This document shows, piece by piece, positions 1 through 64,000 of a DNA stretch of 64,000 nucleotides. Under the pieces are notes generated by a model. That model was given only the letters and a program-made list of their open reading frames with translations. It did not search any database and had not been told where the DNA came from. Each line of letters begins with the position of its first letter. Position 1 is the stretch's first letter. The translations under genes and the position numbers were made by a program. Source of the stretch: Colwellia sp. (GTDB taxonomy: Bacteria; Pseudomonadota; Gammaproteobacteria; Enterobacterales; Alteromonadaceae); NCBI RefSeq assembly GCF_013215345.1, contig NZ_JABSOV010000011.1, forward strand, positions 19,021 through 83,020, read 5' to 3'.

Positions 1-294
1 CCAATTTAGCGGGATTTTTATCTTGTTTTTCTCTAGTGAAAATTGCTGTTCAAAATACTGCTGGATATATAAATCGTAACTTTTATGCTCTGCTGAAAAG
101 TGAATTTGTTCCCGCTCAGCAATGGCATTTTCAATATCATGGGTGGTAAATTGATGGACTATTTCCAGGTGCTTAGTTTTGGCATTAACATTTAAGTCAG
201 TCACACCAAAGAAATAGGTGTGACCTGTAGCCGAAGCTACAAGTCCCATATAAAAGCTGATAGCAAGTAAGCACTTGGTCAACACTTTAAACAT
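1..294 (-). CDS. DUF6702-like secreted protein, partial (C-terminus beyond left edge)
   Basis: Minus-strand reading from CAT at 292-294 gives MFKVLTKCLLAISFYMGLVASATGHTYFFGVTDLNVNAKTKHLEIVHQFTTHDIENAIAEREQ..., open to base 1. The ATG overlaps the stop of the upstream M1 peptidase. Confidence 0.7.
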   Translation of the reverse strand, partial: MFKVLTKCLLAISFYMGLVASATGHTYFFGVTDLNVNAKTKHLEIVHQFTTHDIENAIAEREQIHFSAEHKSYDLYIQQYFEQQFSLEKNKIKIPLNW

Positions 295-2687
295 TATTGT
301 CCTTCTTCTTTCTCATCTTCGATTTCTTCATCCGAGATATCTTTAAGTTTCTTATTATAATCACGCATCATATCTTTTTTCTTGGCTTTATAAAGCTCAA
401 AGCGAGATTGAATAGGGCGTGCGGGCCAGTAGTTATTATTTATGTTGACGTCAGCAGTTTGCCAATTAGCATCTAAGGCAATTTCAGTAATTTCTTTATC
501 ACGAATTAGCAGTTTAGATACTTTTTTGGTGTTTCTACGCCAGATTTCCGCTGGAATATAAAGATGCTCAGTAGTGCTGTCAGCATAAGTAATATCCAGT
601 AAAATTGGCATCACTAAACCACCGTGATTAGAAAAATCGATAACATAGAACTTACTATCATTCACCAATAACTCTTGTTGCCAAGGTTCTAAATCTTTAT
701 GAGCTTTATTGTATTTATTACGGTCGGCATTAGTGGCAGTAAACTTGTCATGTTCATTATAAAAGTCTAATAACTCAGGTTTGTCTTGCGTACGCACCCA
801 TTGGCCTTTATTACGTAAATCACTGATGAATTCCGGTTGCTCGTTATCTAGTGCACGCTCCCAAGCTTCTTCGATATCAGGATTTTGACTGTTTGGACGA
901 TACAAATAGACATTATCAATAGATAAATCAACGTGATCTGTAGTGTAGAACCAGCCGCGCCAGAACCAATCTAAATCAACCGCTGAAGCATCTTCCATAG
1001 TACGGAAAAAGTCTGCTGGCGTAGGTCGCTTGAACTTCCAGCGCTGAGCATATTCTTTAAAGGCAAAGTCAAATAATTCACGACCCATAATGGTTTCGCG
1101 TAAAATATTTAATGCCGTGGCGGGTTTGCCATAAGCGTTATTACCAAACTGTAAAATAGACTCTGAGTTAGTCATAATTGGTACTTGATTATTACTTTTC
1201 ATATAGCTAGTAATTTTGGCCGCATGACCACGGCGAGATGGGTAGCCTTCTTCCCAAGCTTGCTCAGCAAGGAATTGTAAAAAGGTATTCAAGCCCTCGT
1301 CCATCCAAGTCCATTGTCGTTCATCAGAATTAACAATCATTGGAAAGTAGTTGTGACCTACTTCATGAATAATAACGCCGATTAAGCCGTATTTAGTACG
1401 ACGGGAATAGGTTTTCTCACCGGTTTTTTTATCTAGAGTAGGACGTGGACCATTGAAAGTGATCATTGGATATTCCATGCCACCGACAGGACCGTTTACT
1501 GAAATAGAAACTGGGTAAGGGTAATCAAAGGTATATTTATTGTATTGCTCCATCGTATGGATAATAGCTTCAGTTGAATACTTTTCCCAAAGAGGATTAC
1601 CTTCGTTAGGGTAAAATGACATCGCCATAGTGTCACTGTTACCTTGCTGGTAACCTTGGGCATCCCAGATGAACTTTCGGCTAGAAGCAAAAGCAAAATC
1701 GCGAATGTTTTTGGCTTTAAAGTGCCATGTTTTTGTTTTGCTACTACGTGATTGTTCATTGGCTAACGCTTCTGCTGGCGTAATGATCAACACTGGCTTG
1801 TTAGCTGTTTTAGCTTGTTTTAAACGTTTGCGTTGAGTGCTTGTTAATACTTTACTTTCATTTTGTAAAACACCCGTAGCCGCAACAACATGGTCGGCAG
1901 GTACCGTAATTTTTACATCATAGTCACCAAATTCTAAAGTGAATTCACCACTGCCTAAAAATTGTTTATTTTGCCAGCCTATTGCATCGTAATAAGCAGC
2001 GGCTCTTGGGAACCAACTGGCAATTTCATAAAGGTAGTTATCATCTTCTTTAAAGTATTCATAACCTGAACGACCACCCAGTACTTTTTGTTCATGCAAT
2101 TGGTAATGCCAGTTAATATTTATCTCGACGCTTTTACCTGATCTTAATGGTTTAGGCAGATCAATGCGCATCATAGTGCCATTGATAATATAATGTAGTG
2201 GCTTACCATTACTTGCACTTACTTTGCTTATTTCATAACCGCCATCGAACTCAGGTGCTTCTACCAGAGAACGAAAGCCTCTAAAGCTAACTTTCTTTTT
2301 ACTAGGAGCAGTACTGGTCATTTTGTTAGCAGAATCACGTTTCATGCGATTTTGGTCTAGCTGTAACCATAAGTAGCGCAAGGTATCAGGAGAGTTATTC
2401 TGATAATCCATGGTTTGCGCGCCGGTTAAACGCTGGGTTTTGTCATCTAGGGCAATGGCAATGTCGTAATCAACTTGCTGCTGCCAATATTTATGGCCTG
2501 GTGCACCAGAAGCGGTACGGTAAATATTAGGAGTAGGTAATACCTCCTCTAATTGGCGGAACTTATCATCGAAGGGAGCTTTACTTGCTTGGCTATTTGC
2601 TGACAGTAGGCCAGAAAATGCCAGTACTAGGCCTATTAAGGCAGTAGACGTTGAATATTTCATAATTTTCCAGTGTAGATTTAGCAC
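294..2687 (-). CDS. M1 family metallopeptidase (aminopeptidase N-like)
   Basis: 797 aa; contains GGMEYPMITF and the zinc motif HEVGHNYFPMIVNSDERQWTWMDEGLNTF (HExxH...E); N-terminal signal-like segment. Confidence 0.9.
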   Translation of the reverse strand: MLNLHWKIMKYSTSTALIGLVLAFSGLLSANSQASKAPFDDKFRQLEEVLPTPNIYRTASGAPGHKYWQQQVDYDIAIALDDKTQRLTGAQTMDYQNNSPDTLRYLWLQLDQNRMKRDSANKMTSTAPSKKKVSFRGFRSLVEAPEFDGGYEISKVSASNGKPLHYIINGTMMRIDLPKPLRSGKSVEININWHYQLHEQKVLGGRSGYEYFKEDDNYLYEIASWFPRAAAYYDAIGWQNKQFLGSGEFTLEFGDYDVKITVPADHVVAATGVLQNESKVLTSTQRKRLKQAKTANKPVLIITPAEALANEQSRSSKTKTWHFKAKNIRDFAFASSRKFIWDAQGYQQGNSDTMAMSFYPNEGNPLWEKYSTEAIIHTMEQYNKYTFDYPYPVSISVNGPVGGMEYPMITFNGPRPTLDKKTGEKTYSRRTKYGLIGVIIHEVGHNYFPMIVNSDERQWTWMDEGLNTFLQFLAEQAWEEGYPSRRGHAAKITSYMKSNNQVPIMTNSESILQFGNNAYGKPATALNILRETIMGRELFDFAFKEYAQRWKFKRPTPADFFRTMEDASAVDLDWFWRGWFYTTDHVDLSIDNVYLYRPNSQNPDIEEAWERALDNEQPEFISDLRNKGQWVRTQDKPELLDFYNEHDKFTATNADRNKYNKAHKDLEPWQQELLVNDSKFYVIDFSNHGGLVMPILLDITYADSTTEHLYIPAEIWRRNTKKVSKLLIRDKEITEIALDANWQTADVNINNNYWPARPIQSRFELYKAKKKDMMRDYNKKLKDISDEEIEDEKEEGQ

Positions 2688-2825
2688 ACGTTTTTATAGA
2701 GTGTATACAATATTTAATACTGATCTGGCTTTTATATCACAATCAGCAACACCTTGTTACTTACAAAGAGTCATTTGCGATAAAAAGCTAATTAATTAGG
2801 ATAAATGGATAGAGGGTAATGAAGA

Positions 2826-3266
2826 TCAGACTTGAGTACAGTTTTTACAGCTGCCATGTGCTTCAACGATTTGATGACTGATGGTGAAACCATTGGCATC
2901 AGCCATAGTGCGCAAAGCTAAATCAAAGTTATTAGATTGTATTTCTTCAACATGGCCACATTGGTCGCAAATTAATAGTTGCACCGGGTGATTACATTCA
3001 CCGAAATGATGACACATGATAAAGGCATTAATGGACTCTATTTTATGCACAAAGCCCTGTTTAGATAAAAAATCTAAAGCACGATAAATGGTGGCTGGTT
3101 TAGCCGCAGCATCTAATTCTTTTAGTTCAGCTAATAGATCGTAGGCGCCAACAGCCCCTTGATGATTAGCCAATAGTAAAAAAACTTGTTCTCTTACTTT
3201 AGTAAAACGAGCGCCTTTTTTTTGGCAAACGAGTTGTGCTTGATGTAATAAAGATTCTGCCGTCAT
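2826..3266 (-). CDS. zur: Fur-family transcriptional repressor (Zur-like)
   Basis: 146 aa; Fur-family fold PATIYRALDFLSKQGFVHKIES, CDQCGHV and C-terminal CKNC zinc-binding motifs. Confidence 0.8.
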   Translation of the reverse strand: MTAESLLHQAQLVCQKKGARFTKVREQVFLLLANHQGAVGAYDLLAELKELDAAAKPATIYRALDFLSKQGFVHKIESINAFIMCHHFGECNHPVQLLICDQCGHVEEIQSNNFDLALRTMADANGFTISHQIVEAHGSCKNCTQV

Positions 3267-3454
3267 GGTGCTATTCGGATATTTTTAGTCTAGGAGTTGA
3301 TTAGTTTTCCAGTGTAGCATAGCTCTTTATCAGGACGTAAATATTTTTAGCTTGGCCAATTCACTAGCTAGCATGGCTTGTTAGTGAATGGTTTATATCT
3401 TGGTTATAAACCATTCGCCATTTATTTACCCTTACATTACAATGAGGTTCATTT

Positions 3455-3480
3455 GTCAAAAGACAGCGCTGTCTTTTGAC
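3455..3480. promoter_or_regulatory. Perfect 26-bp palindrome, candidate LacI/NagR-type operator
   Basis: GTCAAAAGACAGCGCTGTCTTTTGAC equals its own reverse complement; lies 33 bp upstream of the 3514 CDS. Confidence 0.6.
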
Positions 3481-3513
3481 CTTATTTGATGGTTAACCTG
3501 CTAGGAAATTAAC

Positions 3514-4590
3514 ATGACCCGTTATCTCGCGCTCGATGCTTTTAGAGGCATTACCATAGCTTTAATGATTTTAGTGAATACGCCGGGAACCTGGTCGCAT
3601 GTTTATGCGCCCTTATTACATGCAGAGTGGCATGGCGCTACACCAACGGATTTAGTCTTCCCATTTTTCTTATTCATCATTGGTTCTGCGATGTTCTTCT
3701 CTTTCAAAAAGAGTAACTTTGCTGCCAGCCCCGAGCAATTTAAACGAATTATTAAACGTGGTTTTATCATGTTTTTTATTGGCTTTATGTTAAATGTTAT
3801 TCCATTTACTACTAATATCGATGATTGGCGCATTATGGGAGTATTACAGCGTATAGGTATCGCGTATGCGGTAGCGGCTTGCTTAGTATTAATACTAAAT
3901 CGCAGTGGCATATTCATAGTGTCAGCGGTAATCTTATTAGCGTATTGGGCATTACTCTTGAGTGTTGGTGATGGGGCGTTAACCATTGACGGTAATATTA
4001 TTCGTCAGCTTGATTTAGCCGTACTTGGCGCTAACCATATGTATACTATGCGCGGTGTTGCTTTTGAGCCGGAAGGGTTATTAAGTACCATTCCTGCCAT
4101 TGTTAATATGCTGCTTGGTTTTGAACTAACGCGTTATTTAACCAGTATTAAAGATAAAAAAAGTAGTGTTATTAAGTTAACTCTTATTGGCGGCTTAGCC
4201 ATTGGCTTTGGTGCATTATGGAGTTTAGTTCTACCCATTAATAAGTCATTATGGACACCATCGTATGTGATTTATAGCACAGGTTTTGCTTGTCTATTAT
4301 TGGCAGCCTTTATCTGGTTAATTGATATCATGAAACAAGTTAAACTTGCTCAGCCTTTACTGGTCTATGGTACCAACCCATTATTTGTTTATGTATTGTC
4401 ATTCTTAGTGGTGACGCTATATTTCCACATAAATATTGGCGATAGCAATATGTATGCTTGGCTATATCAGCAGCTTAGTTCGGTATTACCAGCGAAATTA
4501 GCATCCTTTATTTTTGCTTTTTCACATGTGGCACTTTTCTGGTATGTGTCATTAAAGCTCTATCAACGCAAAATATTCATCAAAATTTAG
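3514..4590 (+). CDS. nagX: NagX-like / heparan-alpha-glucosaminide N-acetyltransferase-family membrane protein (DUF5009)
   Basis: 358 aa multi-TM; MTRYLALDAFRGITIALMILVNTPGTWSHVYAPLLHAEWHGATPTDLVFPFFLFIIGSAM is typical of the family. Confidence 0.8.
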   Translation: MTRYLALDAFRGITIALMILVNTPGTWSHVYAPLLHAEWHGATPTDLVFPFFLFIIGSAMFFSFKKSNFAASPEQFKRIIKRGFIMFFIGFMLNVIPFTTNIDDWRIMGVLQRIGIAYAVAACLVLILNRSGIFIVSAVILLAYWALLLSVGDGALTIDGNIIRQLDLAVLGANHMYTMRGVAFEPEGLLSTIPAIVNMLLGFELTRYLTSIKDKKSSVIKLTLIGGLAIGFGALWSLVLPINKSLWTPSYVIYSTGFACLLLAAFIWLIDIMKQVKLAQPLLVYGTNPLFVYVLSFLVVTLYFHINIGDSNMYAWLYQQLSSVLPAKLASFIFAFSHVALFWYVSLKLYQRKIFIKI

Positions 4591-4750
4591 TGACATTATC
4601 TTAGCCGTTAATTTCAACGTGAACTTCTTAAGTTAACGGCTTAAAAGACTATCAAAAAGCCTTGTTTTTGTTATGCTTAACTAATAAAGAATGATTGTTA
4701 ATTATTATTTATTAGCTAAGTAAAGTAAAAATAAGGAGTCTTTTCTACGA

Positions 4751-6106
4751 GTGAATAAAGCTAAACTCAGCCAAGATGAAAACTTGTCATTCAAAGTCAG
4801 TCATCAGCTATTGCCGCAAGATTATCAGCGTATCGATCTCTACTTCTCACTTCCGGTTGAAATGGGCATCAATCCTAGTACCCTCAACGAAGAAGAATTT
4901 TTTTACTCCAACATTAAAAGCCATAGTGCTTATTATGCGGATAAATTACACCTGCCGTTAGTCAGAAGCCGTTTTATTAGCCAAAATAAAGGTGAACAAA
5001 GCGATTACCGGCTAAACCTTAATTTATATTCTTACCAAGTAAAAAAGGCACTGGATGCCGATATCAAGCAAACATTAAAGCTAAAAACAGCGGAAGAATT
5101 TTATCCTGCGGCAATTGAGTTGGCAGAGCAAACGCAATCCTTGACCAAAAAATTACGACGTTATACTCCCTCCGATAACAAACTTATCTCTTTTTTTGAA
5201 AATGCCGACAACTATTTAAGCTGGCATATAGAGCAATCATTTTTAAAGTTATTAACGTTAGGGCCAAAGAGTTCTGAATTTACCCCTGAACGTGAGTTGC
5301 TGTTGAGTTTATGTAAAGGTGAAAATAGCTATCGCGTTGATAATAAATATAACTCTCAAGTTACCCTAGACGACGCTAACCGTATCACCAATAAAATGCG
5401 TTTATTACAACGGTTAATAGAGTATGGTGTGGTCTTTAAACGGCAAACCCGTTATTTGAACCTTAACTTAAAGCGATTAGTGCGTGGTGTGGTAACCGCA
5501 ATTATCATGGCTTTTGTTATGGTGTTGGTATTGAATGCTCGTTCGAATTTTACCGAAGTGACAGTGGCGTTAGTAGCCTTTCTTGGCCTTATTTATGGTT
5601 TACGAGAAACCTTTAAAGAGGACTTAACCAGTCTAATATGGCGTAAAATTCAAAAAGGCCGACCTAAATGGCAAAATCTATTTACCCATAGCGTCACCAA
5701 AAAGCGGGTTTTAAGTCAAATTCTGTGGCTAGAATATATCAGCAGTAAAGATTTGCCTAAGTCAGTGAATGCATTGTTTCAGCAGCGCAGACAGCAAAAC
5801 AAACAAGATGCGCAATTATTGCATTTTCGCTGTGATAACAAGGTTATGGCGAAAGAATTTTTACCGGGTTATGATGAAATTCAGCAACAAACCTTTTTTA
5901 ACTTAACGCCTTTTGTTCGTTTTTTGAAAAAAGGCGCAGGTCGACTATATAGTTTAGATGGCCAGAAAATTTCTAGCCAAGGGGTTGAGCGGCGTTATCA
6001 AATCAACCTTATATTACGTCATGTATATAAAGGCGAAGAATCATTGCAACGTTTTAAAATCACCTTGAATCGCTCAGCAATTGTCAATATCGAACCCATA
6101 GGCTAA
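4751..6106 (+). CDS. Conserved hypothetical protein with two predicted TM helices
   Basis: 451 aa ORF with a hydrophobic stretch VVTAIIMAFVMVLVLN...VTVALVAFLGLIYGL; no family recognised. Confidence 0.7.
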   Translation: MNKAKLSQDENLSFKVSHQLLPQDYQRIDLYFSLPVEMGINPSTLNEEEFFYSNIKSHSAYYADKLHLPLVRSRFISQNKGEQSDYRLNLNLYSYQVKKALDADIKQTLKLKTAEEFYPAAIELAEQTQSLTKKLRRYTPSDNKLISFFENADNYLSWHIEQSFLKLLTLGPKSSEFTPERELLLSLCKGENSYRVDNKYNSQVTLDDANRITNKMRLLQRLIEYGVVFKRQTRYLNLNLKRLVRGVVTAIIMAFVMVLVLNARSNFTEVTVALVAFLGLIYGLRETFKEDLTSLIWRKIQKGRPKWQNLFTHSVTKKRVLSQILWLEYISSKDLPKSVNALFQQRRQQNKQDAQLLHFRCDNKVMAKEFLPGYDEIQQQTFFNLTPFVRFLKKGAGRLYSLDGQKISSQGVERRYQINLILRHVYKGEESLQRFKITLNRSAIVNIEPIG

Positions 6107-6370
6107 TACCAAGTCCATTAAGTTTGTTCCCACTCAGAGCTTGCCAGCGTTTTGAGAACAAATAGAACTTTTTTTGCATATAGTCACTCTATATGAAAGA
6201 AATTTTATGCGGTTATCGAATGGCTGGAAAACTCCCAAGGGCGAGTTTAAAAGGCTGACATGCTGCGTTATTGATTTTGATAAGGGAATAACCATTATCT
6301 ACAATCAATGCCTGGCCTCTGAGCCTTTTAACTCTCGCTGAATTGGAAGAAACTTATTGGAATTGGTATA
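6104..6370. repeat. MITE-like interspersed repeat, family A copy 1
   Basis: TAATACCAAGTCCATTAAGTTTGTTCCCACTCAGAGC...CTCTCGCTGAATTGGAAGAAACTTATTGGAATTGGTATA; ends are inverted repeats; homologous to 8183-8450 and 49623-49890. Confidence 0.85.
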
Positions 6371-6494
6371 TAGTCACTTTAGCTAAGCAAAGGTAAATTT
6401 AAGCTGTTGCTATTAGCACTTATCTATTACTTGCTTTTATTGCTTGTTTTCCCTACAATACGCCTCCTTAATTCAGCCTGAACTTTTTGTTCCT

Positions 6495-6552
6495 TGCCTC
6501 AACTGGTGTTGGCTGAGCCAGACTATGAGGCTACAACCGTAAGGAGCTCGTA
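6495..6552 (+). promoter_or_regulatory. Candidate S6:S18 ribosomal leader
   Basis: Leader immediately before rpsF: CTCAACTGGTGTTGGCTGAGCCAGACTATGAGGCTACAACCGTAAGGAGCTCGTAATG, with paired segments and a CCG close to the RBS, as described for S6:S18-binding leaders. Confidence 0.45.
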
Positions 6553-6993
6553 ATGCGTCATTACGAAATCGTATTTATGGTTCACCCTGATCAGAGTGAA
6601 CAAGTGTCTGGTATGATCCAGCGCTACACAGACTTGATTAATGCTGCTGAAGGCAAAATCCACCGTCTTGAAGACTGGGGCCGTCGCCAATTAGCATACC
6701 CAATCAATAAACTACACAAAGCACACTATGTTCTTATGAACATTGAAGCGCCACAGTCAGTTATTGATGAGTTAGAAACAGCTTTCCGTTATAACGAAGT
6801 TGTTATTCGTAACATGATCATGCGTACTAAAGACGCGGTAACTGAAGCATCGCCTATGGCTGCTGCTAAAGATGACCGTCGTGACGATCGTCGTGATGAC
6901 CGTCGCGAAGTTAAGAAAGAAGTTACTACTGCGCCAGTTGAAGCTAAAGAAGTCTCTACAGAAGAGAAGTCTGAAGAAGCTGCTAGCGAATAA
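6553..6993 (+). CDS. rpsF: 30S ribosomal protein S6
   Basis: [29 protein letters not shown]...; followed by priB-rpsR-rplI. Confidence 0.97.
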
Positions 6994-7000
6994 GTAATTT

Positions 7001-7315
7001 GTGATGCTCTCGCAAGAGAATTGCCTAGTGTTGGTTGGTGAGGTAGTAAGAACACCAAAACAGTCAACTAGCCCAGCTGGTATTGCTCATAGTCAGTTTT
7101 CAATAGACCATAAGTCTATACAAAATGAAGCCGGCATGAATCGACAAGCATTTGTCAGAATACAAGTTGTTGCTACAGGTAAATTATCACACTTAACACG
7201 TGAATTAGTTGCTGGACAAAATGTAAAAGTGAGTGGTTTTATCAACCGCCACGAATCTAGAAACGGAAACCCGCTTTTAGTGTTACATGCCCAGCAAATT
7301 GAAATGATTAATTAG
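7001..7315 (+). CDS. priB: Primosomal replication protein N (PriB)
   Basis: 104 aa OB-fold-like protein (CLVLVGEVVRTPKQSTSPAGIAHSQFSIDHKS...VLHAQQIEMI) between rpsF and rpsR. Confidence 0.9.
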   Translation: MMLSQENCLVLVGEVVRTPKQSTSPAGIAHSQFSIDHKSIQNEAGMNRQAFVRIQVVATGKLSHLTRELVAGQNVKVSGFINRHESRNGNPLLVLHAQQIEMIN

Positions 7316-7368
7316 GCTTTATTTACTAACGGAATCGTTATTTAAATAAAACCATATTGGAGAACTCC

Positions 7369-7596
7369 ATGTCTCGTTTTTTTAGACGCCGTAAGTTTTG
7401 TCGCTTCACAGCGGAAGGCGCAACTTCTATTGATTATAAAGATGTTGCTACTTTAAAAAACTATATCACTGAAAGTGGTAAAATTGTTCCTAGCCGTATC
7501 ACTGGTACTGCTGCTAAATATCAACGTCAATTAACTCGTGCGATCAAACGCGCTCGTTACTTGTCATTGTTACCATACACAGACTTACACAAGTAA
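7369..7596 (+). CDS. rpsR: 30S ribosomal protein S18
   Basis: [50 protein letters not shown] at 7369 with RBS TTGGAGAA rather than the track start 7357. Confidence 0.97.
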
Positions 7597-7614
7597 GCTT
7601 AAAAGGGGTTTATT

Positions 7615-8067
7615 ATGGAAGTAATTCTTCTAGACAAAATCGCCAAATTAGGCGGCCTTGGTGACAAGGTATCTGTTAAATCAGGTTATGCACGTAACTA
7701 CTTATTACCACAAGGTAAAGCAGTATTTGCATCTGAAGCTAACGTTGAGCACTTTGAAGCTCGTCGTGCTGACATCGAAGCTAAATTAGCTGAAGTATTA
7801 GCCGCAGCTGAAGCTCGTGCAGCGAAAATTGTTGAGTTAGCTGAAGTTACTATCGCATCAAAATCTGGTGACGAAGGTAAATTATTCGGTTCTATTGGTA
7901 CTCGTGATATCGCTGATGCGATCACTGAAGCTGGCGTTGAAGTTGCTAAAGCTGAAGTACGTTTACCATTAGGTGCTATCCGCGAAACAGGTGAATTCGA
8001 AATCGTTATTCACTTACACACTGATGTTGATACTAGCATCAAAGTTGTAGTTATCGCTGAAGCATAA
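7615..8067 (+). CDS. rplI: 50S ribosomal protein L9
   Basis: [37 protein letters not shown]. Confidence 0.97.
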
Positions 8068-8110
8068 TAACTTTGTCATAGCGTTAAGCTATAGCGATTA
8101 AGTTATTAAT

Positions 8111-8150
8111 AAAAACACCGCACTCTCTTTGAGGTTGCGGTGTTTTTTTA
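8111..8150 (+). terminator. Rho-independent terminator after rplI
   Basis: AACACCGCA-CTCTCTTTGAGGT-TGCGGTGTTTTTTT. Confidence 0.85.
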
Positions 8151-8182
8151 TGGCTATTTTTTACTCTTTAAGTCGGATAAAG

Positions 8183-8450
8183 TAATACCAATTTGACTAA
8201 GTTTGTTCCCACTCAGAGCTTGTCAGCGTTTTGAGAACAAATTGAATTTTTTTGCATATAGTCACTCTATATGAAAGAAATTCAGTGCGGTTATCTAATC
8301 GCTGAAAATCTCCCGCAGGGCGAGTTTAAAAGGCTTACATGCTACGTTATTGATTTTGACAATGGAATAACCATTCTCTTCAATCAATGCCTTGCCTCTA
8401 AGCCTTTTAACTCTCGCTGAGTGAGAAGAAACTTAATCAAAATGGTATAA
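8183..8450. repeat. MITE-like interspersed repeat, family A copy 2
   Basis: TAATACCAATTTGACTAAGTTTGTTCCCACTCAGAGC...CTCTCGCTGAGTGAGAAGAAACTTAATCAAAATGGTATAA; inverted terminal repeats of about 30 bp. Confidence 0.88.
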
Positions 8451-8453
8451 GTA

Positions 8454-8486
8454 TAAAAAAAGTTGGCGTCATTACAACGCCAACCA
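8454..8486 (-). terminator. Minus-strand-oriented terminator-like hairpin
   Basis: Top strand AAAAAAAGTTGGCGTCATTACAACGCCAAC; on the minus strand GTTGGCGTTGTAATGACGCCAACTTTTTTT. Confidence 0.6.
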
Positions 8487-8670
8487 AAATGGAGCAGGAA
8501 AGTCGAATTAAATGCTCGCATTTTAACTAGTATTGAAACCACTTGATAACCTTACTAGAAAAACTATTAACGTGCTCAGCAACCAGGAAAAGCTGCTTAG
8601 CATGTTTGCTCGTGTAAATTAATTACGCTTGTTACCTAGACAGTTTGCCGTGTAATGCCACCGAAATGTT

Positions 8671-8701
8671 ACACTTTTCTATCACATGTTGATACTTTTC
8701 T
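8671..8701 (+). promoter_or_regulatory. Composite AraC-type operator candidate, site 1
   Basis: ACACTTTTC-TATCACATGTT-GATACTTTTCT; same sequence and spacing as at 16953-16983 and 20926-20956. Confidence 0.7.
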
Positions 8702-8872
8702 GTTTGTTTTTACACGGCGACTTTTTCCGGTAAATTAGTGTTTAATCCAAGCTAATTACTTTGGTTTTATCGGTATTAATATCATCAGTTACAGTTGTTT
8801 TTTAAAGGCTTTATAGTAGAGTGTAGGTTAGTTTATTTCTTTATTCCGTCGTGGTTGGGTGTTAAAAACATT

Positions 8873-10384
8873 ATGTCTGGTGCAATTGAAAAAGTTGTTA
8901 TTGTTGGTGGTGGAACTACCGGTTGGATGGCTGCGGCAAGCTTATTAAAATATGCGACAGATAAAAATATTACCGTCACTTTAGTTGAGTCGCCAACCAT
9001 TAGTACCGTGGGTGTTGGTGAAGCGACTATTCCTAATATTGTCGATTTCAATCGTAACTTAGGCATTGATGAAGTTGAGCTGATCAAAGCAACTCAAGCG
9101 ACCTTTAAGTTAGGTATTGAGTTTGAAGATTGGTATAAAAAGGGAGAGCGATTTTTTCATCCTTTTGCCGATTACGGCTTGAAAGTCGATAATGTTGAGT
9201 TTCATCATTACCTTAACAAGCTCAATCAGCAAGGTACCAAAGTTGATTTAGAAGATTACAGCTTTGCTTGTGCGCTAGCCAAACAGGGAAAATTCGCCCA
9301 ACCTAACCCAAACCCGAGCAATCCACTTGCTGAATACTCATACGCTTATCATTTAGATGCAGTATTGTACGCTAAATTTCTCTGTGATTTTTCAGTGAAA
9401 AAAGGCGTTGAACATATTTTAGCCAACGTAACTGAAGTGAACTTAAATAACGACTCAGGTTTTATTGAATCACTGACTTTAGATGATGGTCGTCAGATCA
9501 ACGGAGATTTATTTATCGATTGCTCTGGTTTTAAAGGGCTGTTAATTGAAGGTGCTATGGGCATTGAACTGGACGATTTAAGCCAGTGGTTACCGTGTGA
9601 TAGTGCCGTAGCAGTGCAAACTACACTTGTGGGAAATCCTAACCCGTATACCCGAGCCATCGCAAAAGATTCAGGCTGGCAATGGCAAATACCATTACAA
9701 CATCGTATGGGCAATGGTTACATTTATAGCAGTAAATTTACCGATGATAATGCCGCGCAAGAGAGTTTACTTGCCAGTATTGACGGTAAAACCATCAATG
9801 AGGTACGCAAGTTTTCTTTGCCGGTAGGGCGACGTAAAGTTACTTGGCATAAAAACTGTTTTGCGTTGGGCTTGGCGGCTGGGTTTCTTGAGCCATTAGA
9901 GTCATTGGGAATTTCATTAATTCAAACGGGCATTGCTAAGTTATTAACCTTCTTTCCTGATAAATCGTTTAATAGTGCCGATATTGCCGAAGTAAACCGT
10001 TTACAAAATTGCGAGTTAGACCGCATTGTTGATTTTCTAGTGCTGCATTACAAACTCAGCGCCCGTGATGATACTGAGTTTTGGCGTTATTGCCAGAACA
10101 TGGCAATTCCCGATAGTTTAGCGCATAAAGTTGAGGTGTTTAAAAGCCAAGGACATGTGGTGATGCATGATCATGAATCTTTTGAACGCGCCAGTTGGTT
10201 GTCGATGTACCACGGCTTTAATGTGGTGCCACAGCGCTACGATGTGCGTATTCAAAATGTTGATGTGAGTGTTATTGAAGCTAAGTTGGCGCAAATGCGA
10301 AACTCAATGGCGGGCGCTGCTCAGCAGGCGATGTCGCATCAAGACTTTATCAGTAAACATTGCCGATCGCGGTGTGAACTATAG
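8873..10384 (+). CDS. Tryptophan 7-halogenase-like flavin-dependent halogenase (paralogue 1)
   Basis: GGGTTGWMAAA FAD motif, VGVGEATIP, ATFKLGIEF (Lys of the halogenase active site), WQWQIP and FLEPLESLG motifs. ATG at 8873 preferred to the track start 8795. Confidence 0.88.
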   Translation: MSGAIEKVVIVGGGTTGWMAAASLLKYATDKNITVTLVESPTISTVGVGEATIPNIVDFNRNLGIDEVELIKATQATFKLGIEFEDWYKKGERFFHPFADYGLKVDNVEFHHYLNKLNQQGTKVDLEDYSFACALAKQGKFAQPNPNPSNPLAEYSYAYHLDAVLYAKFLCDFSVKKGVEHILANVTEVNLNNDSGFIESLTLDDGRQINGDLFIDCSGFKGLLIEGAMGIELDDLSQWLPCDSAVAVQTTLVGNPNPYTRAIAKDSGWQWQIPLQHRMGNGYIYSSKFTDDNAAQESLLASIDGKTINEVRKFSLPVGRRKVTWHKNCFALGLAAGFLEPLESLGISLIQTGIAKLLTFFPDKSFNSADIAEVNRLQNCELDRIVDFLVLHYKLSARDDTEFWRYCQNMAIPDSLAHKVEVFKSQGHVVMHDHESFERASWLSMYHGFNVVPQRYDVRIQNVDVSVIEAKLAQMRNSMAGAAQQAMSHQDFISKHCRSRCEL

Positions 10385-10417
10385 TTTTTTAGTGTACTTA
10401 TGCTATGGAATATAAAA

Positions 10418-10455
10418 GAAAACGCGCTGCTTAGTTGATAATTAGCGCGTTTTTA
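10418..10455. terminator. Bidirectional terminator between convergent halogenases
   Basis: AAAAGAAAACGCGCTGCTTAGTTGATAATTAGCGCGTTTTTA. Confidence 0.7.
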
Positions 10456-10464
10456 GTGTTAACT

Positions 10465-11982
10465 TTATTCAGGTGTGGGTGCTGGGCAGTATTTCTGTAA
10501 AAACTCATCATGGCTGGGCTGTTTTTTCACCACCTCAACAATGGCATTTTTACCAGCCGTTAAGCTCATCTTTAATTTTTTATAATCTAAAGCATCCACT
10601 GTTGGGTTATACCCAGCTGGCATTATACCCATGCCGTCAAATACCGCATACCAACTGGTGGGCTGAAATAACTCTTCAGCACCCGGTTTTAAGCCGCCAG
10701 CAACCTTGAAAAAATCAATGCGTTGTTGCAAACTTGTTGGAATAGCCATGTTTTGACAATAAAGCCAAAATTCGGTGTCATCGCGCTCAGTAGTGCAGTA
10801 ATGTAAAATCAAAAAGTCACGGATCTCTTCATAGTCAGCGCGCACGCGGCGATTTAATTCATTAACCAATGTTTGATTGCAGTTTTTGTCAGGAAACATA
10901 CGCACAAAAAAGGCCAGTGTTTTTGATACTAAATGAATCGCGGTCGACTCTAGGGGCTCAACAAAACCTTGCGCTAAACCTAACGCCAAACAGTTTTTAT
11001 TCCATGCTTGTTTGCGCATGCCCGTTACAAAAGGGATCACTTTTGGTTTGGTAAGCGGCTCACCTTCAATGTTGGCTAATAATGTCGCAATGGCTTCTTC
11101 GTCACTGCAATATTTATCACAAAAAACATAACCGTTGCCCGTTCTATGCTGGAGTGGTATGCGCCATGTCCAGCCAGCATCTTGCGCGCGTGACGTTGTA
11201 TAAGGAGTGATTTCGCCAGTATTTTTAGTTTGCACTGTTACCGCTCGGTTGCAGGGTAAATATTCAGACCAATCGTCATAACCTGTGTTCAAAATCCCCT
11301 CTATTAATAGCCCTTTAAAACCCGTGCAATCAATAAAGAAGTCGCCAGTTATTTGCTGACCATCTTTTAAGGTAATGTTATCAATAAAGCCGCTATCATT
11401 TTTGGCAACTGACTCTACATGACCTTCAATACGCTGTACGCCAATACTTTCTGAGAATTTACGCAGATATTGCCCCACTAATATCGCATCTAAATGCAAA
11501 GCATAATGGGCGCTTGCTAGTGGTGTACCCATCGCATTAAACGGTAAGAAAAAGCGGTTGTGATCAGACAGGACTGACTCAGGTGAGTGCGCCATTAACG
11601 GGGTTTTATCACCTTCTGCTTTTGACTTTAACCAACACTGATAAAAATCATGTCCATCAATTTCCTGCCCTAATACGCCGAAAGGATGAAAATAGGCATG
11701 ATCTTTTTTACGCCAATTTTCAAAGCGAATACCCCATTTAAAACTCGCTTGAGTGGCTTTAATAAATTCAGCTTCATCTATGCCTAAGCTACGAATGGTA
11801 TCAAGAAGCGGCGGTATAGTGGCTTCACCGACACCAATAATGCCGACTTCTTTAGACTCAACTAGCGTAATGTTAACATCGCTATCTTTAAATATATTAC
11901 CCAGTGTGGCGGCAGCTACCCAGCCAGCGGTTCCACCACCAACAATAACAAAATTTTTAATGGCATCTTGTGTGACTTGCAT
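10465..11982 (-). CDS. Tryptophan 7-halogenase-like flavin-dependent halogenase (paralogue 2)
   Basis: GGGTAGWVAAA, VGEATIP, ASFKWGIRF, WTWRIP, FVEPLESTA. Confidence 0.88.
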   Translation of the reverse strand: MQVTQDAIKNFVIVGGGTAGWVAAATLGNIFKDSDVNITLVESKEVGIIGVGEATIPPLLDTIRSLGIDEAEFIKATQASFKWGIRFENWRKKDHAYFHPFGVLGQEIDGHDFYQCWLKSKAEGDKTPLMAHSPESVLSDHNRFFLPFNAMGTPLASAHYALHLDAILVGQYLRKFSESIGVQRIEGHVESVAKNDSGFIDNITLKDGQQITGDFFIDCTGFKGLLIEGILNTGYDDWSEYLPCNRAVTVQTKNTGEITPYTTSRAQDAGWTWRIPLQHRTGNGYVFCDKYCSDEEAIATLLANIEGEPLTKPKVIPFVTGMRKQAWNKNCLALGLAQGFVEPLESTAIHLVSKTLAFFVRMFPDKNCNQTLVNELNRRVRADYEEIRDFLILHYCTTERDDTEFWLYCQNMAIPTSLQQRIDFFKVAGGLKPGAEELFQPTSWYAVFDGMGIMPAGYNPTVDALDYKKLKMSLTAGKNAIVEVVKKQPSHDEFLQKYCPAPTPE

Positions 11983-12015
11983 ACGTTTTTCCAGTGATAG
12001 TAGGTTGGGTTTAAA

Positions 12016-13551
12016 TTAAAAATTGCTTTTATATTGGCAATGTAGCGTTAAAAACTCATGGTGACTTGGCGATTTATCGACTTGCGATTGCACCATCGTA
12101 CGCATTTTTTCTAGGTGTTCAGTTAAGTAATCAGCGTCCATCTTGTCTGCACGTTGATCATAACGGTCAGGCATAAAGTTAAAACCATTAAATATAGCTA
12201 ACCAACTATCACTACCAAATATTTCCCATGGGTAGCGCACGATAGTACCGTCTTGTTTGAATTTGTGCATTTTATCTTGCAAGGTTTTCGGGATATCCAT
12301 ATCACGATAATACTGCCACATAGGACTATCAGTGCGCTGGTTTATTTTATAATGCAAAATAATAAAGTCGCGTACTCGTTCATATTCTTGCGCATTAACC
12401 TCGTTAAAGCGTTCGACATCTTGCACATTATATTCAGGCAAGCTTTTATTAAAGGTTAATAATATTTTATCAATCGCGGTTTCAACTAAGGCAATGCTGG
12501 TGCTTTCTAATGGCTCTAAAAACCCTGAGGCTAAACCAACAGCAATACAGTTTTTATTCCATGCCTTTTTACGTCGACCTGGGGTAAAAGAAAAACTGCG
12601 TGGTTCATGCAGTAATTCACCATCAATATTGCTTAATAAGCTTGCTTTGGCGTCTTCATCGCTACTGTATTTACTGCTGTAAACATAACCATTGCCCATG
12701 CGATATTGTAATGGTATTTGCCATTGCCAACCGGCTTTTTGCGCTTGCGCTATGGTACAAGCTATTGGCGCTTGTGTGCTTCTACTTTGCACGGCAATGG
12801 CTCTGTCGCATAATAACCAGTGGCTCCAGTCGTCGTAACCTGTCTTTAATGCGCCTTCAATTAACAGCGCTTTAAAGCCCGAACAATCAATAAATAAATC
12901 CGCTGTTATATTGCGACCATCTTGAAAGGTTATGCTGTCGATGTCGCCCGTACCTTTGTTGATTTGAGCTTGCTCGATAAAGTTATCAACTATTTCTACC
13001 CCTTGTTTAACCGAGTAGTCTCGCATTAAATTGGCAAATAGTACGGCATCAAAATGTAAGGCCCAATCGAATACATCCAATTGACTTGTAGGCGTTTCTG
13101 CGGGAAAGAAGAATTTATTCTGCTGCGCTAAATTTACACCCAGCGAGTAATCACTTAAATCACTGGGGTGTTTTTTTTGTGCTTTAAGCCAGTAATGATG
13201 AAAAGGCACTTCTTTAGTTCCTTGACCAAATAAACCAAAGGGGTGAACAAAACTATTACCGTCACCTTGCCAGTCTTTAAATTCAATACCTAATTTACAA
13301 GTGGCATTGGTGGCTTTAATCACCTCTATATCGCTGAAACCGAGTTTTTTATAAAAACGGCGCAAGGTCGGAATAGTCGCTTCGCCGACTCCAATGGTAC
13401 CGAGTTGAGAGGATTCAACGACCGTGATTTTTGGCGTATGCTGGGGGAACTGTGTTTTAAAGTGATGACTCAGTGCTGCGGCTGTCATCCAGCCTGAAGT
13501 ACCGCCGCCAACAATGACCACAGATTTAACTAATTTAGAGCCAATATTCAT
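12016..13551 (-). CDS. Tryptophan 7-halogenase-like flavin-dependent halogenase (paralogue 3)
   Basis: GGGTSGWMTAA, VGEATIP, ATCKLGIEF, WQWQIP, FLEPLESTS. MNIGSKLVKSVVIVGGG start preferred (track extends to 13572). Confidence 0.88.
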   Translation of the reverse strand: MNIGSKLVKSVVIVGGGTSGWMTAAALSHHFKTQFPQHTPKITVVESSQLGTIGVGEATIPTLRRFYKKLGFSDIEVIKATNATCKLGIEFKDWQGDGNSFVHPFGLFGQGTKEVPFHHYWLKAQKKHPSDLSDYSLGVNLAQQNKFFFPAETPTSQLDVFDWALHFDAVLFANLMRDYSVKQGVEIVDNFIEQAQINKGTGDIDSITFQDGRNITADLFIDCSGFKALLIEGALKTGYDDWSHWLLCDRAIAVQSRSTQAPIACTIAQAQKAGWQWQIPLQYRMGNGYVYSSKYSSDEDAKASLLSNIDGELLHEPRSFSFTPGRRKKAWNKNCIAVGLASGFLEPLESTSIALVETAIDKILLTFNKSLPEYNVQDVERFNEVNAQEYERVRDFIILHYKINQRTDSPMWQYYRDMDIPKTLQDKMHKFKQDGTIVRYPWEIFGSDSWLAIFNGFNFMPDRYDQRADKMDADYLTEHLEKMRTMVQSQVDKSPSHHEFLTLHCQYKSNF

Positions 13552-13681
13552 CAGATAACCTTGCTTTTTCACACCGATATCATGGTGTGTTTTGGGTGTT
13601 AAATTAAGTAATAAATCTATCAGGTAAGGTATGTAATTCTTGATTTAAAACAATATTAATTATTTAATAGTGATTAAAAAC

Positions 13682-13713
13682 AAAAAACGTCATAATTTCT
13701 TGTGACGTTTTTT
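13682..13713. terminator. Rho-independent terminator-like hairpin between the receptor gene and halogenase 3
   Basis: AAAAAACGTCATAATTTCTTGTGACGTTTTTT. Confidence 0.7.
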
Positions 13714-13781
13714 AATCAGTTTATATAAGCTAAGTAGCCTTAATAAAAGAACTACTTAGTAGAGCTTGTTTAACTTTTCAA

Positions 13782-16700
13782 TTAGAAAGTTACACGAGCA
13801 CCAACAGTCCAGCGCGCTTCATATTCGTTGCGGTACGCTTTTTGGTCTGAGAATTCAAGATAAGTCTGTTGAACTTCTTCCAAAATATTTGAACCAAATA
13901 CATAAATATCAGCATAGTCAGTTACTGAGTAAGTAGCACTGAAATCAAGTTGTGAATAAGTATCTTGATAAAGTGATTGACCGCCAACAGCACCTTGTGA
14001 GCCTTGCGTGATTAAACGCGGGCTACGAGAGTTCCATGCGAAACGTGTTGAGAACGACTCTTGCTCATACCATAAAACAAAGTTGTAAGTATCTTTTGAC
14101 ATGCCAACAAATGGTAAGTCACCGCCATTAACATCTTTGTTTTCTTGAGAACTATCAGTAAAAGTATAGTTAGCATCAATACCCATATTGTTAAGGAATG
14201 CAACATCCATAAAGTCACTAAAGGCAGCTTTAGCGCCTAATTCAAGACCGTTTACACTACCACCAGCGCCTTGTACTTGAGTAGTGAAAGGCCAAGGACC
14301 ACGTTTGATGCCATCTTCATCAGGCTCATCTACTAATATTTCACCGCCTTCGGTAAAGCTTTCGATATCAATGTTGAACGCTGAAACGAACATCATAGAA
14401 GCGTCGCCGTTATACCACTCAGCAGTTAGTGATAAGTTTTCTGAGCGCCATGGGTTCAAGCTTGGGTTACCCGTTAAGTTACCGTTAACTACGCGTAAAC
14501 AGTTACAGTCAGCATTAATTACTTTACCCACTGTTTTACCACCACCCCAACTTGCAAGATCTAACGACTGCATGTTTTTAGAGTAAGCACCACGGAAGAT
14601 AATATCATCAGTTGCAGCAACCGCTACGTTTAATGAAGGTAGGTAATCAGTGTAACTGCGATCAGTTACCGCATCACCAATATCAGGACCTAAACCAGAA
14701 TGTGGTAAGTTAGTACCTGTAAGGTTTTGCTTAACATAAAGGTCGGTTTCGATAACTTTTAAACCAAAGTTACCACTAACAATGCCTTGTTCGAAGTTAG
14801 CTTGTAAGAAATAAGTAAATTCGTTTAAACCTACATCGTAAGTTGCGCCACCATTTTCAGTACGTTGCACGTTACCAAAAGTATCTAGGTGGAATTGACG
14901 AGGATCACTAAAGTTACTTGGATCAATTGCCCACATGGTAGGAATACCTTGCACGCTACCAAAGTTAGAAATTTCGCTAACCGTAGTATGTTTATCTAAT
15001 GCCGTTGGCGCTAATAAAGTATAAGGAACCCAAGTACCTGCAGCAATCGTTTCGCCATCGTGTTCAGCATCTACTTCTAAGTATTCACCTGCAGCAGGGT
15101 TACCTTCACACGTTGATGTTGTATGGTATTGATCGACCGCTTTCCATTGCGCGATATCACAGCCATCACCAAAGGTAGAGGTATAAGTAAATTGGTCGTG
15201 ATCTACTTCACGTTCCATGTAACGAACACCAAAATCTACGCTAGTAATAAATGGCATATCATCAAATTCATAATTCCACTTAGTACTAAAAGTATTGATT
15301 TCAGCTCTATCGTCAGTATTACCTTCAGATGAGAATGCACCAACATGGTATGAATCTAAGTTACCCATGTAAGCGGCAACACTTTGCATACCTTGACCGC
15401 CGCCAACCATTTGATCGAAACCACTAAATACAGGGCTTTCACCTTGAGCATTGTAGCGAATTAAGAAATCAGCGTCAGCGATACCGCCGGGTGCGAATGT
15501 TCCGTAACAACCACCACTTTCACCAACAATTGTATCATCAGCACCACAGTTTTCTGTTTGGGTAAATTGACCAGGGCCTGTTACTAAACTTGTGTGATCG
15601 ATATTAAGCATATCGCCTTCACCGTAACCATGACGCATGCTTGACTCAGCACTTGCTCGTGTCATACGTACTTGACCTGTTAAGTTGCCGCCATTGTTGT
15701 AGTTTAATTCTAAGTTAAAGTTTTTCGAGGTTTCTTCGTTGTTGTTGACCTGAGTAAAGGTCTGCATACGCCAAGGTTTTAAGTTAAAGTCATTAACTGC
15801 GCCCCAAGCATTGCCTTCTTCATCGGTGAAAGTATCACCCGTCCAGCTATCGGCATTTGCTGGTAACGCATAGTCGTTAAATGAATGCCAACGGTTGTTT
15901 TGTGAGAAACCTTGACGGTTATTGAATCTGTCTTGGTTAGTGTAAAACGCATCAAATGTTAATTCGAAACCTTCACCTAATTCGGCTTGGAAAGAGAACT
16001 GGTAACCTTGACGTTCACGAGTTTCTTCTTTATTAAATGCAGCAAAACCTTGTGGTACTACGTGACGAACAGGGCCACTTTCTGGACCAGCTCCCCAAGT
16101 ATGACTGTTGTTTGCTGCGCCAATACCGCCATTTTCAGAGGTATCGAAGTAACCGTTATAATCGGTTGCTAACGTTACTTCTTGGGTAACGGCAGAAAAC
16201 AACACACCAAAACGGTCGCTGTTATAGCTTACTAAACCGTTTAAGTTTGGATCTACTTCTTGGCTAATAGAACCTTGAGTTACATCAGCACCAACGTTGA
16301 ATACCCAACCGCTGTCCATATCAAATGGGCGACGAGTATGTAAGTCAATTGAACCTGAAATGCCACCGGCAGTGCGGCTAGCTTCAGATGATTTATAAAC
16401 ATCAGCACCTGAAAATAATTGTGATGGTAAATCACCAAAGTTAGCACCTGATGAATCAATAGTGGTAGCACTTAAAAAGACTTCACCATTTAAAGTTGAG
16501 CCAACTTGAGGTAAACCACGTATAGCAATAGTACCACCTTCACCAGCGGTACGCTCTACTTGCACACCCGTAATACGTTGTAATGAATCAGCAATAGTAA
16601 CATCTGGTAACTTACCAATGTCTTCTGCAGCGATACCATCAACCTGTGAAGTTGCGAAACGTTTGCCGTTGATGCTGGCTTTAGTACTGCCACGGATACC

Positions 16701-16841
16701 AGATACTTGAATTACTTCAATATCGTCTTTATTTACTTCAGCAGCTTCTTCAGCGGCCATAGCATATGAGCTAACACCCGTTGAAAAAACTAGCGCAATA
16801 CTTGTTGATAACAAGCTCTTTTTAAAATTTTTATTTGGCAC
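13782..16841 (-). CDS. TonB-dependent receptor (carbohydrate-uptake type)
   Basis: 1019 aa; TonB-box-like DDIEVIQVSGIRGS, plug ADSLQRITGVQVERTAGEGGTIAIRGLPQV, beta-barrel ending ...RWTVGARVTF. Confidence 0.93.
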   Translation of the reverse strand: MPNKNFKKSLLSTSIALVFSTGVSSYAMAAEEAAEVNKDDIEVIQVSGIRGSTKASINGKRFATSQVDGIAAEDIGKLPDVTIADSLQRITGVQVERTAGEGGTIAIRGLPQVGSTLNGEVFLSATTIDSSGANFGDLPSQLFSGADVYKSSEASRTAGGISGSIDLHTRRPFDMDSGWVFNVGADVTQGSISQEVDPNLNGLVSYNSDRFGVLFSAVTQEVTLATDYNGYFDTSENGGIGAANNSHTWGAGPESGPVRHVVPQGFAAFNKEETRERQGYQFSFQAELGEGFELTFDAFYTNQDRFNNRQGFSQNNRWHSFNDYALPANADSWTGDTFTDEEGNAWGAVNDFNLKPWRMQTFTQVNNNEETSKNFNLELNYNNGGNLTGQVRMTRASAESSMRHGYGEGDMLNIDHTSLVTGPGQFTQTENCGADDTIVGESGGCYGTFAPGGIADADFLIRYNAQGESPVFSGFDQMVGGGQGMQSVAAYMGNLDSYHVGAFSSEGNTDDRAEINTFSTKWNYEFDDMPFITSVDFGVRYMEREVDHDQFTYTSTFGDGCDIAQWKAVDQYHTTSTCEGNPAAGEYLEVDAEHDGETIAAGTWVPYTLLAPTALDKHTTVSEISNFGSVQGIPTMWAIDPSNFSDPRQFHLDTFGNVQRTENGGATYDVGLNEFTYFLQANFEQGIVSGNFGLKVIETDLYVKQNLTGTNLPHSGLGPDIGDAVTDRSYTDYLPSLNVAVAATDDIIFRGAYSKNMQSLDLASWGGGKTVGKVINADCNCLRVVNGNLTGNPSLNPWRSENLSLTAEWYNGDASMMFVSAFNIDIESFTEGGEILVDEPDEDGIKRGPWPFTTQVQGAGGSVNGLELGAKAAFSDFMDVAFLNNMGIDANYTFTDSSQENKDVNGGDLPFVGMSKDTYNFVLWYEQESFSTRFAWNSRSPRLITQGSQGAVGGQSLYQDTYSQLDFSATYSVTDYADIYVFGSNILEEVQQTYLEFSDQKAYRNEYEARWTVGARVTF

Positions 16842-16952
16842 GATAGACCCTTAACATGTTGTTTTTATTTATATATTTTAGTTATAGATTATTAGTTATA
16901 CTGCATATTATTTAAGCACTACCATTTTGACCTTTCCTTTAGTGCAATAGTG

Positions 16953-16983
16953 ACACTTTTCTATTATATCTAGATACTTTCCT
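16953..16983 (+). promoter_or_regulatory. Composite AraC-type operator candidate, site 2 (upstream of the TonB receptor)
   Basis: ACACTTTTC-TATTATATCTA-GATACTTTCCT; reverse complement faces the receptor gene. Confidence 0.7.
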
Positions 16984-16999
16984 ATCGTTTATCGAGTGC

Positions 17000-17020
17000 A
17001 AATGTCGAACGCTGTCATTT
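17000..17020. promoter_or_regulatory. Imperfect palindrome, candidate NagR/LacI-like site
   Basis: AAATGTCGAACGCTGTCATTT; its complement AAATGACAGCGTTCGACATTT shares GACAGCG with the perfect palindrome at 3455-3480. Confidence 0.4.
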
Positions 17021-17300
17021 TTGTTAGACGAAAAAATAATAGCGGAATCCAGTTGTTACTTGTATATACAGATATAAATAGAGGGTGGTGATTAAGCGCC
17101 TAAGTGGAATAAAAAATAACGACTAACAAGAGGGCAACATGTGTAAGGTAAAACTTGTGGTCAATATTCAGTTTACTCGTAAAAAGGTTAAAAAATAACT
17201 CAACGGGATCAAAATATATGCCCATTATTTTTGTAATACGCTTACGAAAATTTCCCTCATGAGCTAAGAGTTTGCTTATTCTGTTGATAATAATAAGCGA

Positions 17301-17492
17301 GTGAAAATTATTGTTGCTGTAAGCATTGGGTGGTTAGGCGCGTATATTATTGGTGGTTATACTGCTGTGTTATGGAGCGATTCAATTCAAGGCATTATCT
17401 TGTTTGTTAGTTTTATTACACTCTTATTGATTTTATTGTCGGGCAGCGGCCTTTATTTATGGTTGAAATATACAATGAACACCCATAAATAG
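17301..17492 (+). CDS. Small membrane protein / possible SSS-family symporter remnant
   Basis: 63 aa; IIGGYTAVLWSDSIQGIILFVSFIT resembles the GGxxAVxWTDxIQ segment of sodium:solute symporters. Confidence 0.4.
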   Translation: MKIIVAVSIGWLGAYIIGGYTAVLWSDSIQGIILFVSFITLLLILLSGSGLYLWLKYTMNTHK

Positions 17493-17509
17493 TACCTAAA
17501 CAGAGCTGT

Positions 17510-18379
17510 TTATAAAGGCGATGGATTTTTAATGCTTTCTCTAAACTCGGTCGGGGTAATGCCTTTCACCATCAAAAAATGTCGATTAAAATTAGATGCA
17601 TTATTAAAACCGCACTGGTCGCATATTGCTGAAATTAAAGTATTAGTATTAATCAATAGTTTACAGGCTTTTCCTATGCGTAATTGGGTAATAAACTGAT
17701 TTAAGGTTTTTTCGGTACGTTGTTTGAAAAATCGATGAAAGTGATTGGTGCTCATATGAGCAATTAAAGCCAAATCATCAGCTCTAATCACATCAGTATA
17801 ATGTTGGTAGATATAAGTAATGACGTTATCGAGTTTATCGACTGAAATGTCTGTTTTATTACTAAAGGTAAAAAAACTGCTTGATAAAACTTGGTAATTT
17901 CTATCATTAGCCATCAACGTTAATAGTTGAAGTAAAAGGATATACCTTTCAATAGGCTCGGCACTTACCATCGCTTTGAATAATATTAAGGATTGTTTGG
18001 TTGTAGTAGGGCTATATTCAATTCCCCGTAACGACAGCGTTAACATTTTAGCTAATACGGCCAATTCAGGGTTTAACCTAACTAAGTTATCTAACCAGAT
18101 TGCAGGGATTTGTGCGACATAGATGATTAAATTCTTTTCATTATTTATTGGCTTCGCTTGCCAACTGTGCGGCAAGTTTGGACCAAGTAAGACAAGATCT
18201 GCTTGATTATAATAACTAACGTGATCGCCTATATGTTTTGAACCTTCGCTATTTAACGTTAAGCAAATCTCATATTCAGTATGGTAATGCCAATTAAACT
18301 CCTTTAACGGCAGCTCAAAAACATCAAAGCGCCAAGAGCAATTATCTGAAGGGATCATTTTGCCACATTTAGGCTTCAT
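17510..18379 (-). CDS. AraC family transcriptional regulator
   Basis: Cupin-like N-terminus (FNWHYHTEYEICLTL...GPNLPHSW) and C-terminal HTH_18 (LALIAHMSTNHFHRFFKQRTEKTLNQFITQLRIGKACKLL...CGFNNASNFNRHF). Confidence 0.93.
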   Translation of the reverse strand: MKPKCGKMIPSDNCSWRFDVFELPLKEFNWHYHTEYEICLTLNSEGSKHIGDHVSYYNQADLVLLGPNLPHSWQAKPINNEKNLIIYVAQIPAIWLDNLVRLNPELAVLAKMLTLSLRGIEYSPTTTKQSLILFKAMVSAEPIERYILLLQLLTLMANDRNYQVLSSSFFTFSNKTDISVDKLDNVITYIYQHYTDVIRADDLALIAHMSTNHFHRFFKQRTEKTLNQFITQLRIGKACKLLINTNTLISAICDQCGFNNASNFNRHFLMVKGITPTEFRESIKNPSPL

Positions 18380-18696
18380 ATCGTTTCATCCTTTAAACAG
18401 TCTATCTTTTTATTTTGTCGAAAGAGTACCAATAAAGGTAAATATTTTCAGAATTAAATAGTTATAAGTTAAGAGTTAATCGTATTGAATAAAGTTATGT
18501 ATTTAGTCTTATGGATTGTTGCTAAATACAGATTTTGTATTTTCATAGGTAAGACAATTTTTTTGTGATAGAAAAACATTCACATTTGATTGATTTGTAT
18601 AACTTGTCGATATATTCCGTTCTAAGATAGTTGCGTTCTCTAATGTTGATTTTAGAACACTATGATTACCAATGTTTTTTAACGTAATTTTGAGGA

Positions 18697-19977
18697 ATGG
18701 AAATGAAAATTAAATCCCTAACTTGTGCTATCAGTTTTGCTTTATTAGCCAGTACTTTTGCTGAAGCTAATGATAGAACTATCTATCTTACTTTTGATGA
18801 TGGTCCTATGAATGCGACACCAGCATTAATCGATACATTGAATAACGCTAATATTAAGGCAACATTTTATGTTAATGCATGGCACTTAGACGGTATTGCG
18901 GATGAAAATGAAGATCAAGCGCTTACTGCGCTTACTTATGCTTTGAACTCAGGCCATGTTATCGGTAATCATAGTTATGATCATATGGTGCATAACTGTG
19001 TTGAGGATTTTGGTCCAACGAGTGGCGCTGATTGTAATGCGACAGGAAACCACCAAATTAATTCGTATCAAGATCCCGTGTACGATGCCTCCATGTTTGC
19101 AAAAAACTTAACCGTACTTGCTTCATATATCCCTTCTATTACAAGTTATCCAAATTATAAAGGCAGTGTTTTAGCTCGCTTGCCCTACACCAACGGTTGG
19201 CGCTCAAGTACAGAACTAAAAGGTGACGGTTTATGTGCAACCTCGGATGATTTCAAGCCATGGGAGCCAGGTTATGTTTGTGACCCTGAAAATCCATCAA
19301 ATAGCTCTGCTGCTGGTATTGCGGTATCTAACCTTTTAGCGAACAGTAATTATTTGATTCATGGTTGGGATGTTGATTGGGCTCCTGAAAACTGGGGAAT
19401 TCCGTTTCCTGCCAATAGCTTAACAGAAGCCGATGTGTTTTTAAGTTATGTGGATTCTGCGATTAACGCTTGCACACCAGTTAGCATTAATCCGGTAAAC
19501 TCTAAAACACAAAACTTCCCATGTGGAAATTCTTTGCATGCAGATAAAGTGATTATTCTTACCCATGATTTCTTATTTGAAGACGGTAAACGAGGTCAAG
19601 GTGCGACATTAAATCTCCCTAAACTCGCTGAATTTATAACGTTAGCCAAAAATGCAGGTTATACCTTTGATACTATGGATAATTATGCACCAGAATGGCT
19701 AGAAGGGAAAAGTTATGAATCAGGTGATTATGTAACCTATTTGAATCGTGTCTATAAAGCAGAAATTAGCCATACAGCACAGTCAGATTGGGCGCCTAAT
19801 GCAAGTTCTAATTTATGGCTGCAAAGCACGCCAAGTCAAGTTTGGACTAATAATATGCGTTACAATCATGGTGATATTGTTACTTATATGGGCAAAGATT
19901 ATTTAGTTATCTCTGAACATGTCTCCCAAACAGTTTGGGTGCCAGATGCTACACCAACGCTTTTTAGTGAATTATAA
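18697..19977 (+). CDS. Polysaccharide (chitin/chitooligosaccharide) deacetylase with tandem CBM5/12-like C-terminus
   Basis: NodB-type motif TFDDGPMNATPALIDTL and HSYDH; two C-terminal repeats (WLEGKSYESGDYVTYLNRVYKAE..., WTNNMRYNHGDIVTYMGKDYLV...). Confidence 0.88.
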   Translation: MEMKIKSLTCAISFALLASTFAEANDRTIYLTFDDGPMNATPALIDTLNNANIKATFYVNAWHLDGIADENEDQALTALTYALNSGHVIGNHSYDHMVHNCVEDFGPTSGADCNATGNHQINSYQDPVYDASMFAKNLTVLASYIPSITSYPNYKGSVLARLPYTNGWRSSTELKGDGLCATSDDFKPWEPGYVCDPENPSNSSAAGIAVSNLLANSNYLIHGWDVDWAPENWGIPFPANSLTEADVFLSYVDSAINACTPVSINPVNSKTQNFPCGNSLHADKVIILTHDFLFEDGKRGQGATLNLPKLAEFITLAKNAGYTFDTMDNYAPEWLEGKSYESGDYVTYLNRVYKAEISHTAQSDWAPNASSNLWLQSTPSQVWTNNMRYNHGDIVTYMGKDYLVISEHVSQTVWVPDATPTLFSEL

Positions 19978-20038
19978 ATAATATGATAACTTATCTACTG
20001 TTAATTCTTCATTAATGGTGGATAAATTTATCTGTCTG

Positions 20039-20896
20039 CTAACGATTAATATATAACTTACGAAACTGACTTGGTGTTAGTTCTTTAAACTGTAAGAAAC
20101 GCCGGTTGAAGTTAGAAATATTATTAAAACCACAGGTATCACTTATCGTAGTAACAGGCATTGTTGTATTAATGAGTAAAGAGCAAGCTTTACTAATGCG
20201 CAGTTGATTCACCAGTTCGGTGAAGGTTTGCTCAGTACGTTGTTTAATGAAGCGATGAAAGTGATTAGTGCTCATGTGTACTAATTGGGCAAGCACTTCT
20301 GCTTTTAGATTACTGGTGTAATGCTGATGTAAATGACGAATGATCTTATCGAGTTTATCAGTACTGGGATCTGAAGTAATGGCCACATTGTAACCTGAAC
20401 TCGATAATATTTGCGTATTGGTGTCAGTTGCCATCAGCTGTAAGATTTCTATTAAGCTAATAAAGCGTTGTGTCGGTGATGCTTTTGCCATCTTTTTAAA
20501 AATAGCAGTGACTTTTTTAGCGACGGTGGTGCTAAATTTTATCCCCCGTTGTGATAACTCTAATAAATGTTTTAGCGAGACTAAATCTGGCATGGCGGTA
20601 AGTTGTTCAAGCCAAAGCACTGGGATTTGTGCCACATAAACTTGTTGTGCTTTACCATCAAGTGCTTGGCTACTACACCAAGTATGCGGTAAATGAGGAC
20701 CGAAAAGGGTTAAATCAAAATCAGCATAGTTCTCAATATGGTCACCAACATACCTTTGACCATGGCTATTAAGTGTTAAAGCAATTTCATATTCAGGATG
20801 GTAGTGCCAGTTAAAGGGAATCTGCTCTAATTCATAAAGCCAATACCGCCAAGAAGAGTTTTCTGTTGGTAACACTTTTTCATACATTAATTTCAT
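20039..20896 (-). CDS. AraC family transcriptional regulator (paralogue of 17510-18379)
   Basis: FNWHYHPEYEIALTLNSHGQRYVGDH...GPHLPHTW plus AraC HTH; strongly similar to the other AraC protein. Confidence 0.93.
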   Translation of the reverse strand: MKLMYEKVLPTENSSWRYWLYELEQIPFNWHYHPEYEIALTLNSHGQRYVGDHIENYADFDLTLFGPHLPHTWCSSQALDGKAQQVYVAQIPVLWLEQLTAMPDLVSLKHLLELSQRGIKFSTTVAKKVTAIFKKMAKASPTQRFISLIEILQLMATDTNTQILSSSGYNVAITSDPSTDKLDKIIRHLHQHYTSNLKAEVLAQLVHMSTNHFHRFIKQRTEQTFTELVNQLRISKACSLLINTTMPVTTISDTCGFNNISNFNRRFLQFKELTPSQFRKLYINR

Positions 20897-20925
20897 ATTA
20901 TGTAGTTCTGCTTACCATGTTGAAT

Positions 20926-20956
20926 AGAAAAGTATCATAGGATGGTTGAAAAGTGT
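20926..20956 (-). promoter_or_regulatory. Composite AraC-type operator candidate, site 3 (araC / sugar transporter intergenic region)
   Basis: Top strand AGAAAAGTATC-ATAGGATGGTT-GAAAAGTGT; reverse complement ACACTTTTC-N11-GATACTTTTCT. Confidence 0.7.
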
Positions 20957-21018
20957 AGCAATGGTTTTTTATTCACGGCAAAATAATTAAGTAATATTAT
21001 CTCTATGCTTAGGGGTAA

Positions 21019-22332
21019 TTGATAATGAACATTAAGAGGTTAAACATGAAGAGTAATATAATCGCAGTGATTTTGGTTTTGGTGACCTTTTTTGCTATCT
21101 CATTTATCACTAATATTATTGGACCCTTATTTCCTTCTTTAGTAAAAGATTTTGACATCAGCTTAGCGGTTGCTGGCTTTTTACCGTTCTCCTTTTTTTC
21201 CGCTTATGGTGTAATGTCAATTCCTGCGGGTTTGTTGGTTGATAAGTTTAGCGAAAAACCGGTGTTGATTGGCGCATTTGTTATGTCAGCATTTGGCTCG
21301 TTATTGTTTGCACTTGTGCCAAGTTTTTTTATGGCGATGGCCTCATTGTTTTGCATTGGCACTGGCATGGCAATGTTACAAGTGGCGATTAACCCCTTAT
21401 TAAGAGTTTCAGCAGGAAAAGAGCATTTTGCTTTTTATTCTGTCTTAGCGCAGTTACTTTTTGGTGCGGCAGCGACCTTAAGTCCGCTGGTTTATAGTTA
21501 TTTAGTACAAGGTATGGCGGCAGGCGAAACATCAGGGCTTATTGGTTTGATGAACCATTTGGTGCCAAGCAATATGCCGTGGTTGTCTATGTATTGGGTT
21601 TTTGCTGCGGTGTCTGTGGTTATGTTAGTTTTTATTCTATTAATTAAACTGCCGAAAGTAACATTGACTGATGAAGAGTCAGTAGGGGGCTTAGCGATTT
21701 ATGCGCAGTTATTTAAAAACAAAACCGTTATTTTATTCTTCATCGGTATCGCTGCTTATGTTGGCACCGAACAAGGGGTTGCCAATGCAATTTCTCTTTT
21801 CTTAGAGCGTTATCATGGTTTGGATCCGTTAACCGTAGGCGCCAACACGGTCAGTGATTTCTGGTTGATGTTAACCTTAGGCTGCTTTTTAGGTTTGGCT
21901 TTATTGAAGGTTTTTGATAGCCGTTTAGTATTGAAAACATTCTCTCTAGGCGCATTTATTTCATTAACGTCTGCCTTATTTGGTAGCGCTGAGGTAGCAT
22001 TAATCGCTTTTCCGTTAGTGGGTTTTTTCTTGTCTATTATGTGGTCGGTTATCTTTTCGTTAGCACTCAATTCATTAGCTGATCATCATGGCTCATTTGC
22101 TGGGATTTTGTGTACGGGTATTGTTGGTGGCGGTTTAGCGACACCGTTAGTAGGGTTGTTGGCTGATTTAACCGGTGACTTACGTATGGGCATGATAGTG
22201 GTTTACATAACGTTAGCTTATATTTTTGCCATAGGTTTTTGGGCTAAGCCGTTAGTCAATAATAAAACTATTAACGTCTTTAAACGTGGCCAAAAAGCGG
22301 CCGATAATGCTAAGACGGCTGCTTCAAGCTAA
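21019..22332 (+). CDS. nagP: MFS sugar transporter, N-acetylglucosamine (NagP)-like
   Basis: 437 aa, 12-TM-like MFS; FITNIIGPLFPSLVKDFDISLAVAGFLPFSFFSAYGVMSIPAGLLVDKF; next to hexosaminidase and ROK genes. Confidence 0.82.
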   Translation: MIMNIKRLNMKSNIIAVILVLVTFFAISFITNIIGPLFPSLVKDFDISLAVAGFLPFSFFSAYGVMSIPAGLLVDKFSEKPVLIGAFVMSAFGSLLFALVPSFFMAMASLFCIGTGMAMLQVAINPLLRVSAGKEHFAFYSVLAQLLFGAAATLSPLVYSYLVQGMAAGETSGLIGLMNHLVPSNMPWLSMYWVFAAVSVVMLVFILLIKLPKVTLTDEESVGGLAIYAQLFKNKTVILFFIGIAAYVGTEQGVANAISLFLERYHGLDPLTVGANTVSDFWLMLTLGCFLGLALLKVFDSRLVLKTFSLGAFISLTSALFGSAEVALIAFPLVGFFLSIMWSVIFSLALNSLADHHGSFAGILCTGIVGGGLATPLVGLLADLTGDLRMGMIVVYITLAYIFAIGFWAKPLVNNKTINVFKRGQKAADNAKTAASS

Positions 22333-22353
22333 TCAAAAAAGAGTATTAATTTA

Positions 22354-25068
22354 ATGAAAAATATCATCCCAGCCTCGGCGCTGAGTGCCATTGCTTTGCT
22401 ATTAACGGCCTGTAATGGGGAAATGGAACCGGCTAAAACCGAGCAGTTAAAAGTAGAAGCAATAGCTACAGAGTCACCATTAACGGCTCAGCAACAATTG
22501 ACTGCTTTAGCTGAAAATTTGCAGGTTAAGTATCATTTTTTAAGTAATATTGAAACTGATTGCCCAGATCGTCATGGTGAAGTGGTTAAATATTGTTACA
22601 GTGCAGAAATACACTTAAGTTTGTCAGAAAATAGCCCAAATTATTTTACTGAAAATGAAGATTGGCAAATAAATTTTTCACAAGTGTATCCAAGTTATGC
22701 CAGTGAAAGCAGTGATTTCAATTTACAGCATTTAAACGGTGATATTCACCAAATCACTGCTAAAGCTGGCTTTAGTGGTTTTACTGCTGGTGAAATCAAA
22801 AAAGTAAAACTTTGGGTGAAAAGCACGTTAATAACAGAGTCTGAATTGATGCCCAACTATTGGTTATCAGCGACTGACTTATCACCAGCAGTAATTGTTA
22901 GTACCAAAACTAGCATAGATGCTGATACGGGTTTGGAACTGCAGCCGTGGGTAGCTCCTTTTACTGATATAGTGAAACAAATAAAGTCATCGCCTGATGA
23001 TATTAACCAGTATGCTTCAACGTCGTGGTTATATGACAATGAACCTAATCACCTTGAGTTAGGTGCACAAGCGATTGATTTAGCGATTATTCCTACGCCT
23101 AACTCTTTGAAAGTCACCGATGCTAAGTTTCGTTTAGATCTATCTTCAGGTATTAATGTTTCATTAATAGGGCTCGAGACAAAAGATATTGCTGCCGCCA
23201 CTGAGCGTTTAAGTTTTCTAGGCATAAAAGAGAGTGAAACCGGTATAGCGATAAATATTGTACTAAACGATGATAAAAAGCCGGATTGGCGTGCTGGCCA
23301 TTATCAGTTGGAAGTTAATGGCCAAGGCATTGATATTAATGCCCAAGACAGTAGCGGCGCTTTTTATGCATTGCAAAGTATCGCCAGTTTACTTACTTTA
23401 GGTTCTACTACACTACCGTTAGTGAAAATAGATGACCAACCGCATTATGACTATCGTGGTCAACATGTTGATGTGGCGCGTAACTTTCATTCGAAAGCGT
23501 TTATGTTTGCGCTTATCAAACAAATGTCAGCTTATAAACTCAATAAATTACATCTACATTTAGCAGAAGATGAAGGCTGGCGCTTAGCCTTGCCAAGTTT
23601 GCCTGAATTAACCCAAGTGGGTAGTAAACGTTGTTTAGATTTGAGTGATAAAACCTGTTTACAACCACAGTTGGGCGGCGCAGGTGTAACAGATAGTGAC
23701 GGTTTTTATAGTGTCGAAGATTACCAAGAAATATTGCGCTTGGCGACCAAGCACTATATTCAAGTGATCCCATCGCTTGATATGCCAGGGCATTCTCGTG
23801 CGGCTATTAAAGCCATGGAAGCGCGGTATCACTATTATATGAAACAAGAAAATGAGTTAGAAGCTAAACGTTATTTATTATCCGATTTTGATGATAAAAC
23901 GCAATATAGTTCTATTCAAAATTATAATGATAATACCTTAAATATTTGCATGGAATCGACCTATGCTTTTGTTGATCGTGTGCTTGATGATTTAAAACTA
24001 ATGCATGAGCAAGCAGGACACCCACTCGCACTTTACCATATTGGCGCGGATGAAACCGCAGGTGCATGGCTTGAATCGCCGGTATGCCAAGCACTTATTG
24101 CCGATAAAACCAATGAATTTGGTGATGCCAAACACCTTGGCGCGCATTTTATTGAACGCGTATCTCATATAGTGACTGATAAGGGTATTGCTGTTGGCGG
24201 TTGGAATGATGGTTTGAAAGAAACTGCAGCGACTAAAATGCCAGAGGAGGTGTATTCGTATATTTGGGATACATTACCTGGGGGGGCTCATAGGCAAGTA
24301 AGTGAGCAAGCACATCGAAATTGGAATATTATTTTATCAACACCAGATGTTTTGTATTTTGATTTTCCTTATCAAATCGATCCAAAAGAGCGTGGTTATA
24401 ATTGGGCATCAAGACGGGTAACAACACGATCATTGTTTAATTTTATGCCTGATAACTTACCTATTCATGCAGAGTTTCGCCTTGATACTTTAGGTAAAGG
24501 CTTTACCAGTAATGATGAAGTACAACATGACCAAACGGGCAAAGTTATCCATCAGCCGTTACCTAAAGGTTTTACCGTTAAAGGTATTCAAGGGCAGTTA
24601 TGGAGTGAAACTGTGCGTAGTGATAATCAGGCTGAGTATATGATTTATCCAAGGCTACTGTCATTGGCGGAACGAGCTTGGCATCAAGCGGACTGGCAAG
24701 TGCCATATAATTATTCAGGGCAGGTTTTTACTAAAGAGACAGGCGTTTTTACTGAACAAGCAAAACAACAGCGCGATCAGCAGTGGTTAAATTTTTCACG
24801 AACGTTAGCGGAAAAAGAATTACCCAAGCTTGACCTTGCTGGTGTTTTTTATCGTCTGCCAACGGTTGGTGCTAAAGTTATTTCGGGTAAGCTTAATGCC
24901 AATGTTGCCCTTAAAGGCTTGCCAATAGAATATCGCCAGCTGGGAGAAAATCAAGCAGCTTGGTTGCCATATAAAATACCAGTTACCGTGACTTTACCCA
25001 TTGAAATACGTACTCGCACTACCGACAAAAAACGTGCTGGCCGCACCATGACATTGACGAAAAAGTAA
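22354..25068 (+). CDS. Beta-N-acetylhexosaminidase (GH20, chitobiase-like lipoprotein)
   Basis: Lipobox ALLLTACNG; GH20 motifs DVARNFHSKAF, LHLHLAEDEGWRL, PSLDMPGHSRAA, HIGADE, W(N)DG, QGQLWSET. Confidence 0.93.
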   Translation: MKNIIPASALSAIALLLTACNGEMEPAKTEQLKVEAIATESPLTAQQQLTALAENLQVKYHFLSNIETDCPDRHGEVVKYCYSAEIHLSLSENSPNYFTENEDWQINFSQVYPSYASESSDFNLQHLNGDIHQITAKAGFSGFTAGEIKKVKLWVKSTLITESELMPNYWLSATDLSPAVIVSTKTSIDADTGLELQPWVAPFTDIVKQIKSSPDDINQYASTSWLYDNEPNHLELGAQAIDLAIIPTPNSLKVTDAKFRLDLSSGINVSLIGLETKDIAAATERLSFLGIKESETGIAINIVLNDDKKPDWRAGHYQLEVNGQGIDINAQDSSGAFYALQSIASLLTLGSTTLPLVKIDDQPHYDYRGQHVDVARNFHSKAFMFALIKQMSAYKLNKLHLHLAEDEGWRLALPSLPELTQVGSKRCLDLSDKTCLQPQLGGAGVTDSDGFYSVEDYQEILRLATKHYIQVIPSLDMPGHSRAAIKAMEARYHYYMKQENELEAKRYLLSDFDDKTQYSSIQNYNDNTLNICMESTYAFVDRVLDDLKLMHEQAGHPLALYHIGADETAGAWLESPVCQALIADKTNEFGDAKHLGAHFIERVSHIVTDKGIAVGGWNDGLKETAATKMPEEVYSYIWDTLPGGAHRQVSEQAHRNWNIILSTPDVLYFDFPYQIDPKERGYNWASRRVTTRSLFNFMPDNLPIHAEFRLDTLGKGFTSNDEVQHDQTGKVIHQPLPKGFTVKGIQGQLWSETVRSDNQAEYMIYPRLLSLAERAWHQADWQVPYNYSGQVFTKETGVFTEQAKQQRDQQWLNFSRTLAEKELPKLDLAGVFYRLPTVGAKVISGKLNANVALKGLPIEYRQLGENQAAWLPYKIPVTVTLPIEIRTRTTDKKRAGRTMTLTKK

Positions 25069-25094
25069 AGCTTAGAATAAGCTCTTTAACGAAA

Positions 25095-25133
25095 AATAAG
25101 CCGTAATAAATCTCTTACTTATTACGGCTTTAT
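25095..25133 (+). terminator. Rho-independent terminator after hexosaminidase
   Basis: AAATAAGCCGTAATAAATCTCTTACTTATTACGGCTTTATT. Confidence 0.7.
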
Positions 25134-25194
25134 TGATCATGTTATTTATATTATCAATAATTTAGTTTGTATTCTAACGGACAAGAACTGTCAG

Positions 25195-25226
25195 TGAATA
25201 GTATTGATATTTGATAGGAAAGTATC
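25195..25226 (+). promoter_or_regulatory. Weaker AraC-type operator candidate, site 4 (upstream of ROK kinase)
   Basis: GAATAGTATT and AGGAAAGTATC with AGT cores 21 bp apart; AAAGT is followed after 22 nt by GGCAAAATA exactly as at the nagP-like promoter. Confidence 0.45.
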
Positions 25227-25333
25227 TCAGTGTTTGTTTGTTTAAGGCAAAATAGTGTTATCAAATATTCCTAATAACAAGTAAAAAAGCTGATTTTTTC
25301 GACTTGTTATATTTTATAACGATACGGTTTTTT

Positions 25334-26260
25334 ATGAAACAGTCTTCCATTGTGGTCATCGATTTAGGTGGCACAAAAATTAATTATGGCCTTTATCGAG
25401 CGGGTCATATCGATATTAATATTGTTAAACCTTTTGATGCGACTTTAAGTGTTAAAGATTCAATACTTTTTATTAAATCCTGTATTGATGAAATAAAAGA
25501 CAGTGATAGTTGCGCTGTTGCTATTGGCGTGCCTAGCATTGTGGATGTAGAGCAAGGTATTGTTTTTAATGCAGTTAACATAAAGTCATGGCAAAAAGTA
25601 TATTTAAAAGATGAGCTTGAATCTTTGTTAGCGCTGCCTGTTTATGTTAATAACGATGTTAACTGTTTTGTGCAAGGTGAATACTCATTAACACACTCTC
25701 AGGGCTATCAAGATATCATTGGCCTATGCTTAGGTACGGGGGTGGGGGCTGGTATTATTTTACAAAATAAAGTTTATGCCGGTACTAATGGCTGTGCTGG
25801 TGAAGTTGGTGATTTTAGTTATTTGAATGGTAGTTTAGATGATTATTGTTCAGGTAAGTTTTTTAAAAATCACTACCTTGAGTGTGGTGCCGAATTAGCA
25901 AAGAAAGCTCGCGCAGGAGACAAACAAGCGTTAATTGCTTTTGAACAATTTGGTCAACATTTAGCCGTTGCTGTCAGCCACCTTTTGTTGATGTTAGATC
26001 CACAGCTCATTGTTATTGGTGGTTCTGTCGCTAAGTCCTTCGATCTCTTTATTGACTCGTTGTGGCAAAATCTTGCTGCTTTTCCTTATCAAAGTGTTAT
26101 TAAAAATTTAGTGATTGAACAAAGTCATCAAAAAAATAGTGCTTTGTTAGGAGCGGCTCAGCTTTATTTAGCAATGTTAAATTCAGCAAAGTTAACTATG
26201 TCTTCATCGTATGTTATAAACAATAACTCTGAAAAATTGGTGCTATCTGATTTATATTAA
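25334..26260 (+). CDS. ROK family sugar kinase (N-acetylglucosamine kinase-like)
   Basis: VVIDLGGTKINYGLYRAG, GLCLGTGVGAGIILQNKVYAGTNGCAGEVGDF; internal ATG 25334 preferred to the track start 25304. Confidence 0.88.
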   Translation: MKQSSIVVIDLGGTKINYGLYRAGHIDINIVKPFDATLSVKDSILFIKSCIDEIKDSDSCAVAIGVPSIVDVEQGIVFNAVNIKSWQKVYLKDELESLLALPVYVNNDVNCFVQGEYSLTHSQGYQDIIGLCLGTGVGAGIILQNKVYAGTNGCAGEVGDFSYLNGSLDDYCSGKFFKNHYLECGAELAKKARAGDKQALIAFEQFGQHLAVAVSHLLLMLDPQLIVIGGSVAKSFDLFIDSLWQNLAAFPYQSVIKNLVIEQSHQKNSALLGAAQLYLAMLNSAKLTMSSSYVINNNSEKLVLSDLY

Positions 26261-26420
26261 CTAAGTCGTTTTTGAGCTAAGTACGCCAAAATCAGCCATG
26301 ATAACGGTTGATAAAGACATTGTTCAGTAACGTGTTGATAAGTATGCTGTTAACACGTGATATTATTTGCATAGAGCAGCACGTTCTCGCTTTTCAAGCG
26401 GGCGATAGAAAGAGAGCCAT

Positions 26421-27362
26421 ATGTTTACCAATACAGCAGTCCAAGCCGCTAAAAATAGCATCAAGCAGCTAACCTTAGCGACTATAATCGCCATAACAAC
26501 ACTTATGTCGGTAACCATGTCAGCACTTGCCAACAGTGTTCACTTATATCAAAGCAGTGATTGGGTCAGTGATGGTACTTTTACCCAAGGAATTGAAGGG
26601 CCTGCCGTGGCTAAAGATGGCAGCTTGTATGTGGTTAATTATCAAAAAGAAGGCACTATTGGCCGAGTAACGGCTAAAAACCAAGTGACGTTATTTACGG
26701 TATTAAAAAATGGCTCTGTCGGTAATGGTATTCGTTTTGATCAAGCTGGCAATATGTATATTGCTGATTATGTTAATCATAATGTTTTAGTGGTAAAAGT
26801 GGACAGTAACACGGCGCAAGTCTATGCACACTCCGCCAAAATGAACCAACCTAATGATATTGCCATTATGGGCAATGGTATCTTGTTTGCCAGTGATCCT
26901 AAATGGTCTGATAACAGCGGCCAGTTATGGCGAATTGGTAGCGATCGTCAAGTGCTTTTACTGGAAAAAAATATGGGTACTACTAATGGTATTGAAGTCA
27001 GTCCTGATAATAAAACCTTATACGTGAACGAAAGTGTGCAGCGTAATGTGTGGCAATATCAATTAGCAGCCGATGGCAGTATTAGTAACAAACGTTTATT
27101 GATTCGTTTTAAGGAGCACGGCATGGACGGTATGCGCACTGACAAACAAGGCAATTTATATATTGCTCGTTATGGTAAAGGGGTAATCGCTATTGTATCA
27201 CCACAAGGCAAGTTATTACGTGAAGTGAAACTCAAGGGGAAGTTCCCGACCAATGTTGCTTTTGGCGGTATTGATGGTAAAACGGTGTTTGTTACCCTGC
27301 AAAAACACGGTGCAATAGAAAAATTTACCAGTGAGTTTTCAGGAAGAAGTTTTAGTGAGTAA
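26421..27362 (+). CDS. SMP-30/gluconolactonase/LRE-like beta-propeller protein, secreted
   Basis: GIRFDQAGNMYIADYVNHNVLVV, TNGIEVSPDNKTLYVNESVQRNVWQY, DGMRTDKQGNLYIARYGKG. Confidence 0.85.
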   Translation: MFTNTAVQAAKNSIKQLTLATIIAITTLMSVTMSALANSVHLYQSSDWVSDGTFTQGIEGPAVAKDGSLYVVNYQKEGTIGRVTAKNQVTLFTVLKNGSVGNGIRFDQAGNMYIADYVNHNVLVVKVDSNTAQVYAHSAKMNQPNDIAIMGNGILFASDPKWSDNSGQLWRIGSDRQVLLLEKNMGTTNGIEVSPDNKTLYVNESVQRNVWQYQLAADGSISNKRLLIRFKEHGMDGMRTDKQGNLYIARYGKGVIAIVSPQGKLLREVKLKGKFPTNVAFGGIDGKTVFVTLQKHGAIEKFTSEFSGRSFSE

Positions 27363-27416
27363 GTCTCATTTTACTCACAATAAGTACCATTACATTGCGG
27401 GTGTTTATTGTCTTCT

Positions 27417-27722
27417 TTACCAAGCACTGCCAGCCTGAATATAGAAAACATTATCGTCAGGGCCTTTGGCAATATCGATGCCAATATTAAAATCATAACG
27501 ACGTGCAATTAGGTATCTAAAACCTGCGCCCTTACTAACCCGGCTAGGGCTGGTGGAAAATTCATTGGTTGCTTTACCTATACCCGCAAAGGCATTTACT
27601 TCCCTGCGAAAGTTGATTTTATAGATTAACTCTAATTCAGACATAGCAACAGATTGACCTTGGTAACGTGCTGCTGAATACTTCGCATACTGATATTTGG
27701 TGTGGCATAGGGGGATAATCAA
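27417..27722 (-). pseudogene. C-terminal fragment of a BamA/D15-like surface antigen
   Basis: YSAARYQGQSVAMSELELIYKINFRREVNAFAGIGKA...GAGFRYLIARRYDFNIGIDIAKGPDDNVFYIQAGSAW; preceded in frame by a stop, no barrel N-terminus or POTRA region. Confidence 0.7.
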
Positions 27723-28231
27723 CTATCACTATTAGCGTAACAAGGTTTTTCTTCATCAAAAAAACTTATAAATAGGGGAGCTAGTTATAACGGTAAATAT
27801 ACCTTAATATTTTAGTAATCTATACCAAATGTTCCATTCTAGAAGGTGTCCTCAATTATTTTGTAATTGATTGCTAGAGAGTATCGCTTTAACATCGGCT
27901 ATTAAACAGGACTGATTGATAGTGTTATTGCTGAGTATTCAGAAAGCTTTAGTACTGGTGCCTCGTTAGCGATGCTCGGTTACTCATTTAACATAACCGT
28001 TTTTATTTAGCGTGCCTCTAGCTGTTATTAGAACAAATAAGTTCTGTTTTAAAAAAGATAGTTACCTTTAGTTTCAGTACTAAATTGTGAGCAGGATCCA
28101 CCTTATGGACCCTGAGTTAGTAACTTGCTATAACTTCGTTGTGATTGGCAATATAATGGCTTCAGTGCACCTGTGTTCTGCATATGCTATCTATCATAGG
28201 TGGGTAATTGCATTAATTCGAAAGGGTTACA

Positions 28232-28915
28232 TTAGCTAAGTAACTTTAACTGTGCAGTTAACCCATCGTAGTTAGTAATAGCGGGGAAATCAGTAATAAC
28301 AGTCGCTGCTTTTTTACTGTCAGGGTTGGCAATGGCCAGTAAGTGCTTAATGCCGTACTGCTGAGCAGACTTGAGTATTTCGATACTATCATCAATAAAT
28401 AGTGTGCTATCACAATCAAAGCCATGTTTGTCTTGCAGGCGTTGCCATAATAACTGTGACTCTTTGCTGACGCCAAATTCATGGGTAGAGTATAAAGTAT
28501 CAAAGTATTGATCTAATTGAGTGCGTTCAATTTTAAGTGACAGAGCTTCTGGATGAGCATTGGTCACCATAACAATATCTTTACCACTGGCTCTTAGCGC
28601 TAATAAAAAATCTTTGGCGTCACTGCGTAATTGTATTAAATGTTGAATTTCGCGTTTGAGCTCTTTAATTGGCATTTGGGTTTGCTCAGACCAGTAATCG
28701 AGGCAATACCATTCAATCGTACCAACAACGGCTAAGTAATCAGCTTTTAATTTTACTTTTGCTGCCTCTAGCGAGATCGACATTTTTTCACTGTAACGTA
28801 ATGGCAGATGCTCTAGCCAAAAATGGTTATCAAAGTGTAAGTCTAAAATAGTACCGTCCATATCAATCAACACGGTAGAAATTTCTGACCAATTAATGTT
28901 TGCCATATTGGCCAT
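28232..28915 (-). CDS. yrfG: HAD-family nucleotidase (GMP/IMP nucleotidase YrfG-like)
   Basis: STVLIDMDGTILDLHFDNHFWLEHLPLRY, VMVTNAHPEAL, FIDDSIEIL; adjacent to nudE. Confidence 0.85.
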   Translation of the reverse strand: MANMANINWSEISTVLIDMDGTILDLHFDNHFWLEHLPLRYSEKMSISLEAAKVKLKADYLAVVGTIEWYCLDYWSEQTQMPIKELKREIQHLIQLRSDAKDFLLALRASGKDIVMVTNAHPEALSLKIERTQLDQYFDTLYSTHEFGVSKESQLLWQRLQDKHGFDCDSTLFIDDSIEILKSAQQYGIKHLLAIANPDSKKAATVITDFPAITNYDGLTAQLKLLS

Positions 28916-29031
28916 TCCTTAAAATAAATTGTAGAGCAATAAATATTAGCATTTTGCTATTCCAAAAGTATTGTTTATCGTGTCATTATAGTGATATCTA
29001 ATGAATAAAAATAACTTAAGTAGCTAGCTAT

Positions 29032-29583
29032 ATGGCTGATAACAATCAACTACCTATCATAACTAATCGTCGACAAGTGGCTAAAAGTGCCTTATTTGCT
29101 ATTGAGCAAGTAAACTTAACTTTTAGCAATGGTGAAGAAAGGCAATATGAGCGCATGATGGGCTCTGGTCGTGGTGCGGTGATGATAGTACCTATGCTTG
29201 ACGATGAAACATTATTATTAGTCAGAGAGTATTGTGCCGGCACCCATAGTTATTTATTAGGTTTCCCTAAAGGCCTTATAGACGAAGGCGAACTCCCTCA
29301 TCAGGCAGCAAATAGAGAGCTACAAGAAGAAATTGGTTATGGTAGTGAGCAGTTACAGCAAGTGACTGAACTTATGATGGCCCCAGCTTTTTTTAATGCA
29401 AAAATGACCATTTTTTTAGCTCAGCAGCTTTATAGTGCTGAGCTTGAAGGTGATGAGCCTGAGCCTTTACAAGTGGTATCTTGGCCAATTAAAGACTATA
29501 AAGAACTATTACAACAAACAGATTTTACCGAAGCACGCAGTATTGCAGCATTAATGTTGGTACGAGATTTTCTTGAAAATTAA
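29032..29583 (+). CDS. nudE: ADP compounds hydrolase NudE
   Basis: Nudix box GLIDEGELPHQAANRELQEEIGYG. Confidence 0.88.
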   Translation: MADNNQLPIITNRRQVAKSALFAIEQVNLTFSNGEERQYERMMGSGRGAVMIVPMLDDETLLLVREYCAGTHSYLLGFPKGLIDEGELPHQAANRELQEEIGYGSEQLQQVTELMMAPAFFNAKMTIFLAQQLYSAELEGDEPEPLQVVSWPIKDYKELLQQTDFTEARSIAALMLVRDFLEN

Positions 29584-29640
29584 CTTTCAATGAACTGAAA
29601 ATCAATAATGTACTAAAGCAACGTTGAACGGGGTGTAAAG

Positions 29641-30462
29641 ATGAACCAAGATAAATTGCTAAACATTGCTTTAGAAAGTGCTAAAAAAGCTGGCGTAGAA
29701 GTAATGAAATATTATCGTCAGGGAAACTATACCGCAGAAATGAAAGCCGATGAAAGTCCGGTTACCAGTGCCGACATAGCAGCAAACGATATCCTCATGG
29801 ACCAGCTTAAAACACTGACACCTGATATTCCTATTATTTCAGAAGAAGTGGGGGCAGTGCCGTTCAGCGAACGCAAAGATTGGTCTCGTTATTGGTTACT
29901 CGACCCTATAGATGGAACCGGTGAATTTATTATTGGTAGTGGCGACTTTGCGGTAAACATCGCCTTAGTTGAAAATGGCTGGCCAACCCTTGGCGTTATT
30001 CACGCCCCTGATCATTGCCTGACTTATTATGGCCAAAAAAACCTTGGTGCTTTTAAAGATAATTGTCAGGCTAGTTATGCGATTCGTGTAGCCGAGTACC
30101 AAGAAAGTCGCCGTATTAAAGTCGCTATAAGTCGCCGTCAGCAACTGCAATTGATGGGGCAATATTTAAATGATGATTACGATTATGACTACGTTGCTTT
30201 GGGCAGTTGTTCATTAAAAAACTGTCTTATCGCTGAAGGCGGCGCTGACTGTTATTTGCGTATCGGCGTTACGGGTGAGTGGGATACCGGTGCTAGCCAG
30301 TGTATTTTAGAGCAAGCCGGCGGAGATATTATCGATAGTGAGTTTAATCCGCTAAGTTATAATAAGCGTGAAAGCTTACTTAACCCCGACTTTGTTAGTT
30401 TAGGCGCTAGAGATTTTCCTTGGCAAAATATTATTAAAGCCCATAGAAAAGTATATGAATAA
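29641..30462 (+). CDS. cysQ: 3'(2'),5'-bisphosphate nucleotidase CysQ
   Basis: EEVGAVPFSERKDWSRYWLLDPIDGTGEFI and GEWDTGASQCILEQAGG inositol monophosphatase-family motifs. Confidence 0.9.
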   Translation: MNQDKLLNIALESAKKAGVEVMKYYRQGNYTAEMKADESPVTSADIAANDILMDQLKTLTPDIPIISEEVGAVPFSERKDWSRYWLLDPIDGTGEFIIGSGDFAVNIALVENGWPTLGVIHAPDHCLTYYGQKNLGAFKDNCQASYAIRVAEYQESRRIKVAISRRQQLQLMGQYLNDDYDYDYVALGSCSLKNCLIAEGGADCYLRIGVTGEWDTGASQCILEQAGGDIIDSEFNPLSYNKRESLLNPDFVSLGARDFPWQNIIKAHRKVYE

Positions 30463-30948
30463 CAGCGAGCTATGCCAGGTATATTGATCTGAAATAATAC
30501 TTGGCCTTTTATTCTGCACTTTAGTAAAGCGAAGTAGTTCGTTTTGCATAAGATTTATGCTAAATTAGCGTTATTAGTTGAAGTGAGCTTAGCGCAAACT
30601 TCCGGTACTACCGTCATTAGGTCATTAGGTCATTTGTTTTAGTTATGTTATCTAACGTATTAAAAAAACATATATCACACCACCAAGCTGGGCGTCGTCC
30701 TTGCTTCTTTAAAAGTATCGATCAAATCTAATTTTTTGGTGGATAGCCTCTGCTGTCAGCCAAAATATCACTTTGCTATTTTCCCGACCATTTTGCTATC
30801 TGCTACTTTTTCAGCGATTAGTTTAAGCTGTATATCTATCCTTACCGCTAAAGTTAATCGCTAGAATTCAAATCCATAAATATTCAATTAATATTATTTT
30901 TATTAATACTACTTAATTAAAACTATTCAATAAGTAAGAGGACATACC

Positions 30949-31749
30949 ATGGCAGCGCAAGTAACGGCACTTTTTAATGAGATCTGGCAACAATATCTTA
31001 GCGTAACTCCGTCAGCAAAAAAAATTCACCAATTATTAGGGAATGGCAATGATGTGATCAATGATCATGTAGCTTACCGTACCTTTAATCACCCTAAAAT
31101 TAACTTGGCACAACTAGCTAAAGGCCTTCTGGCTTTAGGTTACACCGAATGCGGACAATATGACTTTTCGTCAAAAAAATTGGATGCAAAACATTTTGAA
31201 CACCCTGACACTACTATGCCTAAGGTGTTTATTAGTGAACTACGTGTAGAAGATTTCTCCACTGAAGTACAACAGATTATCGCGGATTTGATTGCCCAGT
31301 TACCAGAAGATGTTAGTGAACGTGCTGATTTCCTTTATTCAGGCCGTCTTTGGGAAATAAGCTCAAAAGACTATGAGACCTTGTTAGATGTTAGTGAGTA
31401 TGCCGCATGGTTGGCAGCATGGGGTTACCGCGCTAATCACTTCACGGTTAGCATTAATCATTTAGACGGTTATGATGATATTGAAATAGTCAACTCAACA
31501 CTTAAAGAGGCCGGTTATGCACTTAATACCAATGGCGGAGAAATTAAAGGTGATGCAGTAGTGATGTTAGAGCAATCTTCGACATTAGCTGATAAAGCGC
31601 CAGTAGATTTTTCCGATAAAACTATGGAAATTCCAAGCTGTTTCTATGAGTTTGCCAAACGTTACCCACTTGCTAACGGCGAATTATATACGGGTTTTGT
31701 TGCTGCATCAGCAGATAAGATTTTTGATAGTACAAATGCTAAAGGTTAG
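30949..31749 (+). CDS. DUF1338 domain protein (2-oxoadipate dioxygenase/decarboxylase-like family)
   Basis: NDHVAYRTFNHPKINLAQLAKGLLALGY..., KVFISELRVEDFS, WGYRANHFTVSINHL. Confidence 0.8.
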   Translation: MAAQVTALFNEIWQQYLSVTPSAKKIHQLLGNGNDVINDHVAYRTFNHPKINLAQLAKGLLALGYTECGQYDFSSKKLDAKHFEHPDTTMPKVFISELRVEDFSTEVQQIIADLIAQLPEDVSERADFLYSGRLWEISSKDYETLLDVSEYAAWLAAWGYRANHFTVSINHLDGYDDIEIVNSTLKEAGYALNTNGGEIKGDAVVMLEQSSTLADKAPVDFSDKTMEIPSCFYEFAKRYPLANGELYTGFVAASADKIFDSTNAKG

Positions 31750-31802
31750 CTAAAGCTTATTCTCCTGGCTATTAAGCGTAGGAATCAAGCCGTAAAATTA
31801 TT

Positions 31803-31831
31803 AAGCCAGTGCTATGTCACTGGCTTTTTTA
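31803..31831 (+). terminator. Rho-independent terminator
   Basis: AAGCCAGTGCTATGTCACTGGCTTTTTT. Confidence 0.8.
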
Positions 31832-31892
31832 GTTATTATTAGTAACTGTTATTCGCAAGACTCATTAGTCTATTGATTAGTCATTGCCATTA

Positions 31893-32657
31893 TTATTCAA
31901 TTTGATATTTTCTTAAAATCGCCGCAATAACCCCTTGGTCTTTTAATTTTTTCAAGGCTTGGTTAAATTGAACCATAGTAATAGGGGCGTTTGGAGATAA
32001 GGCGGCTTGGATTTTGTGTTGACTAACGGTCAGCGCTAGTACTTTAAATATCTCAGCATTTTTGACTTGTTTTAATTGATAGTTTATCAAAATATCAGCA
32101 TCAACAAGAGCGTCAATTCTGTTGAGCTCTAAACGAATTAAATTCACATACAAGTTACTAACATCGTAGCGAGTAAAATGTTTTTTATCAAAAAATGGTT
32201 GTAAAGTAGGGTATTTATAACCGCGAATGGTACCAATAATCATACCTCTAAAATCGAGTATTTGTTGATATGTCTTAGGGTTATCAGCCCTAACGACCAT
32301 TTTATCTTTTTCAATAAAAAGTGTGTCACTCCATTGGAGCTTTTCACTATTGCTAAGCCAAGCCGGATTAGAGATTAAAACGAGATGAATAGTATTATTT
32401 TCTAAATAGCGCTCGATGCGTTTTCGTGGGGTTTTGATATAGGAGACACTAATATCTAATTCATCAGAAATTTCAGTAATTATATCTCTTATGATACCGT
32501 CATAGAGTTGTTCTGCTCTTTCAATGGCGTAGGGAGCAGCATCGTGGTCACCGTAGCCAATGATTAACTTAGTTTTACTGTCAGATAAAACTAATGTTGA
32601 GAAGAAAGCAAAAAAAAGGATAACCAGCTTAACTATTTTTAATATCATCATAATCAA
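31893..32657 (-). CDS. Periplasmic substrate-binding protein, SBP_bac_3-like
   Basis: Signal peptide, then KLIIGYGDHDAAPYAIERAEQLYDGIIRDIITEISDEL...; TransportER_3-like layout. Confidence 0.7.
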   Translation of the reverse strand: MIMMILKIVKLVILFFAFFSTLVLSDSKTKLIIGYGDHDAAPYAIERAEQLYDGIIRDIITEISDELDISVSYIKTPRKRIERYLENNTIHLVLISNPAWLSNSEKLQWSDTLFIEKDKMVVRADNPKTYQQILDFRGMIIGTIRGYKYPTLQPFFDKKHFTRYDVSNLYVNLIRLELNRIDALVDADILINYQLKQVKNAEIFKVLALTVSQHKIQAALSPNAPITMVQFNQALKKLKDQGVIAAILRKYQIE

Positions 32658-32738
32658 GTTTACCCTTCCTCTAAGCTAACTAAGGCTTTTATTTAGTATA
32701 GACGAGCGAGTGTTATTGCTTGTTCATTTGAAATTTAA

Positions 32739-32978
32739 TTAGCTTTGCTCTTCTTCCATTCCTGCTTTGAATTGATCACTGGGTAATATATTGACACTTT
32801 CATGGAGCTCTGAATAAACCAATAGCGCACTACCTTGCTCAAGCTGCTTTTTTACTTGGGCAATCTTGGCTTGCTTACTAATATCCTCAGCACCATACTC
32901 AGTACCTTCACGTAAAATGAAGTCTTCAATAATAGCGGCTAAGGTTTCGTTTGATAGTTGTTCTAAGGGGATAATCAT
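32739..32978 (-). CDS. yheU: YheU family protein
   Basis: MIIPLEQLSNETLAAIIEDFILREGTEYGAEDISKQAKIAQVKKQLEQGSALLVYSE. Confidence 0.88.
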   Translation of the reverse strand: MIIPLEQLSNETLAAIIEDFILREGTEYGAEDISKQAKIAQVKKQLEQGSALLVYSELHESVNILPSDQFKAGMEEEQS

Positions 32979-33044
32979 AAAGGAGTTTTCAGAGCTTTAA
33001 ATAATGAACTGCTATTGTACCGCTCAATTGCACTATTGCTCTAC

Positions 33045-33190
33045 ACTAATTTATTAAAGAATATACCTTTACACTATTCTTCATTTTTTAGTGATGACGG
33101 CGCTTGGTAAAAGTGCTGTATTCTTTTCTTGTTCATTCGTTGCGGCGGGAAAATTTGACTATAAAATACCAGAACGTGAAAGACTTTTCT
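33045..33190 (-). pseudogene. Degenerate duplicate of the 3' end of the adjacent flagellin-like gene
   Basis: Minus-strand reading SRSGIL*SNFPAATNEQEKNTALLPSAVITKK*... aligns to SRIEDTDFAAATSEQEQNAVLLQSAIITKKNEEERKGILFNKLV at 33251 and onward. Confidence 0.8.
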
Positions 33191-33230
33191 TAAGGCATCG
33201 CAATTAAGGCATCGCAATTAAGGCATCGCA
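33191..33230. repeat. 14-bp tandem repeat, nearly 3 copies
   Basis: TAAGGCATCGCAAT TAAGGCATCGCAAT TAAGGCATCGCA. Confidence 0.9.
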
Positions 33231-33246
33231 GATTGACGCTCAGTCG

Positions 33247-33933
33247 TTAGACTAATTTATTAAAGAGGATGCCTTTACGCTCTTCTTCATTTTTTTTAGT
33301 GATGATGGCACTTTGTAAAAGTACTGCATTCTGTTCTTGTTCACTGGTAGCGGCGGCAAAATCTGTATCTTCAATACGAGAACGCGAAGCACTGACATTG
33401 ATAATACTGGTTTGGTAGGTAGCTACTTGGCTAGCCAAAGCATTATTTTGGGCACCTAAAGCACTGGCACTTTCATTTACTTGTTGTGAGCTATCTTGAA
33501 GAATGGTTTGTGTTGTCGTCGGATCGCTTGCATCGAGACCACTGATAAAGTTGTCTTGCCCTAATACATCACTAGCTAGGGTGTTTATTTGTTCGGTGAT
33601 TTGGTCTAACTCACCTTGAATAGCATCACCAGCATAAAGGGGGTTACCTGATTGAATCGATAGCTCTTGTGCACGCAACAAGCCATCATTGATCGCAGAT
33701 AAAGCGCCAGCCTCAACATTATTAATATTGGCTTGGTCTTGTGCGTTAAAGCTCAGTTGTTGGTTTTGATTAATTTGACTGGTAAGTCGATTAGCAATTT
33801 GCAAGCCAGCAGCATCATCGGCGGCTTTATTAATGCGTTTTCCAGAGGCGAGTTTCTCAGCTTGCTGTTCTCTTTGCTGATTGAGTTTATCAATAAAGCT
33901 TAAAGTAGCGGGTGATTGATTTACCGACAACAT
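33247..33933 (-). CDS. Flagellin-like protein (short, orphan)
   Basis: LNQQREQQAEKLASGKRINKAADDAAGLQIANRL...QDQANINNVEAGALSAINDGLLRAQELSIQSGN and C-terminal SRIEDTDFAAATSE. Confidence 0.85.
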   Translation of the reverse strand: MLSVNQSPATLSFIDKLNQQREQQAEKLASGKRINKAADDAAGLQIANRLTSQINQNQQLSFNAQDQANINNVEAGALSAINDGLLRAQELSIQSGNPLYAGDAIQGELDQITEQINTLASDVLGQDNFISGLDASDPTTTQTILQDSSQQVNESASALGAQNNALASQVATYQTSIINVSASRSRIEDTDFAAATSEQEQNAVLLQSAIITKKNEEERKGILFNKLV

Positions 33934-34043
33934 AACTAGACCCCAATAGGCTAAATTTGAACCTCACTATTAACTAGTATAGCAATAGAGAGTTATTTAG
34001 CCTGTCTCAACAGGAAAGTCTAGCTGATATATAAGTAACTAGG

Positions 34044-34181
34044 TTAGTGCTTTTTACTATCGTCTTGAATATGCGTAAGAAAGTAATAAACATAATAAGC
34101 AGAGATAGCGAGAAGAATAGCTAAACCACCAAAAGCGAACATTACGACAGGATCGTTAGCTAACATTGATAATAAGTTCAT
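34044..34181 (-). CDS. Small single-TM protein, DUF3149-like (not in the ORF track)
   Basis: Minus strand ATG 34181 to TAA 34044: MNLLSMLANDPVVMFAFGGLAILLAISAYYVYYFLTHIQDDSKKH. Confidence 0.65.
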   Translation of the reverse strand: MNLLSMLANDPVVMFAFGGLAILLAISAYYVYYFLTHIQDDSKKH

Positions 34182-34259
34182 ATAGGGCTCCATAATTTAC
34201 TAAGTAATTCTTGATGTACTTAGTGTAATTAAGTCGCCCACTACCTATGCTGATTTAGA

Positions 34260-35036
34260 TCAATAGAAACGCTGTTTTTCCGCCATTTTTGCTTTGAGCT
34301 TTTGTTGCTCGAGAATATTGTTATAGATTTTATTCGCTTTATCTATGCTAAGTTCTATTTTTTTATAGGGTAAATCACGTTCATCCATTAATCGGCTTTT
34401 TTCTGCGTTTGGATAACCATTCCATGAGGCAATAGTATTCCAGACAAAAGACATTTCAGTGCTCTTTTCTACGCCTTTGCCTTCACTATAAAGTAAGGCC
34501 AAATTATATTGAGCAAGGGCATAGTTTTGGTTGGCGGCATTTTTATACCAACGAGATGCTTTAAAATTATCTTGTTTTACCCCCGTGCCGTCGGAATACA
34601 TAACGGCTAAGTTAAATTGTGCGCTCGCTAAACCTTTTTTAGCCGCTTTATGGGTCAATTCAAAAGCTTTTTTTATGTCTTGTTTAACGAACTTTCCTTC
34701 GGAGTAAAGTAATGCCAACTCAAATTGCGCATCTGGATAATTTTGTCCGGCTGCAAGTTGAAATAACTCGACTGCTTTCATACCATCTTTCGGCACAGAG
34801 TAGCCATTTTGATAAACCAAGGCCATTTGATATTGGGCTGGAGCATAACCTTCGATAACTAGCGGGCGAAATTGGGCAATGGCCGCTTTAAATTCACCAC
34901 GATTTAATTCATAAATACCTTGCTCAAGATCATTACCTTGACTAAAGGCAGAGAAACTAGCGAGTAAGATCATAGTTGGTAGTGTTTTTTTTACGCTAAA
35001 GTGTGTTTTGATAATTGCACGGGCTTTGGTGAGCAT
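34260..35036 (-). CDS. Sel1-repeat (SLR/TPR-like) secreted protein
   Basis: Repeated APAQYQMALVYQNGYSVPKDGMKAVELFQLAA..., ASAQFNLAVMYSDGTGVKQDNFKASRWYKNAA. Confidence 0.88.
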   Translation of the reverse strand: MLTKARAIIKTHFSVKKTLPTMILLASFSAFSQGNDLEQGIYELNRGEFKAAIAQFRPLVIEGYAPAQYQMALVYQNGYSVPKDGMKAVELFQLAAGQNYPDAQFELALLYSEGKFVKQDIKKAFELTHKAAKKGLASAQFNLAVMYSDGTGVKQDNFKASRWYKNAANQNYALAQYNLALLYSEGKGVEKSTEMSFVWNTIASWNGYPNAEKSRLMDERDLPYKKIELSIDKANKIYNNILEQQKLKAKMAEKQRFY

Positions 35037-35216
35037 AATTTTCCTTGGTCGGCTTAATTGCTATAAATAAGTGTAGCTTAGAACTTATGTGAGTTACATT
35101 AAAGAACTGTTTCAAGCGGTAACTTTTTTCAGCTATTGTTATAATTCATTTTTCTCACCTCTGCAGAAATTATCAATGAGGGGTTTATTGAGAGGGTTTA
35201 AACTCTCTTTAACTAG

Positions 35217-35751
35217 CTATATAAGTTTAGCGTTTGTCTTTTTTTATTTATCAGCGCGGGAACTTTAGTCACGGTTAACCATTACCGTATGTCGGAATCT
35301 GCTTTACAGGAAACCTTACAAACATTCGACCTGGCAATAAAACTTCAAACTCAAAGCTTTAAAAAAACACTTAACTCCAGCCGCTTTGCGATTACAGCAG
35401 AAGAGCAGAAAGGATAAGTGGCAAGACTTTTCAGCCTATAAAAATGATACCGCGCTATTGGATGAACTGGAAAATTATCTTGCCATTGCCCCCTTAAGTA
35501 ATGCAGTGCACTTAGGCTTAAAAGGGGATGAAATCTGTATAGAAAGCAGGATTTTGACTATTGCAGATATATTTGAAGCGTTAACCGCCAGTGATAGGCC
35601 TTATAAAGAGGCTAAGTCGTTAAGCCAGAGCATTGCTATTCTTGATAATATGCGTAAAGCCAAGCATATCGATAATGACTTATTTGAATTGTTTTTAAGC
35701 TCGGGTGTCTATCTTGATTACGCGGACATTAACCAATATCTATCATCATAA
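35217..35751 (+). pseudogene. Decayed HD-GYP signalling protein (TM/sensor start, frameshift, C-terminal HD-GYP end)
   Basis: Frame 1: LYKFSVCLFLFISAGTLVTVNHYRMSESALQETLQTFDLAIKLQTQSFKKTLNSSRFAITAEEQKG*; then another frame (track ORF 35386-35751): ...ICIESRILTIADIFEALTASDRPYKEAKSLSQSIAILDNM, the C-terminal HD-GYP signature without the catalytic core. Confidence 0.75.
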
Positions 35752-35912
35752 CTGATGTTAGATATTGCTTAATGTAAAGTGGCTAAGTGCTCTGTTGTTT
35801 AGCAGGATAAGCTAAGAGCACTTCCCTTAAAGACAATTAATAGTCGAATAATTGCATAGTCGACTAGGTAACTATTCGGCTAGCTGATTATGAGAGTAGG
35901 TAGTTACCCACC

Positions 35913-37832
35913 TTAGACTGACATCATTTCTTCAATCTGCTCAGCAAGGTCAAGCCACTCCATTTCATTATCTTCAATATCGCTTTTCAATCTCCCTTGT
36001 GTTTTCAGTAAATCTGTCAATTCAACTTTGCGATCTGCTTGGTAAACCTCACTGTCGCTTAATAAAGCTTCTACCTTAGTTAACTCTTCCTGCCATTGAT
36101 GTATCTTTTTCTCTAACTTATCGGCTTCTTTACGCAGTGGCGCAGATTTTTTTCTTAGCTCAGCTTGTTGTTGGCGGAGTTGTTTTTTGTCTAAGCCTTT
36201 ATCACTGTTTTGTTGCTCACTTTTAATCGACTTTACCGCTTGTTTTTTATCATCATTAAGCCATTGTTGATAATCATCAATATCACCGCTAAAGTCACTA
36301 ACCTGGCCATTGGCAACCAGATAAAACTCATCAACACAGGATTCTAATAAAAACCTATCATGGGCAATTAATATAATAGCGCCTTCAAAATCCTGCAACG
36401 CCATCACTAATGCTTGACGCATTTCTAAATCGAGATGGTTGGTTGGCTCATCGAGTAGTAATAATTGTGGTTTTTCTAAAACGATTAATGCCAGTACTAA
36501 ACGTGCTTTTTCACCGCCCGACATGTTGGTAACCGGTTCAAGCGGTTGGTCACCGCTAAAGCCAAATTTACCTAAAAAAGTACGAGCTTGCGGCTCACCT
36601 AAGGCAGGCTTTGCACGCAAGATATGATCAACAGGACTCGATGCCATATGCAATTGCTCTAATTGGTGCTGAGAAAAATAACCAATTTTTAGCTCTTGTG
36701 CGCAATATCGCTCACCGTTAAGTAAAGCAATATCTCCGGCGAGAGATTTAATTAAGGTTGATTTACCCGCGCCATTTCGCCCTAATAAACCAATGCGACT
36801 ACCCGGTACTAACGTTAAACCTACATCATTTAAAATAGTGACTTGTTCACCATGATCCGATTTAGGGTAACCACACTGACTTTCTTTAAGTGATAATAGT
36901 GGGTAGGGCAAACTTTCCGGTTGTTCAAAGCTGAAAGTAAATTGACTATCAACATGAGCCGGCGCTAAATCAGGTAATTTCTCTAAGCGTTTTAATCGGC
37001 TTTGTGCTTGTTTGGCTTTACTGGCTTTGGCACGAAAACGATCAACAAAAGCGGTCAGATGGGCAGCCTCTTTTTGCTGCTTTTGATATTGTGCGTCTTG
37101 CTGCGCTAGATGTTCACGGCGTTGACGTTCAAAAGAGGTGTAGTTGCCGCTGTATAATTTTGCCTGTTGGTGCTCAATATGTAAAATTTGCCCAATAACC
37201 GTATCAAGAAAGTCTCTGTCATGTGAAATCAGTACTAGCGTACCAGTAAAACGCTTTAACCAGCGTTGTAGCCAAATAACAGCATCTAAATCTAAATGGT
37301 TGGTCGGTTCATCGAGTAATAATAAATCAGCACGAGATATTAGCGCTTGCGCTAAGTTTAAACGCATGCGCCAACCACCAGAAAAATCTTTTACTGGGTT
37401 AGCCAGTTGTGATTGCAAAAAACCTAAACCATGTAATAACTCACCAGCACGGGCAGGTAGGCTATAGCCGTTAATGGTATCAATTTGATTAATAATGGTG
37501 GCTTCAAGGTTACCGTTATCCATGATACGAGCTTGCTCTAAATCATGTTCTAACTGACGAAATTCTTTATCACCATCCATAACGTAATCAAGAGCGCTTC
37601 GCTCTAAAGACGGAGTTTCCTGTCTTACTGTCGCTATATCCCAGCTTGTTGGCATGGATAAATCACCAGCATCTGGGGTTAAATCACCCAAAAGTGCGGC
37701 GAAAAGAGACGATTTTCCACAGCCATTACTGCCTACTAAGCCAACTTTATGGTTAGGGTGAATAGTAAAGCTAGATGATTTTATTAGGTTTTTAGCCCCT
37801 CTATCTAAGCTTAGGTCTGTGGCTGTAATCAA
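35913..37832 (-). CDS. yheS: ABC-F family ATPase (YheS-like)
   Basis: Two ABC cassettes (GSNGCGKSSLFAALLGDL; GRNGAGKSTLIKSLAGD), SGG motifs, DEPTNHLDL x2, linker and coiled-coil C-terminus. Confidence 0.92.
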   Translation of the reverse strand: MITATDLSLDRGAKNLIKSSSFTIHPNHKVGLVGSNGCGKSSLFAALLGDLTPDAGDLSMPTSWDIATVRQETPSLERSALDYVMDGDKEFRQLEHDLEQARIMDNGNLEATIINQIDTINGYSLPARAGELLHGLGFLQSQLANPVKDFSGGWRMRLNLAQALISRADLLLLDEPTNHLDLDAVIWLQRWLKRFTGTLVLISHDRDFLDTVIGQILHIEHQQAKLYSGNYTSFERQRREHLAQQDAQYQKQQKEAAHLTAFVDRFRAKASKAKQAQSRLKRLEKLPDLAPAHVDSQFTFSFEQPESLPYPLLSLKESQCGYPKSDHGEQVTILNDVGLTLVPGSRIGLLGRNGAGKSTLIKSLAGDIALLNGERYCAQELKIGYFSQHQLEQLHMASSPVDHILRAKPALGEPQARTFLGKFGFSGDQPLEPVTNMSGGEKARLVLALIVLEKPQLLLLDEPTNHLDLEMRQALVMALQDFEGAIILIAHDRFLLESCVDEFYLVANGQVSDFSGDIDDYQQWLNDDKKQAVKSIKSEQQNSDKGLDKKQLRQQQAELRKKSAPLRKEADKLEKKIHQWQEELTKVEALLSDSEVYQADRKVELTDLLKTQGRLKSDIEDNEMEWLDLAEQIEEMMSV

Positions 37833-37976
37833 TGGTAATTCCTCGATAAAATGGCATAGCGTTGCTGGAAAAATACAAGCTAAAAAAATGCCTGTGCATT
37901 GTCGCTTTTCCTATGACCACTATTCAAGGTAAAATAGCGATAATTAACTATTTAGTTGTAGAAGAAGTAGGTAAAA

Positions 37977-38180
37977 ATGAACAAAGCCCTAAAAAAGAGA
38001 TTTATCGCTGGTGCAGTCTGTCCAAAATGTAAAGCTATGGATACCCTGGCACTGACCAAAGAAAATAACGTAGAAAAAGTAACGTGTGTTAGCTGTGGTG
38101 AACAAATGGTGCAAACGGAAGCACATGTCGAGAAGGTAGTTCGTCAACACGAGCAGGTAATTGGTGTTTTTAAACCTTGA
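37977..38180 (+). CDS. yheV: YheV family putative zinc ribbon protein
   Basis: MNKALKKRFIAGAVCPKCKAMDTLALTKENNVEKVTCVSCGEQM. Confidence 0.9.
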   Translation: MNKALKKRFIAGAVCPKCKAMDTLALTKENNVEKVTCVSCGEQMVQTEAHVEKVVRQHEQVIGVFKP

Positions 38181-38343
38181 TTACATGAACTTTATTGCGG
38201 TATGCCTTAATTAGTACATCGAAAGTACTCATTGATAGTCATCAACTCCGTGCTTTTTATTTCTAATGAAAGGTTTCTAATTAAATCGTACCGCTTCAAA
38301 TTACATTGTTAGCTATTTAATGAGTAATAGAGCTAGTATCGAA

Positions 38344-38607
38344 TTAGTAATGCGGTGGTGGTGGCTCAACGTCGTCTATATCATCTGATAAGCTACCAGC
38401 ATCTTTAAGACGATTAGCGACTAATTGAATTTGATGTTTCAGCTCTGAAATTTCATGCTGATGGGCGGCTAGCTCTTCACTTAGCTGTTCAATTACATCA
38501 TCTTGAAAAACGTTACGTGATTCTAAGGCGTCAACACGCTCTTCAAGCTGCTGAACATAGTTAGTTTTCGAGCTTTTAGCGGTTAGGGGGATTTCGGCAT
38601 TGGCCAT
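38344..38607 (-). CDS. slyX: SlyX family protein
   Basis: LEERVDALESRNVFQDDVIEQLSEELAAHQHEISELKHQIQLVANRLK...PPPPHY C-terminus. Confidence 0.88.
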   Translation of the reverse strand: MANAEIPLTAKSSKTNYVQQLEERVDALESRNVFQDDVIEQLSEELAAHQHEISELKHQIQLVANRLKDAGSLSDDIDDVEPPPPHY

Positions 38608-39572
38608 GATTCAACATATCCTGAGGAACTTATCGTTAATAGGTCGTTATTATCGCCAAATGCGACACTATACACAACAGCCCCGGTAGGTCTTTTTGCT
38701 TCTTTTGGTGTGACAAACCAATGTGCACGGCGTTTGCCTGTGGCAATATCCCAAACACTGACTTTTCTGCTCGCCGCGCCGGTGATCATGGTTTTGCCAT
38801 CGGATGAAAAACGCACAGTACTAAATACTTCATGGCGTTTTGTTCCTTGTAAGGTACTTATACGTTTACCTGTTTTTAAGTCCCATATATAAGCAGACTT
38901 CATACTGTCGGCGCTAAAGGCGTAACGGGCCTGCGCATCTAATGCTACTTTTGATACACGAGAGCTGTGATTAAATTGATAAACAACTTGTCCTGATTGA
39001 GTATCCCATACATAGGCGATGAAATCGTTACCTCCAGACATAGCCACACGGCCGTTGGGCAGCATATCAACGCTATTAACTTTTTCTTTATGGCCAAGAA
39101 ATTCTAAGCGTCTACCTGTATCAACGCTGACATGCACCACAGTACCGTTGCTTTTGCCAATAAGTAAGTAATCACCGCCATTACTTATGGCAATATCTCT
39201 AATGTTTGACTCACGTACTTGCCAGTAACCCTCTGACTTGCCATTTTTCAGGTTCCATAAGGCAAAGTTTTTTCTATTAGCGGTGAGAACATGACTAGAG
39301 TTGTCACTGATATCGATGGTGAGTACTAAATTATCACTGCTATTTTGCTCTTGTGCCCAGTTATAAATGCGTTCATTCTTGGTTAAATCCCAAACACTCA
39401 AACCATGGTGAATAGAAGAAATAACAGAGAATTTGGCATCTTTAGAAATATTGCCAGCATAGGAACCTTCAACAGACTGCTGCCAACGCTCTATTGGCGC
39501 TTGCGTTACAGGTTTGCAAGCCATGAGTGTCGTCAATAAGATGACTGGATAAATCCAATTACATTTTAACAA
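38583..39572 (-). CDS. WD40 repeat lipoprotein-like protein
   Basis: WD-type repeats (FLGHKEKVNSVDMLPNGRVAMSGGNDFIAYVWDTQSGQ..., ISTLQGTKRHEVFSTVRFSSDGKTMITGAASRKVSVWDIATGK). Confidence 0.85.
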   Translation of the reverse strand: MLKCNWIYPVILLTTLMACKPVTQAPIERWQQSVEGSYAGNISKDAKFSVISSIHHGLSVWDLTKNERIYNWAQEQNSSDNLVLTIDISDNSSHVLTANRKNFALWNLKNGKSEGYWQVRESNIRDIAISNGGDYLLIGKSNGTVVHVSVDTGRRLEFLGHKEKVNSVDMLPNGRVAMSGGNDFIAYVWDTQSGQVVYQFNHSSRVSKVALDAQARYAFSADSMKSAYIWDLKTGKRISTLQGTKRHEVFSTVRFSSDGKTMITGAASRKVSVWDIATGKRRAHWFVTPKEAKRPTGAVVYSVAFGDNNDLLTISSSGYVESWPMPKSP

Positions 39573-39756
39573 AATATTAATACTTTTTTATTTGCGCATT
39601 TATCGTTAGTATAAGTTCTTTTTTGAAATTGTTTAGTGTTATCTTTTTAATCGTGGCTTTAGTAAAGCCTTAATGGCGCTATAAAAGATAAATTAAACAA
39701 TGAATAGCCGTAAATTGGGGGAATTCTCCAATTGTATTGTATAAATGGAGATATAA

Positions 39757-40533
39757 ATGAAATTGTTCAAGCCTACCCTAATAGCCCTTGCGTTAGTTGC
39801 CGTTGTTGGTTGTAACGAAAAAGCGGTTGAAGAAGTCAAAGCACCGGTACTAGACACTGAAGTGCAAAAACAAGCTTATGGCTTAGGTGCTTCAATTGGT
39901 ATGTACATGCAACGTAACTTAGAAGAGCATGACAAATTAGGTTTAACCTTAGATAAAGAGCTTATCGTACGCGGTTTTGTTGACAGCATTGACGGTAAAG
40001 CTGTTATCGAAAAAGAAGAAATCCAAGCTTTACTAATGAATCTTGATGCTAGCATGAAAGAAAAACAGCAAGCAGCAGCGATTGCCGCTTCTGAAGCTAG
40101 CCTAGCTGAAGGTGCTAAGTTTCTTGCCGATAACGCTAAAAAAGAAGGTGTGATAGTAACTGAATCTGGTATTCAATATGAAGTATTAACTGCTGGCGAA
40201 GGTGATACACCTGCGGCAACGGATACAGTAAAAGTGCATTACACAGGTACTTTCTTAAATGGTGAATCGTTTGATAGCTCATATGATGGCAAAGGCAAGC
40301 CAGTAGTATTCCCGCTTAACCGTGTAATCAAAGGTTGGACTGAAGGTGTACAGTTAATGAATGTCGGTGCTAAGTACAAATTCACTATCCCTTCAGATTT
40401 AGCATACGGTCCTAACGGTAACCCACCAAGCATTCCGGGTAACTCAGTACTACAATTTGAAATTGAATTATTAGAAATTCAAAAAGATGAAGTAGCACCA
40501 AAAGCAGATGGTCACGACCACGCAGCTCACTAG
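39757..40533 (+). CDS. fkpA: FKBP-type peptidyl-prolyl cis-trans isomerase (FkpA-like lipoprotein)
   Basis: Lipobox VVGCN; VKVHYTGTFLNGESFDSSYDGKGKPVVFPLNRVIKGWTEGVQLM...IPSDLAYGPNGNPPSIPGNSVLQFEIELL. Confidence 0.9.
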   Translation: MKLFKPTLIALALVAVVGCNEKAVEEVKAPVLDTEVQKQAYGLGASIGMYMQRNLEEHDKLGLTLDKELIVRGFVDSIDGKAVIEKEEIQALLMNLDASMKEKQQAAAIAASEASLAEGAKFLADNAKKEGVIVTESGIQYEVLTAGEGDTPAATDTVKVHYTGTFLNGESFDSSYDGKGKPVVFPLNRVIKGWTEGVQLMNVGAKYKFTIPSDLAYGPNGNPPSIPGNSVLQFEIELLEIQKDEVAPKADGHDHAAH

Positions 40534-40590
40534 TTAAAGTTTATGTGGGTTAAGCTGGTTTAGCTATTTACCTACTACTCGTTAAAAATA

Positions 40591-40628
40591 TAAAGCCACC
40601 AGTAATTATTTACTGGTGGCTTTTTTTG
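40591..40628 (+). terminator. Rho-independent terminator
   Basis: TAAAGCCACCAGTAATTATTTACTGGTGGCTTTTTTTG. Confidence 0.88.
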
Positions 40629-40698
40629 TTTCCTGAGTACCTTATTGAAAGGCTATATTTAAAGCCAAATTTTGTAATTTGTTTTATAAGTAAGAATT

Positions 40699-40800
40699 CA
40701 ATTAGATTAAATGTTCAAGAACAAGGCGTTTGATTGAGCAATAGCGGGCTATTGTGATTGAAAGCAACGATGTTATTGGATATTTAGTCTATTGAAATAT
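40699..40800. repeat. Family B short repeat, degraded copy
   Basis: AAGAACAAGGCGTTTGATTGAGCAATAGCGGGCTATTGTGATTGAAAGCAACGATGTTATTGGATATTTA matches the 44045-44208 interior. Confidence 0.6.
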
Positions 40801-40811
40801 AATATAGCCCA

Positions 40812-42071
40812 ATGAAAAAACTTCTTATAATTGGCTATGTTTGGCCTGAGCCTAACTCTTCCGCGGCAGGTAGCCGTATGATGCAGTTAATCCACTTTTT
40901 CCATGGGCAAAGGTATCAGATTACCTTTGCCAGCCCAGCGCAACAAACTGAGCACATGGTTGATTTAAACGCCTTAAATATTACCATTGCCAACATTAAC
41001 CTTAATTGCACCAGCTTTGATGAATTTATTACTGACTTACAGCCAGATACAGTGATGTTTGATCGCTTTATGATGGAAGAGCAGTTTGGCTGGCGCGTCA
41101 GTGAGCATTGCCCTGATGCCCTGCGAATTTTAGATACCGAAGATTTGTTTTGCTTACGCAATGCCCGTCATCAATCCTATAAACAAAAACGAGCTATTAC
41201 GGATGAAGACTTGCTTATCAGTGATATGGCTAAACGTGAGGTAGCGTCGATATTTCGTTCTGATATCAGCTTAATGATCTCAAGTGTTGAAGTGGCATTA
41301 CTACAGCGCTTATTTAAAGTTGATGCCAGCCTAATTCACTATTGCCCGTTTATGTTGAGTGATGCACAGTTAACGCAAGAAAACCCTAGTTTTAAGCAAC
41401 GTAATGACTTTATGGTGATAGGTAATTTTCGCCATGCGCCTAATTGGGATGCGGTATTGTGGCTAAAACAGCAAATATGGCCACTTATTCGCAAACAATT
41501 ACCTGACGCTAAGCTAAATGTTTATGGCGCATATCCACCACCAAAAGCGACTGACTTACATGATGAAAAGTCAGGGTTTCTGGTTAAAGGTTGGGTTGAC
41601 GATGCGGTACTTGCCATGCAAACGGCTAAAGTGTGTTTAGCGCCACTGCGCTTTGGTGCTGGCATTAAAGGTAAGTTAGCAGAAGCTATGTATTGTGCTA
41701 CGCCAGCAGTTACCTCTGATATTGGTGCCGAAAGCATGCAAACAGAGCTAGCTTGGCCAGGGGCAATTGCCAATGAGCCACAAACAATAGCCGATGCCGC
41801 TGTAAAGCTTTATCAAGATGAACAAGCTTGGCAAGTTGCCAGTGATTTAGGTCAACAAAATGGCCAATTAATGTATCAACAAGAAAGAATTTTAGTGCAG
41901 TTAGCGGACTGTTTATTAAAGCTGGCCGCTAATCTTGAACAGCACAGGCAGCAAAATTTTATTGGTAGCATGTTAAATCATCACCACCATAAAAGTACCC
42001 AATATATGGCGCAATGGATTGATGTAAAAACTCAGTTGAAAGACTTAGTCGAAGGGCCTGAGGGAGAGTAA
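40812..42071 (+). CDS. Glycosyltransferase (GT4-like)
   Basis: FMVIGNFRHAPNWDAVLWLKQQIWPLI...VYGAYPP...VKGWVDDAVLAMQTAKVCLAPLRFGAGIKGKLAEAMYCATPAVTSDIGAE. Confidence 0.82.
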   Translation: MKKLLIIGYVWPEPNSSAAGSRMMQLIHFFHGQRYQITFASPAQQTEHMVDLNALNITIANINLNCTSFDEFITDLQPDTVMFDRFMMEEQFGWRVSEHCPDALRILDTEDLFCLRNARHQSYKQKRAITDEDLLISDMAKREVASIFRSDISLMISSVEVALLQRLFKVDASLIHYCPFMLSDAQLTQENPSFKQRNDFMVIGNFRHAPNWDAVLWLKQQIWPLIRKQLPDAKLNVYGAYPPPKATDLHDEKSGFLVKGWVDDAVLAMQTAKVCLAPLRFGAGIKGKLAEAMYCATPAVTSDIGAESMQTELAWPGAIANEPQTIADAAVKLYQDEQAWQVASDLGQQNGQLMYQQERILVQLADCLLKLAANLEQHRQQNFIGSMLNHHHHKSTQYMAQWIDVKTQLKDLVEGPEGE

Positions 42072-42100
42072 AGGGTTTTATAAGCAGACAGATATAAGAA

Positions 42101-42140
42101 AAAGGCTGTGATAAACCTATTAGGGTTTATCACAGCCTTT
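42101..42140. terminator. Rho-independent (bidirectional) terminator
   Basis: AAAGGCTGTGATAAACCTATTAGGGTTTATCACAGCCTTT. Confidence 0.8.
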
Positions 42141-42224
42141 ATGCATTATTTCTGTCGGGAAATTTTATTCTGACGCCGTTTATCTACGGCCATTACAGTT
42201 GCTTTAACATGGCGGCCTAAAGTC

Positions 42225-42788
42225 TTAATCAACAAAGATCTGCATTTCTTCACCAATTTGTTTGCGCATTTCCATTAATTTAACCGCTGAAGTATGCTGC
42301 TTTTTATCTGCTTCTGTTTTTGGTTGCCATTGCGGCACACTTTCTGATTGTCCATTTTGATCAACCGCGACCATGATAACAATACAGTGGGTAGTTAAAC
42401 GACGGTTTAATGATTTAGGGTCGCAAGCATTAACTTCTAAAGCAATATGCATTGACGAATTACCGGTATAAATAACTTTCGCTTCTACTTCCACTAAACT
42501 GCCAACATGAATAGGAGCAATAAAACGTATACCACCCGCATAAGCGGTAACACAGTAACGTCCACTCCAGCCGGCAGCACATGCATAAGCGGCTAAATCT
42601 ATCCATTTCATCACAGCACCACCATGCACCTTGCCACCAAAATTCACGTCTTGTGGTTCGGCTAAAAATCGTAAGGTAATGTCGCGTTGTGGTGTATTCA
42701 TAAGTGTGCTCTTTATCGTTAATGGAGTTGTACAGGGTGGATCTGCAGCGGATAGCACAAAAATATAGTGTTCACTGTTAATTAGCAA
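42225..42788 (-). CDS. Acyl-CoA thioesterase (hotdog fold, YciA-like); start probably internal
   Basis: MNTPQRDITLRFLAEPQDVNFGGKVHGGAVMKWIDLAAYACAAGWSGRYCVTAYAGGIRFIAPIHVGSLVEVEAKVIYTG. Confidence 0.85.
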   Translation of the reverse strand: MLINSEHYIFVLSAADPPCTTPLTIKSTLMNTPQRDITLRFLAEPQDVNFGGKVHGGAVMKWIDLAAYACAAGWSGRYCVTAYAGGIRFIAPIHVGSLVEVEAKVIYTGNSSMHIALEVNACDPKSLNRRLTTHCIVIMVAVDQNGQSESVPQWQPKTEADKKQHTSAVKLMEMRKQIGEEMQIFVD

Positions 42789-42822
42789 ATATTATCTTTA
42801 CAGAATCAAATAAAGCAAATAG

Positions 42823-42841
42823 AATGAGAATTATTATCATT
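42823..42841. promoter_or_regulatory. Fur box
   Basis: AATGAGAATTATTATCATT: 9-1-9 inverted repeat with one mismatch; core TGAGAAT-T-ATTATCA against the Fur 7-1-7 consensus TGATAAT-N-ATTATCA. Confidence 0.8.
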
Positions 42842-42865
42842 TGTATTTAATTGTTTGGAAGGGTT

Positions 42866-43294
42866 ATGGAAGTCTGGCAAATATTACTTTTAAAGGGTAA
42901 CGATAGTTTTAATAAACAACAGCTACCACTAGCTGAGGACTATTATCACCAAGCGATAGAATGCTTAGAGCAGCAGTGGCAAGAAAATATTGAAGATAGT
43001 GAGCTATTAATGGCCTGGATCAGCGCTTTTCATAACTTAGCTGTTTTGTATGAAGAGCAAGATCAACCCAAAATGGCTTTTCGTTATTTACAAATACCCC
43101 ATCAACGTATGGCTGAGCTATCACAGCAAAGTCAATATAGCGAAGATTTACAGTCCATAGCCTTACTTTCAATGAAATTAACGTTAATGCCACTGTTAGC
43201 TTTTAGTAAAAAACACCCCGCATGCGATGATTGTTTATCATCGCTTAATAAAATGGCAATGGCCGTGAATGCCAGCCAACCGGTAATGCACTAA
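42866..43294 (+). CDS. Hypothetical TPR-like protein (DUF2753-like?), first gene after the Fur box
   Basis: MEVWQILLLKGNDSFNKQQLPLAEDYYHQAIECLEQQW...; helical repeat pattern, C-terminal HPACDDC; ATG 42866 has RBS GGAAGGG (track start 42851). Confidence 0.75.
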   Translation: MEVWQILLLKGNDSFNKQQLPLAEDYYHQAIECLEQQWQENIEDSELLMAWISAFHNLAVLYEEQDQPKMAFRYLQIPHQRMAELSQQSQYSEDLQSIALLSMKLTLMPLLAFSKKHPACDDCLSSLNKMAMAVNASQPVMH

Positions 43295-43319
43295 CTTACT
43301 GACTACTAAGGATAACGAC

Positions 43320-43502
43320 ATGAGAAGAACAGCTATTATATTTGCTCTGACGACATTACTATTAAGTAATCCATTATTCGCCCATCCCGGACATGATCAT
43401 AGCGCTCCTGGGGCTGGCTTAGTACATTTATTATGGTTAGTACCCGTTATTATCGCCGCAGTTGTTGTGGTATTCAAAGAAATTACCGCCACTAAAGGCT
43501 AA
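43320..43502 (+). CDS. 60-aa membrane protein with N-terminal His-rich segment (HPGHDH)
   Basis: MRRTAIIFALTTLLLSNPLFAHPGHDHSAPGAGLVHLLWLVPVIIAAVVVVFKEITATKG; signal peptide plus one TM. Confidence 0.75.
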   Translation: MRRTAIIFALTTLLLSNPLFAHPGHDHSAPGAGLVHLLWLVPVIIAAVVVVFKEITATKG

Positions 43503-43521
43503 GCCAAAATATAGGAAGGAG

Positions 43522-44031
43522 ATGATGATGCTTTATAACCTTATCGCTAAGTTGGACAAGAAATTAAACTTTCCCGTGGTGATGGCACACTGCGATATAC
43601 CTTGTAAAATCTACGATCCTATCAGTGCTCAAATTGCGGCATTAACTATGATCCGTATGGTCGATTTACTTAATGAATTAAAAGCTAAGCCATCACTAAC
43701 TTTAGATGAGCAAGCGCAGTTTTTACGACTAGTAAACCAAAAAGAAAAGCATGGTTTAAAAGTAAAAGAAGAAATAAACATAATATGGGGTGATTACATT
43801 AAAGCGCCACAATTAAGCCAATACCCAGAGTTGCATGACTTGGTGCACGGCATTATGCTCGCCAGCTCACAAGCAAAACAGCATATTAGTAGAGATGCTG
43901 CGCTGACGTTGTTGCAGCAAGTAAATCGCTTTGCGGAAATATTTTGGGCTACTAAGCAAGTGACTACCTTTACTGCCGTTTGTCCATATCCACCAGCAGA
44001 AGTACTGGTATACCCCAAGCTCCAACCTTAA
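43522..44031 (+). CDS. sodN: Nickel superoxide dismutase
   Basis: 22-residue leader followed by the Ni-hook HCDIPCKIYDPISAQIAALTMIRMVDLL..., ...WGDYIKAPQLSQYPELHDLVH...IFWATKQ; RBS GGAAGGAG before ATG 43522. Confidence 0.93.
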   Translation: MMMLYNLIAKLDKKLNFPVVMAHCDIPCKIYDPISAQIAALTMIRMVDLLNELKAKPSLTLDEQAQFLRLVNQKEKHGLKVKEEINIIWGDYIKAPQLSQYPELHDLVHGIMLASSQAKQHISRDAALTLLQQVNRFAEIFWATKQVTTFTAVCPYPPAEVLVYPKLQP

Positions 44032-44044
44032 AGGCTTGATTGTT

Positions 44045-44208
44045 CTTATACCAGTTTCACTAAGTTTGTGATCTTGTTGTGCACAGAAAAAATAAATCAA
44101 AGCAAGGCGCTCGATTGACCAATAGCTGGCTATTGGGATTGAGAGCAACGCCGTCTTGGCGTATTTTACCCCGCACAAGTGGGCAATAATTTAATGAAAT
44201 TGGTATTA
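44045..44208. repeat. Family B MITE-like repeat inserted between sodN and the sodX-like gene
   Basis: Ends CTTATACCAGTTTCACTAAGTTTGTG... / ...CAATAATTTAATGAAATTGGTATTAGG are inverted repeats; internal hairpin CAATAGC-TG-GCTATTG. Confidence 0.75.
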
Positions 44209-44233
44209 GGCATACTTTTTATTAGGAGGCACT

Positions 44234-44530
44234 ATGTTCGGTTTTCATTTTTGCAAAGTTACTGGGGTGAGCATGTCACCTCGCATACCGGAAAACAGTT
44301 ATGTTTTTGTCGTACCTTGGCTGAAAATATTTAGTTTAAAAGAAGGTAGCCTACTTAAGGTGCTTCACCCTCGCTATGGTCATATTGTTAAGTCATTAGC
44401 GAAAGTGGATAGGAACGGCTTATTTTGGCTTAAAGGCCATCATAAAAGTAGTGTGCCCATTGAAAAGTTAGGCCCAGTGGGAAAGTCACAAATACAAGGC
44501 AAGGTCTTGTGGATATTCCCGCCTAAATAG
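44234..44530 (+). CDS. sodX: Nickel-type superoxide dismutase maturation protease (SodX-like, S26 family)
   Basis: VTGVSMSPRIPENSYVFVVPWLKIFSLKEGSLLKVLHPRYGHIVKSLAKVDRNGLFWLKGHH; S26-like GxSMxP motif next to sodN. Confidence 0.88.
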   Translation: MFGFHFCKVTGVSMSPRIPENSYVFVVPWLKIFSLKEGSLLKVLHPRYGHIVKSLAKVDRNGLFWLKGHHKSSVPIEKLGPVGKSQIQGKVLWIFPPK

Positions 44531-44623
44531 CTGATAGGCTTTTTAACATGTATAGCCAGTGAGTAAACTGTCGTGGCTATACATAGGCTAAAAAATGGCT
44601 GTAGGTAGGAAGCTAATATGTGT

Positions 44624-45181
44624 TTACAGTAAGCTTAGCCCTTGCTTTAGTGACGCAGCTGCTTCTTTATAACCACTCTTGTCTAAATAACTACTAAAGC
44701 TGTTGATTAAACCCGGTACTTGCTCAGTAGACAAACCTAATTTTTCAAAAGCTGAATTGAGGTAATCCAAACTTTCGGCTTTTTTACCTGCTTCACCGGC
44801 ACTTGAAAATAATGAACTCAATGATGACTTCGATACTTTAGGCGCTTTATCTACATAACTTTGTGTATCTGGCACAGCTTTGCTGATTAAGGCAAAGTTT
44901 TCCGGTGTTAAATTATCTTGGGCAATTTTAAGTAGTGAGCCAAAACTTGCTGATACCGTCTCTTCCGAAAGATTTAATTGCTTGGCAGCATATTCGATCA
45001 TAGCATTAGTTTGAAATGGTACTCCGGCATCTTTGGCTGCGGCTTTAAGTTGCTCAGCCGAAGATTTAGTGATGCTTCCTAAATCAATGGCCATGGCCGG
45101 AAGTGAGGTTAAGCCAGCTAAACTTGTTAGGGCAACAGAGGCAGAAAGGCAGATAATTGATAATTTCACGGTTAACTCCAT
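44624..45181 (-). CDS. DUF2780 domain-containing protein (VcgC/VcgE-like)
   Basis: Secreted; KDAGVPFQTNAMIEYAAKQLNLSEETVSASFGSLLKIAQDNLTPENFALISKAVPDTQSYVDKAP. Confidence 0.75.
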   Translation of the reverse strand: MELTVKLSIICLSASVALTSLAGLTSLPAMAIDLGSITKSSAEQLKAAAKDAGVPFQTNAMIEYAAKQLNLSEETVSASFGSLLKIAQDNLTPENFALISKAVPDTQSYVDKAPKVSKSSLSSLFSSAGEAGKKAESLDYLNSAFEKLGLSTEQVPGLINSFSSYLDKSGYKEAAASLKQGLSLL

Positions 45182-45875
45182 GTTAATTTATTGTAATGAG
45201 TTACTTTAACATGCTTGAGGAAGTTTATTCGCGAAATTATTTAAAGGCAGATAAAAAACCATGCTTTTATAAAGGCGATGACTTTGCACAAATAAAAAAG
45301 CCTTTCTCAAAGAGAAAGGCTTGAAATGCTCGCATTTTGGTCTTGTTAAACAAGATTCTTATTATTAATTTTTAGCTAGAATTTTTTTATTATTTTTATT
45401 AATTCTTAGCTTTATTTATTTTTATTTTTGTTCTTATTATTATTGTTTTTCTGTAGCGCAGGCATTTTATACCAAAGCATTTTTGCCACCGCAACAACTT
45501 TAGTAGAGCATAAGCACCACGATTTTTTTCGTACTAAACTGGTCGGACAAGTCAGTGCTGCTAAGCTATTGATTCAATATTCATTGGCAGAAATCAAGCG
45601 TAAATTAATACTTTTAAATAAAAGTTAAATAAATTGAACTTTTATTGTGTTGACGTGTTTTAAATTCGAACCTGGGTAAGTTTATTTTTCAGCAGTGTTG
45701 ATTTAGCGCATAGATCAAAAGCTAGGTCGGTGCTAAACTGCGCATCATAAAATACATTCGCGCTGTTGTGCTGCATAAGGCGGCTTCGCAAAGAGTTAAG
45801 GCAGTCCTTGCAAGTAAGTTATGGTTAAGTCATTAGCTAATTGCCAGGACAAAGCAAGACAATTAAGAGGAACTA

Positions 45876-46946
45876 TTGGTGACAGAATTAAAAAATGATA
45901 CCTATTTACGTGCGTTATTAAAGCAACCAGTAGACTACACACCGGTATGGATGATGCGTCAAGCGGGTCGTTATTTACCTGAGTATCGTGAAGTACGTAA
46001 AAATGCCGGCGACTTTATGTCGGTATGTAAAAATGCTGAATTAGCATGTGAGGTAACTATTCAACCGCTACGTCGCTTTCCATTAGATGCGGCTATTTTG
46101 TTTAGTGATATTTTAACTATCCCTGATGCTATGGGTTTAGGTCTGTACTTTGAAACCGGTGAAGGTCCTAAATTTACTAACCCAATTACCTGTAAAGCTG
46201 ATGTCGATAAGATTGGCATTCCTGATCCTGAAGATGAATTAGGTTATGTAATGAATGCCGTGCGTACTATTCGAAAAGAGCTAAAGGGTGAAGTACCGCT
46301 TATTGGTTTTTCTGGTAGTCCATGGACTTTAGCGACTTACATGATTGAAGGTGGCAGTTCTAAAGCTTTCACTAAAATCAAAAAGATGATGTTTGCTGAG
46401 CCGCAAACCTTACATTTATTACTTGATAAGTTAGCTGATTCAGTTATTAGTTACCTAAATGCTCAAATTGCTGCGGGTGCGCAATCAGTGATGGTATTTG
46501 ATACTTGGGGCGGCGTATTATCTCCACGTGATTACAATGAATTCTCACTACAGTATATGGCGAAAATTGTTGATGGTTTAACCCGTCATAATGAAGGTCG
46601 TAAAGTGCCAGTAACCTTGTTTACTAAAAATGGTGGTATGTGGTTAGAGTCTATCGCAGCGACAGGTTGTGATGCAGTTGGTTTAGATTGGACTATTGAT
46701 ATTGAAAACGCCAAAGCGCGCGTTGGCGATAAAGTTGCTCTACAAGGCAATATGGACCCATCAATGTTATACGCACCCTTGCCACGTATTGAACAAGAAG
46801 TTTCAAAAATACTAGCCGGTTTTGGCGAAGGTGGTACTGGTCATGTATTCAACTTAGGCCACGGCATTCACCCTGATGTGAACCCAGATCATGCTGGACA
46901 CTTCATTGAATCAGTACACCGTTTAAGTAAGCCTTACCATAAGTAA
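45876..46946 (+). CDS. hemE: Uroporphyrinogen decarboxylase
   Basis: [80 protein letters not shown]. Confidence 0.97.
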
Positions 46947-46977
46947 GCCTAGCTTATTATAAAGAGTGTAAAAACAT

Positions 46978-47027
46978 AAAGCCGTGGTTAACTTATCCCC
47001 TAGATAAGCTAACCACGGCTTTTTTAT
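46978..47027 (+). terminator. Rho-independent terminator after hemE
   Basis: AAAGCCGTGGTTAACTTATCCCCTAGATAAGCTAACCACGGCTTTTTT. Confidence 0.85.
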
Positions 47028-47341
47028 TGGCAATTTTAAATGAGGTTTTTGCCAAGCCCTTTAGTGACTCCTAAATACCCTCTCTCACTCTGTGCTGTTT
47101 TCATGCAACTAGCTAGTTGCTGCCCAAAAGTTTTGTCATTCATACTCTGTTACATTCTTTAAAAACAACCATCCTAAATTAAAATTCTTATTAATAATCA
47201 ATGGATTAATTGATTGTTTTCAGTTGTTAACCGCATCTCCTGCCATTAATTGGATAAAATAACGGCAAACTGTGCTTGTGTTGTAGTGTGTTGGTGATGT
47301 ATAACACTATTATCTTTTTGGTATTATTCAAGGAAACGGGC

Positions 47342-47719
47342 ATGACACCTCAATGGGATCCAGATAAACCGATATACCTGCAACTTTATCAGCAAGTCAT
47401 TACGCGCATATTAGATGGCTATATCAAGGAAGGGGAAGCGTTACCTTCAGTAAGGAAAGTAGCGGCTGAGTATCAGCTTAATCCAATTACTATTTCAAAG
47501 GCGTATCAGATGTTACAGGATGAAGCAGTGGTAGAAAAGCAACGTGGTAAGGGCCTATTTGTTATGCCTGGCGCACAAGAGTTAATGTTAGATAGAGAGC
47601 GTGATAGTTTTTTATCACATCAATGGCCTGAAATTCTAATGCAGATTTCACGACTAAAACTGTCAGCAGAGCAGTTACTGTCAGTTAATGTGAATAACCC
47701 AGTGGAGGGCAAGATATGA
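47342..47719 (+). CDS. GntR family transcriptional regulator (YtrA-like subfamily)
   Basis: PIYLQLYQQVITRILDGYIKEGEALPSVRKVAAEYQLNPITISKAYQMLQDEAVVEKQRGKGLFV; ATG 47342 preferred to track 47276. Confidence 0.88.
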   Translation: MTPQWDPDKPIYLQLYQQVITRILDGYIKEGEALPSVRKVAAEYQLNPITISKAYQMLQDEAVVEKQRGKGLFVMPGAQELMLDRERDSFLSHQWPEILMQISRLKLSAEQLLSVNVNNPVEGKI

Positions 47720-48573
47720 GCTCACTCATTTCAATCTCAAATTTAAATAAATCATATGGCAGTAAAAAAGTATTGTCAGGGGTTAATTTATCGCTTAATG
47801 CAGGACAAATTGTTGGCTTAGTTGGCCCTAACGGTGCAGGGAAAACTACTTGCTTACAAGCCATATTAGGCTTGACCGACTTTGAAGGTGATATCAGTGT
47901 CTTAGGTCATCATCCGAGAAAAGATCGGGTTAGTATGCTTAAAGATGTTGCTTATATTGCCGATGTCGCTATTTTGCCAAAATGGTTAAAAGTGTCACAA
48001 GCGTTAAGTTATATGCAAGACATTCATCCAAACTTTGCCATTGAAAAGGCGCAAGCGTTTTTAGCTAAAACCAATATTAATATAAAAGACAAAGTAAAAG
48101 CCCTGTCTAAAGGCATGGTGGCGCAATTGCACTTAGCACTTATTTTAGCTATTGATGCCAAGGTGCTTATTTTGGATGAGCCTACCTTAGGCTTAGATAT
48201 TTTAACGCGTCGTCAGTTCTATAGTCACTTGTTGGAAGATTTTTATACTGAAGATAAGTGTATTGTCATTACTACCCATCAAATTGAAGAAATTGAACAT
48301 ATCTTAACGGATGTTGCTTTCATTCAAGAAGGTAAAATTGTACTGGCACAAAGTACTGAAGATATAAGACAGCGCTTTAACCTAGTATCGGTAACTAACG
48401 AGCAGCTACCACAAGCGGATGAACTTCAGCCGTTATTTAAAAATAGCATGATGGGTCTGACTACCATGTTATTTGATAATCAAGATAAAGCAACATTACA
48501 GGGCTTAGGTAAAGTGAGTGTACCTAGCTTAGCTGATGTTTTTGTTGGTGTAATGAATAAGGAGACTTGCTAA
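47716..48573 (+). CDS. ABC transporter ATP-binding protein
   Basis: GLVGPNGAGKTTCLQAILGL, LSKGM signature, LILDEPTLGLDILTR. Confidence 0.92.
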   Translation: MSSLISISNLNKSYGSKKVLSGVNLSLNAGQIVGLVGPNGAGKTTCLQAILGLTDFEGDISVLGHHPRKDRVSMLKDVAYIADVAILPKWLKVSQALSYMQDIHPNFAIEKAQAFLAKTNINIKDKVKALSKGMVAQLHLALILAIDAKVLILDEPTLGLDILTRRQFYSHLLEDFYTEDKCIVITTHQIEEIEHILTDVAFIQEGKIVLAQSTEDIRQRFNLVSVTNEQLPQADELQPLFKNSMMGLTTMLFDNQDKATLQGLGKVSVPSLADVFVGVMNKETC

Positions 48574-49478
48574 TGAATACTGCAATATTGAAAGCCTCAA
48601 TTAAAAAAGAGTTATGGGAATTCAACGGTATGTTGAAGTGGGTACCTATTAGTTTGGCTGGTGTGTTTATTTTCATCCCATTACTGAGCATGATTCTAAA
48701 TGGTATTGATATGCAAGCTGTATTCGAAGGACTTAAGCATGCTGCTCAAATTGAAAAGAATGATCATTTAAGTGAAATGTTCTTTGTTGGTGCCATTGCC
48801 TTATTTAGTCCGTTCATTGCCATTGGCTTTATTGTGCAAGTGTATTACTTTGTCACTTGTCTGTTTGATGAAAGGCGTGACCAATCGGTGATGTTCTGGC
48901 GCTCATTACCTGTTTCAGATGAGATGACCATTGCCAGTAAATTATTAACGGGTGCCGTTGTTATTCCAGTGATCTTTTTTGCTGCCGCGACCTTCTTAAT
49001 GGTACTGATGTTAGTACTTGCCATTGTAGCTTGTCTTATTTTGTCTGTGGGTTTTGACATCTCTTTATGGGGCACCCTTGCCAGCGCTAATATATTAAGT
49101 GGCGTCGGTTATATTTGGTTAACACTTTTACCTATGGCAATTTGGTTACTACCTTTGTATAGCTGGTTAATGTTGACATCTATATATGCTAATAAAGCAC
49201 CCTTCTTATGGGCGGTGTTACCTATTGTCGCGCTATTAGTGATTGAAACTATTGTTGTGCATTATTTGAACATTTCGCAACCTTTCTTTGGGCATTTCTT
49301 AATGGATTATTTCTCCTTGACACCAGACAACCTTGCCGGCATGGCGGGAGAGCAAGAGAAGTCGCGCTCGGTAGCATTAGAGTTGTTGATAGCACAAATC
49401 GACTACCGTACGGTATTAGTCTCAGCGGGATTATTGTTTACCACTTATTGGTTTAGGGTTAATAAACAAGAAAGTTAA
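48573..49478 (+). CDS. ABC transporter permease
   Basis: Multi-TM ORF coupled to the ATP-binding gene (overlapping TAATG). Confidence 0.8.
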   Translation: MNTAILKASIKKELWEFNGMLKWVPISLAGVFIFIPLLSMILNGIDMQAVFEGLKHAAQIEKNDHLSEMFFVGAIALFSPFIAIGFIVQVYYFVTCLFDERRDQSVMFWRSLPVSDEMTIASKLLTGAVVIPVIFFAAATFLMVLMLVLAIVACLILSVGFDISLWGTLASANILSGVGYIWLTLLPMAIWLLPLYSWLMLTSIYANKAPFLWAVLPIVALLVIETIVVHYLNISQPFFGHFLMDYFSLTPDNLAGMAGEQEKSRSVALELLIAQIDYRTVLVSAGLLFTTYWFRVNKQES

Positions 49479-49537
49479 GCTGATGTTTTACAATAGGCTT
49501 TAGCTTAGTTAGATAACTAATAAGCGAATCAAAACGA

Positions 49538-49575
49538 AAAAAGCGATGTTTACTCAGTAAACATCGCTTTTTTGT
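49538..49575 (+). terminator. Rho-independent terminator
   Basis: AAAAAGCGATGTTTACTCAGTAAACATCGCTTTTTT. Confidence 0.85.
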
Positions 49576-49622
49576 TATGCAATTTTGCCAATTTACTAGC
49601 TTATGGGAGTTCTTGCTAATAA

Positions 49623-49890
49623 TAATACCAATTTGATTAAATTTCTTCCCAACTCAGAACTATGCTTGAGGTTCAATAACAAGGAAAATTCGTTTCGGTT
49701 TAGTCACTCTAAATCAAATGAATTTAACGAAGTTAGTGGGCATCAAGTAAGCTCCCAAGGGCGAGTTTAAAAGGCTTACACGCTGCGTTATTGATTTTGA
49801 GAAGGGAATAACCATTCTCTTCAATCAATGCCTTGCCTCTAAGCCTTTTACCTCTCGCTGAGTGGGAAAGAACTTAATCAACTTGATATA
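49623..49890. repeat. MITE-like interspersed repeat, family A copy 3
   Basis: TAATACCAATTTGATTAAATTTCTTCCCAACTCAGAAC...CTCTCGCTGAGTGGGAAAGAACTTAATCAACTTGATATAA. Confidence 0.85.
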
Positions 49891-49897
49891 AGTCAAT

Positions 49898-49927
49898 AAA
49901 AAAGGTACTTAACAAGTACCTTTTTTA
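49898..49927. terminator. Bidirectional terminator after metJ
   Basis: AAAAAAGGTACTTAACAAGTACCTTTTTT. Confidence 0.75.
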
Positions 49928-49950
49928 TATGTTAGCTTTATAAGAAATAG

Positions 49951-50280
49951 TTATTCTTCATCTACTTCATAAGCGCTAAAATCGGTAACACCTTTTGCTT
50001 CGAGTAAACGCCTGACACTGGCAGGTAATTTTTCATTGTTATCTTTTGCTAAATCCTCATCGTCAGGTAAGGGCTGACCAGTAAAAGCATGTAAAAACGC
50101 TTCACATAACAATTCACTATTAGTAGCATGGCGAAGGTTATTTACTTGACGTCTAGTGCGTTCATCCGTCAATACTTTTAACACGCGCAAAGGAATAGAA
50201 ACGGTAATTTTCTTTACTTGCTCGCTTTTTTTACCGTGTTCGGCATAGGGATTTATGTACTCTTCATTCCACTGAGCCAT
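49951..50280 (-). CDS. metJ: Met regulon transcriptional repressor MetJ
   Basis: [72 protein letters not shown]. Confidence 0.96.
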
Positions 50281-50359
50281 GGATATTCCTCTGTCTTGTT
50301 ATAACGTATACGATATTGTAATAGGGTAGATTTTACCTGCTGAAAAAAACCAGTCAAGT

Positions 50360-50375
50360 AGAAGTTTAGATGTCT
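50360..50375. promoter_or_regulatory. MetJ operator cluster 1
   Basis: AGAAGTTT AGATGTCT, tandem 8-bp met boxes against consensus AGACGTCT. Confidence 0.65.
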
Positions 50376-50415
50376 AAAATTACTTGACCCAATTAATCAA
50401 AGTGTTTAGAGTTAT

Positions 50416-50439
50416 AGACGTCCAAACATCTAAACGTAA
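50416..50439. promoter_or_regulatory. MetJ operator cluster 2
   Basis: AGACGTCC AAACATCT AAACGTAA, tandem 8-bp met boxes upstream of metB. Confidence 0.75.
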
Positions 50440-50530
50440 ACTTTGCTATTTTTCGGTGCAATGACCGATAAAATAAGTAAAAAATTAGTGCGCTTGCGTG
50501 CTTACTTAATCAATTAATGGAGACAACTAA

Positions 50531-51697
50531 ATGTCGATTGCTAAAACAAGTAATATCACTACTTCGGCAGTAAGAGCCGGTATAAATAGCGATCAGCACC
50601 ATGGCGCTGTGGTTGCTCCTATCCATTTATCCAGTACCTATTCATTAAAAGGCTTTAACGATAAGCGTCAATTTGACTACTCTCGCACCGGTAACCCAAC
50701 CCGAGCTACTTTTGCTGAAACCATTGCAAAACTAGAGCAAGGCAGTGTTGGCATAGTTACCAGTACCGGCATGGCAGCAGTACATTTAATTTGTCAGCTT
50801 TTATCAACGGATGACACAGTTGTTATTCCACATGATTGTTATGGTGGTAGTTTTAGATTATTTACCCATTTAGCTAAACGTGGTCAGTTCAAACTAATTG
50901 TTGTTGATCAAAATGATCAACAAGCATTGGCTAATGCTTTAGCCCACAAACCCAAATTAGTTTTACTTGAAAGCCCAAGCAATCCGTTATTACGCCTGGT
51001 CGATATTGAAGAAGTGAGCAAAGCGTGTCATGCAGCGGGTGCATTGGTGGCAGTTGATAACACTTTCTTATCGCCAGCATTGCAACAACCGTTAACCTTA
51101 GGCGCTGATATTGTTTTTCACTCAACCACTAAATATATTAACGGTCATAGCGATGTTGTTGGTGGTGTTTTAGTTACCAAAACTGCCGAGCTAGGTGAAA
51201 AACTTGCTTGGTGGGCAAACTGTATTGGTATTACCGGCAGTGCCTTTGATAGTTTCTTAGCATTACGCGGTTTAAAAACTTTACCAGTACGAATGAAGCA
51301 ACACCAAGAAAACGCCCTACAAGTAGCTGACTTTTTAAAGAACCATGATGCTATTGATGCGGTATATTTCCCCGGTTTTCCTGAGCATCCAGGTCATGAT
51401 ATTGCCAAAAAGCAGCAAACTGGCTATGGCGCTATGTTAAGTTTTGAAGTTAAAGGTGGTGTTGAAGCGGTTAAAAAGCTATTCGAAAATCTCGAGTTGT
51501 TCACTTTAGCGCAATCATTAGGTGGCGTTGAAAGTTTAATTAGTCACCCATCAACCATGACCCATGCGGGTATGGAGATAGCCGATCAGTTAGCCGCGGG
51601 CATTACTCAAGCTTTAGTACGGATATCCGTCGGTATTGAGGATATTAATGATATACTGGCCGATTTAGCCCATGGTTTAGCGCAAAGCCAAAGGTAA
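50531..51697 (+). CDS. metB: Cystathionine gamma-synthase
   Basis: PLP enzyme: YSRTGNPTRATFAETIAKLEQG, DIVFHSTTKYINGHSDVVGGVL; divergent from metJ and followed by metL. Confidence 0.93.
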   Translation: MSIAKTSNITTSAVRAGINSDQHHGAVVAPIHLSSTYSLKGFNDKRQFDYSRTGNPTRATFAETIAKLEQGSVGIVTSTGMAAVHLICQLLSTDDTVVIPHDCYGGSFRLFTHLAKRGQFKLIVVDQNDQQALANALAHKPKLVLLESPSNPLLRLVDIEEVSKACHAAGALVAVDNTFLSPALQQPLTLGADIVFHSTTKYINGHSDVVGGVLVTKTAELGEKLAWWANCIGITGSAFDSFLALRGLKTLPVRMKQHQENALQVADFLKNHDAIDAVYFPGFPEHPGHDIAKKQQTGYGAMLSFEVKGGVEAVKKLFENLELFTLAQSLGGVESLISHPSTMTHAGMEIADQLAAGITQALVRISVGIEDINDILADLAHGLAQSQR

Positions 51698-51759
51698 TTT
51701 ATCACCCATTAACAAATAAACAATTGTGAAAATAAATTCGCAATTGAGTAGGCACAGAG

Positions 51760-54330
51760 ATGACACCCGCAAGTATTACGAAAAATAACGTTAACGAAAA
51801 GAAAGCAGTGCTAAGTAAAGATATTGTCGAGCATGAATTTATCGCTGACTTTACCACGGAAAATAAACTAGCTAAGCATGCTATTCAAGTACACAAATTT
51901 GGTGGTAGTTCTTTAGCCACAGCCAAATGTATTAAGCGTGTTGTTGAAATTATTCGTGAAAATTGTCAGTTAAACGATATTGTCGTGGTATCAGCTAATG
52001 GTAAAAATACCGATGGCTTATTTGCTATTTATTCTCTGGCCGAACAAGTAATCGCTACACCAGCTAAGCAAACTAGTGATCAGTTAAGCCAAGCTATCGC
52101 TGAGTTAGCTCAGCAGCAAGAACAGTTAATCACAGAATTATTAAATACCAACAACACCAAGCAATTATTACATCTGTTAAGTAAAGACATTGAGCAATTA
52201 ACTCGCTGGTTAGCGGGCGATATTGTTCAACATCACAATGATATTTTAGCCTTGGGTGAAGTATGGTCAGCAAGATTGCTATCCGCTTTACTTAATGAGC
52301 AAGTTTGTCCAAGTAATAGTATTGATGCGCGTGATTTTCTTGTTATCGATAATGAACAAAGCTGTGCGGTAGACTCCGCAATAAGTGCTGCGCAATTAAG
52401 ACAAAGGCGTCAGTTTGGTAAATTAGCGGTAATTACTGGTTATATCAGTAAAGATAGCCGTGGTAAGAGCTGTACCTTAGGGCGAAATGGCAGTGATTAC
52501 TCGGCCACTATAATTGCGGCTTTAGTCGCTGCGGGTAATGTGACCTTATGGACAGATGTTGATGGTATTTATAGTGCCGATCCTCGTGTCGTACCTAATG
52601 CTAGGAAATTACATCGCTTACCTAATGGTGTCGCCAAAGAATTAGGCCGTTTAGGTAACCCGGTTTTACATGCTAAAACATTATTGCCACTGATTAATCC
52701 TTTAAGTGAACATCATACCCACTTACATGTAGCTAGTAGCTTTGATGCACAAGTCGTTGGTACTGAAATTGGTAAGTTTGGCCAAATAGCCAAACAAGAG
52801 TTATCAGTCACTTATTTGAATGATTTATTGTTGGTGCAATCCGTGAGTTTTATCGGCGAGGCTGCGGCTAAAGCCAAGGCAGAGTTTTCACCTATTTGTA
52901 TAGATGATCAACAAGGCTTTATGGTCATCACGCAAGCACAACAAAAACCATTAAGTCAGTGGTTGGCAAGTCATGATGTTGATATCACTTTTAAGCCAGT
53001 GGCCATTATAGCCACTGTTGGCCATAAAGTAGCTGGACGTGGCGATATTAAAGCCCGTTTTAAACGTTCATTAAAAACAGCCAAACCATTAAATATAGTG
53101 GGCAGTGAGAATAACCATAGCGTGATTGCCATTTTACCAGAGCCTTGTTCGATTGAATTATTAAATACCGTTCATCACGACATGACCAAAGATGCTCGCC
53201 ATATTGGCTTAGTCGTTGCTGGTATGGGTAACATAGGTGAACGATTTTTAGAATTATTACCCGCGCAACTTAATAAAGTCTATGCCTTAGAAAACTTACA
53301 CCTAGTGGGATTACTCTCTTCGAAAAAAGCGTTAATTAATAATGATGGCATTGATGTCAACCAAGCAAGATCATTGTTTGCCCAAGATGCACAAAGTTAT
53401 GATGGAGAACAGCTTATTTCTTGGTTGAGTCATCATCCATACGATGAATTAATTGTGGTAGATATCACCCCTAGTGAAGATTTCAGCTTATTGTATGAAC
53501 AACTTTTTGCTTTAGGTATTCATGTTATCGGCGCTAATAAATGGGCCGCTTCAAGCAGTACCGAACATTATAATAACCTAGTCAATACTGCGGATAGTAA
53601 TAACAGCTTATGGTTAGGCAATACTACTGTCGGTGCCGGCTTACCAATTAATTACGCCATTGATGACTTGCGTCAAAGTGGTGATAGCATCAGTGAATTA
53701 TCCGGCATTTTTTCCGGTACGCTTTCTTGGTTATTTGAAACCTATGACGGCAGTTCAAAATTTTCAGAGCTGTTATTGAATGCTTTAGCCCAAGGTATTA
53801 CTGAACCTGACCCTAGAGAAGATTTATCAGGCAGAGATGTACAGCGTAAGTTATTGATTTTAGCTAGAAAATCAGGTTTTGAGTTGGACCTAGCAGACAT
53901 TGACTGTCAAAACTTAGTACCAGAAGCATTACAATCATTATCAACCAGGGACTTTTTAGCCCGAGCGGATGAACTAGATGATTACTTTGCTACGGCATTA
54001 AGTGATGCCAATGACAAAGGTGCTTGTATCCGTTATGTGGCCCGTTTTCAGCATAACGAAACTACAGGTACGAATAGCAAAGTTAAGACAAAAATTAGCG
54101 CAAAAGTTAGTTTGGAAGTATTGCCACAAAGTGATGCTTTTGCCAATTTAACGCCTTGTGATAATATTTTTCAAATCAATAGTCACTGGTATCAAGACAA
54201 TCCTTTAATTATACGTGGTCCGGGGGCAGGGCGAGATGTCACTGCTGGTGGATTGCATTCAGATCTTGTTAAGATTTGTCAGCAACTTGCTCACAAAAAA
54301 AATCAGGTAAAAATAAAAGGCATAAACTAA
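51760..54330 (+). CDS. metL: Bifunctional aspartokinase II / homoserine dehydrogenase II
   Basis: HKFGGSSLATAKCIKRVVEII, GRNGSDYSATIIAALVAAGNVTLWTDVDGIYSADPR, LVVAGMGNIGERFLELL, GTLSWLF...DPREDLSGRDVQRKLLILAR. Confidence 0.95.
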   Translation: MTPASITKNNVNEKKAVLSKDIVEHEFIADFTTENKLAKHAIQVHKFGGSSLATAKCIKRVVEIIRENCQLNDIVVVSANGKNTDGLFAIYSLAEQVIATPAKQTSDQLSQAIAELAQQQEQLITELLNTNNTKQLLHLLSKDIEQLTRWLAGDIVQHHNDILALGEVWSARLLSALLNEQVCPSNSIDARDFLVIDNEQSCAVDSAISAAQLRQRRQFGKLAVITGYISKDSRGKSCTLGRNGSDYSATIIAALVAAGNVTLWTDVDGIYSADPRVVPNARKLHRLPNGVAKELGRLGNPVLHAKTLLPLINPLSEHHTHLHVASSFDAQVVGTEIGKFGQIAKQELSVTYLNDLLLVQSVSFIGEAAAKAKAEFSPICIDDQQGFMVITQAQQKPLSQWLASHDVDITFKPVAIIATVGHKVAGRGDIKARFKRSLKTAKPLNIVGSENNHSVIAILPEPCSIELLNTVHHDMTKDARHIGLVVAGMGNIGERFLELLPAQLNKVYALENLHLVGLLSSKKALINNDGIDVNQARSLFAQDAQSYDGEQLISWLSHHPYDELIVVDITPSEDFSLLYEQLFALGIHVIGANKWAASSSTEHYNNLVNTADSNNSLWLGNTTVGAGLPINYAIDDLRQSGDSISELSGIFSGTLSWLFETYDGSSKFSELLLNALAQGITEPDPREDLSGRDVQRKLLILARKSGFELDLADIDCQNLVPEALQSLSTRDFLARADELDDYFATALSDANDKGACIRYVARFQHNETTGTNSKVKTKISAKVSLEVLPQSDAFANLTPCDNIFQINSHWYQDNPLIIRGPGAGRDVTAGGLHSDLVKICQQLAHKKNQVKIKGIN

Positions 54331-54437
54331 GGGATTACTAAGGCATAGCTGCGGCTTATTACGGCGCTAATCGTGCCTGATTCCCTTATACCGGTATCAC
54401 ACTTTAGCTATTGCTCCAGATAAATCAATGATGATTA

Positions 54438-54481
54438 CTTTGATGAACATAATTAATAACTTAGTTAATTGTTCATCAAAG
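54438..54481. repeat. Long inverted repeat / hairpin downstream of metL
   Basis: CTTTGATGAACA-N20-TGTTCATCAAAG, 12-bp perfect arms, no U-tract. Confidence 0.7.
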
Positions 54482-54560
54482 CAGCAGCCGCTTGTCTATC
54501 TGTTGCTTTTAGCTATTATTACTAGCATGATAGATATTATTTACTCCCTTCAGCGATACA

Positions 54561-55940
54561 ATGGCTAAAGATTCTCCGCACCAAACACACTACACTCGAC
54601 AAGTTCATCATTTGTTAGCAAAAGTCTATGGACGAAGTGCCGTTAAAGACTCTTTGTTAGATCGCGCTATCGGTTATTTTGAACAAGAAGAATTTCGTCC
54701 TTCCGATGATAAAACATCGACCGAAGAATCTCAGGTTGAACAAATGCAGCGTACTGAGCGCCATTCTAGTTTACTGTCGCTGGCACTCATTATTCTTGAG
54801 TTGGCCGAGGGCGATAGTTACGCTGAAAATAACCGTAAATCGGCACAATTTCTTGGCACACTGCAGTTAATCAGTGCTACCGAAGGAAAACGTGTCGCAG
54901 CAAGTAATGAGCAGAGTAAGTCAGTTTATAAAGCCGTATTATGTCTACGTTTACTGGACCGCTTAATTATCGATGGTCAGATGGTCGAACCTTATATCAC
55001 TAAATTTCTAAGCGGTATATCCCCTGAACAATATAGTGATTTTGTCAGTCATGATAATAAAGCTTACCATCGCTTTGTTGAGCAAGTGAAAATTCCATTG
55101 ATAATGGCGGCACTTATGCAAGATGTCGGTAACTACCATCCTAAAGCTCAAACTATCCTTGTTGGCGATAATGGTAAATTAGATGCCTTTCGTACCCTTG
55201 AGGTGAGACAACGAAAAGAGCTGCTACAAATTAATTATCGTGAAACGTTGAAATACCTTAATGAAGGTATTGGCATGCCAATTTTTATTGGTAATACCAA
55301 GGCCGAGCGTGAGCAATTTATTATCGATGAACAAGACAAATTATCCTTTATTAAACAGTTATTAAAAAGCAGTGTTAATCCTAAAAATACTATTGGTAAT
55401 ATCTTAAAAGTTCCACAAATTTATACCTCAATAATATTGTCAACTAAGGCAAGTTATAATTACAAATTACTGCCGAAAGTCTTTCAGGTGCTTAATAAAA
55501 ATGCTGAAGTCGGCGCTTGTGCACAAAGTGTCGTTAATGCCTTATATAAGATTACCGGCATGTTTCCCCAAGGCTTTGGTATTGTATACATGCCTTTAGG
55601 GGAGTTTGGTGACCAAGGTGATTGTTATGAATATGCCATTGTAAATAGACTTTATCCTGAAAAAACAGAGCAGCCGAATTGTCGAATGGCGACACGTAAA
55701 CTCACCTTTATTGGCTATGGTCAAAATGCTGTTATCAAAAATAAGAGTAACCTTTATTTCACCCAAACGGCTAAAAAGCTAGCAACCTTGAGTAAAGATC
55801 GTTTGAATGAAATATTAGAGTTACTAAGTTCAAATTCTCAGGAGCGTAAGGAATTAGATTTATTACCTCGCTGTTGGCATGCTAATGAATTTTTCTCATT
55901 AAAAGCACATCAAAACCTATGGAACAAAGCGGATTCATAG
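54561..55940 (+). CDS. Conserved hypothetical protein; divergent, possibly catalytically dead HD-GYP-like domain
   Basis: IPLIMAALMQDVGNYHPKAQ resembles AALLHDIGK with altered residues; ALYKITGMFPQGFGIVYMPLGEFGDQG resembles the YPxGxxVxLxxGexG segment following many HD-GYP domains. Confidence 0.5.
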   Translation: MAKDSPHQTHYTRQVHHLLAKVYGRSAVKDSLLDRAIGYFEQEEFRPSDDKTSTEESQVEQMQRTERHSSLLSLALIILELAEGDSYAENNRKSAQFLGTLQLISATEGKRVAASNEQSKSVYKAVLCLRLLDRLIIDGQMVEPYITKFLSGISPEQYSDFVSHDNKAYHRFVEQVKIPLIMAALMQDVGNYHPKAQTILVGDNGKLDAFRTLEVRQRKELLQINYRETLKYLNEGIGMPIFIGNTKAEREQFIIDEQDKLSFIKQLLKSSVNPKNTIGNILKVPQIYTSIILSTKASYNYKLLPKVFQVLNKNAEVGACAQSVVNALYKITGMFPQGFGIVYMPLGEFGDQGDCYEYAIVNRLYPEKTEQPNCRMATRKLTFIGYGQNAVIKNKSNLYFTQTAKKLATLSKDRLNEILELLSSNSQERKELDLLPRCWHANEFFSLKAHQNLWNKADS

Positions 55941-55989
55941 GATCCCCGAATAAGCGTTTACCTAAGACTTTTCAAAAGGAAGTGAATAA

Positions 55990-57116
55990 ATGACCGATGT
56001 AGTAAAAAGTAAACGTATCGCGGCAATAGATTGGATGCGCGGTTTTGTGATGATCATCATGGTGCTTGATCATGTTTCAATGGTTTATAACCGAAATCAT
56101 TTATCAACTGACTCCGCAGCCAATTATATACTAGGGACTCCGTTGCCCGCCTTCGAATTTTTTAGTCGTTGGATAAGGCATATTTGTGCGCCTGTTTTTG
56201 TTTTTCTGGCTGGTACCGCTTTAGCCATTAGTGTTGAGCGTAAGTTATCAAGGGGCTTTGACAGTAAAGGTATTGATAAAGATATTTTGATTCGCGGCGC
56301 TTTTATCGCTTTATTAGACCCAACCATTACTTCATTCTTCGCTGAAAACTGACTTTTCAAGTACTCTATGCCATTGGTGTTGCCATGATGTGCATGGCCT
56401 TTTTTAGGCGCCTATCAAGTACGCAATTATTGATTATTGCCATGGCGTGGATATTAGGTGGTAAATTAGTCACCGCGCAATTCTGGTTCGCTGGCGGTCA
56501 AGAGCAATCAATTATTGTCGGTTTGTTAATAGGTAAATATTTATCGGCAGACCTAAGTATCTCTTACGCGTTAGTACCTTGGTTATCAGTAATGATTTTG
56601 GGTTGGGTTTTTGGTCGTTATATTTTAGATTATGGCTATGGCAAGCTGGCTATTAGTCCGGCTAAGTTGCTTTTTCGCCTAGGCTTCGCTGCGTTAGCTG
56701 CTTTTGTTGCTATCCGTTATTTCAATGATTACGGCAATATGTTTCTATTAAAAGAAGATAACAGTTGGCAACAATGGTTACATGTTAGTAAATATCCACC
56801 TTCGGCAAGTTTTATCATGCTTGAGTTAGGACTTATGGCGGTTATTCTTGCGTTAATGATCAAAGTTGAGCAGCGTATTGGTATGCGCCCTAACGGTGTC
56901 TTACTGGTTTTTGGCCAAACGTCTATGATGTTTTATTTAGTACATCGAATTCTCTTAACTGGTAGCGGTACCTATGGCGGTATGAGAGATATAACAGACC
57001 TATCAGGTACTTATATAATAACTGGCGTTTTGCTACTTGCCTTATATCCATTTTGTTTGTGGTATCGAGGCTTTAAAGCTAAACACCCCAACTCTATTTG
57101 GTTAAAATATTTGTAA
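55990..57116 (+). pseudogene. DUF1624/heparan-alpha-glucosaminide N-acetyltransferase-like membrane protein, split by a frameshift
   Basis: ORF 55990-56352 (KRIAAIDWMRGFVMIIMVLDHVSMVYNRNH...PTITSFFAEN*) continues in the next frame as LTFQVLYAIGVAMMCMAFFRR... through 57116. Confidence 0.85.
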
Positions 57117-57127
57117 GTTAGCAGTAC

Positions 57128-57167
57128 AAAAAAAGGCCGTCATAGTTATGCTATGACGGCCTTTTTA
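57128..57167. terminator. Bidirectional Rho-independent terminator
   Basis: AAAAAAAGGCCGTCATAGTTATGCTATGACGGCCTTTTT. Confidence 0.88.
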
Positions 57168-57195
57168 TTATCAACTTTTTATGAAGAGATAAATA

Positions 57196-58344
57196 TTACA
57201 AGCAGTAGTGCTGGATCATTTTGGTTAGTAATAGCTCGGTTTTTTCCACTTCACTATGAGCCAGGAATTCATTGGGCTGATGGGCTTGATCAATTGAGCC
57301 TGGACCAAGCACTATGGTTTGACAGCCTAGTTGCTGAATATAAGGCGCTTCGGTGGCGTAATTAACCGCACAACAACTATGGCCACTAATTTCTTCGGCA
57401 ATATCAACAAAAGTACTGGGTTTATTTTGCTCAAAGCTTGGTGAACTTGGGTGCATTTCAGCAAAGGTAATTCGACCAGGGTAAAGTTCAGCTAAAGGTT
57501 TTAATGCCTCACTCAACCAGTTGATCAATTCGTCATCACTCATGCCAGGTAAAGAGCGCAAATCAATATCTAGGTCACAGTGACCACAAATTCGATTGGC
57601 ATTATCGCCGCCAGAAATAGCCCCTAAGTTTAAAGTCGGCGCTGTTACATCAAAGGCTTTGTTTTCATAATTTAGGTGCAGCTTTTCTTTTAATTCAATT
57701 AACTGGCCAATCACTTTATGCATAATTTCTATAGCATTAACACCAAGGTTAGGTTTACTGGAATGGCCAGACTTTCCCTCAACGCTAATTCGGTGTGACA
57801 TGTGACCTTTATGCATAACAACGGGTACTAAATTAGTGGGCTCGCCGATAATGGCAACATCAGGTTTTATCGCTTGGCTTTTAGCAAAAAATCGAGCGCC
57901 AGCCATAGTGGTTTCTTCATCAGCAGTGGCAAGAATGTATAAAGGTTTTTTCAGTTGAGCAGCGGTTAAGTTTTTACAGACTTGCAAAATAAAGGCGAAA
58001 AATCCTTTCATATCACAAGTACCTAAACCGAAAAACTTATCATCTTGAATGACTACTTTATGTGGATCTGACTGCCAACGATTTTCATCAAAGGGTACAG
58101 TGTCACTGTGGCCTGCCAGTAATAATCCGCCTTCACCATTACCTAACTTAGCAAGTAAGTTAAATTTATTGTCAGTCTCAGGTACGGCTTGAATTTCAAT
58201 AGTAAAACCAAGTTGCTCAAACCAGGTGGCTAAGAGTTGGATTACCTCTTTATTGCCCTGATCCCAGCTTGGCTGTGTAGAGCTAATGGAAGGGCAAGCG
58301 ATTAACTGGCTTAAGCTTTGACTGAAATCAGGCAGTTGTATCAT
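57196..58344 (-). CDS. argE: Acetylornithine deacetylase
   Basis: M20 peptidase motifs LAGHSDTVPFDE, GTCDMKGFFAF, ATADEETTMAGARFF; divergent from argC. Confidence 0.94.
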   Translation of the reverse strand: MIQLPDFSQSLSQLIACPSISSTQPSWDQGNKEVIQLLATWFEQLGFTIEIQAVPETDNKFNLLAKLGNGEGGLLLAGHSDTVPFDENRWQSDPHKVVIQDDKFFGLGTCDMKGFFAFILQVCKNLTAAQLKKPLYILATADEETTMAGARFFAKSQAIKPDVAIIGEPTNLVPVVMHKGHMSHRISVEGKSGHSSKPNLGVNAIEIMHKVIGQLIELKEKLHLNYENKAFDVTAPTLNLGAISGGDNANRICGHCDLDIDLRSLPGMSDDELINWLSEALKPLAELYPGRITFAEMHPSSPSFEQNKPSTFVDIAEEISGHSCCAVNYATEAPYIQQLGCQTIVLGPGSIDQAHQPNEFLAHSEVEKTELLLTKMIQHYCL

Positions 58345-58358
58345 AAAGAACCTATAAG

Positions 58359-58401
58359 TTTGAATAATTACTTAAATAGTTATGCTGATTGTTTGCATAA
58401 C
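58359..58401. promoter_or_regulatory. Candidate ArgR (ARG box) region between argE and argC
   Basis: TTTGAATAATTACTTAAA resembles wnTGAATwwwwATTCAnw, plus inverted repeat GTTATGC-N9-GCATAAC. Confidence 0.45.
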
Positions 58402-58466
58402 TACCCATGCGATGTTACCTTAGTTCTATAGTGTAAATAACCTGCTTTAATAAGGCTACTTCAAAA

Positions 58467-59519
58467 ATGACAAAGGCTATACCCGATTCGAATAACAGTA
58501 TGCAAAAAGTGGCGGTTATTGGCGCCAGTGGTTATGCAGGTGCAGAGCTTGTTGGCTTATTATGCAAACATAAGCAGACACAAATTTGTCATCTAGTTGT
58601 TTCTGAAAATAGTAGTTCAGAAGGTAAACTATTTAGTGACTTACATGGCCGATTTAAAGGTGTCTGCGATTTACCATTGCAAGCATTCTCGCCAGCATGG
58701 TTTGATCAAAATGTGGCAGATTTAGATGTAGTGTTTTTTGCTACCCCCCATGAGTTTAGTGCTGATTGGGCACAAGCCTTTGTCGACGCTGGCGTAAAGG
58801 TATTTGATCTTTCCGGTGGTTTTAGGTTAAAAGATGCTGCTGACTACCCTAAATATTATGGTTTCGAACATGCCAATACTGATGCTTTAGCTACTGCTAA
58901 GTATGGTTTAGCTGAATGGCAGCAAGAGGATATAGCCAGTACTAACTTAGTTGCTGTGCCGGGTTGTTACCCAACGGCAAGTTTGCTTTGTTTAAAGCCT
59001 TTGACCGTTAACAATTTAGTGCTAGAAAATTCATTGGTTGTGGTTAATGGTATTAGTGGTGTTACTGGTTCAGGGAGAAATGCCTCGTTAGCGACTAATT
59101 TTAATGAAGTCAGCTTAAAAGCATATAACGTATTACAGCACAGACATCAGCCTGAGATTTCCCAAGAAGCGGCAATTGAAGTGGTATTTAATCCGCATTT
59201 AGCGCCTTATAAAAGAGGGCTTTTAGCAACAGTGACCTTGAAAGTTAATGCTGGCGTTACTAATGCTCAAATACAACAAGCTTTTACACAGGCCTATAGT
59301 GATAAGCCATTAGTAAGATTAGTGACAAGTTGGCCAGAAATTGGCAATGTTGCTTATACACCCTTTGCCGATGTGCATTGGCAGTTTGATGAAGATAAGC
59401 AGGTTGTGGTGGTAAGTTGTGCCATTGATAACTTACTTAAAGGTGCAGCTTCGCAAGCAGTGCAATGTTTTAATATTTCACTTGGCTTGGCCAGTGAGTT
59501 TTCATTAATAAATGCTTAG
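58467..59519 (+). CDS. argC: N-acetyl-gamma-glutamyl-phosphate reductase
   Basis: VAVIGASGYAGAELVGLLCKH; LVAVPGCYPTASLLCLKPL. Confidence 0.95.
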   Translation: MTKAIPDSNNSMQKVAVIGASGYAGAELVGLLCKHKQTQICHLVVSENSSSEGKLFSDLHGRFKGVCDLPLQAFSPAWFDQNVADLDVVFFATPHEFSADWAQAFVDAGVKVFDLSGGFRLKDAADYPKYYGFEHANTDALATAKYGLAEWQQEDIASTNLVAVPGCYPTASLLCLKPLTVNNLVLENSLVVVNGISGVTGSGRNASLATNFNEVSLKAYNVLQHRHQPEISQEAAIEVVFNPHLAPYKRGLLATVTLKVNAGVTNAQIQQAFTQAYSDKPLVRLVTSWPEIGNVAYTPFADVHWQFDEDKQVVVVSCAIDNLLKGAASQAVQCFNISLGLASEFSLINA

Positions 59520-59561
59520 AAAATTAAAAAAGATCGTATTTAGGTATAGAAAGGAATAGAG

Positions 59562-60368
59562 ATGAACAACCCTGAACTAAAGCCACAAGTTAAACCAAAG
59601 CTAAAACCCTTAGTGATTAAAATTGGCGGCGCAATTCTTGAAAAAGAATCAGCTCTTAATGCTTTACTCAGTGTGATAGCCACATTGAAAAATAAACAAG
59701 TGGTCTTGGTACATGGTGGTGGCTGTGTGGTTGACGAAATGTTGGCACAAGCGGGTTTTACCACAGAGAAAAAGCATGGCTTACGGGTTACGCCTAAAGA
59801 GCAAATAGCATTAATCAGTGGTGCTCTCGCGGGCACGGTTAATAAAGCTATTGTTGCTACGGCCAATAGTATGGATTTAGCCGCGGTCGGACTATCGTTA
59901 AATGATGGCGATATGATCTCTTGTACTTTATCCACGCAAGACTTAGGTCAAGTGGGTGTACCCAAAACCAATAGCAGTAAGTTATTAGACACTTTATTGA
60001 AAGCTAATTTTCTACCGGTAATTTCTTCAATCGGTGCACTAGATAACGGCGACTTAGTCAATGTCAATGCCGATGATGCCGCGGTGGCTATTTGTCAGCT
60101 ACTTAATGCCGAGCTATTGTTACTCACCGATGTGAATGGCGTTAAAGGCGCAGATGGCGAGTATTTATCATCACTTAACGCAGAGCAAGCTCAACAGCTT
60201 ATTGAGCAGGGTGTTATTGCCGGGGGTATGACGGCAAAAGTAAATGCTGCCTTGCATGCCGCGAAAGAATTACGACGAAGTATCGCGGTTGCCAGTTGGC
60301 AATCGCCTGAGCAAATTAGCCAATTACTTGATGGAAATGGCATTGGCACACAAATACAGCCAAATTAG
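59562..60368 (+). CDS. argB: Acetylglutamate kinase
   Basis: LVIKIGGAILE..., VLVHGGGCVVDEMLAQAGF, LLLTDVNGVKGADG, GGMTAKVNAAL. Confidence 0.95.
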   Translation: MNNPELKPQVKPKLKPLVIKIGGAILEKESALNALLSVIATLKNKQVVLVHGGGCVVDEMLAQAGFTTEKKHGLRVTPKEQIALISGALAGTVNKAIVATANSMDLAAVGLSLNDGDMISCTLSTQDLGQVGVPKTNSSKLLDTLLKANFLPVISSIGALDNGDLVNVNADDAAVAICQLLNAELLLLTDVNGVKGADGEYLSSLNAEQAQQLIEQGVIAGGMTAKVNAALHAAKELRRSIAVASWQSPEQISQLLDGNGIGTQIQPN

Positions 60369-60396
60369 CCTAAACGAAATATTGAGATAAAATCTT

Positions 60397-61338
60397 ATGT
60401 CGACAGATAACGCATTACAATCATTAAACAATTTTTTAGCTGATGACCAGCTAAACAAAGAACAAATATTAGCATTAATCGAGTTAGCCATTAATATCAA
60501 AAAACATCCTAGCGATTATAGCCAAGCATTAGCTGGCAAGTCAGTGGCGATGATTTTTGAAAAACCGTCATTAAGAACACATGTTAGCTTTGACATGGGC
60601 ATTAATAAGTTAGGTGGTCATTCGCTCTACTTAGGCCAACAAAATGGCAAGCTGGGTGAACGTGAGCGGGTTAGTGATTACGCAAAAAACTTATCCTGTT
60701 TTGCTGATCTTATCGTCGCTCGTGTTTTTAGTCATGATTCTATTAAAGGTTTAGCTGAACATGCCAGTATTCCGGTGATTAATGCTTTATGTGACGTTTA
60801 TCATCCATGCCAAGCACTTGCCGATTTTGTCACTTTAGCAGAAACCTACCCTGATTTAAGCCAAGTAAAATTGGCCTATGTCGGCGATGGCAACAATGTT
60901 TCAAATTCATTAATGATTATGGCAGCAATTTTAGGGGTAGATTTCACCTTAGTAGCTCCTGAAGGACATGAAGCGCAAGCAGATATCATTGAAAAAACCA
61001 AAAGACTAGCACAAGAGTCGGGCAGTAATTTACACCTTACCAATGATATAAACGCCATTGGTAAACAAGATGTCATTTATACCGATACTTGGATTTCCAT
61101 GGGTGATGAAGATGCCAGTAAAAAAGCTGAGGTTTTAGCCAAGTTTGCCCCATATCAAGTGAATCACGCTTTGATGGCAAAAGCACAGGCGAGCATGGTG
61201 CTGCACTGTCAACCGGCGCATTTAGAAGAAGAAATCACCACTGAATTATTTGATAGTGAATTATCGAAAGTATTTCAGCAAGCAGAAAACAGAATGTGGG
61301 CACAGAATGCCGTACTTGTCGCCTTGTTTACTAAGTAA
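60397..61338 (+). CDS. argF: Ornithine carbamoyltransferase
   Basis: IFEKPSLRTHVSFDMG, HPCQALADF, VLHCQPAHLEEEI; position in arg operon. Confidence 0.94.
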   Translation: MSTDNALQSLNNFLADDQLNKEQILALIELAINIKKHPSDYSQALAGKSVAMIFEKPSLRTHVSFDMGINKLGGHSLYLGQQNGKLGERERVSDYAKNLSCFADLIVARVFSHDSIKGLAEHASIPVINALCDVYHPCQALADFVTLAETYPDLSQVKLAYVGDGNNVSNSLMIMAAILGVDFTLVAPEGHEAQADIIEKTKRLAQESGSNLHLTNDINAIGKQDVIYTDTWISMGDEDASKKAEVLAKFAPYQVNHALMAKAQASMVLHCQPAHLEEEITTELFDSELSKVFQQAENRMWAQNAVLVALFTK

Positions 61339-61420
61339 GCGCCGACAGGTAAAACAACAGATAACGAGTTAATTAAAGAAATTAACTAAACAAATTTTAA
61401 AAATTTAAGAGAGAATAAAA

Positions 61421-62698
61421 ATGGCCTTAATAAAGAAACAAATCAAAAAAGTAGTATTAGCGTATTCTGGTGGCTTAGATACCTCGGCTATCATTCCATG
61501 GTTAAAAGAAAACTACGATGGTTGTGAAGTTATCGCCTTTTGCGCCGATGTTGGCCAAGGTGATGAAGAGCTTGAAGGCGTAAAAGAAAAAGCCCTAGCC
61601 TCAGGTGCATCAGAATGTTACATAGTTGATCTTAAAGAAGAATACGTAAAAGAATATATTTACCCAATTTTAAAAACCGGCTCAGTGTATGAAGGACAAT
61701 ATTTATTAGGCACGTCAATGGCACGTCCTATCATTGCTAAAGCACATGTAGAGATTGCCCTGAAAGTTGGTGCTGATGCCCTTTGTCATGGTTGTACCGG
61801 TAAAGGTAATGACCAAGTACGTTTTGAGTCTTGTTTTGCTGCCCTAGCACCAGAGCTTACGGTAATTGCGCCATGGCGTGAGTGGGATATGGTTTCTCGT
61901 GAAGACTTATTAGATTATTTAGCTGAGCGTGATATTCCTTGTTCAGCGTCATTAACTAAAATTTATAGCCGTGATGCTAACGCTTGGCATATATCTCACG
62001 AAGGTGGCGAGTTAGAAGACCCATGGTGTGAGCCATCAAAAGAAGTATGGACCATGACGGTTGATCCAATGGATGCGCCAGATGTACCAGAAAAAGTACA
62101 ATTAAGTTTTCTTGAAGGTGAATTAGTTGCTATTGATGGTAAAGATTTCTCTGGAAATAGTGAGGCTGGTAGTGAAAAGGGTGCCGGCGCTTATGACGCC
62201 TTAATGTATCTAAATGATAAAGGTGCAGCACACGGTGTTGGCAGAATTGATATTGTTGAAAACCGTTTAGTAGGTATGAAATCACGTGGCTGTTATGAAA
62301 CACCAGGTGGCACCATTTTAATGGCTGCATACAAAGGTTTAGAAACATTAATCCTTGATAAAGAGTCACTTAAATATCGTGAATCTGTTGGTCTTGAATT
62401 CTCTCATGTTATTTATGATGGTCGTTGGTTTACACCACTTGCTAAAGCGCAGCTAGCTTCTGCAGCATCATTTGCTGAAAAACTAACCGGTGATGTAGTC
62501 GTTAAGTTATACAAAGGTATGGCGCAAGTGATTCAACGTCGTTCACCAAATAGTTTGTACTCTGAAGCGTTTGCTACCTTTGGTGCAGATGATGTTTACG
62601 ACCAAAAACATGCCGAAGGTTTCATCCGTTTATTCAGCTTATCAAGCAGAATTACCGCGTTGAGCCAAAACGGCAGCTTAAAAGATCTGGAGAAGTAG
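61421..62698 (+). CDS. argG: Argininosuccinate synthase
   Basis: [35 protein letters not shown]. Confidence 0.97.
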
Positions 62699-62700
62699 TT

Positions 62701-64000
62701 ATGGCTTTATGGGGTGGAAGGTTTAAAGAGAAAGCGAGTTTACAATTTAAGAAATTTAATGACTCGCTGCCGGTAGATTATCGCATGGCCGTACAAGATA
62801 TTGTTGGCTCAATTGCCTGGGCACAAGCGATTCATGAAGTAGGTGTATTAAACGATGATGAGTTAGTGCGTTTAACCGCAGCGCTCGAAGAGTTAAAAGC
62901 ATCTGTTGAAGAAAATCCTAAGCAAATTTTGTTATCTGATGCCGAAGATATTCATAGCTGGGTGGAAATTCAGTTAATCGAAAAAACCGGTGATTTAGGT
63001 AAGAAGCTCCATACTGGCCGTAGTCGTAATGATCAAGTAGCAACCGATTTAAAATTGTGGTGTAAAGAAACCGGCGGCGATTTATTGTTTGCCTTAGTGA
63101 ACTTACAGCAAGCGATGATGAATTTAGCTGAACGCGAAAAAGACACGGTATTACCTGGTTATACCCATTTACAGCGTGCGCAGCCTATTACTTTTGGTCA
63201 CTGGTGTTTAGCGTATGTAGAAATGTTTAATCGTGATATTGGCCGTCTAAAAGATGCGCTTTATCGCTTAGATGTTTCTCCGCTAGGCTCTGGCGCATTA
63301 GCGGGTACTGCGTACCCGATTGACAGAAATGCCTTGGCTAACCGTTTAGGTTTTAGAACCGCCACCTTAAACAGTCTTGATGCAGTTTCTGATCGAGATC
63401 ACGTTATTGAATTATTGGCATCAGCGAGTATTTCTATGATGCATTTATCACGTTTTGCTGAAGATTTAATTTTCTACAATTCAGGTGAAGCGGGTTTTGT
63501 TGAAATGAGTGATTTAGTTAGCTCTGGTTCTTCATTAATGCCGCAAAAGAAAAACCCGGATGCTTGTGAATTAATTCGTGGCAAAGCTGGTCGAGTTTTT
63601 GGTTCGCTTACCGGCATGTTAACTACAATGAAAGGTTTAGCGCTTGCCTATAACAAAGATATGCAAGAAGACAAAGAAGGTTTGTTTGACGCCCTTGATA
63701 CTTGGCAAGAATGTATGGAAATGGCGGTATTAGTCGCCGATGGTTTAAAAGTAAACCGTTCACGTACCCTTGCCGCAGCACAACAGGGTTATGCCAATGC
63801 CACTGAACTTGCCGATTACTTAGTAGGTAAAGATATTCCGTTCCGTGAAGCCCATCATATTGTTGGTGAAGTAGTACTAGCCGCAATTGATAAAGGTGTG
63901 CCGTTGGAAGATTTAACCATCAGTCAATTACAAGAGTTCAGCGATAAAATTGAACAAGATGTTTATCAACATCTTTCTATTGAGTCGACGCTTAATAAGC
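62701..64000 (+). CDS. argH: Argininosuccinate lyase, partial (runs off right edge; absent from the ORF track)
   Basis: ATG 62701: [42 protein letters not shown]...; [40 protein letters not shown]. Confidence 0.95.

Follow-up and report, generated by a model that had tools for sequence, protein, structure and literature searches.

Introduction

The GlcNAc/chitin regulator of Shewanella, NagR, belongs to the LacI family (PMC2996990). Among small RNAs (sRNAs), MalH of E. coli is made from the 3' end of a sugar-uptake operon (malG) and lowers competing outer-membrane proteins in favor of the operon's own receptor (PMC8081044). In Vibrio cholerae, the chitin-linked and membrane-anchored regulator TfoS activates the gene of an sRNA, TfoR, which acts in competence (PMC11856585), and GibS of Bacteroides thetaiotaomicron is a GlcNAc-induced sRNA that acts at start regions (PMC7366714). 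Neither AraC-type control of nag genes nor an sRNA like the one predicted below was found in the literature we searched, which was open-access and incomplete in coverage, and the half-site GAAAAGTRT with the target set reported here was not found there either.

Marine Alteromonadales carry many TonB-dependent receptors (TBDTs) with overlapping substrates, and the choice of the receptor that is displayed is largely an open question. Here, we describe a locus in a 64,000-nucleotide stretch of a Colwellia sp. genome (the window), for which we put at roughly 70% the probability that it is an AraC-activator regulon including an sRNA that blocks the translation of a competing canonical receptor. Related genomes are denoted by G numbers.

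A direct-repeat operator at four promoters

The preliminary description of the window, made from its letters alone, had pointed out three 31-mers with two boxes around an N11 spacer, the boxes being nearly identical from site to site. All three are found with 0 mismatches at the positions reported for them, where dinucleotide shuffling of the window (100 shuffles) gives an expectation of 0. The motif stands above background, the whole genome (4,239,018 bases) having the exact pattern at these three places only. Matches with two or three mismatches are, across the whole genome, no more numerous than those of a reversed-pattern control. In a scan with a profile made of 24 sites, four sites of the window topped the genome (genome-wide E = 6e-9 for 8671, 1e-7 for 20926, 5e-7 for 16953, and 5e-6 for the ROK site at 25195), with the next match at E = 0.03. 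Neither the exact and mismatch scans nor the 24-site profile yielded any further strong operator site in this genome. The site before the ROK gene had been described as a weaker pair of boxes; it is weaker, but it is more than a pair, forming a complete fourth site, TGAATAGTATT-N11-GGAAAGTAT. The distance of 22 nt from AAAGT to GGCAAAATA noted earlier for the nagP-like and ROK promoters is exact.

An ungapped alignment of the 24 sites gives the consensus AGAAAAGTATC-N11-GAAAAGTRTaTCNAT, i.e., a direct repeat of GAAAAGTRT with a 21-bp period, followed by a weak -10. In 47 of 75 sites, a GCA[ACG]A[AC]T[AG] element is present whose -10 hexamer starts 24-25 nt past AAAGT, compared to 1.5 sites expected within 23-26 nt after shuffling. 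A proximal half-site over the -35 position, together with this spacing, is the class-II activation geometry of AraC-family proteins, and the direct-repeat half-sites, their fixed period of about 21 bp, and their overlap with the -35 are all as in AraC/XylS-type operators. Read in the promoter-forward sense of the operator, AGAAAAGTATC-N11-GAAAAGTGT, sites 2, 3, and 4 point at the TBDT, nagP, and ROK genes, with site 3 also lying 30 bp upstream of the AraC1 start codon (Table 1).

Table 1. Features of the AraC locus and of the predicted sRNA, in window coordinates.
Feature	Position	Strand	Remarks
Rho-independent terminator	8461..8485	-	11-bp stem, then U tract to 8454; covariation supports
Predicted sRNA, ~180 nt	8454..8635	-	TSS about 8635 inferred; 3' block conserved in G103
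sRNA stem-loop 1 (GAGCA / UGCUC), 16-nt loop	8492..8517	-	Fold and covariation
Invariant loop/seed UCGACUUUCC	8497..8506	-	Antisense to GGAAAGUCGA in the ribosome-binding site of the canonical-locus TBDT, contig C82
-10-like hexamer CAAACT (GGCAAACTG), putative sRNA promoter	8642..8647	-	25 nt past AAAGT; conserved spacing
Operator site 1	8671..8701	-	AGAAAAGTATC-N11-GAAAAGTGT on minus strand; predicted to direct transcription leftwards into the sRNA
Trp_halogenase-family gene 1	8795..10384	+	Pfam PF04820; start probably ATG near 8873
Trp_halogenase-family gene 2	10465..11982	-	Downstream of TBDT
Trp_halogenase-family gene 3	12016..13572	-	Downstream of TBDT
TBDT of AraC regulon	13782..16841	-	TIGR01782, E 2e-140
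Operator site 2, predicted to drive TBDT	16953..16983	-	-10 CAAAAT at 16929-16924
AraC2 regulator (HTH_18)	17510..18379	-	50% identical to AraC1
Polysaccharide deacetylase with CBM5/12	18697..19977	+	Adjoins AraC2-type genes in Shewanella and Thalassotalea
AraC1 regulator (HTH_18)	20039..20896	-	HTH_18 match
Operator site 3, predicted to drive nagP-like gene	20926..20956	+	-10 CAAAAT at 20979-20984
NagP-like MFS sugar transporter	21019..22332	+	Distant from NagP_SO3503
GH20 beta-hexosaminidase	22354..25068	+	Domain match
Operator site 4, weaker but complete, predicted to drive ROK kinase	25195..25225	+	-10 CAAAAT at 25248-25253
ROK-family sugar kinase	25304..26260	+	Domain match

Conservation of the operator and its putative regulators

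In Colwellia, Pseudoalteromonas, and Shewanella, the motif precedes nagP, nagX, TBDT, and kinase orthologues that have AraC orthologues nearby, which bears out the conservation before orthologues that the preliminary description had called for. In 150 relatives searched with no more than one mismatch allowed, the best sites adjoin AraC1 orthologues (64-84% identity) or their usual targets. When both AraC proteins were used as queries, neighborhoods of AraC, TBDT, NagP, ROK, and GH20 genes were found to be kept in named genomes of Colwellia, Thalassotalea, Pseudoalteromonas, and Shewanella; AraC relatives also occur in Cellvibrio, and more distant ones in betaproteobacteria and rhizobia. Scored with a position weight matrix, the operator precedes nagX, nagP, TBDT, and ROK genes in the Colwellia group, where the strong sites reach 37-54 bits. 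Pseudoalteromonas and Shewanella have a weaker operator before nagP and TBDT genes, at about 10-26 bits, and since the highest score of this matrix in 2 Mb of random sequence is 13.8 bits, the weakest of these sites are individually uncertain.

The presence of two paralogous AraC regulators in the locus, as noted previously, was confirmed by domain matches (HTH_18 E 8e-22 for AraC1 and 1.5e-21 for AraC2), with both proteins having the C-terminal double HTH (HTH_18/HTH_AraC) of AraC/XylS regulators. Their recognition helices are nearly identical. The motif is kept in genomes with AraC1 only (G111, G186, and G205) as well as in one with an AraC2-type protein only (G222), and since single-paralogue genomes of either type keep it, both paralogues probably recognize the motif. 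The motif being above background, its conservation before orthologues, its AraC1/AraC2-type neighbors, and the class-II promoter geometry make an AraC-type class-II activator regulon defined by this direct-repeat operator well supported, with regulator binding as a prediction.

Several further observations concern individual genes and sites. A NagX-type (HGSNAT_cat) gene at 3514-4590 (+) of the window is without an operator; in other Colwellia relatives, its orthologue comes first after the AraC1 operator. G137 has kept operator-bearing nagP and ROK genes, yet a full AraC1/2-type protein was not found in it, and another regulator may have taken the place of AraC1/2 there. An isolated 60-codon fragment of the AraC2 C-terminus, 77% identical, lies at 1501-1680 of locus L042 in that genome (G137:C23).

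Two separate nag-like systems

The regulon had been proposed as one for GlcNAc. Its assignment to an AraC-type regulator is supported; the GlcNAc label, in that form, is not, as the canonical GlcNAc genes sit in a different locus, comprising a LacI regulator, PGI, a TBDT, a halogenase-family gene, a 2OG oxygenase, GH20, NagK_SO3507, NagA, and NagP_SO3503, with TGACAGCGCTGTCA-type sites preceding the TBDT, GH20, nagK, and PGI genes. The LacI-PGI-TBDT part of this locus was read on contig C82 of the window's own genome (L324), and the longer gene series in G111 and G205. The AraC locus has the AraC genes and direct repeats, and the LacI regulator and palindromic sites of the NagR/LacI regulon are absent from it. 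Because the LacI gene and the TGACAGCGCTGTCA-type sites lie at a separate locus, the AraC locus represents a nag-like system of its own, the second in this genome and under separate regulation. With GH20 and a chitin-binding deacetylase encoded in the locus, the substrate of the AraC system may be a chitin-related sugar.

A predicted small RNA to the left of operator site 1

Overlooked in the preliminary description was the orientation of the site at 8671, which points left, away from the halogenase gene and into a region without a coding gene. Some 150 nt downstream of it, the minus strand enters a 69-nt block with 88% identity to the region that follows the corresponding site in G103; the block ends in a Rho-independent terminator. 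The fold of positions 8618-8455 beats those of shuffled sequences (z-score -3.8), no conserved ORF was found in the sRNA region, and Rfam covariance models returned no family for it at E up to 1. A promoter of its own and a Rho-independent terminator can be predicted from the sequence in the window, G103, and G222. We therefore predict that site 8671 drives an sRNA.

In some systems, AraC-family sites can work at a distance and regardless of their orientation, and the coding gene nearest to site 8671 is halogenase gene 1, which is divergent from the predicted sRNA and has no forward-oriented operator of its own. The locus could thus hold an ordinary AraC regulon and nothing else, with the site activating this divergent gene in reverse orientation and the hairpin being an unrelated terminator. 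We regard this as unlikely: the other three sites of the window face their genes at a fixed -10 distance and site 8671 has its -10 on the sRNA side, there is no minus-strand coding gene ahead of the terminator in the window that could need one, the equivalent site-hairpin pair in G103 lies behind the stop codon of the halogenase gene, and the pair in G222 stands without any halogenase gene.

Halogenase gene 1 (window 8795-10384) is inverted relative to G103 (L148, 3326-4840), where its counterpart closes the TBDT-halogenase series, with the sRNA site coming after it. Elsewhere in the window, at 6476-6555 (+) and directly before rpsF, there is a sub-threshold match to the RpsF_leader cis-regulatory RNA (32 bits against a gathering threshold of 37).

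Copies and structure of the RNA in relatives

Copies of the sRNA follow an AraC site in the window's genome, G103, and G222; those of G111, G186, G205, and G093 are part of the 3'UTR of the receptor gene under AraC control. In each of the latter four genomes, the covariance model places the copy at the 3' end of this co-regulated TBDT, ahead of nagP or nagX, and an AraC site precedes it by about 3 kb on the same strand. The free-standing copy of G222 is located between nusG and rplK (gene names from translations) and has, in this order, the AraC site, a -10 (GCACAAT), the seed hairpin, the terminator, and an AraC2-type gene. A search of 299 family and 276 order genomes with a refined model gave no convincing further member; model matches in G019 and G411 (E 0.007-0.018) were rejected, as the seed is absent from them. 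That the RNA is limited to 7 of about 300 relatives counts against the sRNA reading.

The loop, UCGACUUUCC, is identical in seven of eight copies, the exception being CCGACUUUCC in G093. Of 21 base pairs, 12 are changed on both sides, and the covariation score is 0.58 versus 0.06-0.13 for slid controls, in an alignment fitted to the model, which somewhat favors the score. Both helices show compensatory changes, the conserved structure that a base-pairing sRNA would be expected to have.

A TCG-ACT-TTC frame with an upstream ATG is open in the window, G103, G111, G205, and G222, which could make the element a gene for a small peptide (frame MxxSTF...). We rejected this reading as highly improbable, since the ATG is absent from G186 (which has only GTG) and from G093, a well-spaced Shine-Dalgarno sequence is not evident, the frame crosses the terminator in the window, G111, and G222, and the third codon positions of the seed are invariant while the stems change.

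Two partial relatives of these arrangements were also seen. In G103, the 3' region of the sRNA is present a second time, at about 7175-7500 of L171 (G103:C36), where it follows a TBDT gene and the remnant of a halogenase gene; the operator there has decayed and is shortened as though by loss of one repeat. In Pseudoalteromonas luteoviolacea B, a weak operator-like site (9.5 bits; L108, about 1873-1913, minus strand) lies behind a halogenase gene; it precedes a lipoprotein-like ORF, and the seed hairpin is absent from it.

Predicted target at the start of the canonical receptor

In all six sRNA-bearing genomes examined, the complement of the 10-mer is found at the ribosome-binding site of one LacI/PGI-linked canonical-locus TBDT, which starts with MSSKTFKKG or similar and whose ribosome-binding site reads AAGGGAAAGUCG-AUG. 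Counted on both strands and with the sRNA included, the 10-mer itself has 3-9 occurrences in each genome, a frequency similar to that of a reversed control, and the remaining occurrences are in coding sequence or without a start region. Two other occurrences of GGAAAGTCGATG in G186 and G103 (L294 and L337) are in-frame GGKS(M) codons without a TBDT leader and were taken as coding-internal.

The uninterrupted Watson-Crick runs are 10 nt in the window's genome, where this shortness counts against the sRNA reading, 10 in G103, 11 in G111, 12 in G222, 15 in G186, and 16 in G205, with the pairing covering the start codon in the latter two; allowing G-U pairs extends them to 11-18 nt across the genomes (11 in the window's genome). 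In a loop-restricted comparison, none of 329 control start regions pairs equally well. This comparison was used in place of the duplex energy of the whole hairpin region, which did not discriminate as a target test (-22.8 kcal/mol for the target in the window's genome versus a mean of -19.2 for the window's start regions). The RNA thus has a conserved seed complementary to a target start region, as base-pairing sRNAs do. The leaders of the AraC-controlled TBDTs are related to that of the target, are altered at exactly the target stretch (AAGGGTCTATCGTG in the window, AAGGGTAGATTATG in G103, and AAGGGTCCTATTGTG in G222), and pair poorly.

With the hairpin of four genomes sitting in a 3'UTR, it could be mainly a terminator there. 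Extended to all copies, this would make the element a 3'UTR or intercistronic terminator, or an mRNA stabilizer, of the receptor operon (as the TBDT 3'UTR location in G111, G186, G205, and G093 suggests) and the antisense match a product of chance, which is helped by CUUUCC being anti-Shine-Dalgarno-like and start-region matches therefore being commoner than for random 10-mers. We think this improbable, slightly more so than an ordinary regulon without an sRNA, given that free-standing copies exist behind AraC sites (in the window and G222, and behind the halogenase gene in G103), that the loop is invariant while both stems vary with compensation, and that the match falls on the same gene in six genomes, reaches 15-16 nt including the start codon in G186 and G205, and is equaled by no control.

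Throughout the genus, the target leader, GTAAGGGAAAGTCGATGTC, is conserved, including in genomes that yielded no sRNA (G277, G289, G150, and others), and this conservation exceeds the needs of a ribosome-binding site. Because the leader is conserved in relatives without a detected sRNA, conservation of the target is not evidence of selection by the sRNA. It appears that the conserved site came first and that the sRNA evolved to match it.

Proposed circuit

In the circuit that we propose, two AraC-type subunits (AraC1, and probably also AraC2) would bind the two direct half-sites, one 21-bp repeat apart, with the promoter-proximal half-site overlapping the -35 and RNA polymerase being recruited to the weak -10 located 24-25 nt further. 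Four promoters would be under this operator, namely those of the TBDT, the nagP-like/GH20 operon, the ROK kinase, and the sRNA of about 180 nt, and the halogenase-family genes behind the TBDT would perhaps be co-transcribed under site 2. The inducer of the AraC system would then switch on the sRNA along with the genes of the TBDT, nagP-like transporter, GH20, and ROK kinase, and the exposed loop of the sRNA, UCGACUUUCC, would pair with the Shine-Dalgarno/start-codon region of the canonical TBDT mRNA and block its translation. The AraC-controlled TBDT, having lost the pairing site, would escape, with an exchange of outer-membrane receptors as the result.

We infer regulator binding, activation, sRNA transcription, and repression from features that can be read directly in the genomes: the sites and their conservation, the promoter geometry, the RNA structure with its compensatory changes, the target complementarity, and the absence of the pairing site from the co-regulated receptor. 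The fuller version, in which a sugar-specific AraC regulon uses a dedicated sRNA, free-standing or in the receptor 3'UTR, to silence the paralogous receptor of the LacI system while its own receptor escapes, is one we favor by a modest degree. It offers a concrete circuit of one transcription-factor type, four promoters, one sRNA, and one predicted target at nucleotide resolution. If true, this would be an sRNA that is both 3'UTR-borne and free-standing under the same regulator, with only its loop and fold kept.

Comparison with known systems

The promoters described here share with AraC I1-I2 and the XylS class-II promoters two direct half-sites about two helical turns apart, a proximal half-site at the -35, and a weak -10, and, as in other AraC/XylS class-II systems, the HTH_18 regulator is encoded beside a predicted target. 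The target types (nagP, omp TBDT, kinase, and nagX) are those of the Shewanella NagR regulon (PMC2996990), and a LacI-type nag locus as in that regulon is also present in this genome, apart from the AraC locus. In contrast to the NagR regulon, the AraC locus is separately regulated, has ROK instead of NagK, and has a predicted sRNA aimed at the canonical receptor.

Among sRNAs, the closest functional analogue is MalH, the likeness being one of function in a different gene context: unlike MalH, the predicted sRNA can also have an AraC-type promoter of its own, and its predicted target is a paralogous TonB-dependent receptor. Compared to TfoS/TfoR, the regulator here would be a soluble AraC protein and the target a receptor, whereas GibS belongs to another phylum, has a largely unstructured 5' seed, and targets metabolic enzymes. 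The AraC-type operator and the base-pairing sRNA are thus each of a known kind; their combination and the target logic are new.
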